Shown piece after piece: positions 1 to 64,000 of a DNA stretch of 64,000 nt. Location of the stretch: assembly GCA_947561395.2 (NCBI GenBank), contig OX387192.1, forward strand, positions 5,146,001 to 5,210,000, read 5' to 3'. This DNA comes from Buxus sempervirens (Eukaryota; Streptophyta; Magnoliopsida; Buxales; Buxaceae). Positions within the stretch are counted from its first letter, which is position 1. The number at the start of each line of letters is the position of its first letter. The translations under genes and the position numbers were made by a program. The notes under the pieces were generated by a model. It saw only the letters and a program-made list of their open reading frames with translations, did not search any database and was not told the origin of the DNA.

Positions 1-187
1 CAAAACAGGAACTTTCAATCTTGGAAAGAAGCGGTGAGTTATCTCTTCAACTTGACTTAAGTGGTCAAGCAACCCAAGCTGCAAAAAAGGGGAGTATTTC
101 AATTTATTTCCAAAGAAAAAAAAGAAAAGAAAAAAAAAGAGAAAGGAAAAAAGAAGAAGAAAAAATATATAGAATTTATTTTTTTAC

Positions 188-886
188 CTGTAGGATAGGG
201 GCGCAGGCAAGGAAGCGTTTCTTCTTTCTGAAATAGCAGTCAATCAGGGCCTGGTATATCTCTGCTAAGATCATAGGGGCCAACCTCTCACGCTCCCTAA
301 CCTGGCAGATAACAGAGATGAGAGCCAAGTCAACCTAGTTGTCACCCCGTGGAAAAAGCAACTGGTTGACCACTACCAGAGTCAATGCATTAAACCTAGC
401 ATCCTTGTCTTCACTCCATAGAAGTTTTTCAGTCCAAAAGGTCTTGGACAAGGTCAATAATGTATCAGAATTTCCTAAGTCCTTCTTCCCTATACCCAAG
501 AAAGTAGAAGCCTCCTTTTTGTAGCTAGGCTTTAGGGGTGGGTTCACAACTTTTTCAGAAAACCTTAGGCCAAGGATGGTTTCAATTTCTTCTATGGTAG
601 GAGTCATCTCTTTGTCATCAAAACGGAAGAGGTTCAGTTCAGGAACCCAGTGTCCAATCAAAGCTTCAATGATTTCCCACTTAAAGGGAATTTTAGGGAG
701 GTGTAGGATGTGGCCTAAGTGGATGGAATCCCAGCGAATCTCCTCATCAAGGGTCATGGAGTTAATCCATCTATCATAGAAGGAGTCCACAACATTGTAC
801 CTGGTGAAATTAGGAGGTTTTGATCTAACATGTTGTCTTGCAGGAGGAGATTCATCTGCAGAATAGAAAGGGGCGAAGGAAGCCAT
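188..886 (-). pseudogene. Plant mobile domain (DUF7745-type) protein, first exon, interrupted copy
   Basis: The minus-strand frame opening at 886 gives a 183-residue N-terminal part. Residues 29-108 read like the plant mobile domain: a WDSIHLGHIL helix, an FKWEIIEALIGHW helix near 69-80, and the hallmark MTPTIEEIETILGL at 94-107. Similarity continues past the end of the open frame (VRERERLAPMILAEIY, then FRKKKRFLACAPILQ) to a donor-like CAG|GTAAAA, with GT at 186-187, so the exon seems to end at 188. The frame is interrupted at least once, so this copy is probably not functional. Plant mobile domains occur in host proteins of the MAIN/MAIL type, which act in the nucleus in genome maintenance and silencing, and in copies carried by transposons. 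Which kind this is cannot be decided here. A TATA box and word-repeat promoter lie about 90-250 bp upstream. The AT-rich 1-187 looks like the following intron. The family call is from memory of the motif. Confidence 0.72.
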
Positions 887-959
887 GAAAGCACCAAGGA
901 AGCCAAGGAAAGCAGAAACGGAAGGCTTAGGGAGTTTTCAAACTCTTAAAAGTGTCACA

Positions 960-1140
960 ATGACGTTCCCCATGAGTTTATATAGAAAATTCGAAAAGGC
1001 AGTAAAATCCGTAATTATAATACGAGCAGGGCGTACCCGTATAAAGAATACGGACACACTATGATCGTGAAACATTTACGGGCAGAGTACGCCCGTATTA
1101 ATATTACGGGCACGGCTTGCTCATAACCTAATTACGGTCC
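960..1140 (-). promoter_or_regulatory. Palindromic-word promoter cassette with TATA box upstream of the plant-mobile-domain exon
   Basis: On the minus strand a TATA box (TATATAAA, 977-984) lies about 90 bp before the ATG at 884-886. Immediately upstream, 1003-1135 is built from words of the type GCCCGTA/TACGGGC, including an inverted pair around 1095-1115, together with CCGTAAT and CCGTATT. The same vocabulary in the same place, just upstream of a TATA box, occurs in the Tat-like LTR at 25113-26930. I infer that this promoter derives from, or shares its origin with, that LTR family. Confidence 0.6.
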
Positions 1141-1344
1141 CTTCAGAAAAATGCCAAAAAGTGGGGAATTTTGATTTCAATGGTTTCCTAAGTTTCACCT
1201 ATCCCTGCTTTAACATATATCATGCAAGAAAAGCTAGAAATAAAAGAAAAAAGAGCACAAATGAATAAAATGAATCCAATTTCTTTTATATATAAAAAGG
1301 AATACATCAGTTTGTCAAAATACATATACATGAAAAATCCTAAT

Positions 1345-1732
1345 CTACTGTGCCTCCGCAGGTCCATCTCCTCTGCCACGGCCTCTGCCTCGAGATCATC
1401 GACGCCCAAAGACTATTGGCACTTTATCGCGAGCAGAGATACGCTCTCTCCTGCAGCCCAAAATGGATTGAATGTCATATAAATACAAGAATAGAATTCA
1501 AGTAAATAGAAGAAACATACCTAGAGTCAGCTGAAGAAGCAGGGGCAGACCCCAGGAGATCTACGTCCCTAGCAGACTCAAGATCAGGCTCTGCAGGAAC
1601 GGGCTCAACCGCAGGATCAGTACTAATAGCAGGCTTAGAAGCTGGAGTTGGCACCTCTGGAACATCGATCACAGGTGGAGGGTCTATCACAGCATCAGTA
1701 GCATCAATATCAGTCTTTACCTCAGGCTCCAC
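1345..1732 (-). pseudogene. C-terminal exons of a second plant-mobile-domain gene copy (acidic Pro-rich region plus RGRGRG tail)
   Basis: Two minus-strand blocks look like joined exons. The first (1521-1732 and perhaps further upstream) encodes an acidic, proline-rich low-complexity stretch (PPPVIDVPEVPTPASKP). It ends at a donor-like TCTAG|GTATGT. A 70-bp intron (1451-1520) with acceptor TGGGCTGCAG leads to a short exon at 1345-1450, whose last codons read SRGRGRGRGDGPAEAQ and stop. Low-complexity acidic regions and Arg-Gly tails are common at the C-termini of plant-mobile-domain proteins, so I read this as the tail of a copy that lay upstream of the copy at 188-886 in the same direction. 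The short exon is interrupted at least once, so the copy is broken. The region 1141-1344 between the two copies holds nothing I recognise. The family assignment of this tail is inference. Confidence 0.45.
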
Positions 1733-3851
1733 AGGATCAACAGCAGCCTCCTCTATGACCCCAGCCTCATAAAATTCTAGATCAAAATATAATTGATAAG
1801 AATAGATTATGATTGTTTTAGAAGTGATTTAGAATAAAATTATGATGATTGGAAACCATTAAAACTATACAAAATATTTTAGATTTCAGCAAATTAGAAA
1901 ACCCAGAAAATACACTGAAATTTGCCCGAGCGCTCGTAAACGCTAAAGCGCAATTGCAGGCGAGATATTTTAAAAACAGAAATAACAGAACCTTGAACTC
2001 AATGCCCAAGAGGACGCTCAAGCGCGATCCTAAGTGTCTAAATAAATTTTTATTCAGTAATGGATGCCCAAGAGACCGCTTGTAGTTCCCTGGATCCGAG
2101 TTGTTCATTAAAGATATAACTCGTCTCACAGTAACACTATGCATGAGCCCATAGCAAGCCAATGCCAAGATATAACACAACAATTATATCAATATCAGAG
2201 TGCAGAAACTAAAAAGAAACATAACAAACCAAATTGGATCTGTATTACTTCTTCAAAAATCTAATCAAGTCTTCAAATAAAATAAATATGTAAAACCCCG
2301 ATTATTTTCAGGTTTTATGGAAAAAAAATTAATTACAATAATAAATATTTAAACTAATAAGGTGTGGATGTAGGGGTTTTGGTGGGCGAGCACACACCAT
2401 ATCAAAATTAAAAGGGTCGTCGAGCAGCAAGCGTATTTGCGGAAGGTATAAATACTTTAAGAAATTAGGTTTTGGGTTTTTGCCCTGAATACGCGTATAG
2501 TCTACTGAGAAGGTTGCGGCTGCGGTTTTTGTTTAGGGTTCTTCGAGAGAAGGAGCTGGAGAGGTTCTGTGGGAGAGCCGAGCTGGGGAAGACTTACTGC
2601 CAGTAAGTTTTTGCTAATAAGAAGTTCGGAAGGGCTTTTCTTCCTTCAGAAAACCTCCGTTCGACCAGAGCAAGCAGACGGCTGAAGTGATTGGGAATTT
2701 CTGGGTTGCTGTTGCCAAGACTTGGAAGCATAAAAGGTGAGTGGCACTGTTTTAAAACCTGGTTTTGTGTTATTCATAGTTTTTAATTCGAATACATATG
2801 GTTGTGGAATGAGATTATTCACTGGGTTTCTGGGCGGAGATAGTCCGAAGGATTTTCTGTATAACAAATTGGGGATAAATGAAAAGTGTGTTAGATTAAT
2901 TTCAAAATAGGTTTGAATGTGTTCTGGGGGTATTAGGAGACTAGAGGAGTTGTTACAGACTGGAAAATTTCGGCCAGAGTTGAAGATTTGGATTTAACAG
3001 AGAAATGAAAAACACAGTGGGTATCTGCCCACTTGGCGCCCACTTGCGCCCACTTTAGGAATTAGGCGCATGGTAAAATCAGACTTGGCGCCGAGCTCGC
3101 GCCCACTTGGCGCTCAACTCGCGCGCACTCAAATTTGATGCGCTTTTCTCACGCCTATTTCACGCCCTTCTCGGCCCACTTCGCGCCCTTCTCGCGCCCA
3201 CTTACCATCGAGTAAGCGCATACCCTGATTTTAGTTAATATACTACCCGCCCACCTCGCGCCTACCTCAGGAGGTGAGCGCATAGTCCATTATTCTTACC
3301 AACTTACATAATTGAGCAAACAAATGAGATTTTTGAGGTTAGGAGGTTTCGAGTACATAACAAATTACTTGTTTAGGATTTTAGAGACAGAATTTCTTAG
3401 GAGAATATTGAAATATAGATTCTGGACTTTCTTAAGAGCTTCTAAGGTAAATGTAGGGCAAAATTGTAGGTGATGTTCTGAATACCCAACACTGGGGTTT
3501 TTATTTTAGTTCTTTTGGGTTACATACTGTACTTGATTGAGTTTTTTTTAAAACCCTGTTTTCTTGATGGCAAGTTTTGAATTATGTTGCAAAGATTATT
3601 TACTTGTTTTCTTGTGGAGATTTACTGTTCTGGTTGGAACACTTGTGAGATGATGTTCTGGTTGGAACACTTGTGTGAGTTGATGTTCTGGCTGGAACAA
3701 CTTGTGATGTGTACTAAATGCGGAGTTTTAATCGGTTATTTATCGGCTTGGGTTTAGCTTCCCATGGATCCTTGTTAAGCTTAGTAATGTGATGGTATGT
3801 GTTTATTGGTGTAATTGCATGGCCTTGTGTGTTGCCACAACCAGTGCAGAG

Positions 3852-3976
3852 CAGCCAGATACCCTGAGTAGGCCTGGTTGTCAGTGCCAATACCCGGAGT
3901 AGGCCGGCATTGGATGACGATACCCTGAGTAGGCCATCATTTCAGAGTGTCCGATACCCTAAGTAGGCCGGAACTG
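3852..3976 (+). repeat. Hairpin array, loop ATACCCTGAGTAGGC, four different stems
   Basis: Four words share a 15-base loop of the type ATACCCTGAGTAGGC, with different flanking arms. Word 1: CAGCCAG (3852-3858) with CTGGTTG (3874-3880), 7 of 7 pairs including one G-T. Word 2: AGTGCC with GGCATT (3883-3911), six pairs. Word 3: ATGACG with CATCAT (3914-3940), five of six. Word 4: TCCG with CGGA (3950-3972), four pairs. The loop stays constant while the stems differ. Related copies are at 55269-55350, 57720-57838 and, inverted, 18508-18632. Confidence 0.8.
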
Positions 3977-4153
3977 TGTACATGGAGGTGTGGAGTGTCT
4001 ACTTGGCATATAAATTAATCAATGTAACCATATGCATGACATTGACCTTGTTTTGTGTTGTTATCGGAAGTACGTTGTTTTAAATTGTTGGTTATTTGCC
4101 GAAGCATGTCTTATAACTGTGTTAACTATTTCTGCATGCATGTGTCACTCGCT

Positions 4154-4197
4154 GAGATATTCGTATCTCATTCCCTCGTTGTTGTTTTGTTTTTCAG
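4154..4197 (+). promoter_or_regulatory. Conserved acceptor hairpin: UUCG-loop stem, U-rich tract, CAG
   Basis: GAGATA (4154-4159), loop TTCG, TATCTC (4164-4169) form a perfect 6-bp stem with a UUCG tetraloop. A T-rich tract ends in CAG at 4195-4197. GCATGCATG lies 12-20 bases before the stem. The same module recurs in at least 16 other LTRs of the window. By position it would be the end of a leader intron. Confidence 0.75.
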
Positions 4198-4525
4198 ATA
4201 TTCGTGGTGAGGTGCCTACGGGGGTAGATCCAGCTGACACATATAGGGAGGAGGATTATTACTACCGTCCTTAGTCTAGTAGGTTGCTTGGTCTTAAACT
4301 TTTTAAATTGAATTTGTGGGAATTGTAATAAGGTAGTAAATTGGGCCCATTTGATGTATTTGAAGATGCTATAACTTTCCTGGATGAAAATTTTAATTGT
4401 GCACTCTGATGTGATATAAATTGTGGGTGATTATCCAGCGATCACCATTATTGAGATCCTTAACTAACCCTTGGGAGACGTGTTATATCTTTAGTGAAAA
4501 ACACGGATCTGGGGCGTTACAGAGA

Positions 4526-4538
4526 TGGTATCAGAGCC
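4526..4538 (+). other. Primer binding site for initiator tRNA-Met
   Basis: TGGTATCAGAGCC, four bases after the LTR ends at 4521, is complementary to the 3' end of plant initiator tRNA-Met. This is the usual primer site of plant chromoviruses and of Ty1/copia elements, and here it fixes the LTR end and the element's sense. Confidence 0.95.
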
Positions 4539-4675
4539 ATTAAAGCTGGAATTAGAGATTCCTAGGTAGTACGACCTTAGGAGACCCGGGGAAATAATGT
4601 GTGTACGCTAGATAGAACCATGAGGTTTAGAAGAGAGTTCCTAACTAATGTGGTGTTTGTTGTTTACAGGAAATC

Positions 4676-5480
4676 ATGGCTGGCAGAGGCCAACGCCCGA
4701 GAGCTATGGAGGAGGATATATCGCAGGAGCAGCCCCCTGCACCACCACGAGGAGCTCCGCCTGCAGTTGAGGATATTTGGGCTGTTGTTGGCTCACTTGC
4801 CAACCTCCTTGCCTTGGAGAGGGAGGAGAGGATGAGTCACACAGGAAATGGGAACGGGAATGGCCATAGAAATGGTCATGGAGCAGATGTGGATCAACAG
4901 CGGAGGGGAGAGGAGTTGTCCTTGAGGGACATTGATCAGTTTAGGAAGTTGACCGCCCCACCTTTCCATGGAGTTCCAGATCCCTTAGAGGCAGAGAGCT
5001 GGGTGGCCAGAATTGAGCGTATGTTCGATACCATGGATTGCCCAGAGGACAGGAAGGTGCGATTAGCCACTTTCACGCTAGAGGGCGAGGCCCAACATTG
5101 GTGGCAGTCTTTGAGGAGGCGGACTGCAGAGGGGATTCAGATGACATGGGACCAGTTTAGGCAGGTTTTCTACGAGTAGTATTTCTCTGCTGAGGTGAGG
5201 CTGCAGAAGGAGAGAGATTTTATGGATATCTCTCAGGGTTCCTTGACCGTGGCACAGTATGAGGCCCGATTCGCAGTTCTTTCCCAGTTTGCGCACCACA
5301 TCGTACATGACGAGCAGAGATGCACTCAGCATTTCGAGAGAGGGTTGAGGGCTGATATCAGGCGTATGGTCTCAGTATTGATGTGCACTAGGTATTCTTA
5401 CCTAGTTAGGAGAGCACTACAGGTCGAGAGGGAGATCCGAGATTCAGAATCAGAGCAGAGGGAGAGTGCAACATAGTGTT
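4676..5480 (+). pseudogene. gag capsid region of the Tekay-like element
   Basis: Starts MAGRGQRPRAMEED. The retrotransposon-gag fold follows: FRKLTAPPFHGVPDPLEAES, WVARIERMFDTM and LEGEAQHWWQSL, then TWDQFRQVFYE, and further on FMDISQGSLTVAQYEARF and FERGLRADIRRMV. These match capsid proteins of Tekay/Del chromoviruses, which assemble the virus-like particle. It is a broken fossil reading frame and is not annotated as a working gene. Confidence 0.92.
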
Positions 5481-6340
5481 CCAGAGCCACGGAGGATTCC
5501 AGATAGGGACAAAAGGCTGAGGCTTGATACTGGGGGTTTTGGGTCTTATGGAGAGAGAGACAGGAGGAGTTATGGAGGCTGTTCCAGCTGTGGCAGATTC
5601 CATATTCCGGGTCCCTGTGTAGCACCACCAGGAACCTGTTTCAGATGTGGTCAGCACGGTCACCGGGTGGCAGGATGCCCACACCCGGCTTCATATCAAT
5701 TGCTTAGGACCGTTAACACAATTTCTGGGGACAACCGGTCAGCTAATGCTCCACGATTCCAATATCCCAGGTCGGCACCAGCGTTACCAGCACCGCTGAG
5801 ATCACAGGGTCAGAGCAGCAGTGGATATCAGGGTAGGCTGGCACCCCAGAGGCAGAATGCACCACCTATACGCCCGCAGCAGCAGCAGACGAGAGTGTAT
5901 GCTGTGGCAGTGCAGGAGGATGAGGCAGAGAGGGAACTTACTGAGGAGGCTCGAGAGGAGGAGCCAAGTGCACCACAACTTGTTGGAGGTATTCTTTTTA
6001 TACATGGTAGATCGACTATATGTTTGTTTGATTCGGGTGCCTCTAGATCTTTTATTGCTCCTCCTTGTGCATTTCGTATTGGTCTGATTCCTACCACACT
6101 TGAGTCTGAGTTGCTTGTACACACACCATTGGGAGAGATGACTAGAGTACAGACTGTATTTAGAGACTGCATGATCCGGCTAGGTTCCTTAGAGTTGCCA
6201 GGGGACTTGGTGGAGTTGAGTTTTGGGGAGTTCGATGTGATTTTGGGCATTGATTGGCTGTTTAGGCATCATGTGAGTATAGATTGCCATCGGGGTACTA
6301 TTATGGTATGCCAACCTGATCAGCCTATGCACTGTTTCCG
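5480..6340 (+). pseudogene. Nucleocapsid zinc knuckle and aspartic protease region
   Basis: A CCHC zinc knuckle [14 protein letters not shown] is encoded at 5637-5678; it binds RNA. After a Gln- and Pro-rich linker comes the retropepsin-like region, with catalytic LFDSGAS (DSGA codons 6030-6041) and ILGIDWL. The order knuckle, protease, reverse transcriptase is that of Ty3/gypsy. Confidence 0.9.
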
Positions 6341-6474
6341 GTGTGAGGGACTAAGTACACGGATCAGTTTGGTTGCTTCCATTGAAGTTGAGGAGGCAGA
6401 GTCTGGGGCACCTAGTCTCTCTAGTGTGCCTGTGGCATTAGAGTTTGAGGACATCTTCCCTGAGGACTTGCCGG

Positions 6475-7450
6475 GCTTACCACCATCTAAAGAGGTTGAG
6501 TTCAGTATACGACTCTTACCTGGTACGGCACCGGTGTCCAAACCTCCATACCGAATGTCACAACCTGAGAACCAAGAGATGAAGAAGCAGTTAGATGAAC
6601 TGGAAGCAAAGGGTTTTATTAGGCCCAGTGTGTTACCATGGGGTGCACCAGTCCTGTTTGTCCAAAAGAAGGACGGGTCGATGCGGATGTGTATAGATTA
6701 CCGCCAGTTAAACTAGGTCACCATTAAGAATAAGTATCCATTGCCTCGAATTGACGATTTGTTCGACCAGTTGAGGGGAGCGTCTTGGTTTTCTAAGATC
6801 GACCTCAAATCGGGATACCATCAATTGAGAGTAGCGCCTGATGATATAGAGAAGACGGCTTTCCGCACACGGTATGGGCATTACGAGTTTCTGGTTATGC
6901 CATTTGGGCTGACTAATGCCCCGGCTGTCTTCATGAATCTTATGAATCGTGTATTTCATCCTTACTTGGACAGTTTCATGGTCGTGTTTATTGACGACAT
7001 TTTGGTGTATTCCCAGAGTAGAGAGGATCACATGCAACACCTCAGGGCAGTGTTACAGACATTGAGAGAGCACCGACTGTACGCAAAATTCAGTAAGTGT
7101 CAGTTCTGGTTGAGAGAGGTGAGTTTCTTGGGGCACGTGATTTCTAGGAACGGTATAGCAGTGGATCCAGCTAAAGTGCAGGCTGTTGCGAAGTGGCCTA
7201 GACCTTCATCTATGACAGAGATTCGTAGTTTCTTGGGGATGGCTGGATATTACAGGAGATTCATAGAGAATTTTTCACGAGTAGCAGCACCTCTATCCAA
7301 TCTCACTAAGAAGGCAGTGAAGTTTGAATGGAGTGATAAGTGTGAGACCAGTTTTCAGGAGTTGAAAAGTAAACTGTCTACAGCTCCAGTTCTGATTGTT
7401 CCATCAGTGAGTGAAGGATTTTCTATTTATTGTGATGCTTCACGAGTATG
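6475..7450 (+). pseudogene. Reverse transcriptase and start of RNase H, chromovirus type
   Basis: Motifs in order: [70 protein letters not shown], the catalytic FIDDILVYS (IDD codons 6990-6998), FLGHVIS and [15 protein letters not shown]. The RNase H start FSIYCDASR follows. The motif wording fits Tekay/Del chromoviruses closely. The region is broken and incomplete, and no integrase follows. Confidence 0.95.
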
Positions 7451-7462
7451 ATTGGGCTGTGT

Positions 7463-7671
7463 TTTGTGGGAATTGTAATAAGGTAGTAAATTGGGCCCAT
7501 TTGATGTATTTGAAGATGCTATAACTTGCCTGGATGAAAATTTTAATTGTGCACTCTGATGTGATATAAATTGTGGGTGATTATCCAGCGATCACCATTA
7601 TTGAGATCCTTAACAAACCCTTGGGAGACGTGTTATATCTTTAGTGAAAAACATGGATCCGGGGCGTTACA
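7463..7671 (+). repeat. Terminal part of the 3' LTR of the Tekay-like element
   Basis: These 209 bases repeat 4313-4521 with four differences by hand count, and end in CGGGGCGTTACA followed by the AAATA duplication. This is the youngest datable pair in the window. Confidence 0.93.
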
Positions 7672-7923
7672 AAATAATTCTCCTAATATAAAATTCTTAT
7701 CACAAAGGTCTACCACATCACTCACTCTCATCTCTCAATAATAAAAAGACCTCCTAACTACTAAAAATAAACTCCCTAAGACATCAATCAAAATCCTACA
7801 TCAAGCAATAATAGTTGTCCTCAATATAGTCGTCAGATGGATACTCCTCACTAGTACCCTGTGGCTCTACCCCAGCAAAGTCGTCCTCTCTAGAATAGTC
7901 TGAAAACAAAACAAAACAAGAAT

Positions 7924-7937
7924 GAGATAAAAATCCC
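7924..7937 (-). promoter_or_regulatory. Acceptor hairpin of the 2081-40299 LTR
   Basis: In minus-strand sense the hairpin is GGGAT, loop TTTT, ATCTC: five pairs, one of them G-U. A (GTTTT)n tract ending in CAG follows (CAG complement at 7900-7902). GTGCATGCATG precedes it. Confidence 0.65.
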
Positions 7938-8189
7938 AACAAGTAACACATGCATGCACAAAATATTTATTTATATGCATATTTCTCAAGATAGCATGTG
8001 CTCAAAATCAAATCAGTAATGGCTAATTCATTTTCAGTTCATTTTCCAAATCAACATCAAAACAATAATTTCCGAACAAAACAAATCCTCACGATGATGT
8101 AACATCACAAGACTCATGAAAACAATACATCTCTGTAAAGCTAATGCCTGAGTCAAGGGTTGCTACCTTACGGCTTAAGTGCAAAGTTG

Positions 8190-8640
8190 AGATACACAGT
8201 CATCGTCTTATTGCTGATCACCCAACCGAGATACACAAAGGGCTAGCATGTACAATCCAATCAACTGCAACAACGTGAGAATACTAGACCAAGATACATG
8301 ATGGGTAGCCCAAATGACCACATCGAGATACACAACGGGTGGGATTGCTGCAACACAACCAGATACAAGAAGGCCTCGTTGAGATACACGATGAGAGCAT
8401 ATATGAAACAGGGTTAACTAAACAAAGTATTATTTTCACTCCTAGCTAGACTATGGATTCATACCAAGCTACACCCGTTAGTCACACAACTAAAGTACAA
8501 AAATCAAGTTATCTATGATATCCAAAACCACTTCACAATGTTCACAATTCATCTCAAATCAACTCCAAGATACATGGAGGAAAACAAACTCAAACTCAAG
8601 CTACATGAGTGAGAAATAACCATTCCGAGATATACGGAGG
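8190..8640 (-). repeat. Hairpin words around loop AGATACA in the 2081-40299 LTR
   Basis: Plus-strand words include CTCGTTG-AGATACA-CGATGAG (8375-8395, seven pairs with two G-T), CTCCA-AGATACA-TGGAG (8563-8579), ACTCA-AGCTACA-TGAGT (8594-8610) and TCCG-AGATATA-CGGA (8624-8638). Some other AGATACA words here (for example near 8230 and 8290) no longer pair well. The array lies on both sides of the worn GGATCC box. Confidence 0.7.
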
Positions 8641-9524
8641 AGAATATAAGTAATTTTGTCAAAACAACTCTGAAAACATCTGTAGATAGGTCAAATACAA
8701 GTGTAAGATTCAATAAAATCACTATAAGTCAAAAAGAAAAGAATTTGGAATGAAAAACTTGAATAAAAGTTGTTTTAGTAGAACATACACAAAATCTTTA
8801 TAAAAATTCAATTTAATCAATGGCCAGTACAAACAATCTCAAAACACTTAAATCTTATTGGTACATAAGTTGGAAATCAATAAAAACATTTTTATAGTGA
8901 AAAAACTAGGTAATTTGGAAAATATCAGAAAAACTGTCATGGGCGCTTGAGCGGCATCAGGCGCTCATGCGGGCGGCCGTTCAAAATAGGTTTTAGAAAG
9001 GTGGTCGCTCAAGACGATGCTCAAGCGACGACTTAGGCATTCGGTTTATTGAAATCTGTAAACTTTCGGGTTTTGAAATTTTGAAAATCAAAGGCGAGGT
9101 TTAGAACCCTGGAATTTTCCTAAAATAAAATAAATAAATGAATAGATAATTAATAAATAAACTACAGAGATTTAGAAGTGAAGATAAATTAGAAAGGAAA
9201 AATAGAAACCAAGTATAGGAATCTAATTTATATTATAAAAGAGGATTTGAAGAACTAATTTCGGTTTTAAATTCCAATTTAGGAAAAAAATAAATAATAA
9301 TAATATAATTTGAGGAATTATGAAGAAATTTAATGATTAAGTAAGGAAATTAAAGAAAGAGTATTTTGGTTATTTCTAATTAGTCGAATCCATGGAAAGA
9401 ATAAAATAATTAATTAATAAGTTAAGAAACTTAACTAGACAAAATTTTAGTTTAGTTGGATTTAAAATAATGAATTTAAGGTTTAAAAGAAGGAATAAGG
9501 ACTTAATTGTAATTGTGTATAATT

Positions 9525-11452
9525 TGTAACACCTCGAATCTGAGTTACGTAGTTAAACCATAACACGTCTCCAGAGGTTAGCATGTAACACAGGACCGCA
9601 ATATCAGAGTGAAGGAAAAGCATGAGTATAACAATAACTATAAGACAGAGTGCGCTAAAATAATCCTAAATGAAATAAACTCACATGCCAAGTAACTACC
9701 CGCAAGTACCGTCCTCTCCAAGAGTAGCTAAAAACAAAACAAAAACAAACAGAATGAGATACGAATATCCCAATGAGCAGCACATGCATGCACAAAACCA
9801 TTTAGTTCAGTTCTAAAAACATGCCACAACGCAACACATATACGATGACGATAAAACGTCTAATCCGAGTAATCCAATAGAATCCCAATAATCCATGTGA
9901 TATAAAATGCGGAAATCCATCATGTAAATCAAGCAATAACGTCGGTATCAAATCGTGCATATAGCTGTAAAGTCACATATAACCCAAATATAAAACAAAT
10001 CTAGTACCAATCTCATGTCAAACTTGATGAGGGAACCACGCCGGGTCTATGTACCTCATCCCAATACCATATCCAATGAGGGAGCCACACGGGGCCTGTG
10101 TTACCTCATCCCAACACAAACACTCGATGAGGGAGCCACACAATTCATCACAGTTACTCCAGACCAGCATAGTATCTCACGAAAACCCAATAGGTGCTCT
10201 TACCCAAAAACACAAGTCCATTCGGCAATAAAATCCCCATTACTCACACAAAACAATATTCGTAAAAACAACTTAACACTTTAATAGAAAACACGTAACT
10301 CAAATTAAGCATATTCACAGCTAGAAACAATGTGAAATCATAGATAAGATTGAAACACTAATCGAGGGTATCAAGGATAGAAATTTGATTACCTACTGTA
10401 CTTTGAATATCACTTTTGGGAACTTATAAATCCCACCAACAATTTGATTTAATGCTCTCCCTAATGTTTGAACAGATAACATATTTCAAATATCCTAATC
10501 TAGTCTTTGGCTAAGCGGTTTTAATCCCTAAAATACCAAAAATATGCTCTACATGATCAACCACAACTCACACTATAAATTAGTGGGTGTGCTGACCTCG
10601 ACGCAGTTGGTGCCAGGTCGGTGTGAACTCGGCGATACCAAAAAAACACTTCGCACTAACTAAAAATTCCAAGCGCGAGATGAGCGCGAACTTGGTGGAA
10701 CCCCAAACCATATCTCGCGCTGACTCAACCCGTTGCCGCTAGGTCGACGCCAAGTCAGCGGACACCACCTTCGACTCGTGACTCTCTGTTAACTCTAAAA
10801 CTCCATGACTAACCAACTCTTTAACCTCTGTAACAATTTTCCTAGGCTTCTCCCATTCCCAACAGACATTTAAACATGTTTCGCAATTAATCTAACATAC
10901 TTACAACATCACGCCTCAAGATCTCATTGAAAACCCAAATCCAAAACTAAGATACTCTGTAACATGCAGTTCGGCTAATCTCCAAGATAAAAATCCAAAA
11001 ACACGGATTAAAACTGTACTACTCACCTGTCTTTAGGATTTTCTTCTAGCTTCCAATCCTTCTGGTAATCCCTTCGAAGAGCAAGTTTTATCGGCCGACG
11101 CCCTCAGGTTCCAGGCAGCGGCCACTCTAAATACATGGCCTCTAGTTTCCTTTTTCCTCAACCTGAAATTTTAACCTAATAATCTATTTATAGGCCTCAA
11201 AACCCTCTTCCCTTAACCTATTGGATTTATTACTCACCTTAACTTAACCATCAAAATCTCATATTTACCCTTCCCTAAAGTTGAGGATAACATAAAATAT
11301 TTGTTTATTAAATTTCTAATCACTACAATTTTTAAATTTTGTACTCACTTAATAAAATTCTACTTATTTCTTTGCCACCTAATGGCCGAAATCTCCACAC
11401 AATTTATTTAATTAAATCTACTAATTAATCCTTTAATTAAATTCCTACTGAT
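9525..11452 (-). mobile_element. Minus-strand solo-type LTR in the 9100 LTR
   Basis: Starts TGTAACACCTCGAATCTGAG. TAATT flanks both sides (9520-9524 and 11453-11457), and sister LTRs show the uninterrupted site. Landmarks: acceptor hairpin 9756-9771, words GATGAGG...CCTCATC at 10026-10060 and similar near 10075, a CG-rich block at 10590-10770, donor-like CAG|GTGAGTAGTAC near 11030 and a TATAAATAG complement near 11190. The right end does not read as a clean LTR terminus, so that boundary rests on the duplication and the sister alignment. Confidence 0.62.
9756..9771 (-). promoter_or_regulatory. Acceptor hairpin, UUCG loop with a G-U pair
   Basis: In minus-strand sense: GGGATA, loop TTCG, TATCTC, six pairs with one G-U. 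The same form recurs at 11950-11965, 24571-24586 and 47994-48009. A U-rich tract ending in TTTTTAG follows. Confidence 0.7.
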
Positions 11453-14400
11453 TAATTAGGGTCCTTAATTTAAGTATTATAGGAGGGAACTAAGTATTTA
11501 GCTAATATTTAAAAATAGGGATGAGAATTAGCACGAAAATTTATTTAGAAATTCTTTAAGAGTAAAGTTAAGGGAAAAAAATTAGAAAAAGGGGCAAAGT
11601 GGGAAAGGTTTTCAATTAGAAGTGGGAACAAACCTATTAGAATTACTAATTAGGTGAGCCTATAAAAGGAAGGCTTTTAGGGAAGGTTTATGTAACGCCA
11701 CGGATCCGAGTTATGTAGAGAAACCATAACTCATCTCCGGAGGTTAATATATAACACAGGATCGCAATATCAAAGTGAAGGAAAAACATGAATGAAACAT
11801 TAACTAGATAATCAGAGTGCGCTACAAACCCAATTTAAATAATAATTCTAGCAATATAATTCTAAACTCACATAACCTGAGCAACTACCCACAGATATCG
11901 TCCTTTCCAAGAGCAGCTGAAAACAAAACAAAACAAAACAAAACGGAATGAGATACGAATATCCCAGTAAGCAGCACATGCATGCACAAATACATTTAGT
12001 TCAGTTCTAAAATATGCAACGGTTACAAAACATACACAGTGACGATAACACATATAATTCGAGTAATCCGACAACATTCCAACAATCCAATCGATATAAA
12101 TGCAGAAATCCATCATATAACCCCAATTAATAACATCGGTATCAAATCTCGAATCTAGCCATGAAATCACGTATAACCAGGTAACCATACATTGATGAAA
12201 TCATAATTTCAAATAACTCAGGGTTTCGAAATACTGGAGTGTTTATCATGGGCCACTCCGCACCAATAGAGTATTTTATCATGGGCTACTCTGCACTAAT
12301 AGAGTATTTTATCATGGGCTACTCCGCACCAATAAACCAGCGAATAAAACATATTATGTCAAATAAAGACAAATACCAACATTGGTCAATCTCATGTTGT
12401 AAAACCTTGGATTTTCCTAAACATATAATAAATAATAAAGGAATAAATTATAGAGGAAAATGATAAGAAATATAATAGTAGAAGAATTAAAGAGAGATAT
12501 AGAGGTTAAAATAGGAATTTAAAGATGAAGGGTATTTTGGTCATTTCAATTTGTTAAATTCATGAAAGAAAATAAGATAATTAGTTAGTAAGCCAAAAAA
12601 TTCAACTAGACAAAATCTTAGCTTAGTTAGATGTAAAATAATGAAATTAAGGCTTAAAGGGTGGGAAAAGGGCCTAATGGTAATTATACTATTTAGGGTC
12701 CAAAATATAGGCAATATGGGTGAATAATAAAAGTCTAAGTTCAATTTAAAATTAGGAATAAGATTAAGCACGAAAATTAATTAGGAAATCCTTTAAAAAA
12801 GAGTTAAATGAGTTAAATTAAGGAGAAGAGTAGAAGAGGGAATATACTAAGTATATTAGAATAAGCTAAACCTAATTAGAGTTGGACTAGTAGGGATGCT
12901 ATAAAAGAGAGGTTTAAAGAGTGTTTTAGGTTTTGAAAATAAGTTAGAAAGAGAGGAAAATTCGTGCATAAGTGATAGGAGCCAAAATAGAAGGAGAGAA
13001 GAGAGAAAAGAAAGGAGTAAATTAGAAAGAAGAGAAGTTACAGAGATGGCCGACCAGCCAACTTCGAACGCCGAGATAGGAAAATCCAACCGTTGGAATG
13101 GACTGAACTTTTATGGTTTTGTTCTACTCTTGGAAGACTTCAAACTAAACGGTGAAGATTTTAATTGGAGAAGTTTAAAGGGGTGCGGTAGAGCTTCAAA
13201 AAATGGCACAAGCGAAGTTTCTGAAAAATCTGGGTTCATCAAAAGGCAAGTAGCAAACCCTTGAAACTGGGGGAACTGCATGTTTTCACATGATTTTGAT
13301 GTTTAATAGTATTTTTTTGAAGTTGGATTTCATGAGAAAAGCTTACTTGTTTATAAAGAATTGTTTGGTGATTTATCTTTCTTTTGGAAATCAAGAAAAG
13401 GTTGATCATTGTGAGTTTAAACTTAAAAAGAAACTCAAAGATAAGTGGAAAGATGATGGGATTAGTTTAGGGTTATCCCAGAACAAGTTTTGGATGGAAA
13501 TTAGTTGTTTAGAATCAAAACAAGTAAATAGTATGTATAGAAAGTTTTAAAATTTTCGTAATTGAAGAAAAACAGTGTTATAGCTAGAGCGCTCAATACA
13601 TCGCTCAAGCGTTTCTTCAGGTGATAGGCCTTTGAATAATAACAGAACCTAAAAACCTAACCGCTAGAACAGTCGCCCAACCGACCCATCAAGCGACCAT
13701 CTGTCAGAAAATTCAAACCTTGGGATTTGTGCCCAAATTCAATTTCTAATATTTTTATTGAAATCTTAATGTTGTAACACCTGTGAATAGGGTAATTTGA
13801 GATGTAGGAAGCGGCGGAATTAAATTCGGATAAAAGGGTAATTATTTGGGACAATGAATGTAATAAGAATCAAAGAAGACTAGTTAAGATAAACCTATGA
13901 ATTCAAACCACTTTCATTAGGATTCTAGGTATAAGACCTAGTCTAAAAAATCATAATAGACCTAAATTAACTTCTGGAAAGAATCAATAACGTAATCCAA
14001 AGGTTTTAGAGATTTAGGGTATTAGTTGGTAAACAAGGATTTAAAAGTAGGGATTTTTAGGATGAACTAAAGTATAGGAATTGGAGTAGACTTTGTAAGA
14101 AATAAAGAATAACTTGAATATTGAATTAGAAAGATAAACTAAGTATGCTCACACTAACACAACTCAAATCTGAACCTTTTATTTAGAATTTGTGTATACT
14201 CTCATACTTTTCTTATTGAATGACCTGGAACTCTGTTTAAGAACTGTTCAATGGTTATTTTGAATATCTTTTGGTTGGACACCATGGTTTTGGAAATTAT
14301 TGCTGGACATAGCACTTGAGACATGGTTGTGATTATTAGTATAAGGTTTATCACTGAATATTGTATTTTTGAGTTATTCAAGGTTTTGATTGTGAGTTTT

Positions 14401-14711
14401 GTTTAGTGGACAATGCTTAGTATGGATCCATAGCTTAGCTAGGAAGTGAAAGGGAATTTGCTGGTAAGTTATTATTGTTCGGAACTCCCCAGTATGCGGT
14501 CCGTCGTACTAGTAGGTGTGGGCGACGTAGGCAGCAATCTTAGACTGCTAATGGTGCGGCCTAGTCTTAGCCGAGGTTGCTTTCGGTAAACGGTTTTTGC
14601 TTTGTTATTCAGGTTACCATTCGCGTGCTTCAATGAGACATCGACTTCCACAAACTTTATATTGGTCATGTTGGTAAGTTACTTGTGACTCGCACATTGG
14701 AGCTATGATTT

Positions 14712-17710
14712 TGTAAAACCCCGAATTTTCACCTAATAAATAAATAAATAATAAATAAAATAAAATATGAGTTAAGTCCTAATTAAAATAAAAAGCGAAG
14801 ATTTAGAGGATAATTAATTCAAATAAGTTCTAAGTTGAAAATAAAGAAAGAATTTTAATGAAATTAGCCTAAAAGAATAAAAAGGGTATTTTGGTAATTT
14901 TCAGAAAAGGGTAATTAGTAAATAGATCATCAAATAATAATTAGAATTAGAAAATAGAAGAAAACAAATTATTTTGACAAGTTAGAAATTAAAAGAAATT
15001 AATAAAAGCCTAAAATAGGGAAAAAAGGTAATTAGGAGATTTCACGTCTTAACTTGGAGAAAATAAGGTTTTAAGTGATAGAAATGTTTAATTAAATATT
15101 TTGCACGAAAATAGGTTATTTTCATGAGTTTAGATAATAAGAAACTTAATTAGTATTGTTTAAGTATAAAATAGAAGGTGGAGAAAAAGTAGGAATTAAA
15201 TTAGAAGGATTAGACATTAACTAGACCATGGTTGGGTTAGCCCAAATTAAATTAGCCAATTAGGGTTGGTTTAGGATTTCTAAAGCCTAGTATAAATAGG
15301 AAACTAAGGTTAGACAAGAGGGAATTTTCGTGGGTTTCTTATGGAGAGAAAAGAGGGAGAGAAAAGAAGGAGGTCTCTAATGGAGGTGTCTGACCAGCCA
15401 CCATCAAAACGCGATCGGGGAAAATCCGTGCGGTGGATCGCCTTCAAATTTGGAGGTTCTGTTCGTGACTGATAAAACTACATTGTGAACGATGGAGATT
15501 TGAATTGGAAGAGTCTAGCTTGGTGCGGTTGGGAGCAAAATTCTGGTCCAGAATTAGAAGGTGCAATAGAAGAAGGATTTAGCGTATAAGGCAAGTAGTA
15601 ACCCTTGGAAAACGTGAGGAATTACATGATTTCGTTTTCTGTGATTTCATATGGATTGAATGGATTAGTCGAAACAGTATTTACATGGAATCAAAATTGT
15701 TATATTTTAGTATTTGGTGTTCTTGAAGGATTTGTTGAAATAATGGAGAAAACTTGGTTTTACCATGAAATAAATTTTAGGATGGTATTTAATTTATAAG
15801 GATTAATCTAGACGGCTCTAGGTATGTTTCAGAAAGTTTGTAGATTAATTTAGACCAAGAAAACATAAATCAAAAGCATGAAAATCCGAAATTGGAAAAT
15901 CTGGAAAATTCTGTTAAAAATTGCACGAACGCCTAGGATCGCCCGGCCCTGTAGAGGTAGGCGCTCTATGCAGAATTTGTAGATTTTGGGGATTTTGTAA
16001 TTCGAATAAATACCCAATAATTCTTATGATTAATTAAGCATGTTAGCATCTTTATAAGGACCTAATTAAGCTATAAAAATTATAAAATTAATTGGGAAAG
16101 ATTAAGCAATAAATAGAAGTTTATAATGAAAGGATTGTTTATAAAAGAGTCAAAGGGTATGGATATTGCTAGAAATAATACTACTGAAATTTATAGCTTA
16201 CAAACATCTTTTAAACTTCATTCTAGGTCTGTAGAACATGTTGGAAAAATAAAATACAGAAAATTCAAATAGAAACTAGCTTAGGTGCTAAGGTAGGAAA
16301 TTGGATTCTAATAAAGGGATTAAGAAGGAAAAGTTCAAGCATGATTTGATTTACTTTTATTTGGGCTTTAAATATGAATATTGGCTACTGGATTTGCATA
16401 AACTTTAAGTTTCATCGAACTTATGATTCATGGGTTATTTTGAATATAATTAAAGAATTGCATCTGTTATCATGCAAAAGGCTCTGTTTGGATTATTGAG
16501 GATTGAAACATGGTTTTCACTTGGAATTGAATACTTTGGTATGGATTGGTATGTGGTATGATATTGTTCTCTTTAATTTTACGGTTGGGTGATACGGCTT
16601 CTGTGGTAGAGTTTGATACTATCTTTTACGGCAGAGATGGGTAATCCTCTGTGTAGAGATGTGTAATCCTTTACGGGTAAAAGTGTGTATGCCTCCTACA
16701 TTAGCGTGTCCTCCCGTATGTGGTTTTATCGTGGTTTGTGTCAGTGGGCTTAGCTGTATATGGATCCATAGTTTTGGCTGGTTAGCTAAGTGGTATTTAG
16801 TTTGGGTTGATTTACTCCTATATTGCGAGCGCGCTTCCCTTTGCAAGTTAGTTTGCTCTGGGAGGGTCCTATGTCTAGAGGGACACCCCGGTGAGCCGCT
16901 GGTGATTCCCTGTACATGTGGATAAGCGACCACACTCCATGTATTGATTCTGGTGCTGCATGCTGGTGTTATGTCCAACTCTGCGGGGTTCGTGCGCAAT
17001 AAGTCGGTGACTACGGCTCTTGCCTAAGCTGCGCTGCATGGGGCTTGAGTATCATCAAGTAGCACTGCCCCTAAGTCGCACGGTGGAACAGCATTTAGTT
17101 GAGTGTCATCTCAAATACTTATCATCTTTGTGAGTCCTACAATGGCACGTGTTTTATCGCTTTTGTCGGTTTTACCTCGTTAACATCAAGAGACTGGTAT
17201 TTATACATGATCATATGTTTCATCGCCTTATTTGTAATTGCCATGAATAACTTGGATTTCTCGTCTTATCGTTGATTAATCGAATACCTCATGACTATTT
17301 GCTTATATTGGACTGTTACAAATTGCATGCACCTGCTACTTGCTGAGATGTAAATCTCACTCCGTTTTCCCCTATATTTTTCAGGTTGCTTGGGGAGATC
17401 GCGAAGATGGGGTTTTAATTTGATGGGTAGAATTATAATCGGTATTAATGTCACATGTTGATTAGATAAACTTAATTGTAAATTGAATTGAATAAATTGA
17501 TTAAAGAATTGTTTATTTTATTTGGCCACCATAACTCTGATGTAATTGATTTATAAATTTTAAAATTATTGTGAATCTTGGTATGTATCTGACCCCAGCT
17601 TCGTGGTAACATCTCGAGTTTTATTGTTGAATCGGACTTGGGTTGTTACAGTAGCGAACCGGGTTCGGGTTGGGTGCTGGTTTGCACTGACCCGGGTTCG
17701 GGGCGTTACA
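14712..17710 (+). mobile_element. Plus-strand solo LTR, innermost layer
   Basis: Starts TGTAAAACCCCGAATTTTC, ends GGGTTCGGGGCGTTACA. GATTT flanks it exactly (14707-14711, 17711-17715), and the uninterrupted site is present in the sister LTR near 21195. Landmarks: TATA box 15291-15299, donor-like AAG|GCAAGTAGTAAC near 15591, CG-rich block 15925-15970 with CGCCTAGGATCGCC words, TATGGATCCATAG near 16760 and acceptor hairpin 17345-17358 followed by TTTTTCAG. It belongs with the minus LTR at 47505. Length 2,999 bp. Confidence 0.93.
17345..17358 (+). promoter_or_regulatory. Acceptor hairpin with GUAA (GNRA-type) loop
   Basis: GAGAT, loop GTAA, ATCTC: five pairs closed by a GNRA-class tetraloop instead of UUCG. 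ATTTTTCAG follows about 25 bases later. Confidence 0.65.
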
Positions 17711-18507
17711 GATTTGGCCATGCTTGAGGATCACTTATGACTTGCACTTGCACTAGTATTAGATGTGTTTGTTGTGGGTCCATCAATCTTTGATCGGATT
17801 GGTATGGCCTCCGTGGAAGCGGTACCCATGATGGGATTTTATTTTGGATTGTGGATTGTACTCGCCAACCCATGCGTGGGTGATCCGCATTGATGGTTGA
17901 CGGAGGAGATGGTAGTGACTGCAGGTGCGGGCTCCATCTATCATGTAAGTCGTGATGTGGTGAAATATGGGGGCAAGAATATTCTTATTAAGTGGTTTCA
18001 GTTCATGAGTCCTATTGGTCACACATGTTTGTTGTAGATTAGTATTTGTTATTGTTATATCATCGTATTATTGTGGCTTTGGTTTTATCGTTCACCTCAT
18101 GACTAGTATTGTAAAATTATGGACTGTTTTACATCATACACATTGCTACTTGTTGAGATTTATTCTCACTCCGGTTTCTCCCCATTTTTCAGGTACTCTT
18201 AGCAATGACGTCAAAATTTGGGCTAGTTGTAGCTGGATAGTCTATATAGTTATAGGATGCTCATAGAAGTTGAAATCCTTGTATATCATGGTTGTTGATT
18301 AATAAAGAGAATTTGAATTCAAGTTTCCGCATTTACTCTGATTATAAAATTAGAAAAGGTTTAAATTATCCAGATTTTTTAGTTGCTTTGTTTATTTACC
18401 ATAACACATCGGGTTTGGGAATGGACCCGGAACCAGGGTGTTACACACGTAGTTGCTTAAATTGGTTAATTGACATGCCAAGGCGACATCCACACCTCCA
18501 TGTGCAC

Positions 18508-18632
18508 AGTTCCAGCCTACTCAGGGTTTCGGAACTCTGAAATGATAACCTACTCAGGGTTTCTTCATCCAATGTCGGTCTATTCCTCGGGTTTCGGCAT
18601 TGACAACCAGGCCTACTCAGGGTTTCTGGCTA
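18508..18632 (-). repeat. Inverted copy of the four-hairpin array (loop GCCTACTCAGGGTTT)
   Basis: In plus coordinates: AGTTCC with GGAACT (18508-18536, six pairs), ATGA with TCAT (18542-18568), CAATGTCG with CGGCATTG (18570-18602, eight pairs with one G-T), and ACCAG with CTGG plus T (18604-18632). The loop is the reverse complement of the one at 3852-3976, and stem order is kept. The arms have diverged but still pair. Confidence 0.78.
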
Positions 18633-18899
18633 CTCTACACCGGTCGTGGCAACACTCAAAGCTATACAATTACACCAATGAAACAATAACATTACATTAC
18701 TAAGATTAGACATGGATCCAAGACAAGCTAAACCAATAGCTTATAACCAAATCAATAAGTATTCAAAGTAGTTCAATACAAACCATGGGTCAATCATGAC
18801 CAAATCCACTCCATCATGGAGGATCACAAATTCATATCTTTCGGAGCAATTAACTTTCTGAAATAGTTTGTATAAAAAATCATTTATATTAAATAAAAC

Positions 18900-21800
18900 T
18901 ATAAAACCCTGGATTTTCCTAAAAATTAAATAAATAATTAAGGAATAAATTATGGAGGAAATACTAAGAAAGATAATTGTAGGAGAATTAAAGAGAGATA
19001 TCAAGGTTAAAATAGGAATTTAAAGAGGAAGGGTAATTTGGTCATTTCAATTTGTTAAATTTATGAAAGAAAATAATATAATTAGTTATTAAGTCAATAA
19101 ATTCAACTAGACAAAATCTTAGCATAGTTGGACGTAAAATAATGAAATTAAGGCATAAAAGGTGAAAAAAGGGCCTAATGGTAAATATACTATTTAGGGT
19201 TATAGGCAATATGGGTGAATAATAAAAGTCTAAGTTCAATTTAAAATTAAGAATAAGATTAAGCATGAAAATTAATTAGGAGATCCTTTAAAAGAGAGTT
19301 AAAGGAGTTAAATTAAGAAGAAAGGTAGAAGAGGGAATACACTAAGTATATTAGAATAAGCTAAACCTAATTAGAGTTGGACTAGTAGGGAGGCTATAAA
19401 AGAGAGGTTTAAAGAGTGTTTTAGGTTTTGAAAATAAGTTAGAAGGTGAAGGAAATTCGTGCATAAGTGATAGGAGTCAAAAATAGGAGAGAAGAGAGAA
19501 AAGAAAGGAGGAATTAAAAAGAAGAAGAGTTGCAGAGATGGCCGACCAGCCAATTTCTAACGACAAGATAGGAAGATCCAACCGTTAGAATGGGCTGAAA
19601 TTTTAGGGTTTTGTTCTACTCATGGAAGACTTCAAACTGAATGGTGGAGATCTAAATTGGAGAAGTTTAAAGGGGTGCGGTAGAGCTCCAAGAAAAGCAC
19701 AGACAGTTTCTAAAAAATCTGGGTTCATCATAAGGCAAGTAGCAAACACTTGAAACTGGAGGAACTGCATGTTTTCTCGTGATTTTGATGTTTGATCGTA
19801 TTGTTTTTTAAGTTGGATTTCATGGGAGAATCTTATTTGTTTATAAAGAATTGTTTGGTGATTTATCTTTCTTTTGGAAATCAAGAAAAGGTTGATCATC
19901 GTGAGTTTAAACTTAAAAAGAAACTCAAAGATAAGTAGAAAGATGATGGAATTAGTTTAGGGTTGTCCCAGAACTAGTTTAGGATGGAAATTAGAGATTT
20001 AGAATCAAAACAAGTAAATAGTAAGTATAGATAGTTCTAAAATTTCCGTAAATTGAAGAAAAACATTATTATAGCCAGAGCGCTCGATACACCGCTCGAG
20101 CGTTACCTCAGGCGACAGGCCTTTGAAAAATAACAGAACCTGGAAACCTAATTGCTAGATCAATCACCCGAGCGATACATTGAGCGACCAACTATCAGAA
20201 ATTTCTAAACTTGGGATTCGTGCCCAGATTCAATTTCTAATGATTTTTTTTGGAATTTTAATGTTGTAACACCTATAAATAGGGTAATTTGAGATGTAGG
20301 AAGTGGCGGAATTAAATTTGAATAAATGGGTAATTATTTTGAACAAAGAATGTATTAAGAATCAAAGAAGACTAGTTAGGGTAAACCATATGCACTCAAA
20401 CCACTTTCATTAGGATTCTAGGTATAAGACGTAGTCTAACAAGTCATAATAGACCTAAATTAACTTCTGGAAAGAACCAATAACATAATCCAAAGGTCTT
20501 AGAGATTTAGGATATTAGATGGTAAATAAGGATTTAAAAGTAAGGATTTTAAGATAAACCAAAGTGTAGGATTTGGAGTAAACTTTATAATAAATAAAGA
20601 ATAACATGAATACTGAATTAGAAAGATAAACCAAGTATGCTCACACTAACACGACTCAAATCTGAACCTTCTATTAAGAATTTGTGTATACTCTCGTACT
20701 TTTCCTATTAAATGATCTGGAACTTTGTTTAAGAACTGTTAATGGTTATTTTGAACATCTTTTGGTTGGACACCGTGGTTTTGGAAATTATTACTGGACA
20801 CAGCACTTGGGACATGGTTGTGATTATTGGTACGAGGTTTATCATTGAATATTGTATTTTTGAGTTATTCAAGGTTTTGATTGTGAGTTGTGTCTAGTGG
20901 GCAATGCTTAGTATGGATCCATAGCTTAGCTAGGAAGCGAAAGGGAATTGGCTGGTAAGTTATTCTTGTTCGGAACTCCCCAGTATGTGGTCCATCATAC
21001 TAGCAGGTGCGGGCGACATAGGCAGCAATCCTAGACCGCTGCAAGTGCGGCCTGGTCTTAGTCGAGGTTGCTTTTGGTAAATGGTTATTATTTTGTTATT
21101 CAGGTTACCATCCGCATGCTTCAATGAGACATCGACTTTCACGAGCTTTATATTGGTCATGTTGGTAGGTTACTTGTGACTCGCACATTGGAGCTATGAT
21201 TTGGCCGTGCTTGAGTATCACTTGTGACTTGCACTTGCACTGGTATTAGACGTGTTTGTTGTGAGTCCATTAATCTTTGATTAGATTGGTATGGCCTCCA
21301 TGGAAGCGGTACCCATGATGGGATTTTATTTGGATTGTGGATTGTACTCGCCAACCCATGCGTGGGTGATCCGCGTTGATGGTTGACAGAGGAGATGGTA
21401 GTGACTGCAGGTGCGGGCTCCATCTATCATGTAAGTCGTAATGTGGCGAACTATGGGGGCAAGAATATTCTTACTAAGTGGTTTCAGTTAATGAGTCCTA
21501 TTGGTCACACATGTTTGTTGTGGATTGGTATTTGTTATTGTTATATCATTGTATTATTGTGGTTTTGGTTTTATCGTTCACCTCATAACTAGTATTGTAA
21601 AAATATGGACTATTTTACATCATGCACAGTGCTACTTGTTGAGATTTATTTTCACTCCAATTTCAACCCATTTTTCAGGTACTCTTGGCGAGGACGTCAA
21701 AATTTGGGCTAATTGTAGATGGGTAGTTTATATAACTGTAAGTTGTTCATGGAATTGAAATCCTTGTATATCACTATTGTTGATTAATAAAGAGAATTTG

Positions 21801-21931
21801 AATTCAAGTTTCCGCATTTACTCTGATTATAAATATAGAAAAAGTTTTAAATTATCCAGTTTCTTTAGTTGTTTTGTTTATTTACCATAACACCTCGGGT
21901 TTGGGAATGGACCCAGAACCAGGGCGTTACA
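18900..21931 (+). mobile_element. Plus-strand solo LTR, uninterrupted sister of 12398-18445
   Basis: Perfect AAAAC duplication (18895-18899, 21932-21936). Ends AACCAGGGCGTTACA. Length 3,032 bp. Landmarks: TATA box 19395-19402, donor-like AAG|GCAAGTAGCAAACAC near 19733, CG-rich block 20080-20200 (GAGCGCTCGATAC, CGCTCGAGCG), TATGGATCCATAG near 20908 and a worn acceptor hairpin near 21641. Its close match to 12398 shows the empty site for the insertion at 14712. Confidence 0.92.
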
Positions 21932-22499
21932 AAAACCACATTCCATTTCTGAATAAGATGATTCACCATAAAACCAAAACTCATGCAAGTACCCCATCAA
22001 TCCAATGTAAAACAAATTATTCAAAACCAAGTCAACAAATCAACTTCTCAAATATGACCAAAAACATGTTCTCACAGAATTAAACTCTTACAAGTAATGT
22101 AGAATGAGAGATATCTATATAGAATTCCTTGAATTCCTGCAAGTGGAATTGGTATCCTAAGATCCTCTTTAAATTCTCAAAAGGGTACTAACTCTAGGAT
22201 AAAAGGGACAATTAATTAATATAATTGGTCTTCAGAGACGCCTTAAGAATGATCTTAAAGAAGTGTTACAACTGGTGGAATCAACAAAATCTTGTTCTAT
22301 AAGAATTTAGGCACAAAGGTGACTCAAGATTCTAATTTAGGAAAATGTGCACAAACTCTTCATTTTATTGAATTTTAATATACTTTCTGTGCAAGCAGTT
22401 TCTAAATACCTACCTCTAACTTTACATAGGTTGGATTTGATTTACAATAATTCTATAATGGAAACACCTTGAATTAGACAATTCATGGTTTTCTGATAT

Positions 22500-22690
22500 A
22501 GTCGCTCGAACCAGCGCTCGAGCCTGCTTCCAGCGGCCAAATCAATCAAAAATTTTAGTTTTGGGTTTTGGAAAAATACATGAACGCTCGATGGGTTGCT
22601 CGAGCCTGCGTCAAGCGACTGGGCTTATAGAATCCAAGTTTCGGCTGTGAGCTTGGCCGCTCGAGCCAAACTTCGGGCGACTGGTTTTAA
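22500..22690 (-). repeat. CG-rich palindrome block of the 11691 LTR
   Basis: Words such as CGCTCGAACCAGCGCTCGAG, GCTCGAGCCTGCG and GCCGCTCGAGCC stand out from AT-rich surroundings. They lie between the donor-like site and the ATGGATCC box, as in the other LTRs of this type. Confidence 0.65.
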
Positions 22691-24570
22691 ATCCACTTCC
22701 GATTTCCAAGTCACAAACAGAAACTTCCTAGTTGTGATTTTTCGAGATTTCTACTACCAAAACTCAATTGAATGCTTCTAAACTTTGGGAATACTATCTA
22801 AATCATATAGGATCACTTCCTATATAATACTTTAACACTTTAACTGGTAATTCATCATCAATCCACAAGTGTTCCTTCTATGAACAAAACACACAAATCT
22901 GGAGATTTCACTCTCTATTGCAAATTCACCACAATTAAAGCTCGGAAATCAATATCAAATCTTTCAAAAGGGTGCTACTTACATTTGTAACTCCAATTCA
23001 AGCTCACACAATCTTCCTGAATTCAGATCCAAGCTTCTACGGCCCATTCTCTTGATAAGTCGCTGAGAGACACCAGAAACCTGATAAGAATTCACCCAGA
23101 TTTGCTCAAATCTGCACAACCCGATTTGATCCTCTATGAATTACTAATATATTTAAGGAATTACTAAATCTACATTTATTCTTACCTGATTTGCAGTTTG
23201 CTCCACTCGAATCTGGAGATCAGATCATAATCCTCAAAAAATCAGCTTCGATTTCAACTTTCCTTCTTCTTTTCCAGATCTGAATGTAATCTTCCTCTTC
23301 TTTTCCAAATCAGCTCTTACCTCTCTGATTCTCCAAGTACGGATTCCCCTCTCTCACAGCCTACAGAACTGTCTAAAGTCACCAACGACCAACCTCTTCA
23401 ACACAAAACAGCCACTATATATATATATATAGGTTCTGATCTTTGCCACCAACATCCCTTTTAAAACACTCTCGATCTGCTGTGTGCTCCTCCACACAGC
23501 TGCCCTACCTAAACATATTTATTGATATATAATTATCAAATACCCAATAATGACACTATAAGTAGCTATTTCCCCCTATAATATCAAGTTAACCTACTTA
23601 CCATAGATAATAACTCCCCATCCGAAAATCCTGAAATTTTCCATTCGCTCCTCTTCTTATCCTCCATTTTCCTGCAAAATTACATTACTAAGATAATTCT
23701 AAGCAATAAAACAAGAATTTTAATTATATTAAAATTCGGGATTTTACAGTTTAGGGTTTCAAATAAGCCAATAATAAGGAGAAGAAAAGAGGTAAAATTT
23801 GTGCCTAGATCTGGAGAAAAATAGAAAGAGGAATAGAGAGAAGAAAAAGGGGTTTTATGAAGGAGGAGTGCTGCTCAACCAACCATGTTATAATTGAGAT
23901 CTAGAGAAATCCAGCTGTTGGATCAACCTCAAATTTGGAGGTTATGATCTTGTCTCGTAGAACTTCAATCTGAATGGTGGAGATTTGATTTGGAGAAGTC
24001 TAAAGTGATGTGAACAAACTCAAAAAATCGGTGGACAATCAGGTTTCTTGGAATAATGAGTTCACATGTTGAGGCAAGTAGCAAACCCTTTGAAAATTGG
24101 AGAAATTGCATGATTTTCATATGGTTTAGATGTTTTATCATGGTTTGTTTTGATTCAGATTTTGGTTTGAAAAGTTGAGAGATTTATAAGATGGTTTGCT
24201 TTCAATTTAATTTGAGATATAAGAAGTAGCGAAATTCAATTTGGACAAAAGAATATTAATTTGGGGCAATGAATGTAAAGATGGAGTATAAAGAGGTATC
24301 ATGAAGTAATAAGTGGACTTATGTAACGCCCCGGATCCAAGTTACGTAGAGAAAACCGTAACTTATCACCGCAGGTTAATATATAACCCAAGATAGCAAA
24401 TCAGAGTGAAGGAAAACATGAATAAATCAACAACTGAATAATCAGAGTGCACTATAACCCAAGCTCCAATATAAAAAATACCATAACCAATGCTAACTCA
24501 CATGAACCAAGCATATACCCGCTGGTGCCGTCCTTACCAGAAACTGAAAACAAAACAAAACAGACGTAAT

Positions 24571-24586
24571 GAGATACGAATATCCC
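24571..24586 (-). promoter_or_regulatory. Acceptor hairpin, UUCG loop with a G-U pair
   Basis: Minus-sense GGGATA-TTCG-TATCTC, six pairs with one G-U, followed by a T-rich tract ending in TTTTCAG (complement near 24543). Confidence 0.7.
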
Positions 24587-25112
24587 AGTAAGCAGTACAT
24601 GCATGTTCAAATACAATTTGACAGTTCTAAAATATGATACAGTTTTAAATCATGCAACAGTAGTGATAACAAATCAGTTATGAATAATCCGAGTAATCCA
24701 ACAGTAACCATCAATCAGTACAAGATAACAGGAATAATCCAACATAAGCAACAATCTATATCATCAGATCAGTAGTTCATAAGTCACAGCAGGACTCATG
24801 AAATAAGACTGCCTTTAACTAGAGTAATGCCAATGTCCACTATGCCACCTCCCGACTTAGGTGCAATATGCCGAGTACACAATCATCGTCTTATTGCGGG
24901 AGAACCCACCCAGTACAATGATGGGTTGGCATGTACTAATCCAGTCATAGTCCGAGTACACGATAAAATGAGGGATAGCCGCAGCCAGCCGAGTTCACGA
25001 TCAGGCCTCACTGAGTACACAGTGGAAACGCGTGCGTGAACAAAGTATTACAACTAGTAAAGAACAATCCCTTCCACTAACTAGCTCCTAACATGGATCC
25101 ATATCAAGCTAT

Positions 25113-26930
25113 TGTGAGACATGGGAAAAAATCAATTTAATGACTTCCTGATCATCACGCGGGATTGGTTAAAAACACAGAGTCGCCACCATTCTGTTTA
25201 GGTGTGAATGGACACCAAAATATCAAATAAGCACAAAAAGGCAAATTTAGGGTAAAAATAACCCTATTAAAAAAACAACCAGAGATAGGTAAGGGGATTA
25301 GGTTATGAACAGGGGAAGGTGTTAGGCACCCCTATTCATCCACACAAGGTGGTTGCCAGGTATTGTTCATGTTAAAATAAAGGAAAAAAAAACTTGCTAT
25401 AAAAATCACGAAAAATCACAAAGAAGACAAAAGTGTATGGTTTTTTCATACGAATAGCCTGATTGATCCAAAACTTTCAAATATGATCATACCATTCCTA
25501 GGGTTTCATGATTAAAACAAAATTGAGATAAAATCAAATAAAACCAATCTAAAGTGAAAAATCCAAAAATCTGGCTTCAAGTTAAATTCTAGAAATCTAG
25601 AAAAATATGATTTTTATAAAATATTTCAAAATTGAACTTGAATAGTCCAGGACATAGATATAGCCCAAATTTCACATTAAATCAAGAAATCAAAACCAAA
25701 AATACCCACGTTGATGAAGAACATCAAAAGGGGAGAACTTAGACCGTAGGGTCTTCTCTCAAACATGAAAAACGATTAAAAAATCACATCATGAAACCCT
25801 AGAATTTACTTTCAGGCTTTTGGATTCAGATCTATCATATTGATCATGATAAATCCAGGATCTTAGCCTAAAATCATAAAAAATCACGAAAACAGTGTTG
25901 TAGGTGCAAAAATGGTGAAAATCCAAATTTTAGAAAAAAGTGGGGATCTCATGCTATAAAGATCATGGATTCATATGATTCATTCATATCCAACATAAAA
26001 ACCATTAAAACATGATCAGAATATCCAAAACAGCCACATCTCACAGATTTGAGCACATGGGGGTCTACCCTACGGATCCACCTGTTCTCTTTTCCCCTAG
26101 CTCTCTCTTCACGTTTTACGGCTAGAGAGGATTCTTGAGGTACTTAGATATAAGTTTGGTGATACAAACACAATCAAAGGCCTTATTCTAGAAAAAAGGA
26201 GAAAAACAGATATGGGGTCCTATTCTAGGGATCCACTTGTTCCCCTTTCCCCTAGCTCTCTCTTCACGTTTTACGGCTAGAGAGACTCTTGAGGTACTTA
26301 GAGACAAGTTTAGGAAGACAAGTATAAAATATGGCCTTATTCTACAACAATAGAGAAGATCCTATTACTTCTAGAATTGAAGACAGAAAATAAAAGGGAA
26401 AAGGGACTTATCTGGATTGAACAGGCAGAGCAACAGGGATTCCTCTCTTCTCTTGGAGCTCCTTGGACTTCAAATTTTCGTGGCCTTTTGCTAGAGGAGA
26501 GACCCTCTATTTATAGGCAAACCCAGGGTCATGGTTGGTCCAAGGTTTGGCAAGATAGAGTTTCAGATTGAATTAAACACAAGGATAATGCCAATCCTTT
26601 GCCAACAAGGATAAATGAGATAATTCGAACAGATAAATAAGAGAATTCGCTTATCCAAGAGAGATATTTGGGTGTAGATAAGGCTCAAAAATCAAAAAGG
26701 TAAAATTCACACAAAGACCCCCGTGCCCATATATATATTACGGTCGCGCCCTGCCCGTATTATTAATACGGGCACGCCGTGACCGTATATCAACTGCAGG
26801 TATGACCAGACCGTAAACAAAATACGGGCATGACTAGTTTGGCCAGATTTTATACTTTTTTGACCTGTTTCAAATCCCAATTAATATTTTCAATTATTTT
26901 CTCATTTTAGTGCAATTTGGGGTGTCTACA
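25113..26930 (-). mobile_element. Tat/Ogre-like solo LTR (1,818 bp)
   Basis: Starts TGTGAGACATGGG, ends GGGGTGTCTACA, flanked exactly by GCTAT (25108-25112, 26931-26935). GAGTCGCC lies about 70 bases inside the left end, matching GGCGACTC near the right end of the LTR at 42120. Minus-sense order: palindromic words 26840-26715 (ACGGGCA, GGCGTGCCCG), TATA box (CTATTTATA near 26507-26515), then leader. The start of the same family appears at 63654. No coding region. Confidence 0.85.
26046..26365 (-). repeat. Tandem duplication of about 160 bp in the Tat-like LTR leader
   Basis: Two adjacent copies share TTTCCCCTAGCTCTCTCTTC followed by ACGTTTTACGGCTAGAGAG (about 26092-26130 and 26256-26287), then CTTGAGGTACTTAGA. 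Each contains CTCTCT and AGAGAG arms around a short CACGTTTTACGG loop. The copies differ at several sites, so the duplication is not recent. Confidence 0.75.
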
Positions 26931-28423
26931 GCTATGCCCACTAGACTCTAAAACCAAAACCAACCGTGAAATCCAGCAAGCACAACTCATCACAGTCTCA
27001 ATCATATCATCCCGAGTACACGGGGCATCTCTGAGTACACAGAGGCATCAACATCCCAAGTACATGGGGCATCCCCGAGAACACGGAGGTATCACAACTA
27101 CCCAAGTACATGGGCATCACAATCCATCTCTCCAAGTACATGGAGGAAAACCAATTTCCAAACCAAAAACCAATCATTCTTAATCAATTTAAAATCCTCT
27201 TTCCGGAAAATCCGCATAAAACCGATTTGGTGCAAAGATTCCATAACCATGACAATCCCGTCAAAACCGCAGTGAAATCCAATGCTAATAAATCAAGGTT
27301 CAGCCGCATTCACAAAATCAGAATTTATAGACACATCTTTATTCCAATAATAAGTTTTACAAGCTCCTTTCATTAATTTCCATAGAATCCCTTTGAGAGA
27401 CAAAATTTAGGTAAAAGTGTTATTCTAGACTTAACCAGTAGTTTCGTATACTAAACATCAGCTTTGTCCAAAATAATTTTGTTTTAAAGGTTCTTTCCAA
27501 AATAGTGCATAAAATCCCCTTTTATAGTCAAAATTTGGTCAAACTGCCAAATCTCGGTTAAACCCGCAAATTTGCATATAGATATCAAAACTTAGTAGCA
27601 TTATTAATTTCAGACTTGAAACACTTATTTTATACTAAAACAGTAATTTTCTCTATAAGCATTACTCTAACTCGTTCTCTTTAACATAGGCCAAAGAGAT
27701 CTTCTACTAACACAACTAACTCCATATTAGGAAAACTCAATCTTTTTACTTGTGGTTAATTAGAACTATAATGGTATTTTCTATTGCATTTCCAAAATCA
27801 CAGATGAAATCTGATCCTAACAGAACCTTCACAATGATCTTTATCTTAACTTCCATACTCATAGCTCAATTAATTAGAAATCTGAAAAATACCCCATGCT
27901 TATTGAATAAAACCCCTCTTTTATATACTCATTTCAGCATCTATGTTTTCACACCAAAACCCCTCTCACTATCTCTAATTAAATTCTCAAGAATATTTCC
28001 AAGGAGGTTTTACAATTCAAAAATGCAAGTGTTGGATAGATTCTTAGAATTCATAAGAACAACTTTACTTAATTTGCTGATTTTACAACCCTTAATACCT
28101 GAATCATAACCCAAATCCAGCCTCACTTCTTTCCCAACAATCCCTTAATACTGCTGAATAATTCCTTAATTATTCTCCCACAATTAAAGATTAAAGTAGT
28201 TAATAAAGTACTGAACAAGAGCTGTTTTGTTTTCGAATATTCCTTCCCTTTTCTATACTTAAATTCCTCCATAATACCCTTGTATGAAACCACAGCTAGA
28301 AATCTTAATTAAATAATTCTAACATTTGTTTTAAGTATTCTAGAACATGTTTTAGACATTTAATCTATGAATTACAGCTTCTAAGAGCATATCCAAACAA
28401 GACTATACACAATTACATGAGCA

Positions 28424-28506
28424 CCTACCTCCCCTAGGTAGGCCATCCTAGTCAATCCTAGGCGGTCTACAAAATTTTACACTACCGCCTACTACAGAAA
28501 GTAGGC
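28424..28506 (-). repeat. Palindromes CCTACCT/AGGTAGG and GCCTACT/AGTAGGC
   Basis: CCTACCT, five-base loop, AGGTAGG at 28424-28442 and GCCTACT, six-base loop, AGTAGGC at 28487-28506, each with seven pairs. Between them are ATCCTAG words. This is the CG-block position of the 24322 LTR, with a vocabulary different from CGCTCGAGCG. Confidence 0.72.
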
Positions 28507-31500
28507 CATCCTAGGCACCCTCCCTTTTTCACATTCCACGACTTACAGCAATTAGAATTTATTCATAATTGATCTAATGCTTCATGCTCAAACCAATTCC
28601 AGCATAATTCTAAGCCTAATATTATTCAATTAGCATGCCTCCAATTGTAATAAAATACATGAACATCCTACAAAGTTCTAAGAGACATTATCATCAAAAC
28701 AGAGGATTCGGCAGATCTCTACTTCAACAAAATCACATATCAGTTTCAAATCATCCAAGAAGAAATCAGGTTGTGCTACTTACCTGATAGAAGCAATTTT
28801 ACGTTGGAAACCTCTTCAATTTCTCAAATAAAATTTGATCTGCTGATTCCAGAAATGGACGAATGCACAGATCTCTATTAAATTTCAATTCCAAATCAGA
28901 TCTCTTGAGATCTGCAATTATGCTGATAAACTCAATAAATTTTCACCTAATCAACTGCCGCTTACCTGAATTTCAAATTGAACCTCTAAATTCGCAGCAC
29001 CTGGAAGAGATTCGAATGCTACCGCAAAGCACCTTCTATCTCTCTCGAACAGAATCCAAACAGCTCCATTTCCAACTCTTAGATCACCAAATTCATCAGC
29101 TTGATTCTCCAAACCCTAGATCACCACTTCACCTCTCTCAGATCTCAGTTCAGTCGCTCAAATGTTCAAAACGAAACCAACGAACTCAAATGCACTAGTA
29201 TTTATAGTTGTCGCCCTCAGCAACTCAATTCACAATCTGCTGCTGCGCCACTCCATAGAAAACCCTATACTAGCAACCTAATTTAATTTATATCACCCAT
29301 TTACCACATCATTAAACCAATTTAAATCTCCCAAATAATATTAATTAATTACTATAAATAATAAATTTTAATCTCGTTAAAATTTGGGATTTTATAACTT
29401 AACCTATTTAGAATTGGTTTTGGTTAATATACCTTATTCCTAAACTTCACTACAGAGCTAAGTTACCCTCTGGATGCACTAAATAACAAAGTTAATAAGT
29501 TTTGACACCTTAGGTTCTTTAAAGAGCAGATTTAGGAAATTATTGGGTAAATATTAAAAGTAACAACCAACTAGGGGATGAATTTTAGTAAATCTTAATA
29601 TACTGATTGATAAGCTATCTAACACTTAAATATAAGTAATTTAAGAGTGTTCACATTAATAAATAACCGTTTAGACAATTAATCAATGAATTGGGCATAT
29701 TTTGGTAAGATAACATGGTTTAACGGTTTGGAATGGTGTTTTCTATTTATCTTCGTTTAAATTGATTTTGGTTATTTATATCTTTTTGGAATTTTAGCTG
29801 AGATTTTTGTGATGATTGTGGTTATTTGATTTGACACGTTAAAGCCTCCTCGTATTGTAACGCCCCGAATTCGGGTTACGTGAAATAACCTTAACTCATA
29901 CCCGAAGGTTAACTAAAATTTACGCAGGATCAAGTGAGTATGGGAATAACATTGAAATATATGATCACAAAGATTTTTTACATGATATAAAAGTTCACTA
30001 ATCCCAATCACCATCCAACATTTAAGTAAAAGAATCTGTGAAACCCCGTTCCAATACTCTTTGCACATCCTAACCAGTGAGTGTGATATGTTAGTGAAGT
30101 TGGAGGAGCCCAAGCCTAAAGCTAGTCAAAGTGGCTAAGCCCTGGGTTGTCAGTAGGCTATGAAGGTGAGTAATCTCTAGTTTGTCGAATAAGGTAGAAA
30201 ATTAAGTGAGAAAGTAGTTAAGTGTTGGTATTGTGCAATGTAGGAGGAGAGAATGGCAAATCTGTAAAATTTGGTGTCTTGTGGAGAAGTTTTGCTTAAG
30301 TGGAGAAAACCCAAAGGAAGCCCCATTCGTATGCCTTTTGTGAGCAAACCCTTTCTTCCTCTCCCCTTCTCCAACTCTCTCATCTTCTTCATCTCCTTCC
30401 CGTCATCTTGTCCCCATTTCGTCCCCTTTCATTATTGAAACCCATTGGAAGAGTTGCTTGTAAGAAAAGAAAGAAGAAGAACACAAAGGAAGCCATTTTC
30501 GTTTGGGTTTCCTTGGCGGAGATTTGTGGAATCAATCAAAAAGGGAGCAAGGTGCTGTTCGTGGGTTGCATTGGAGGGTAGACAACTTGCTCAAGTGATT
30601 GCAAGAGGTAAGCACCACCAACCCAACCCTTATTTCACAATTTCGGCCATTTTCTTATATAAAATGTATGAGTTAGGGTTGAGATGTAAGATGGTTTATT
30701 TGTACAAATAGGAGGGATTTTTCTTAGGAGTTTTGTAAGAAATAGGTTTCCCCACATGCTAGGAGGAATTTAGAGCCCAAAAACACCAAAAACAAGTGAG
30801 ATTTGAGAAAAACCTCAAATCCCAAAAGTTCAGATTACGCGAGTTGCTAAGAAACCCCAGCCGCTCGAGCGCGGTATCGAGCGATAGTTTAGAAAGTGAC
30901 TTGAGGCATGGCCGCTTGAGCGACTGCTCTAGCTACCTGCCTGAACAAAGAGAACCCGAGAGCAAATTCTTAGCCGCTCGAAGCAAGCTCAAGTGACCTA
31001 CCCTGTTTTCCCAATTTTCTCAATTCCAGCACAGATTGAACTAAGGATTGATTTTATGTGAATCCCACCTATGTATAAGTGAGATTTAGGAGTCTAGGGA
31101 GTGTTCCAACTGGAGTTATCACCAAATTCGAAATAGTAAAGATTTTGGGTACGTTTTGCTAGAATAGGTCTCATAGAGAGTTTATGCTCCAGATTTTTAT
31201 AGAAATAGGATAAATTGATTCCACCACTTCAAATACCTTCCAAATAACCTATGGAAGCAGAATACAAGGACCAAACTCAAGTTGCATAAGTTTCAAAAGA
31301 ATTGAGGCATAGATTGGCAAGATGGGTCATGAAATGTAGAAAATTTCCAAGAATATGATTCTAGCCCAGATCGAACCACCAAGTATTTTTATTCAAATCC
31401 AACCTAGGTATAAGCAAGAATTATGTGTCTAGAAAGTGTTCCAACTGGAAGTATCTCAAAATTCCAAATAACAAGGATTTTGGGTAAATGCTACCAAGGA

Positions 31501-31719
31501 AGGTCTTACAGAGAGTTTCTGTCCCAGATTCCTATAGAAGTAGGATAATTCGATTCTGTCACTTTGAGCACCTTCCAAATAACCCTTAGAAGTAGAAATC
31601 AAGAACCAAGACCAAGTTGTACAAGTGTCAAAGAATTAAGGCGTAGGTTGCCTAAATGATTCCTGAAAGTGGAATTTCCTGAAAAGCTAATATTTTCTAG
31701 TGAGCTCCATTGTGAGTAC

Positions 31720-31940
31720 ATCACACCTGACATGAAGGGCATTAGCCATATTAAATGGCAAGATATGAAGGGCATTGGCCCATATTGATTTGCATGACCT
31801 CAAGGGCATTGGCCCGCAACTTGTAATATGAGATGGAAAGGCTGTGGCCCATGGATAATGACTCAATGAATGAGAGGGAAATGGCCCCATGACATTGATA
31901 TATATATATATTGAAAAAAGGCTTGGCCCAATAATGACTC
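31720..31940 (+). repeat. Words GGGC-ATTG-GCCC in the 30037 LTR
   Basis: GGGCATTGGCCC near 31778 and 31803 is a four-pair hairpin word, with variants such as GGCTGTGGCCC and GGGAAATGGCCCC. The sister LTR at 36005 has GGGC-CACT-GCCC, GGGC-CAAT-GCCC and GGGCCACTGCTC at 36970-37130. The stem is kept and the loop differs, the reverse of the neighbouring array. Confidence 0.6.
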
Positions 31941-32138
31941 GGTTAAGGCCATACGCTACCCTTGAGATCTGGCATGTCTGAGTGCATGATCCACCTGATG
32001 TATTTGAAGTGACATTACTATTGTTCATGCTATATAAATAGGATTGTTTATACATATACTCCATGGCCAAGTGACATTGCTATTGTTGGTTCTACATTGT
32101 TGTATTATCACGGCACCAACAACATCAGTGGCCGATAC

Positions 32139-32660
32139 CCATTCGCCAGGGTAATCGGGAATGGATACCTGTACGTCAAGGGTAATCAGGAATGGATACC
32201 TGTACGTCAAGAGTAATCGGCGTATAGATGCCTACGTCAAGGGTAATCGGCGTAGATGCCTAGCCACCATGTGTAATCGGTGAAGCTAGTTGCCCATTTG
32301 CTACAGGTAATCAGTAATGGATGTGTATTATTCCGGCACCAAGCAACATCAGTGGCCGATGCCCATTTGCTATGAGTAATCAGCAATGGATGCCTAAACG
32401 TCATGTGTAATCGGCGTATTAGATGCCTACGTCATGGGTAATCAGCGTAGATGCCTAGCCACCATGTGTAATCGGTGAACCTAGATGGATAAGTGTGGAT
32501 GTTGTTATTCTTGATTTATATTGTGGATATTACTCCATTTGCTATGGATACATATACTTCATGCGTCACCGGCGTACTAGATGCCTACGTCATGGGTAAT
32601 CGGCGTAGATGCCTAGCCACCGCGTATAATCGGTGAAGCTAGATGGGGTTATGTGTAGTA
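32139..32660 (+). repeat. Hairpin array, 14-base loop TCAAGGGTAATCGG, at least five stems
   Basis: Loops of the type TCAAGGGTAATCGG are bounded by arms that differ by word: CCATTC/GAATGG (32139-32164, six pairs), CTGTACG/CGTATAG (32200-32227, seven with one G-T), CTACG/CGTAG (32232-32255 and 32427-32450), CTAGCCA with TG, a two-base bulge and GCTAG (32260-32289), and CTAAACG with CGTATTAG (32394-32422, one bulge). CCATTTGCT with AGCAATGG at 32363-32389 makes eight pairs around a shorter loop. About thirteen words lie in tandem. The sister LTR keeps ATACG/CGTAT and CCAACG/CGTTAGG around the same loop (36719-36774). Confidence 0.82.
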
Positions 32661-32871
32661 TAATACTAAACCTCCTACATAACAAATGGTGAGATTGGAT
32701 GAAAGATTGTACTAAATGGATTAACTGTACACTGACGCGCAAGCATGCACCAATTTGTATGGCACTAAACTGTGATATTTGATTTATGATTTCAAATAAC
32801 CACATGTCATGATTTAACCGATTAATATATGCCTAAACTGTGTTTTCCCGTGCATGCATGTGCTGCTTACT

Positions 32872-32912
32872 GAGACATTCGTCTCACAGTTGCTTCTTAT
32901 CTTATTTTTCAG
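32872..32912 (+). promoter_or_regulatory. Acceptor hairpin with compensated pair (GAGAC/GTCTC)
   Basis: GAGAC, loop ATTC, GTCTC (32872-32885). The fifth pair is C-G where most other copies have T-A, so both arms changed together. A T-rich tract and CAG end at 32912. The sister copy at 36440-36453 keeps the change with a different loop. Confidence 0.75.
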
Positions 32913-33463
32913 ATCCATCGACGTCCGGTGTGAAGGACCGGGCTGGGGATAAAGGAAAAGAAAGGCCATCGGGTATAGAGAGGAAGACTATTATAGGCCT
33001 TAGGATTTTCTCCTGTTATACATGTATAGTTTTGACTGTAACCTTTACATTTGAGAGGATGATTAGTCACCCATTATTTTGTAACCAACTCTTGTGTCTC
33101 ATTACATTTCAAATATATATATATATATATATATGAACAAGCACACTTTTGATGTGCACAAGTATAAATTGTTTATCACTTGCACTTGTTAGGAAAAAAT
33201 TTTAATTCCTTCGTATTTTATCAAGTATAATGGCCCACTTGCCACAGTCTGGGACGAGTTGTGCCTTGGAGGGGCAAACCTGGTTCCAGGTCGTGACAGA
33301 ATCCATGAAGTACAACTCACAATATCCAAAATGAAATCTAGACGACTAAAATAAAATCTCTACTCCACGAAGAAATCCTCCTCACAATACTCCGGATAGT
33401 CTACCGGAATATCAGCCCCCACGTTATCGTCCTCACTGAGATCTAAAATCAAAACAAAACAGT

Positions 33464-33479
33464 GAGATACAAATATCTC
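33464..33479 (-). promoter_or_regulatory. Acceptor hairpin GAGATA-TTTG-TATCTC
   Basis: Six perfect pairs in minus sense, followed by GTTTTGTTTTGATTTTAG. The loop is TTTG, as at 55730-55745. Confidence 0.7.
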
Positions 33480-34625
33480 ACTAAGTATCAATGCATGCAC
33501 AGAAATACAGTTATAACAGTTCTAAAACATGCAAAAGTTATAATCCATTAAGTTTACGATTAACCTCGGTTAATCCGACTAATCCCAGAAATACATCGTC
33601 AATCACATCTCATGTCAAAATCAAATTCGTAAAACAATATATATTGGGACTCATGAAGTTTGTCTATTTTGTGTGGCTAAGCACTAGTATTCCAAACAAT
33701 CTAGTCGAAATACTGCAACAGCTCGAACAAATCCAATTCATCGCCCTCATGGCGGAAAATACCCAAGGGACCTCACCCTCATGGTGGAAAGGGAGTTGCT
33801 GCAGCACTTCCCTCATAGAAGGCCTCTCTATCATGGAGGAAATGCATAAAGGAACCCTAGACTTATGTCCAACAAAATATACAAATTCTACTTACAACTA
33901 AACTGTGGATCCACACTAAGTCTCGCCCTAATAATTTGGCAAAAGTTATCATCTACTGTGTAAATTTATCATAAAACATGCTTATAGTATAGAAGCCAAT
34001 TTATAGTTATTAACAGCAAATTCAATTTCAAATACTCACTAAACCATCCAACAGTAAAAATTTCCAGCAACTTGTACATATAGTGAAGACACTGATATTT
34101 TAATCAAGACGGCAACCAATAAACATACGTAGAATCCTAAAATCAAATACATTTCAAATCAGAATGTAATTCAGCAATTCCATTGTGAGGTTAAATCAAT
34201 TTGATTTAACTTTCAAATGACCATCCCATTAGTTCAAAATTTTAGATTTGCTAACTCCTTACTAATTGGTTCTAATACCTATTATTTCTAATTTTTATTG
34301 TCATCACTAATTTATATAGGTTACTACAACTCTTGGATCTTAATTGACACTTGAATAATTCTATGGAGTATTATAATAGATTAACACCTAAGATATTCTC
34401 AAGGAAACCCAACCTCAAATTACAAAAATTTATCTCATGCCTTTAAAATTTTATCACACAAAAATCCCTTACATCATGCTACAGATTTATCCTCCATAAG
34501 AATTCTAACAAAGCTGAAGGTTAATTTGATCTTAGATGAACATATTTGAAAAGGCTCAAGAGGTTAAAATTCTAGTTTGGATCAAATACTAAATCAGCCG
34601 CAAGTTTCTTAAAAAATGCATGAGT

Positions 34626-34708
34626 GCTAACCTCAGGGAGGTTAGCGATCCTGGGCGCCCCTGAGCCCTCTCATATTTTTTTAACTAGCGCCTACCTCAG
34701 GGAGGTAG
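34626..34708 (-). repeat. Two palindromes with loop AGG and different stems
   Basis: GCTAACCTC, loop AGG, GAGGTTAGC at 34626-34646 gives nine perfect pairs. CTACCTC, loop AGG, GAGGTAG at 34692-34708 gives seven. The block lies where other LTRs have CGCTCGAGCG words. Confidence 0.75.
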
Positions 34709-36004
34709 ACATAGGTAGGCCATCCTGGGTGCTCAAACATATTTTACAATTGAGTTGCGGCAAATGCAAACTCTTCAAGTCTGAACCAATTCCTTTCATC
34801 TAAACATGTTTAACATCATCAAAATCATCTAACTAACACATCCACAGTACTTCGAATTTAGTCTAAACAAAATTAATAGAACTCAGAGACTTAACACCCA
34901 AACATGAGTAGAACATGACTCTTTCGTTTGATTCAAAACCCAAATTCAAGATTATCACAAACTCATATGAAAACATGATATTTTGAAGGTGCTACTTGCC
35001 TTTGGTTTGCTGAAATCCCACTCCACCGAAAAACAATGATATCAGAATTTTCCAACGTCTAACAATCCTCCAACGAACCGAAATTTTCTGCAAAGAATTT
35101 CTACAACTTAGATCCAAAAACTTGATTCATATTTCTATGAATATTTAGATGGAATTGAACTAAATCAACCTAATTCGAACACTAGAATAGGCTTACCTGA
35201 TCTGAATAGGAACTTGGACGAAAATGAACAACCGAAACATATGTCCACTCTTCAATAGAACAGGGTTTTGTTCTTTCTTCCAAATCAGTTCCTCCACTCA
35301 CCTCTGATGATCCAAAACACCCTTCCCAAATTCTCAGATCTAGATTTCTGCTGTTTAGGCTTCTCCGGAAATGAACGGTCGAAACTGTTTCGAGCGCATG
35401 GAGAGACAATTTACTCTTACTTTCACAAAACTCTTTAACTCCTCTTCATGATCCGGTGTGGTGCTCTACCACCAAACTCCCTACACCAACGGCCAATCAA
35501 TCCTTAATTCCCTGATTAGCCATCCAACAATTACAACAGCGCCATCTAATTATATTTAATAAACTTCTGAATAATATTTATAACTATAAGAATTTAAAAT
35601 ATAATCTCAATTACTCTTAATTTACATAAACCGACTTTATAAAATTCCCAAATTGTCCTTGCTTGGCCTTCACCTGAAAATCCACCAAAATTAAGTATTA
35701 AAATTTACTAATTATTTTCTCCAATTAAAATTACTAAAACTGGGGTTTTACATGTATGGGGGTTTATTATTGACATGTATATGTCTCCACGTATGTGGGT
35801 TTGTTTTATCATGTATGTGATTTGGTGTATGCCTAGATTATTGACTTCACATATGCGGTTATTTCATGGCGCATGCCTCTTGTTCTCGCGTATGCGGCTA
35901 TTTCATAGTGTATGATTTTTATTCAGTATTTATTGTTGCATTATCAAGTTATTAAATGTTTTTAATTGTGAGTTGTGTCTAGAAGGCTTAGCTTTTAATG
36001 GATC

Positions 36005-38609
36005 TGTAACGACCCAGAACCAGGTCTGCCTCTCCAAGGCACAAACCTATCCCCAGTCGTCACAGGTTGGTCTTTCGACCCAATAAAATGCGGATAATTT
36101 AAAATTTTTCCTAACAAGTGCAAGTGATGGAACAGTTCATGCTGGTGCGTATCAAAAGTGTTTATATATATATGAAGTATAACAAATCCCATGAACTTAA
36201 AGTTAAATACAAGACTATTGTGGTTATTACAAAAGATGGGTTCTAATCACTTCTCTCGGGTAGAAAGTTTACAATTCCAAAAATATACGACTAACATGTA
36301 CAAGAAAATAAAGTCCTAGGTAGGTCTGTAGAAGTCCTCATCTTTATAACCTACTACCTTATCCTTTCCTCTATCCCCAATCCGGTCCTTCACACTGGAC
36401 GCCGACGGCTCTGAAAGCAAAACAATAAAAACAATGTATGAGACAGATGTCTCAGTAAGCAACACATGCGTGCTCGATGAATACACAGTTTATGCTGATA
36501 TTATTCCGAAGAAACCTTGATATGCGAGTAGTTGAAATAACAGGAAATCATCGGCAATTCAGTGTCATACAATTGGTGAAAATCTGTGCTTAGGTGTACA
36601 AGTCAATCATTAATCAACAATCACACCTTCATTCTTATCACTTTATTATTTAAGGTGTTTAATACATACTACACATGACCTCATCTAGCTTCATCGATTC
36701 CTCACGGTGACTAGGCATCCAACGCCGATTACCATTGACGTTAGGCATCCATACGCCGATTGCCCTTGACGTATAGGCATCAATGCCAATTCCCCGTAGC
36801 AATGGGCATCGGCCACCGATGTTGCTTGGTGCCGGGATGATATAAACAATATAATAACATAAGAACAATAATACTTGTTCAAGGCATTATATACAAACAC
36901 ACCTACTTAAATTTATGGATCCTTAAGTTAAGATTGTTCATTATGCAAATTTTCATTCATTCATCAAGTGTAATATCACAAGGGTGGCTCATAGCCTCAC
37001 CCACAATAACTTGGGCCACTGCCCTTTAGTATGTATTTCTTGGAACCGGGCCACTACCCTCCATACATATAACAATATCTGGGCCACTGCTCTTCATACC
37101 ATGTGTTATCAACTGGGCCAATGCCCTTCACAATATATCACATGCTAATAAGAATAATCGATGACAAAAGATACATTCATAGTGTAAAATCCTGCATTTC
37201 ATACCTCACTTGGGCAACCTAGGCCCCCAAGTCTTTGGAAACAAATACAACTTGGTTTTGGTTCCGGTTTTCTACTTCCAAGGATCATTTGGAAGGTGAT
37301 CTAAGTGGTAGAATCAAATTATCCCATTCCCATGAAAATCTAGAACGTAGACTCTCTAGGAATCCTACTTCAGTAGAACGTAGCCAAAATTTTTTTTATT
37401 TAGAATTTTGAGATAATTTCAGTGTATACACTTCCTAGACACCTAAATCCTACTTATACATGGGTTGGATTCAAATAAAAACAATCTGTACTTGGATTTG
37501 TACTAAAATCCCAAATTACCTAAAATCTGCCTAGGGCGCCTGAAGACGCACTCGAGCGCTGGTTTGGGCACCCGGCTTAGCCTAAAAATTTTCTCTCAAG
37601 TTCTGAGTTTAAAAAAAAAAACACAGGCGGGGCGCTCGCAATCATTCTCAAGCACCCACGAGCGTCCATGCCTTAACTAAATTTTTGAACGGGCACTCGA
37701 CATTGTGCTCGAGCACTTTATCAGGTGCCCTGGAAATTCCACAGGTCGCGATTTTCCGAACTTCAAAATTTTTCTAGGGTTTTCTCAATCTCAATAGTTT
37801 CTAGGGGTTTAAGTCTCTAATTTGTTTCTAGAAGGTGTGGATACTCATTACCTATGAAACCCCTAACAAAATCCTCCATTATTTGCAAGGAAAAATCAAA
37901 TTTACACTCAACCCCAAAATATTCACATTTCATACGAAAATGAGATAACCGAAAATTTAGGTGGGGAGGGTGTTGCTTACTTGTTCTAGGCAAAGATGCA
38001 CGCCCTCTAGCTCCCAAATCAACCCACGAACAGCATCTCCTTGTGCTTTTTGAAGGCTCTTCCCCAATCTCTCCAAGTTCCACTAAATGAAAATCTGAGT
38101 TTTTCTTCCTCCTCTTGCAAGAGTCTCTTCAAGTGACTTAATAGAGGAAGAGAGTGTGATGAGGAAAAGAGAATGAGGAGAAGAAGAAGAGAGTGTAGAA
38201 AAGAAGAGAGAGTGGAAGAAGGAGATGGAGAGAAGAGAGTGTTTCAATCGTATGGGGCAAAAACCCTCCTTCTTTGGCACTTAAGACACTTTCCCCATTT
38301 CCAAATTTACCCTTCTCCCATCAACCACCAATATTTCCACTTTGCCATTCCTCCTATTGCACACAACAATTTACCACTTAGCCATTATTCATCTTCCACA
38401 AAATAATTCATTTAATAACTTAGAAATTGCTCAAATGAAGGAAGGCTTACCTTTACCCATTTCTGGTAAACTGAGACTTAGCCACTTGGCTGGCTTCAAG
38501 TATAGGCTTCTCCCAATTCACCTTCACAATATAAAACAAAATTGTTAGGACTTTCTAATTATCTCTTGATTAGCACTTAAGCAAGTGGTCAAGAATCTGG
38601 GGTTTCATG
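36005..38609 (-). mobile_element. Minus-strand solo LTR (2,605 bp), sister of 30037-33298
   Basis: Starts TGTAACGACCCAGAACCAGG and is bounded by GGATC on both sides (36000-36004, 38610-38614). Landmarks in minus sense: donor-like ACAA|GTAAGCAACACC near 37985, CG-rich block 37525-37740, GGGC words 36970-37130, ATGGATCC box near 36917, hairpin words 36719-36774, acceptor hairpin 36440-36453 and TTTGCTTTCAG. The right terminus is slightly worn. It entered the conserved GGATCC box of its host. Confidence 0.87.
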
Positions 38610-39331
38610 GGATCCATAGAGTAGCTAGTAAATAAAATTGTTTTTTGGAGTTCTTATTCTATGTCATAGGCATTCTATCATCTCGAGGATGGTACCACTC
38701 TGGTATTGGTCGGTTGCTACGTTATCCACTCCGGTATCAGTTGAATCGTACATGCTAATTCACTCTGGTATCGGTTGAGTACTTCCGTCTAGCGTTGAAT
38801 AGCCTGTTCGGTACCGGCTGCTCCGCTTATAAGTCAGTTAGGTAGCATATTGGCACATGTCTATAGTAACTCCGTTTAAAATTCTATTAGTCCTGTGATG
38901 CCACCAGTGTGGTTTGCTGATTATCATGATTTATGTATTATTAATATTATTATTATCATTGATCTGGTTTAATCGCTACCTCATTACTTGTTTTATAAAA
39001 TTATGGACTGTTTTATAGCATGTATATTGCTACTTATTGAGATTTATATCTCACTCCAGTTTTACCCATTTTTCAGGTATTCTTGGAGAGGTCAACAAGC
39101 ATTGGGATATTACGTAAAGGGTAGCCAAATAGATGAGGAATAGTAAATAGTTCAAATGGTGCTTGTAAATGTTAAATTAATCGTAACTGAATATTATTTC
39201 ATTTTTCCACATTATGACTCTGATAATGAAATTAAGGAAAGTTTTAAATTATTCTGGATTTTAGTTGCTTTGGCCCACATACATAAACACCTCAGGGTTG
39301 GACAATTGATCCAGAACTGGGGAGTTCGATG

Positions 39332-39415
39332 GCGCTCGAGCGCTATCGAGCGCCTTGGAATTAACACTCGCTGCCTGTCTGGGCGCTCGAGCGGTAACTC
39401 AAGCGTTCGTTAAAA
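39332..39415 (-). repeat. CG-rich palindrome block (GGCGCTCG ... CGAGCGCC)
   Basis: GGCGCTCG with CGAGCGCC encloses eight bases (39332-39355 region), eight pairs. GGGCGCTCGAGCGG and CTCAAGCG follow near 39382-39410. Together with 8937-9055 it forms the CG block of the 2081-40299 LTR, split by the 9100-39329 insertion. Confidence 0.68.
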
Positions 39416-42275
39416 CTTGAAAATTCTGAGTTTTTTGAAAATTTGCAAAATTCATACTAAGATCAAATCTCATCAAACCAATGCATCAAATCACTTCGAA
39501 AACATTTATAAACATCCTTTAGACATGTTAGATCAATTTAAAACAAATAAATCTTTGTTTACAAATCAAAACCAATCATTGAAACACACTTTGATAGATT
39601 CTGGGCAGAATAGAAACTTAACATTAAAACCCACGAAAACCTGGTATAGAACAACATGATTCACTTTGAAAATTATCTACTAACATGTGTGTAAATCAAT
39701 CATAATAAATATACAAACAATCATGCAGCGATTAAACCAAAACAAGGGTGTTACTTGCCTCTTTTCACAAAAATCCAACTCTAACTAGCAAAAACAGCAA
39801 CTCTACTTCTTCTCTTCTGTTTTTGGGCGTGATTTCTTCTTCTCAACACTCAAGGACACATCCAGCAAGGTCTCCTTCAATGCCACACGTCTAAAACAAG
39901 AGAAATAAACCTTCCATTCTCTCAAAAATTTCTATTTATACTTAAAAGTCTAATTCTAACCCTATTATGAGTTTTTACTCTTATAACCTCTCAATTAAAA
40001 TAACATGAACGTCCAGCCATGTCTAGATAGGTATTTTACTAACACCTAATTAAAATATGATAACCTACCTTGCCTATCTATCATTCTCATACACCTTCAC
40101 CAATTAAAACTCAAATAAAAGCTCAATTAGGAACTTACTTAGTTATTTATTCATCCTCTTCACACCCTTAACAGTATTTAGGCTTGATCTTCCTCTTCAA
40201 TAGCCTATCCATATCAATAAAATCATAATTAATCACTTAATCCAATATTTTCTCATTAAAGTAATTAAATTATTTAAAAGGAAAATTCGGGGGATTACAT
40301 CGCTTGAGTGTGATGTCGAGCGACCACAGTCAAATTTTTCTGAACTTTGGATTTTATGCCCAAGTCTATTTTTAATGATTTTTCTTGAAATCATAAAGTT
40401 GTAGCACCTGTAATTAGGTTAATTTGAGATGTGGGAAGTGGCAGAATTAAATTTGGATAAAAGAATATTAATTTGGAACAATGAATGTAAAGATGAACTA
40501 TAAAGACGTATTATGAAGTAATAAGTGGACTTAGCCTACTTAGAATTGGTTTTGGTTAATATACTCTATTCCTGAACTTCACTACAGACCTAAATTAACC
40601 TCTAGAAGAATTCAATATCAAAGTTAATGAGTTTTGACACCTTAGGTTATTTAAAGAGGAAATGTAGGCATTATTGAATAAAATATTGGGAATAACAATC
40701 AACTAGGGAATTAATTTTACTAAAACTTAATATATTGAATTAGTTAATTATCTAACACTTAGATATAAGTAATTTGAGAGTGTTCACATTAATAAAATAC
40801 TGTTTAGACATTTAATGAAAGAATTGGGCATATTTTGGTAAAGATAACATGTTTTCAAAGTTTGAATTGTGTTTTCTGTTTACTTTAGATTTGAGCATTT
40901 TCTTACATTCAACATTATATTTTTTAATATTTATATATGGTTTCATCGATAAGTGGGCAGAATCATTGTTTTTCCTCCGTGTATCTCGGAGTGGTTAAAT
41001 TCCTGTCTCATGTATTTTGGGATGAAATGTTTATGGTAAATTGAGAATTTATTTTATTGTTAAGCATATCTTACTTTTGGGACAAGTTATTATTAAATGT
41101 TTTTTTTGAGCTGTGTCTAGTAAGCAATACTTAGTATGGATCTGTAACGCCCCGGTTCCGAGTCAAATTTCCAGACCCGAGGAGTTATTGAATATGGCCA
41201 AAGCAACTAAAATCTAGAACAATTTAAAAACTTTTTACTAATTTTGTTATCAGAGTTAAGTGCGGAAACATGAAATAATGTTTAATAACAAGTAATCTTT
41301 AACATTTACAATTTTTTTCTTAAACTAATGTACTAATTGACAACTAAATGTACTACCCCTTTTACATACTAGCCCAAGCTCGTCATCCTCACCAAGAGTA
41401 TCTGAAAATGGGGAAAACTGGAGTGAGATAAAATCTTAGCAAGTAGCAATGTACATGCATTAAAACAGTCCATAATTTTTACAAAATAAGTCATGAGGTG
41501 TAACAATAAAACAAAATCATGATAAAATATTCAAAGCAATCATCAAACCAAACCACGCATGTGTGACATGACATGCAAAACCCCAAATTTTCAGCAAATA
41601 AATAAATAATAACTAAATCTGAATATTGGGTATGCCAATCAACTTGTCAAAATAAATTAGAGAATAAACTTAGAAATCTCGGAAGAAATCGAGTGAGTAG
41701 ATGTAAATTATCAAGGGAATGGTATTTTGGCCAATTCATATTAATTATTGGTAAATAATTAAATACATAAATTAAGTTATTATTAGACTTAAGAAATAAT
41801 GATAGATTTAAGTTGGGTTTAGATTGCCAATTAATAATTATTTTATAGCTTGATAAGTGGAATAAGGGCATAATGATAAATATAGTCGATTTGGAGTCTT
41901 ACGACAAGGAGATGAGAATTTTATAGAAGGATATTAATTATAATCACACTGATAGAGGAGATCCGGAGTTTGACGCAGATCTGACCATTAGATCGTGGTA
42001 GATCGAGGTGAGAATTAAATAAATCTAAAACTGTGTTCTAATTGGATAATTATCTAATGGGTGATGCATGTGCGTGGCATAGAATCATGGGGTATAAAAG
42101 AATAGTGTTTTATACCCTATGTAAGCACCCAAATTTTGATCAAACCAAAATATGCCAAGATAAATGGAAAATAATAAAAATTGGAGGAACATGATTCGTC
42201 CGAGTGGGCGGCTGAGTCACCTCAGCAGTCAACTCAACCAAAGAAGGGGAGAGGAAAAGGCAAATCTGAAAGATT

Positions 42276-42545
42276 TGCCGCAACCGTACACAATATGCGG
42301 TTGCTTCGCAACCGCATATGGTGTGCGGTTGATTTTTTCGGCCACCGCCCTCGCGAGCCAATCAGAGCAAGCGGCGCCGAAAATTCAACCGCACATACAG
42401 TACGGTTGCATGGCGCGTCAGTCTGCGCCTGCGCAGTTTGTCCCCTAATGATTGCTGAAAAGACGTTGCCAAACCGCACATACCCTGCGGTTTAGACCAA
42501 ACCGCACCTACTGTGCTGTTTTGACCAAATTGCACATAAACCGCA
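42276..42545 (+). repeat. Inverted word block AACCGCA/TGCGGTT upstream of the TATA box
   Basis: About six inverted pairs, for example AACCGCA with TGCGGTT around 42308-42330, AACCG with CGGTT (42390-42407), AACCGCA with TGCGGTT near 42473-42494, and AACCGCAC-TTACT-GTGCGGTT near 42540-42560. Here the stem is held constant and the loop varies. The block ends just before the TATA box, where enhancer or repressor sites would be expected. Confidence 0.75.
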
Positions 42546-43105
42546 CTTACTGTGCGGTTTTGTCCCTGTTTTCTATAAATAGCAAACCCGAACTCTGGAC
42601 AGGGGGCTGGCTTCTTTTGGGTTGATTCCCACTTCTTCTCCCCCACACCCTATGATCCAAAACCCCCCTCTTTCAAGCCCTCTTGGCTTCCTAAGTCCCC
42701 CAAGCCCCATCTAAAGCCCATCTTGCCCTCCTGTAAGCCCTTCTACCTCATCCTAGAAGCTTGAAGAAGGAGGAGCTTGTTGTTGGTATTGAAGGGAGGA
42801 GCTCCAGCCACCTCCTTTGCCTCAAGGAGCTTCAACATACCTCACTCCAGGGTCTTAACCCCAAGGTAATGTTTCCCATGGAATTTTGTTTGTCATAAAT
42901 GGAAATGAGCATATTTCGGGCATATTTGTGTGTCTCCCAATTTGGGAGTGCTTTTGTTTCCTTTTTTTTCAGCATGCTAGTAATTATGCCTGATCGCTGC
43001 TGTTTGGTTTAGTTCACGTATTTGTTCGTGATTTGATCGAATGGGTATATGTATGGATAAGTGAACAAAGCAGGTTCTTGAGCCAAAAATGGAGCATTTG
43101 AGCCA

Positions 43106-43131
43106 CTGTGGGTCTGCTTAGAGACCCACAG
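43106..43131 (+). promoter_or_regulatory. 10-bp leader hairpin CTGTGGGTCT/AGACCCACAG
   Basis: CTGTGGGTCT, loop GCTTAG, AGACCCACAG: ten perfect pairs. The identical stem with loop GCTCAA lies at 63126-63151 in another Tat-like LTR, with CGT and a purine-rich stretch following in both. Confidence 0.8.
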
Positions 43132-45130
43132 AAGTTCGTAAAGACCCTTGAGAGGTAGACGAACACAGCCCCACCTGGTATTTTCTACCTTTTGGGTTTT
43201 CTGGGCCTGAACCGCACACACAGAGCGGTTTGGCCTAAACCGTACCGCATGTAAGCCCAGTAAACCCACCAATTTTGTATAATTAGTCAACCCCCAAACC
43301 AAATAACCAAATCCAATAAGCAGGGTTATCCAACGTAACCCCAAATGGGACTTGAGCTTTCATTAAAGCCCAAATTGGAATCTTGTGGGCCTTCCAACGG
43401 GGTCCACGTCAAACCAACATCACCTGGATAAAAGATAAAAATCAAATAAAAGAAAAGGGGACCCGCACCGTCTTAGTGGTCCCCACCTAGACCAATAAAA
43501 TGTGCATGCTGGCATAGAAGTGGGGTAAATTTAGAATTGAGTCAACTCACAAAACAGAAAGCCCAAGGGACCCGTCAAACCGACGGGTGGACTAGGTTGT
43601 CTACGGACTTCCCCGAACCGTAACCGAGCCCTTTCTCAGAATCTCAAGCTGCAGACTAAAACAGACATCCTTAGGGCACCAAGGTGTCTGCCTGCACCCC
43701 ATCAGGCAGTGGCGACTCTTAGCCCCCCAATTCTCCCCTCGCTTTCGCGCGCGCCCTCGCACCGGCACGACGTGCGCACACCCTAGAGGGGGTGCTAAGC
43801 ATATTTGTCCATCGTATTGTATTTTATTTGGTTTGGGTGATTAGACGGCCGAAGGAGAAAAACAAAAGGGAGAGAAAGACCAAAGAAGAAGAAGAGAAGA
43901 AGGAGAAGAAGGAACATCTGTCTTGGGTTCTTCATCACCTTAAGAGTGTTATTCTGTGTTTTAGATGAGAAGAAGGCTTTCTGTTCAGAGGAAGAAGAAG
44001 AACTCTCACAATCAGGTAGGTAGCACCAAGTTTTAACGTTCGTTTTGTGTTCTTGAGATTGATCGAATCGTTTGCATGTTTTTTATGATGTATCTATATA
44101 TCTTTAGTTTGTTAATCGCCTTATATGTATGTTAGAATTGCTTAGAACATGAAAAATCAGATTTTACACAGTCGAGTAGAAGTTTTTGGTTGAGCGCCGA
44201 CCTCTCTGTGCTTAGCGCTCCTAAGCGTTCCTCAGCACTCATTCAATAAATTAGAACGCCGTAGACCGCTAACTGACAGAAGGTTGGTGATCGATTTTGA
44301 ACTACCACTAACCCTAGACCGCCTAAGCAACCCTGAGCGGTCCTGAGCGCTCTAAATAGAAAATCCAATTTTTCGTATTTTAATCCCTATTTCAATCCTA
44401 AACCATTTTTAATAAATTTTAATCATTAAATAAGGTGTTTTGGGACCAAAATAAATTATCAAATACCCTGTTTCGGCAGAAAAATAAATAGGGAATTATT
44501 TTGGGAAATTAGTTGCCTAAACTTGGTCTTAAATAAGAAATTCTAAGTTTAATGCAGATAAACCTTTATAGATTAGACTAATTGATTAAGAGACATTAAT
44601 TTATATATCAGCAACCAGATTTCTACAAATAGAGACCTTATATCAGAAACCCAACCTAGTTGAACTACCTTTGATAAATTTTAAGTATCAGGACTATTAA
44701 GCCTTACTGGTAAGACTTTAAACCAGAAACTACCTTATCGACATTGGAGAAAGGACCCTATATACCTTTAGGCCACATTAGTTAATTGAATTGGGCTACT
44801 CTAAGTTTCTCTACTAAAATAACACATACCTTATTATACTATGTCACCATCCCTAAATTCTATCTGAACTTCTTATTAAATAGCAAAAACCATATTATCC
44901 CTAAACTTACGTAAATAGCAAGTATCTTATTACCCCTAAACTTTATCCTCTAAATTACTTTAAAACTTTACATAACCTTTAATTATCACATAACTAGACC
45001 GGGCCATGGTGATTACAAACTAACGAACTGAATTTGGAATAAGACTTTGGATTAATGATTGAAACATGAATCAACATCGATATAAACAACATTCTGATAT
45101 AATGGCTTGGTGGCCAATTTTATTAATAAC

Positions 45131-45358
45131 CTTCTTGGTGGCAGAGATGTATTGATTATTACCTGCTTGGTGGCAGAGATTATTACCCGCTTGGTGGCGG
45201 AGACCCTTAACCCACTTGGTGGCGGAGACCCTAACCCGCTTGGTGGCAGAGACCCAACTTGCTTGGTGGCAGAGATTACCTGCTTGGTGGCAGAGATAAC
45301 CCGCTTGGTGGCGGAGACCCAACCTGCTTGGTGGCAGAGATTACCCGTTTGGTGGTGG
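45131..45358 (+). repeat. Hairpin array, loop TTGGTG, stems CCGC/GCGG, CTGC/GCAG and others
   Basis: Ten words share loop TTGGTG followed by GAG. Fully paired words: CTGC/GCAG (45163-45176, 45280-45293, 45324-45337), CCGC/GCGG (45187-45200, 45301-45314), TTGC/GCAG (45259-45272, one G-T) and CCGT/GTGG (45345-45358, two G-T). Three words have one mismatch. The second pair swaps C-G for T-A with both arms changed. Further words CTCC-TAC-GGAG follow to about 45670. Frames across this region are chance products. Confidence 0.85.
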
Positions 45359-46121
45359 AGACATTACCTCCTACGAGAGAGATTTATTACCTCCTATGGA
45401 GCAGATGTATTTCTGATGGATTGCATCCTACAGGAGAGGTACCTCATGTGGGGGAGATGTGATTATACATGATTGCATCTTACATGGAGGATGGGTGTGT
45501 GAGTTACTACTGGAAGGTGAGGAAGCTATCTCCTACGGTAGAGGTAGATGCTAAGTGTTCACATCCTGCGGTAGAGTTATGCTGTCTCCTGCAGGGGGTA
45601 CCTGTAGTCTTAGAGATGTGCATTCTCCTACGGAGCATGTGTGGATACTATGTGTTTACGTCTTGCAGTAGAGTTAGACTACTACCTGAACGTTGGTTTT
45701 ATTACTAATACAATGATTGATTCGCTGATTAATGGATTGTCTTATACATATCTGACAAGATTGTTTATTTAAAAGGAAATATGGAAATGTCATAATTGAA
45801 CAGAACTGCTATGATTAAATGTAAACTGTTAAAGTGGAATATTATCAGATCATGAATAAAGGTAGAATTGTTCATAGGAAAACGCCAATTGAAATAAATT
45901 AGAAACCATGGGAATGTAGATTATAATACATGGTCCTTTAAATTGAAATGAAATGCACATGATAAACTTCCTTTAATTTGGGCATTGATTCAATGTTTGT
46001 TTGTATCGTGATTATTCATTTATCTTATTGACCGTAATTACTCGTCTATTTTACCGAGCATGAAACCACTGTTATTTTCTAGATATATAAACTGTTTTTC
46101 CTCATGCATGTGTTACCTACT

Positions 46122-46137
46122 GAGATATTCGTATCTC
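46122..46137 (+). promoter_or_regulatory. Acceptor hairpin GAGATA-TTCG-TATCTC
   Basis: Perfect six-pair stem with UUCG loop, preceded by CATGCATGTG and followed by a T-rich tract ending TTTTTTAAG. Confidence 0.72.
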
Positions 46138-46899
46138 ACCCCTACTTTATATTCTATTTTTTAAGTCATCTTGGAGAGGACGTCACGGGTTAGACTGGTA
46201 GTGGGTTGAAGTCTAGAAAATCCAGATGAAAAGAGTAGGACAATTTTATATAGTTGTATTTAATTTATTGGAATCATAATAGATGATTTAGTAGGATATT
46301 AAGAGTTAGTTAATTTGTAGTTGCCTTTCATTTGATTAATTAATGTAATAGGATGATCCATGTTCAAATGAATAATTTAAGCTTCCTAGCACTCTGATGA
46401 ATCTTAGTTCTTTATTTCTCTATCTTTTGAGCTGATTGTAATGTACCACAAGTTAATGCCTTGATCCGAGTAAAAAAAAATGACCCGGATTCGGGGCATT
46501 ACATGACAGGACTCATGAACTGAAACCACTTAATAAGCTACTCCTGTGCCCAAGTTCACCACCTCACGATTTACATGATAATGGAGCTGAGATACACGGT
46601 CATCCATTCCTCCATAAACCATCAATGCGGATCACCCCTGAGATACACAATGGGTTGGCGCGTACAATTCAATCAATTGCAACTATGCAAATAGGGGAAT
46701 ACCAATCCGATCATAGATATATGGATCCTGAACAAACACAGCTAATACCAGTGCATGTACAAGTCACAAGTGAACTATAAGTACGGCCAAAATATAGCTC
46801 TCAAGTGCGAGTCACAATTAAACTAAAACATGACCAATATAAAGCTCATGTAAGCCAATGTCTCATTAAAGCACACGGTGGTAACTCAAATAAACCAAT

Positions 46900-47277
46900 G
46901 CCGAGATACACGGCTAAAGACCAAGTCGAGATACACGACGAGTCAGGATTGCTGCAGCACGACCAGATACAGGAAGGCCTCGTCGAGATACACGACGGGA
47001 GCAAAAATGGGAAACAGGTTTAACTTACCGAGATAATTCCATTTCACTTCCTAGCTAAGTTATGGATCCATACTAAGTATTGCCCGCTAGACACAACTCA
47101 CAACCAAAAATATTCAGTAATAACTTGTCTCAAAATAGAATATGCTCAAACAATGATATAATTTCTCAGTCAACAATAAACATCTCTTCCCAAGATACAT
47201 GGGAGAGGAAATTAACTGTATGCATCTCATCTCAAGATACATGAGAGAGGAAATTAACCACTCCGAGATACACGGAG
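46900..47277 (-). repeat. Hairpin array, loop AGATACA, at least six stems
   Basis: Arms around AGATACA in plus coordinates: GCCG/CGGC (46900-46914), GTCG/CGAC (46925-46939), CGTCG/CGACG (46981-46997), TTCCCA/TGGGAG (47187-47205, one G-T), TCTCA/TGAGA (47230-47246) and CTCCG/CGGAG (47261-47277). All pair. A TATGGATCCATA box at 47063 lies in the middle. The loop is related to AGTACA of the 24322 LTR. Confidence 0.85.
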
Positions 47278-47504
47278 GAAAACCAATGATTCTACCCTCT
47301 TACCAATGAAATCATATGCAAATAATCAGAAATATAATATTGAAAGTAAGAACTTGTTCAGATCTGGAAATAAATAGATACCACAAATCTTAATCTTGAA
47401 ACCATGTCATCTTTACCAATATATGCCCAATTCATTGATTAATTGTCAAAACAGTAATTTGTTAATGTGAACCCTCTTAATTTACCCATATGAAAGTGTT
47501 AGAT

Positions 47505-49928
47505 TGTAATGCCCCAAACCCGGGTCAGTGCAAAACCAACATCCGACCCGAACCCGGTTCGTTACTGTAACAACCTGAATTCAATTCATCAACCAAATCC
47601 GAGATGTTACTGGCCCATATCAAATAAACATCAAGAAATATACTAGACTAAAGAAATAAATGATCCATTCATTAATTAACTATCAGAGTGCGGAACATGT
47701 ATATGCGGAAGTATAGTCTAATAATCCTCAAATAAACTAAGATATATTTAACCATCAAATTCAATATTAAAGTTTGGTAAAATAAAAGGGTCACTAATCT
47801 CTCATCTCTCTAATACATCAAACCAAATTGAATAATAATCTGATCAAAATAACTAAATCCATATCAATCCATAACCTCAGACAAAATCCGGATAATAGTA
47901 CTCCTCCGACGAATAATCAACTAGCTCTCCCTGGAAATCACTACTATGATCCCCCTCTCGCGTATCAGCTGAAAAATGAGATAAAGGTAGGGTGAGATAC
48001 GAATATCCCAGTAGGTAACACATGCATGTTTAAACAGTTCATATAAATAAAAATAACAGTTCATGCACGATTAAGCAATCTCGACTAAACAGGCTCATAT
48101 AACCATTCGTATCAATCATGAATACAAAACAGTAAATAAAAAGTTCTAAATATAATTTCAGCAATTTCTATGATAGGAATCCAATATCATAAATCAATAG
48201 CATAATCCATACATTACTAGGATGCACTAAACAGTTACATCCAACCAATATACCAATTACATGCCTCCAGCATGTATGCAACAGTAACAACATGTGTTTA
48301 TGATTTTAGTGTCATTGTAGGACTCACAAAGATAGATAAACCTTTTGAGATGACTCTTGACCAAACACTATACCACCATGTGGCTTAGGAGCAATGCTAC
48401 TAATGATACTCAAGCCCCATGCAGTGCAGCTTAGACAAGAGCCGTAGTCACTGACTTATTGCACACGTACTCATCAAAGTTGGCATGTACCACCAGCATG
48501 TAGCACCAGAATCAATACATGGAGATGTTCGCTTATCCACATGTACAGGGAATCACTAGCGGCTCACCGGAGTGTCCCTCCAGACATAGGACCTTTCCAA
48601 ACAAACCAACTTGCAAAGGAAGCGCCCTCGCACAAGGAAGAAACTCAACCCAAATGAAATATCCCTTAGCTATCTAGCCACAACTATGGATCCATAACCA
48701 GCTATGCCCACTAGACTCCAAAAATTCCCTAACGTCTAATAATTCTATAAGGGTTCGTGCCTAGCAGCATATAAAGGGTAAATCTGACATTATTACTTAA
48801 ATATTCGGGTTAACTGAGTTGAAATTATGATCTGAAATCTCTTTATGTAATTATCTGGTTTATAGTGTAATTTAGAGATGTTCTGGTAATCAAATAATAG
48901 GTCAAGTTTTCCAAAGACTAAATTTCACAATTTCATACAAAGTTTGGCAACTAGTTTCCTAAATTTCTCCCTAATTTATTTTCCTATAAAACAGGAAATT
49001 TAATAAATTATTTTGGTCTTAAAACATCTTAATTAATGATTAAAATTGACTAAAAATAGTTTGGAATTGAATCAGGATTTGAAAATACGAAATTCTGCAT
49101 TTTCTGCACAGAGCGCCTAGGATCGCCTAGGATCGCTCCGGCGGTCTAAGGTAAGCGGTAGTTCAATTTAGGTCGCCGACGATAAGTCGTCTAGCGGTCT
49201 CGGGCAGTCTCAAAATTTGTACTAGTGCCTAAGAGCGCTGAGGATCGCCAAGTACAGTAAGGTCGGTGGTCACTCAAAAACGTTCAGAAATAGTTCGAAA
49301 ATGTGATTTTTCCTATTCTAAGCATTCCCACAATACATATAACGATTATATCATGCTTTATACATATATCTACATCGTAAAAACATGCTTTAGAGATTAA
49401 ACACACGTAAAACCAAAACGAACGATCAAACGGTGTCACCTACCTCTATGCGACTATTCTCCTCTTCTTCTCTTCTGAACAACGACCAACACAATCCCAA
49501 GCAACGTTCAGAAGACCAAGAATCAACACCACACTCTCCCTCTCTTCTTCTTCTCTTCTCCTCCTGATCTAGTCTCGGTTTCGGTCGCTCACAGTCATGA
49601 GTTCTCTTGCGGCTGTTGAATACGAGCAAGTATGTCGATAGGTATTCTAAGCGTATAGATTAGGGTATTAAACAAATATTTATACCCTCTAATCCCAAAT
49701 AGCTCACTTACTAATTTTCTATGCACACTGCCCAATTAGAACACAACAAATTTGAATATGAATCATACCTTGAGTATTCATGATCGGACGGTCGGATCTG
49801 CATCCAACACTTGATCTCCACTGATATCACGCTCACCTACGTCAATAAATTATTTCCATCAATTATAATTTCCAAAGATATTATTTATTAATTTATTATA
49901 TTATTTCAGTAAAATTGGGGGTTTTACA
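47505..49928 (-). mobile_element. Minus-strand solo LTR (2,424 bp), sister of 14712-17710
   Basis: Starts TGTAATGCCCCAAACCCGGG, ends TTGGGGGTTTTACA. TAGAT flanks it exactly (47500-47504, 49929-49933). Landmarks in minus sense: TATA box 49677-49684, donor-like GAG|GTAGGTGACACC (GT complement 49443-49444), CG block 49105-49270 with CGCCTAGGATCGC words like those at 15925, TATGGATCCATA near 48688, acceptor hairpin 47994-48009 and TTTTTCAG. Confidence 0.92.
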
Positions 49929-50354
49929 TAGATAATTTGCCAAATCAGTATTTTATGATTCTCTAAATTCATCCCCTAGTCGGTTGTTATTCTAGATATT
50001 CACTAAAGAATATCCAAATTTCCACTTTAAAGAACCTAAGGAGCCAAATTTTATTAACTTCAATATTTAACCCTTCCAGAGGTAAATTTTGGTCTATGGT
50101 GAAGTTTAGGAATAGGTTAAGCTACCCAAAATCAGGTCTAAATAGGTTTAAGTCCTCTTTTTCCTCAAAACATCTCTATAAAATCCATCTTTACATCCAT
50201 CGTTCCAAATTTCTATCTATTAATCCAAATTTAATTTCGCCACTTCCTACATCTCATATTAACCTAATTACAGGTGTTGCAAATTTATAATTCCAAGAAA
50301 AATCATTAAAATTAGTTCTAGGCCCAAACTACAAAATCTGGAAATTTCTGACAT

Positions 50355-50540
50355 AGGTCGCTCGACTGGGCGATCGAGCGGTTTGTCAGGTGTCCGTTAC
50401 TGGGTAATTTCCTCCTTAAGCCGCTCGCAAGGACGCTCGAGCGGTAATATGGGCATTGGCTTTTCAAGTTCTGTTTCAAATACACGGCAAGAGCGCCTGC
50501 TTCTGCGCTCAAGCAGTCACTCAAGCACTCGGCCAATTTC
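50355..50540 (-). repeat. CG-rich palindrome block of the 41143 LTR
   Basis: CGCTCGA with TCGAGCG around CTGGGCGA (about 50358-50380) makes seven pairs. CCGCTCG with CGAGCGG around CAAGGACGCT (about 50420-50444) makes seven. The stem is constant and the loops differ. Confidence 0.7.
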
Positions 50541-51162
50541 ACTGTTTTATGGGTTTTTCTGATTTCCGAATCTTTCACAAGTTTCTATGGTTTTTAATTG
50601 TATCTAAACATCTTAGTTTTATTATAAATTGGTTCTGAGACAATCCTAACCTACATCCATCAATTATAAGTTGATCGAGAATTTTTCTACCTAATTGAAT
50701 CTCTAAAAATCAACACTTTTCTAGGTTTTTTTTGTAAAAAAAGAGTATAATAGCAAAATTAAACTTATAAATTCCCAGCTTTTCAAAACAAAATCAGAAT
50801 CAGATAATCCATGAATAAGCATCTAAAACCTTTGAAAAACATGTAGATTCTCCAATTTTCAAAAAGGGTTTGCTACTTGCCTCATTGTATGAACTCAATT
50901 CTGCCGAAATCCCTAACTTTCCATCAATTTGCTAAGCTCGATCACACCCTTTTAGACTTCTCCAAATCAAATCTCCACCATTCAGATTGAAGTTCCTCGA
51001 GTGTAGATCAAAACCACCAATTTTGAGGCCAATCCAACGGTTAGATTGTTCTAGATCTCCACTCGAACAGGACTGGTCGGCCATCTGCAGCACTGCCCTT
51101 TCTTCATTAAACCCTCTTTTCTTTTCTCTATTCTTCCCCCTATTTTTCTCCAGGTCTAGGCA

Positions 51163-51559
51163 TGAACTCCCCTTGTGGGCATGGCCTTTTGCACGAGGAG
51201 AGTGCGTGCCACGGGAAATTCGGAATCACCACTGCTTGATGGGGTGCAGGCAGACACAAGGGTACCTATTCAGGTCTATCTAAATGGTCTGCATCTTTTT
51301 AGAGATTCCGGCTAAGTTCTTGGTTACGGTCCGGAGAAGTTCAAAAACACCCGGGTCCGCCCCATCGGTTGACGGGTCCCTCAGGTCTCCCTGGTTCGAG
51401 TCAACTTGGTCTAACTCACCCTATTTCCTAAGCCAAACATGTACACATTTTAAGTCTGAGTGAGGACCACCAAAGGTGTGGGTCCTCCTTATTAATTTTT
51501 ATCTTTTTATCCCTTGGTGAAGTGAGTCTAATATGGGCCCCGTTGGATACCATGTTGGG
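51163..51559 (-). mobile_element. Tat-like LTR fragment
   Basis: In minus sense it matches the part of the 42120 LTR from the GGGTCC words to its end: CCCATCAAGCAGTGG, GGTGCAGGCAGACAC and the CCGTCAACC-type region are shared. It starts TGAACTCCCC at 51163 within the leader of the 41143 LTR and stops at 51559, directly against TGTCAGCACC, the start of a different Tat-like LTR. An incomplete fossil. Confidence 0.68.
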
Positions 51560-53463
51560 TGTCAGCACCTCATTTTTGCACCCCAAATTTTATTGTCAAA
51601 TAAAATCTACATAGACTTCTAATAGTCCTAGAATCCCTGATTAATAATTAAATCACTCAAGTGAAGCAACTAAAGAGTGGACACAAGATATGCTTAAGAG
51701 AAATCTTCTGTAGAAAATTTTAACATGCCTTTAGTAGCATGTCACCCAATAAAACTCTTAATCCACTTTAATAATCTGATCTTCATATGAACCTAATAAC
51801 TCTAGATGTTACTTTGATCTTAAATAAAATGATTTGATCAGGTTTCAAAAGCTAAATTTATAGTTTAACTCAATTACCAAATCAGCAGCATTTTACATTT
51901 ACATTTGAGCTGGAAAATCAGATTTTTCTAAGCTTCTACTATTCGATCCCAATATCTATTTATCCTTATTCTTTAATGTTAAAACTAATTCTCGTAGGGT
52001 GCTTACAGCTCATGAACTTCAATTTATACTTTGGATAATTCAAGAGAATTATTAAATTTGACTTGACCCAAGAACAAACTCAAATGAGACCCAACCCCCA
52101 TGCTGCAGAAAAATTCACATTATGCATTTGTTATCACACTTCATCACAAATCTCTTGATCCATATGGTAATCTTATCCTCCTTAAGGTTTCTCACAATTT
52201 TTAGAAGCTAAAAGAACTTAGATGAACTTGTTTAAACAGGTTTTAGAAGCTAAAATTATGTTTATACTCAAATATACAATTAGCCGCACTATACTAATAA
52301 GAAGTGAACTGGTGTTGACCCGGGGCTGACCCGAAGAGGTTAGCGCCAGGTTATCAGTCCCTCCAAAATGAACTGAGGTTAGCGCCCCTTAGCCCAGGTT
52401 AGCACCAGGTGTATTTTCACTTCGGGGATTTTTTTTTTAACTGTGGCAAACACTACTTCTTCAAGACTGAACCAAAACCAAACATCAAGAACCCTTCTAG
52501 TACAACACATAGGATCTTAATAACTCAATAAATCACTTTTGAAATTAATCTAATCAGATTTTACAACTATCAAAGATCAAACGCCATTTCTCCTTACAAA
52601 TCAGAATTTGTTTCTTTAATTTGTTGCCAAACCTTATATAACCACAAATCATGCAAATCAGTACTTTCAAGAAGGTGCTACTTGCCTGAAATACGATGCT
52701 AATCCAATCTCCACAGAAACAACCGCTGATCAGAATTTCCAGCACTCAGAAATTTTCCGACGAACAGAACTTTCTGCAAAGAGTTTCCAGATTTCTAACA
52801 CTTAAATCATCTTACCTGATCTTAACAGAGATCTGGACGGAAATGAAAGCCACCAGAGTCAGAAGCCCTCTGTTTAATAAACAAAAATCTCTTCTTCCTC
52901 CAACTCAATGCCTCCACTCACCTCTGATGATCCAAACTCCCAAATTCAGATCTAAACTACTGATGTTTAGGCTTCTCCAAAGATGAACAGTCAAACTGTT
53001 CTGAGCGCTCGGAGAAACCTTTTACTCTTATGTTCATAAATCTCTTCATCTTCTTCATGCTCCGCTGCAATGCTCCACCACCGAAACTCCTACACCATCA
53101 GCCTATCAACCCTTGATCAATTGATTCACCCTACTAACCAGATATATATACAAAAACACTTAATTTAAACCTAATAAAAATTTTCTAAATTATTAGAATA
53201 TGATATAATTATCACTTACCCCAAATTTACATAATCTCTGAATTGCTGAAATTTCCAAATTACCCTTGCAACACTCCACCCAAAACCAATAAATTACAAT
53301 ATAATCATTGCTTCTTATTTTTATAATTAGAATTTCAACCCGGATTCACCCAAGAACTCCGGTTCGACCGCTTAATCTCTTTTCTAGACTTTCCCATCAA
53401 TTAAATCAATTAATACTCCCTAAAATCAAATTTTTAATATTATTAAAAATTCGGGATTTTACA
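51560..53463 (-). mobile_element. Partial minus-strand chromovirus-type LTR, with a short Tat-like piece at 51560-51597
   Basis: The first 38 or so bases repeat the start of the Tat-like LTR at 61198 (TGTCAGCACCTCATTTTTGC). The rest matches the donor-proximal part of the LTR at 29856: CG words GAGGTTAGCGCC at 52315-52415, donor-like CAG|GCAAGTAGCACC near 52685, and the end ATTCGGGATTTTACA at 53463. The sense-end half with hairpin array and acceptor is not seen, so this is an incomplete LTR. Confidence 0.66.
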
Positions 53464-55268
53464 CAAACCCCGAAAAGCAAGAGCCAAGGATTTGGGGAAA
53501 AGAACCCAAGAAAAAAGAAGAAAAGAACACAGATGGAAAAAGGAGAAAAGCTATAAATCAAAGTTGGACACAAAGTTGAAGAAGCAAAAGATGAAGCAAG
53601 CCCTAACAAGAAAAGTGGACAGAACATGGCCCTCACCCCATTCATCAATTTTGAGCCTTCATATCATTTCTTCTGGACCTTTGAGCCCAGCCTACATTTC
53701 TGTAAAACCCCAGTTTAGAGTATAAATATATAGACACATGGATTAATTAGTAGGTTTAATCAAAAATTTATTTAAAGCTGGAGATTTGTGGTCATTAGTT
53801 GGCAAAGAAAATAAGTAGAATGCTATTAAGTAATTAAGTGAGAACTTAAAATTTTTGTAGTGAATAGGAACTTAGCAAATAAATAATCCGGGTAACCTCA
53901 ACTTTAATGAGGGGTAGATATGGAATCCCGAGGGTTAATTTAATGCCAGGGATAAATTAGGTTAAACCTTGCGACGTCTATAAATAGATTGCTAATATAA
54001 AAATTTTCGGAGGTTGGGGAAAAGTCGCTGCCTGTAATTAGGGCGTCGGCCGAAAAGCTTCGATCTCTAGAGGAGTCCATCAAAAGGGTTGGAAGTTAGA
54101 AGAAGATCCTCAATACCAGTGAGTAGCATCGTTTTAAAACTGGGTTTTCGTATTTTCTTCGTGAGTTTATTCTAATGCATGAGTGATTTCTGGAAGAAGA
54201 TTGTCCGAGCGTGAGTTTCTTTAGTACTAATGATGATAAATAAAAATGTGTTTAGATTAATTTCAAAAGTGGTTTAAATGTTTTCTGGGGATATTAGGAG
54301 ATTAGGAAAATTGTTACAGAGAGAAAAATTCCGGCCAGTTGTGTAGATCTGGAAATAACAGAGAGTTGAAATTCCAAGGTACCATCCGCCGAGTTGGCAA
54401 TAACTGGCGCCAACTGCAAGTAGTGGGCGCAAGGATTTTTCCCTTATCTGCCGAGCTCGCGCCTAGTTCGCGCGCACTTGATTTCTATCCGCTCATCTCG
54501 CGCAAAATGTGCGCGAAGTTCGCGCCTAGCTCGCGCCCACTCGATTTAAGTAAGTGCATCCTAATTATTTTAAACCACGACCTATCCACCAACCTCACGC
54601 CTAGTGCTGGATGTCAGTGCATGGTCGTAAAAATTGGCCAAAGTAGAGTTTTGACCCAATTAAGCTGGTTTTGATGATTCTGAGGGTTCAAGCATTTGAC
54701 TGATGATTTGTTTAGGACTTTAGAAACATTATTCCCTATTAAATTTTCTTTGAGAATATAAGTGGAAATTTTGGAAATTTTTAGAAGCATCCAAGATTAT
54801 TTCGAAAGGGCTAATGATAGATGATCTCATTGTACCTAACCCTCGGAGTCCTTGATTTAGGTTCCTATTATTATATACTGTACTTGAATGTGAATTTATT
54901 TCATCTGATTTTTACTTGATTGCAAGTTTCTGAAATGTATTGTAAAGAATTCTTTTGGTGTGAGTAAAGGGTTTTATTACAAACGAACATGTGTTGTGAA
55001 TTGTGAGTAATTGCTGGAGATACATGAGGTACTGTTTTGGTCCAGAGGGACATGTGGTGAACTGGTTGAGTTATACATGTGGTGAACTGGTTGAGTTATA
55101 CATGATGTTGAACGTGTTGTTTTATTTTGAAGTCAGAGTTGTGTTTTACGTTGTTTACTGTTTTGGTTTAGCTTGTCCTGGATCCAGAGTCTAAGCTTAG
55201 TAATGTGATGCCTTTGTTTTATTGGGGTAATGGCATGGCCATAGAGTGTTGCCACGACCGATGTAGAG

Positions 55269-55350
55269 CAGCCAGAAACCCTGAGTAGGCCTGTTGTCAA
55301 TGTCGAAACCCTGAGTAGGCCGTCATTTCAGAGTATCCGAAACCCTGAGT
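55269..55350 (+). repeat. Hairpin words, loop AAACCCTGAGTAGGC
   Basis: CAGCCAG with CTGTTG (55269-55296, partly paired), AATGTCG with CGTCATT (55299-55327, six of seven) and TCCG with a weaker right arm near 55336. It has one word fewer than the array at 3852. Confidence 0.68.
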
Positions 55351-55729
55351 AGGCCGAAACTGTGTACATGGAGGTGTGGAGGTCGCTCTAGCGTGTTAAT
55401 TAACCAATCAAATAATTACATGACATTGACCATTGTGGGATTTTTGTTTATCTAGTTTTAGATATATTATTGGATTGTAGTAGAATTGCTTTTTTTTCTC
55501 GGAACGTGGATATAATGATATTGTTTCTTTGAAACCAATTGGAATTTTGTTGACAAATGTATTCCGATTTTAAATACGTACGGATTTTCATTATCTATAT
55601 CCTTGTATCAAATAAATTACTAGGGGTTTTCGTCAGTTCCATCGAGTTATTGCCTGCTTACTCGTGTGATTATTCGACTCATATTTTACAACTGGTAAAT
55701 TGTATTTGTGCATGCATGTGCTGCTCGCT

Positions 55730-55773
55730 GAGATATTTGTATCTCATTCTTTTGTTTCTGTTTTGTTTTTCAG
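55730..55773 (+). promoter_or_regulatory. Acceptor hairpin GAGATA-TTTG-TATCTC and CAG
   Basis: Six perfect pairs (55730-55745), then a T-rich tract ending in CAG at 55771-55773. Confidence 0.74.
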
Positions 55774-57719
55774 ATACGTATGGAGAGCCGATACTTGCGG
55801 GTTGTTTATTGGGCCATCTGAGTTATTACTTTGGGGTTATTGTAGCGCACTCTGTTTCGTAGTATTATTAAATTCATGTTTTTCATTACTCTGGTAATGC
55901 GATCCTGCTATTAATAATAACCTCTGGAGACGACTTACGGGTTTTCCTTGTGACTCAGATCTGGGGCGTTACAATTTCGTCCTATTGTGAAGTTGTAAGA
56001 TCCCGAATTTTGGTTAATATTAATTTTGAGAATTAATTAAGTAATTCGAATTATAGTTAATTGTGGAATTTTCAGATATCCGAGAAGCAGGGGTAATTTG
56101 GGGATTTCAATAACTTAAGCGCGGAGAGCAATAAATTAAGGTTTGTAGTGTTGTTAATAATAATTGGAATTATTATATTATTCACATTCAGTTGTTTAAA
56201 GAGGTGCTAATGTAGGTGATTAAGTGGAGAAGCAAATCAGGGGATCGAATGGCTAGGAGAGCTATTCATGTAGGAAGTGCGTAGGCGAGCAACTAGCAAA
56301 TCACGGTTCAATTTTGGTTCAAGCGCCAAAGAGGGGTATAAAGAGTCGGCTTGTTTCATTTGGTCGGTTTCGCAGAAACTGTTGGGAGAGGGAAATTGCT
56401 GCCGGAATATAACCAGAGCAAGGAGAAAAGAATGTGTGAGCTGAGAATCAGAAGTGGTGTGATTAGAGATTAATTTAGTCGAGCTTGGATCTGCAGTTGG
56501 ACGTCCTTAGTGACTGAGGATTTCAGAAGATCGGCCAAATCGTCTGTGCAATCGGAGATCAAGCAAGGATCAATTGGTTAATAAATTAGTGAAGAAATTC
56601 AAGTAAGGAAACCCTTGCAACTCAGATATAATCCAATCTGATCGTGACTGTGAAACAGAGACAAACGATTGTGGAATTGATCATTTCGGAGGTGATTGAT
56701 CGGAGGAACCAGAAGCTAGAAGACTGAGCTAGCTAATCAAGTAGCACCGGATTTCTTCTGAGTTTTGCAACCGATTGCATGAATTAAATTGGATCTATGT
56801 GCCGAAAGTTAAGACTATCATCAGAAAGCTATTTAATGAACAAATGGTCGATTCGGAGCATGATCTTAGTTAGATTAATTTCAAATTGGTTTTAAATGAC
56901 TGTTAGAGGTGTTAGGAGTTGTATTTCCCATAGTAGAAGCTTAAATTTCGGCCAGTCATGTTGGAATCGAGCTAACAGAGACTAAAAATATTTATCGGAG
57001 AAATAAGGGGGTATCCGCTGAGTGCCGCTTACTGACAATACTCGTCGGTACTCAGTGGTAGGTCATTTCTTGGATGCACCGACTGCCGCCTACTGACTTG
57101 AAGTCAGTGCACCTGCCAATTCTCCAGGTTGAGTTCGGCTGAGAATTTTTAATCGATTTTCGCAATTCTAATGGCTCAAAAACCTGTCTAGGAGTTGAAA
57201 TAAGATGATAGAAATATTCCTAAATGATTGTAACCCATTGAGATTATTCCATCAATTAGTTGGGGGTTTTTTGAGGATTAAAGGTTAGGATTTAAGGTGT
57301 ACTTTAGTTGGTTATTTGCTGGTTTGACCTGATAAGTGCATGGTTTTGTTTATGACATGTTTCACTACAAATTTTCAGACTGTGGTATAGTTTTAAACAA
57401 AGTTTTACCGAATTATAATGTGCTGGGCAGAATTTATAAAAAGTGATTTTTCTTGAGTAAAGGATGATACTAAAGGTTTGGATTTTGTTATTGGTTTTAG
57501 AATCTCAAATGAAGTTTTACGAGTTATTGTTCTGGTCCTGAGTGACCCATGGTAATGTTGATTTGTTCTGTTAAGGGTGATACCAGAGGTTGGTTTATGT
57601 GTTGAGTGTTTGGTTTTGGTCTAGCTTGTCCCGGATCCTAGACTAAGCTTAGTAATGTAATGAGTTGGCTTTATTGTGGTAATTACATGGCCATGAGTGT
57701 TGCTATGACCAAGGTAGAG

Positions 57720-57838
57720 CAGCCCGTGTTCCTTGGTAAGCCGGGTTGATAATGCCGAAACCCGGAGTAGGCCGACATTGGATGACAAAGTTCTTTGGTA
57801 GGCAGTCATTTCAAAGTTCCGCGTCTATGTTGACCGGA
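57720..57838 (+). repeat. Hairpin words with compensated stem CAGCCCG/CGGGTTG
   Basis: CAGCCCG (57720-57726), 15-base loop, CGGGTTG (57742-57748): seven pairs with one G-T. Against CAGCCAG/CTGGTTG at 3852 the A-T pair has become C-G on both arms. AATGCCG/CGACATT (57751-57779, six of seven), ATGAC/GTCAT (57782-57809) and TCCG/CGGA (57818-57838) follow in the same order as at 3852. Confidence 0.8.
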
Positions 57839-58081
57839 CTGTGTTCCAGGAGGCTTAGATGTCCCTCCGGCATGTGAATTACACAATATAAGTGAACTTC
57901 ATGGCATTGGCCACGTGTATATGGTTTATTATTGCTCTTTGGACTTTTGTATTATTCTACTATTGAGAACTTGTGATTTCTGAATTATGAAAACGCTTAT
58001 TGTTTATTCGTGATCGGATATTATTCGTGGCATGTTTTAGAACTGATATAAATTGTTTTCTTCATGCATGTGCGACTTGCT

Positions 58082-58097
58082 GAGATATTCATATCTC
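58082..58097 (+). promoter_or_regulatory. Acceptor hairpin GAGATA-TTCA-TATCTC
   Basis: Six perfect pairs. CATGCATGTG precedes it and a T-rich stretch follows. Confidence 0.65.
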
Positions 58098-59439
58098 GTT
58101 ACGTTTGTTTTGTTCTATTTTCATATACTCTCGGTGAGGACCTGTCTGTTGGGGTAGAGCCAGCTGATTACTATAGGGGAGAGGATTCCTACTTTCGTTA
58201 GAGATTAGTAGGTTCTATTTCTGTTATTGAACTTTGAAGGTTGTAATAGATTAACCTTAGCTGATATTTAGATAGGTTTAGAACTATTAATCTTTCATGT
58301 TGATTAGATTTCCCATGCTTTAATGAATGAATCTATTTTTGCGCACTCTAATGTTTGTCCCATGTGATAAATGGAATTGATATAGGAAATGTAGGCCCAT
58401 ACATAACCCTCCATGAGACGTGTTATATCTTTAATGAACAACACAGATCCAGGGCGTTACAGAAGTCCTTTCTAATTACAGAGAATGTAACACTGAATCT
58501 CAGACAAATTGGCAATGATAGAAGAACTTTGGTTAGACATGATGGTTACCCATAGAATGAAGCTATATAGGGTTTGAGCCCATTTATCCTTCATTTCTGA
58601 ACACCGGAACCAAAGCCTACATTTTATCCTACTAATAAGTCCTCTCTGATCGTTTGATCATGGTCCATGGAAATTGATAGGGCCCTCAGACTAGGACAAG
58701 GCACCGAACCCGAGTGAGAGAACCAATGGGAGAAAAAATATTCCACAACCCTCAGAGAGGGGCAGGGAGAGAAATACAAAAGAGACAAAATCAAAGAAAA
58801 AGCCAAGGTAGGGTAGCGCTAAAGAAACCCCCTGAACCAAAACAATCCCCCTCATTCTAACCTGGGGCATGATATTGAAGGGAAAAGGTTGAGACCCTCA
58901 CAGGGAGTGTCAGGAGGCACCATTTCATAAGTTTAAATGAGATTTTTGGGTTACTGACCCAAAGATTACTAGTCCTGCCGCAGACCCACTTTGAAGAGGA
59001 AACTCCAAACATTTGGTGAATTCCCAAGAGATTTTAATCAAAGAGAAATTGCTTGAACTTGCATATAATTTCGATAATGAACAAATAAATTCCAATTGAC
59101 TAAATTCTACATGAACTTTTGCAGGTACCAACCAAAACCTGAAATAGACAGACAAAGCCATCACAGCGTACCTCACACGTTAGATGAAGAAAAGAATCGT
59201 CACAATGTATTCCCACATTGGACGCAGAAGAGAGCCATCAGATGAAGTACATAGAAATATGTCCTGGCATAGCTTACCCCAGATGGTGACACCAAAGCCG
59301 TCGGTGAACAAGTTGAAGATTGGCTGAGGAATGTCTGGGTACTACTAGCCAAAGTGTGATGCCAAAGCCGCTGACGGATGAGTCGGAGATTGATAGAGGC
59401 AACCTCGGGAACAACCAAGACAGAGAAAGAAATCAAGAC

Positions 59440-60540
59440 ATAATGGAGCAAGGTGTCTCCCAACCCTAAGGAGCAAGGTGCCTTCAAAAAATCAAGACAT
59501 AAGGAGCAAGGCATCTCCCAAGACATAAGGAGCAAGGTGTCTCCCCAAAATTGAAGAACTAAGGAGCAAGGTGTCTTCCAAAATTGAAGACTTAAGGAGC
59601 AAGTATCTCCCAAGACTAAAAGGGCAAGGCGTCCCTGGAGCAAGGCGACTCCAAAACTAATGGAGCAAGGCGTCTCCCAACCACCGAGGGCAAGGCATCC
59701 CTCAAGACTGAAAAGGAAAGGCGTCCCTGGAGCAAGGCGACTCCGAAACCACCGAGAGCAAAGGCGTCTCTCAAGACTGAAAGGGCAAGGCGTCCCTGGA
59801 GCAAGGCGACTATGAAACTAATGGAGTAAAGCATCTCCCAACCACCAAGAGCAAGACGTCTCTCAAGACTAAAAGGGCAAGGAGTCCCTGGAGCAAGGCA
59901 ACTCCAAAACTAGTGGAGCAAGGCGTCTCCCAACCATCGAGAGTAAGGCATCTCTCAAGACTAAAAGGGCAAGGCGTCCCTAGAGCAAGGCGACCCCAAA
60001 ACCAAAAGGGCAAGGCGTCCCTGGAGCAAGGCGATTCTGAAATCACAGAGAACAAGGCGTCTCTCAAGGCTAAATTGAGCAAGGTGTCTCCAAAGGTTGA
60101 AGACCTCAGGAGCAAGGCGACTCCTAAGCTAATGGAGCAAGTGTCTCCCTAGATTGAAGCCCTAAGGAGCAAGGCGTTTCCCACATCGAGCAAGGCGTCT
60201 CCCACATCTAAGTGACACGGAAATGTGTCCCCTAAGGAGCAAGTCGTCTCCCACAATCAAATGACATGGAAATGTGTCCCCTAAGGAGCAAGGCGTCTCC
60301 CACAATTGAATGACACGAAAATGTGTCCTTAAGGAGCAAGGCGTTACCCAAGACTGAAGGACATGGCGTCCTTGGAGCAAAGAATCTCCGAACCATAAAA
60401 AGTTGAGGCCAAAGCCTCCCGGTTGAATAACAATGAGCAAAGACATGAAAAGAAGCAAGGCATCTTCTGAGATTGAAGGACAAGGTGTCCCTAAGGAGCA
60501 GAGCGTCTCCCAATACTAAGAAACAAAGTGTTCCCAGAGC
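59440..60540 (+). repeat. 1.1-kb hairpin array, loop CAAGGCGT, stems GGAG, AGGG, GAGGG, GAGAG, AGAAG
   Basis: Tens of words sit in the 3' region of the Tat-like element. Loop CAAGGCGT or close variants lie between arms GGAG/CTCC (for example 59662-59677), AGGG/CCCT (59782-59797), GAGGG/CCCTC (59686-59703), GAGAG/CTCTC (59754-59772) and AGAAG/CTTCT (60451-60468). AAGGAC/GTCCTT at 60357-60373 encloses ATGGC. Spacers such as AAGACTGAA recur. Many minus-strand frames here are by-products of the repeat. Tandem repeats in the 3' region of Tat/Ogre elements are known; the stem-changing pattern is what I add. Confidence 0.82.
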
Positions 60541-61894
60541 ATCATGTCTCCGCAAAGCTGAACAAGATGTTCCTGAAAAGGACAGGGAATTGAGACATGA
60601 AGAAGAAGACAAAATGAAGAATTGCTGGGTGAATTGGCCCATTTTGTAATTTTTGATTTCCCACTTTTGTAAATAGAATAGAGCAGGCATACGAGGTCCC
60701 CTAGGATGACGGATAGTAGCAAGAGAGTCTCCTCCCATCCTCTTCTTCCTCCCACCTTCGTCTTCATTCCCACTCCACTACCAACCCCTTTTGGTCAACC
60801 CTAAAAAAAAATCTCTCTAATAAGTCCTAAGTCTAAAAATAGCAAAAGAAATCAAAACTAAAATCACCTAAAAGCTTTAATGGAACTAACAAGAGGAAAG
60901 AACATTGTTGAGCGTCATGCATCAACGTCGAAACACGTTGGCAAGCTCAAGTCCAATTCTATATCTTTTCGAAAACATAAACAAAAGGCCGAGGACCCGC
61001 TCCACAAAAAACCCATGAAGGGTAGGGAGGCTCCAAGGCCAGGAAGTGAGCATGCCAATTGGCACTTCCCCTTTCGTTAAAATCATAAAAGGAATTGAGG
61101 TCAGCGACCATGTCGACAGAAATGCAAAGCGCAAACATAAGGTTCTTTCTCTTCTTTGTTGTTCATCCCCAAGATGACTTCGGCCAAGAGGGGCAGCTGT
61201 CAGCACCTCATTTTTGCACCCCCAGAAATAAAAGAAATGAAAATCTTAACTGAAAAGTCAAACCCTTAGGGGTCCAAAAACTTGACTTTTGATCTGATGC
61301 AAATCAACCACCATGCTTCTTCCCTCTAAATAGGAAATGCCGACAATATTCTGATGCCAAATCGGAGTCCGAATGAAGAAGTTATAAGCTGTTCAAACTT
61401 AAGGAGAGCAGAAATTGCCTTTCTTCTCAAACCATGTTTAGCGACCCAATTTGATCTCAGAGGGTAGAGTATCTCAACACGATCCCGACACAACTAAGTT
61501 TGCCGGAATCGGAGTCCCGGAGAAGAAGATATAAGCAAAACTGGACTCCGGGACGCAGTTTTACACTTCTGCCAAAAACCTGAATTTGCTATCAAACTTT
61601 AGCTCAATGTATAGGGAATCTCGAACTAATTCCAATGCCACTGAGTTTGCTAAAATCGGACATTAGATGAGAAAGTTATGGCAAGTCAAAGTTTTAAAAA
61701 AACTGCCCACGTGGCAAAGAAGCATAAATGGATGAACAAATAAAAATCTTGAATAAAATAATGATTTTTTTTTAAAAAAACTCTCATTTTTTATAATGTA
61801 AATAAATAAAAAATAGGGTAAAATCGTTTAAAAACGAATAAGATTTGAAAAATTCATCAAAATGGATAAAAGTTTGAAATCCGCATTTAAAAAG

Positions 61895-62060
61895 CGTGCG
61901 CGTCCGCATTGTATCTGCAGACATGCCTCGTCTGCACATACAATGCGGATCCGATCTTATCCGAATCGACAGCTGGCAGATTCACAGCGATCGCGCACGT
62001 TTTTAATGTGATTCGCACTTAAAGTGAGATCAGGCCAATCCGCACTATAAGTGCAGATCC
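61895..62060 (+). repeat. Inverted word block ATCCGCA upstream of the TATA box
   Basis: Words GTCCGCATT, GTCTGCAC, AATGCGGATCC, ATTCGCACTTAAAGTG and ATCCGCACTATAAGTGC fill the 170 bases before the TATA box. The vocabulary, ATCCGCA, differs from AACCGCA in the 42120 LTR and from GCCCGTA at 26715 and 1003. Confidence 0.7.
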
Positions 62061-63125
62061 GGAATTTTTGCCTATAAATAGAGGCCAACAGCCATTGTTT
62101 GGGGGATCTCCTTTTCCCCTATTGTTACCCTATCTCTCTGGCGACTTGCAACCATTTGAACCTCCTCTCCCTCATCTAAGCTTTTTTTATACCCAAAATA
62201 CCGTTGGCTCTCCCTCTCCCTACCCTTCTCCTCATTTCCACTCACAAAAGAATAAGAGGAGGAGATTTTTCGAGGTCAAAAAGAGGCTTTCAAGCTGTTG
62301 TTATTACCAACTGGGGGACCACATCACTTCAAAAAGAGAAGGTAATACCAAGGTGAGCCTTCTACCAATCTTGTATTTCATATATGTAAAAATCAAGTCA
62401 TTATAAGCAAGTTCTCCTTTTAATTATTTTGAATCTTGTTCTTTGTCGTGTCTTCTCACCATTTCTTTCTATTTTGCACGCTATTGGGGTCCCCATAGTA
62501 AGGGGGACCCCTCACCCAAAATATGGGATGAGAGAGCCTTATAGGTAAAAAGAAATAAATTATTGTGTAAATGGGTTATCTTTAGCTTCCTTTATTAATT
62601 CATTTTAAAAGAGGGGATTGTCCTCTTATTAGTGCATCCGCTGTATCCCTAATATTCTTCCCCCCTTTCCCTTCTTTAGCTTTATTTTCTCTCATCTCTA
62701 AGTATGTTTGCACGATGTTAAGTGGGTTATATCACATGCATGTTTGCTTGTAGCTTTAGTAGGATCTATAAGTAAGAGGTAAGCATCACATATGCACCCA
62801 CTCGCACATGGTGTCTAGATGACTCAGCCAATGGTTTGTTTCCTTCCATGCATTTGCAAGTGTTTGCACAAATAGGGATACTAACGGATGAGGTTTCTAT
62901 TTATCACATTTAGCACATCTCCTAGTAATATGCATGGTTCTCCGAATATCTGTCTTGCTCATCCACTATTTTCATGAGTCCTTTGAATCCTTACTGGCAT
63001 GCATGATGATTGGTATTTTGTTCCATTCATATGTTAAGTTATGCATTTGTTTGGTCGGTTATATGTATATATGGATGCACGGGTGAAGAAAGTATGTTTG
63101 GATAGATAAAGAGAGTATGAAACCA

Positions 63126-63151
63126 CTGTGGGTCTGCTCAAAGACCCACAG
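63126..63151 (+). promoter_or_regulatory. 10-bp leader hairpin, second copy
   Basis: CTGTGGGTCT, loop GCTCAA, AGACCCACAG: ten pairs, stem identical to that at 43106-43131, two loop bases changed. Confidence 0.8.
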
Positions 63152-63653
63152 CAATTCGTGAACGTCCCCTGGAAGACGGGCAAACAAAACCTCATGGTAG
63201 TTTTGGCCATTCTGGGGATTCGGATCGGATCCGCATATACAGTGCGGATCAGACCCAACAGCACTGCATATGCAAATGGGCCTTGTCCGCATAGGATATG
63301 CAGTCAAGCCCAGGGAGCTTTCAAAAGTCCATTTCTTTGATCCGAATCCATCTGACCCGACCCGATTTTAATCACCTTGGACCTTTTGGGCCTTTGGGTC
63401 AACCCAAGCCCATTTTAAGACTTGGGCCCACTAAGGGCCCAATATGGCATTGTGGCCCTTCCAACGAGGCCCACAATGCCTGCACCCTGTCAGATGGGTC
63501 CCTTCCAACGAGGGACCCGTCAAACCGACAGGGCGGGCCGGGGTGTCCTCAGACTTTCCCAGACGTAACCGAGAACTTACCCAAAAACACGAGACCAGTA
63601 AAATTAGACCGTTTAGGCACCCTGTGTCTGCCTGCACCCCATTAGGCAGTGGT

Positions 63654-64000
63654 ATAGACACCCCAAAATTGCACGATTTTTGATAAATCTTGAAGGAGAG
63701 AAATATTTTATTGGAATTTTCAATTCTTTGCATTGGGTTTGAGATACTTAACCCATTTGAATCCAAAACCGTAAAGGAAAAGGCCCGAATTCAATCTTTT
63801 GTGCAAAGTCAAACTTTTTCCGGTTGAATTTTGTTGACTTTTGACCCCAGAAAATGAAATATTTTTTAAAGCCAGATTTCAAGATAATTTTTCCCGGTAA
63901 TCAGGTTTTTAGCCATGTTATTGCATAAAAGAATTTTTTGAGATTTTAAATCTTGACGAATACCTTGGTTTTAACATGTTGAATCTTTTTACCGGACCTG
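63654..64000 (+). mobile_element. Start of a Tat-like LTR running off the window
   Basis: TATAGACACCCCAAAATTGC corresponds to the reverse of the right end of the 25113-26930 LTR (GCAATTTGGGGTGTCTACA). The rest continues past 64000 with no recognised coding region. Confidence 0.6.

Follow-up and report, generated by a model that had tools for sequence, protein, structure and literature searches.

Setting of the array

The window, as the whole 64-kb stretch of DNA analysed here is called, holds remains of LTR retrotransposons, from which it is read as plant DNA; its G+C content is 37.9% with no N, and every count given below refers to this one window. Ten hairpin words with the loop TTGGTG form a tandem repeat in an LTR left by an old plant retrotransposon, and a conserved LTR core lies downstream of them (Table 1). 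This is one of at least ten LTRs of the window that share a 3' core, TGAGATATTCGTATCTCA, for which ten sites were found at no more than 4 mismatches, five on each strand; a further five diverged cores were spotted by eye. The array starts 990 bases and ends 763 bases before the core at 46121.

The initial annotation had assigned the array to an LTR, and this is correct, since on both sides of it the sequence is collinear with a second LTR, on the minus strand (about 49928 to 47505, the limit near 49928 being placed at the break of homology), and the two have the same LTR end. Their identity amounts to 402 of 563 columns near 43982-44534, 70 of 83 at the core and 21 of 23 at the end. For the LTR with the array no 5' end was found, no primer-binding site follows its 3' end, and there is no gag, protease or reverse transcriptase beside it, unlike the copy with its core at 4153. 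In that copy the LTR end GGGGCGTTACA comes after the core and is followed, four bases further, by TGGTATCAGAGCC, which we take to be an initiator-methionine primer-binding site; gag, protease and reverse transcriptase are found at 4649-7448 (Pfam matches to PF03732, PF08284 and PF00078), while Ty3_capsid (PF19259) scores under its cut-off. With this LTR end, primer-binding site and set of proteins, the copy is an LTR retrotransposon of the Ty3/gypsy type.

The LTR core, present at ten sites (e.g. 46121-46138), is itself a hairpin, GAGATA-TTCG-TATCTC, which in one copy, at 32871, reads GAGAC-ATTC-GTCTC. Rfam 15 gave no match at the gathering score on either strand of the 64 kb. An open frame at 335-934 (minus strand) matches DUF7745 / plant mobile domain, PF24924 being above its cut-off and PF10536 below.

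Exon-like and intron-like features

A script found a signal resembling a 3' splice site, namely a T-rich tract with CAG or TAG, after the LTR core in 11 of 15 copies, including those with cores at 4153 (+), 47993 (-), 33463 (-) and 7955 (-). A phase-2 open frame after this tract is the longest frame in seven of the 11, and in four of the 11 it ends in an acidic tail rich in tyrosine or phenylalanine (e.g. EEDYYYRP); this frame has the look of an exon that codes for protein within the LTR. The donor-like AGGTAGGT is present upstream of the hairpin stretch in two related LTRs, at about 49440 (-) and at 44014 (+); donor-like and acceptor-like sites together would make the hairpin stretch a candidate intron.

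Table 1. Positions of the LTR parts and hairpin sets in the window
Feature	Position	Strand	Remarks
LTR stretch with the TTGGTG array	43982..46503	+	homology to the minus-strand LTR at about 49928-47505 starts at 43982
Donor-like CAGGTAGGT in this LTR	near 44014	+	
Eleventh TTGGTG word, TGGC-TTGGTG-GCCA	45103..45116 (loop start 45107)	+	missed in the initial annotation; fully paired, without the GAGA flank of the unit
TTGGTG array, ten words	45131..45358	+	tandem unit of about 21-24 bases
LTR 3' core TGAGATATTCGTATCTCA of this LTR	46121..46138	+	
LTR end GGGGCATTACA of this LTR	near 46503	+	
TGTATCT set, nine words	46585..47277	-	dispersed, not tandem; LTR sense taken as minus
Zone homologous to the TGTATCT set, seven TGTATCT words	8185..8579	-	one word with at least 4 inner Watson-Crick pairs
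Single TGTATCT hairpin, CTCCG/CGGAG	40975..40991	+	further copy
TGTACT set, five exact words	27011..27144	-	all paired
Set with loop CAAGGCGT or close	59445..60510	listed as +	element strand not assigned; stems GGAG/CTCC, AGGG/CCCT, AGAG/CTCT, GAAG/CTTC
Set with loop YATGAGG	33740..33845	-	stems CTTC/GAAG, CAC/GTG, CGC/GCG
Hairpins round GAAACCCTGAGTAGGC	3858..3985	+	
Further sites of the GAAACCCTGAGTAGGC hairpins	55275-55360, 57720-57830	+	
Further site of the GAAACCCTGAGTAGGC hairpins	18510-18640	-	
Hairpins round GCCCATGATAAA(A)	12242..12334	-	GAGTA/TACTC twice, GAGTG/CACTC once; by eye

The TTGGTG array

All ten TTGGTG words are present with the arms quoted in the initial annotation, their loops starting at 45135, 45167, 45191, 45216, 45240, 45263, 45284, 45305, 45328 and 45349. 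Seven of the ten pair fully, as had been reported, when G-U is allowed (it is needed in CCGT/GTGG, twice, and in TTGC/GCAG, once), and only five do so by Watson-Crick rules; the remaining three have one mismatch each, again as reported. Whether the eleventh word, at 45107, is counted with the array is a matter of judgement, because its GAGA flank is missing.

The loop had been set apart as the unchanged part of the unit, but it is not the only one: all ten words also agree in A at column -6, C at -5, G at +6 and GAGA from +9 to +12, making seven equally invariant columns outside the loop, three of which (+10 to +12) lie outside the hairpin altogether. Two-sided change of the stems, on which the earlier reading was built, is confined in the ten words to one of the four pairs (-3/+8). 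Column -3 shares 1.00 bit with the unpaired column +13 against 0.61 bit with its partner +8, as tandem duplication of two sub-types would give; the sub-types seen are CTGC..GCAG-AGAT and CCGC..GCGG-AGAC, and there are higher-order periods of 44 and 65 bases. Differences from CCGC/GCGG fall in CpG in 14 of 16 cases and are transitions in 15 of 16, and CpG in the window stands at 0.61 of expectation. CpGs face each other in the CCGC/GCGG stem, and therefore decay on the two arms turns C-G into T-A without selection. The alternation of CCGC/GCGG with CTGC/GCAG amounts to one CpG-type change on each arm. For the most part it fits, short of proof, the duplication of two sub-types set apart by transitions of the CpG type.

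When the 3' arms were permuted among the ten words, the number of full pairs was equalled at p 0.086 by Watson-Crick rules and at p 0.152 once G-U is allowed, and the number of paired cells at p of about 0.057. Out of 500 shuffles of the seven distinct words, the observed value is reached 107 times for paired cells, 98 times for the covariation score, 345 times for the number of two-sided pairs and 481 times for the pair types; the structure slid by -3 pairs better than the one proposed (96.4% vs 89.3%). When the word at 45107 is added, the corresponding numbers are 4, 3, 131 and 120 of 500, and permutation p lies between 0.006 and 0.017. A stem of 4 bp that closes a loop of 4-8 turns up in 24% of shuffled 24-mers with the composition of the unit, or in 40% when junctions are counted. 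Folding windows over the array (starting -1050, -975, -900 and -825 from the core) have sense z-scores of +1.0, +0.9, +1.5 and -1.0, and 150-nt windows across the ten LTRs show no general excess of fold stability.

The array alone was dropped as a proof of covariation, since its shuffled arms pair about as well and only one pair changes on both sides. The initial annotation had itself named equally good pairing in shuffled arrays as evidence against its reading, and this is largely what the ten named words give, the shuffles pairing nearly as well. Its idea, that the loop stays constant while the two arms of the stem change together, has little support in these ten words, weak support in the array when the word at 45107 is added, and support in other hairpin sets of the window; covariation does not follow from the array but has fair support in the hairpin sets of neighbouring LTRs.

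Hairpin sets in related LTRs

A single loop word, TGTATCT, is carried in related LTRs by stems that differ yet are paired. The nine words of the main set have unlike surroundings within 46585-47277, with no tandem arrangement, and their stems include GCCG/CGGC, GTCG/CGAC, CTCCG/CGGAG, TCCCA/TGGGA and TCTCA/TGAGA. An alignment was made of all 17 words of three homologous LTR zones, regardless of stem, the other 8 of 25 occurrences lying elsewhere; in this alignment the loop is constant by choice and the stems are unselected. Of its 80 cells 80% are paired, there is two-sided change at all five pairs, and the two-sidedly changed cells number 22 against 7.6 in shuffles, with slid structures giving from 0 to 5. 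None of 500 shuffles reaches the paired cells, the changed cells or the covariation score, while 66 reach the number of two-sided pairs and 65 the pair types; as relatedness misleads the last two, weaker, measures least, the evidence is good, not final. At least four inner Watson-Crick pairs are present in eight of the 17 words, and nine are without. Hairpins that face each other in two LTRs, as read from one automatic alignment with large gaps, have ACTCA/TGAGT opposite TCTCA/TGAGA and CTCCA/TGGAG opposite TCCCA/TGGGA.

The TGTACT and CAAGGCGT sets resemble the TGTATCT set in having a constant loop on differing, paired stems. Those of the TGTACT set are, on the plus strand, CCCG/CGGG, TCTG/CAGA, CCCA/TGGG (twice) and TCCA/TGGA. 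The CAAGGCGT set has two-sided change at three of four pairs, with ten such cells against 3.1 in shuffles (reached by 0 of 500), and 49 of 500 shuffles reach its two-sided pairs and 262 its pair types, all for 32 of 63 fuzzy matches that were chosen by eye in hairpin register and whose words are related by tandem copying; the 31 left out are spacer sites, other registers and words with loop indels. Round GAAACCCTGAGTAGGC, the first hairpin has the stem CCAG/CTGG in two LTRs and CCCG/CGGG at the same place in a third, and in a fourth it has lost a base.

Several other repeats lie nearby or in other LTRs. Words like CTCCTACGGTAGAG recur just downstream of the TTGGTG array, at 45521-45670 (+), with ten fuzzy matches of which few are well paired, and the folding window there has a sense z-score of -3.3. 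Another LTR has tandem words round GTAATCGGCGTAGATGCC at 32148-32646 (+), whose short stems include CACC/GGTG. Palindromes that recur with an unchanged stem (AACCGCA/TGCGGTT, TCCGCA-like) were seen by eye upstream of TATA-like boxes at 42300-42540 (+) and 61900-62070 (+).

Exchange of loop words

The related LTR zones were aligned on the anchors ATGGATCCAT, GCAGCAATCC, CCAACCCAT and ATCATGTAA and their variants, not all of which occur in every zone. Over whole zones, TGTATCT is found in two of them (9 and 7 copies), TGTACT in one (5 copies) and GCAGGTGCGG or GCAAGTGCGG in one (3 copies); a shorter LTR zone has one GCAGGTGCGG, and a stray TGTACT or TGTATCT occurs once each in three of the anchored zones. 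Beside the same anchors, TGTATCT, TGTACT and GCARGTGCGG face each other in related LTRs, except after CCAACCCAT, where the GCARGTGCGG zone has no facing word. In that zone only one well-formed stem can be read, CCGC-TGCAAGT-GCGG. A change of recognition would explain why loop words change jointly. The LTR with its core at 39040 has a word of its own, GGTATYRGTTG or close to it, three times in the same stretch (38670-38830, +).

Scans of the window and of other collections

Distinct perfect 4-bp stems were counted in 266 clusters of 6-mers recurring at least 4 times within 450 bases. Three of the clusters have at least three distinct stems by the true pairing rule; when pairing is redefined wrongly, as A-C with G-T, as A-G with C-T or as mirror, not one of the 266 does in any of the three cases. 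A wider 6-mer scan gave 9 of 20394 tests by the true rule against 0, 0 and 0, all nine from a few arrays. The summed excess above permuted arms is 68.1 by the true rule against 42.0, 26.0 and, for the mirror rule, 58.6, which does not set the true rule apart, so that it is the variety of stems, and not the total, that stands out. By number of distinct stems, counted on both strands, AGATACA (TGTATCT in LTR sense) comes top of the 8208 7-mers with at least 6 occurrences, 8 of its 25 occurrences being on stems of at least 4 pairs, six of them distinct, against a background of 0.72%. AGTACA (TGTACT in sense) comes top of 3906 6-mers, with 6 of 37 on stems and five distinct, and TTGGTG, whose copies are tandem, is third, with 6 of 63 and three distinct; these counts overlap between scans, several k-mers hitting one array. 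G-U and A-C mismatches stand at 9:6 in the TGTATCT set, 3:2 in the TTGGTG array and 7:3 in the CAAGGCGT set, numbers too small to reveal the strand of the element.

In viral contigs the TTGGTG array word was matched in 36, once in each, and these matches are read as chance because none had a second. The LTR core pattern had no match in viral contigs or in genome contigs of other collections, and the word of the CAAGGCGT set matched eight outside contigs, again once in each. Four stretches in outside collections fit the pattern of the reverse transcriptase protein, none of them confirmed. These scans of other collections thus yielded no relatives.

Proposed explanation

The reading favoured here, to which we give a probability of roughly 45%, takes the TTGGTG array to be a tandem repeat whose stem alternation comes mostly from its two sub-types, and the hairpins of the related LTRs to be a multi-copy structured element with loop-based recognition, in which the stems are scaffold. 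The hairpins would most likely form in the LTR transcript and would show many copies of the loop to some binding partner, for instance Gag of the element or an RNA-binding protein of the host. The stems, as scaffold, would be free to drift provided that both arms change; the loop word would be held constant and be replaced at several places together upon a change of partner. The first candidate for a function would be to select or package the RNA of the element itself. A narrower proposal, that the LTRs bear a multi-hairpin identity tag, is doubtful: here each element would have its own loop word (TGTATCT, TGTACT, GCARGTGCGG, TTGGTG, CAAGGCGT and others), read by its own Gag or a host protein and switching in concert, on stems that drift by paired changes.

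By what means related LTR retrotransposons that share a large plant genome choose their own RNA is, to our knowledge, an open question. An identity tag, if true, would let related elements of one genome tell their own RNAs apart, and a family-specific loop word on covarying stems would be a concrete candidate for such a choice. Loop words of this kind would also help to locate functional RNA in LTRs that vary too much for alignment, and the many hairpins of each element would serve as natural replicates for separating structural selection from template-switch copying.

Alternative explanations

The strongest competitor, which we regard as a real possibility while stopping short of even odds, takes the TTGGTG array to be an ordinary tandem repeat with a short hairpin by chance, shaped by two sub-types, methyl-CpG decay on both arms and local duplication, with no structure in the array regardless of its neighbours. 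The tie of column -3 to +13 above that to +8, the predominance of CpG differences and transitions, the 44- and 65-base periods, the shuffles, the 24-40% rate of chance hairpins per unit and the fold z-scores all speak for it. Less easily reconciled with it are the eleventh word, which has a very different but paired stem and lowers the shuffles reaching the observed values to 3-4 of 500, and the presence of hairpin sets in related LTRs.

Copying templated by the hairpin had been suggested in the initial annotation and seems unlikely. In it, one arm would serve as the template from which the other is rewritten, with no selection, when DNA synthesis or reverse transcription switches template. 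The process is known, as far as the available parts of these sources go, for RNA genes (PMC8794818) and for yeast quasi-palindromes (PMC3820800), and it agrees with mismatches that show no strand bias. It could keep the stems paired, yet the loops stay unexplained: on its own it accounts neither for the constancy of the loop word nor for the fact that another LTR has its own word beside several of the anchors. That the palindromes act as DNA, as sites of a duplex-binding protein or as cruciforms, in the way that repeated palindromes of promoters may, is improbable. A protein reading duplex half-sites should hold the stems constant, which counts against this account. The palindromes repeated upstream of TATA-like boxes (42300-42540 and about 61900-62070; by eye) do lend it some weight, being placed much as in Sireviruses (PMC2829016, available text), but they keep the stem AACCGCA/TGCGGTT and vary the middle, and the TGTATCT, TGTACT and CAAGGCGT sets do the reverse.

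Comparison with known systems

A full-text literature search, from which subscription papers were mostly outside, found no description of loop-constant, stem-variable hairpin sets in plant LTRs. The closest case found in plant LTRs is that of the repeated motifs of Sireviruses (Ty1/copia), which are, in the accessible part of PMC2829016, palindromes built on an unchanging CGG-CCG core and placed upstream of the TATA box. Like the sets of the window, they are many short palindrome copies in plant LTRs, with a word that differs from element to element. In one LTR of the window, inspection by eye showed TATA-like boxes ahead of the hairpin stretch. The Sirevirus stem is constant, however, whereas the TGTATCT, TGTACT and CAAGGCGT sets have a constant loop and differing stems; no constant CGG-CCG stem is found, the stems varying and CCGC/GCGG occurring in two of the ten words of the TTGGTG array. 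Because the constant part is reversed, the loop-constant hairpins are not classed with the Sirevirus motifs.

Conservation in the long R regions of LTRs has been linked to stem-loops (PMC3601003), for which the portion of that paper available describes no common-loop sets, unlike the LTRs of the window. In template-switch hairpins, according to what is accessible of PMC8794818, both arms change and the stems stay paired, as here; this accounts for the arms but not for a loop shared by separate hairpins. The proposed loop-based recognition has a precedent in packaging signals. Assembly of the coat protein of satellite tobacco necrosis virus depends on the loop word, whatever the stem (PMC3593212, in part), and enterovirus has dispersed packaging-signal stem-loops (PMC7793301, in part). 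Those systems are virus genomes with a shown protein partner, and the LTR hairpins, with a candidate partner only, are in a single LTR stretch; in both, going by the same partial texts, the stem-loops are numerous, have a common loop motif and carry stems whose sequence is of little account, and the TGTATCT set shows this very trait of a common loop on variable stems.
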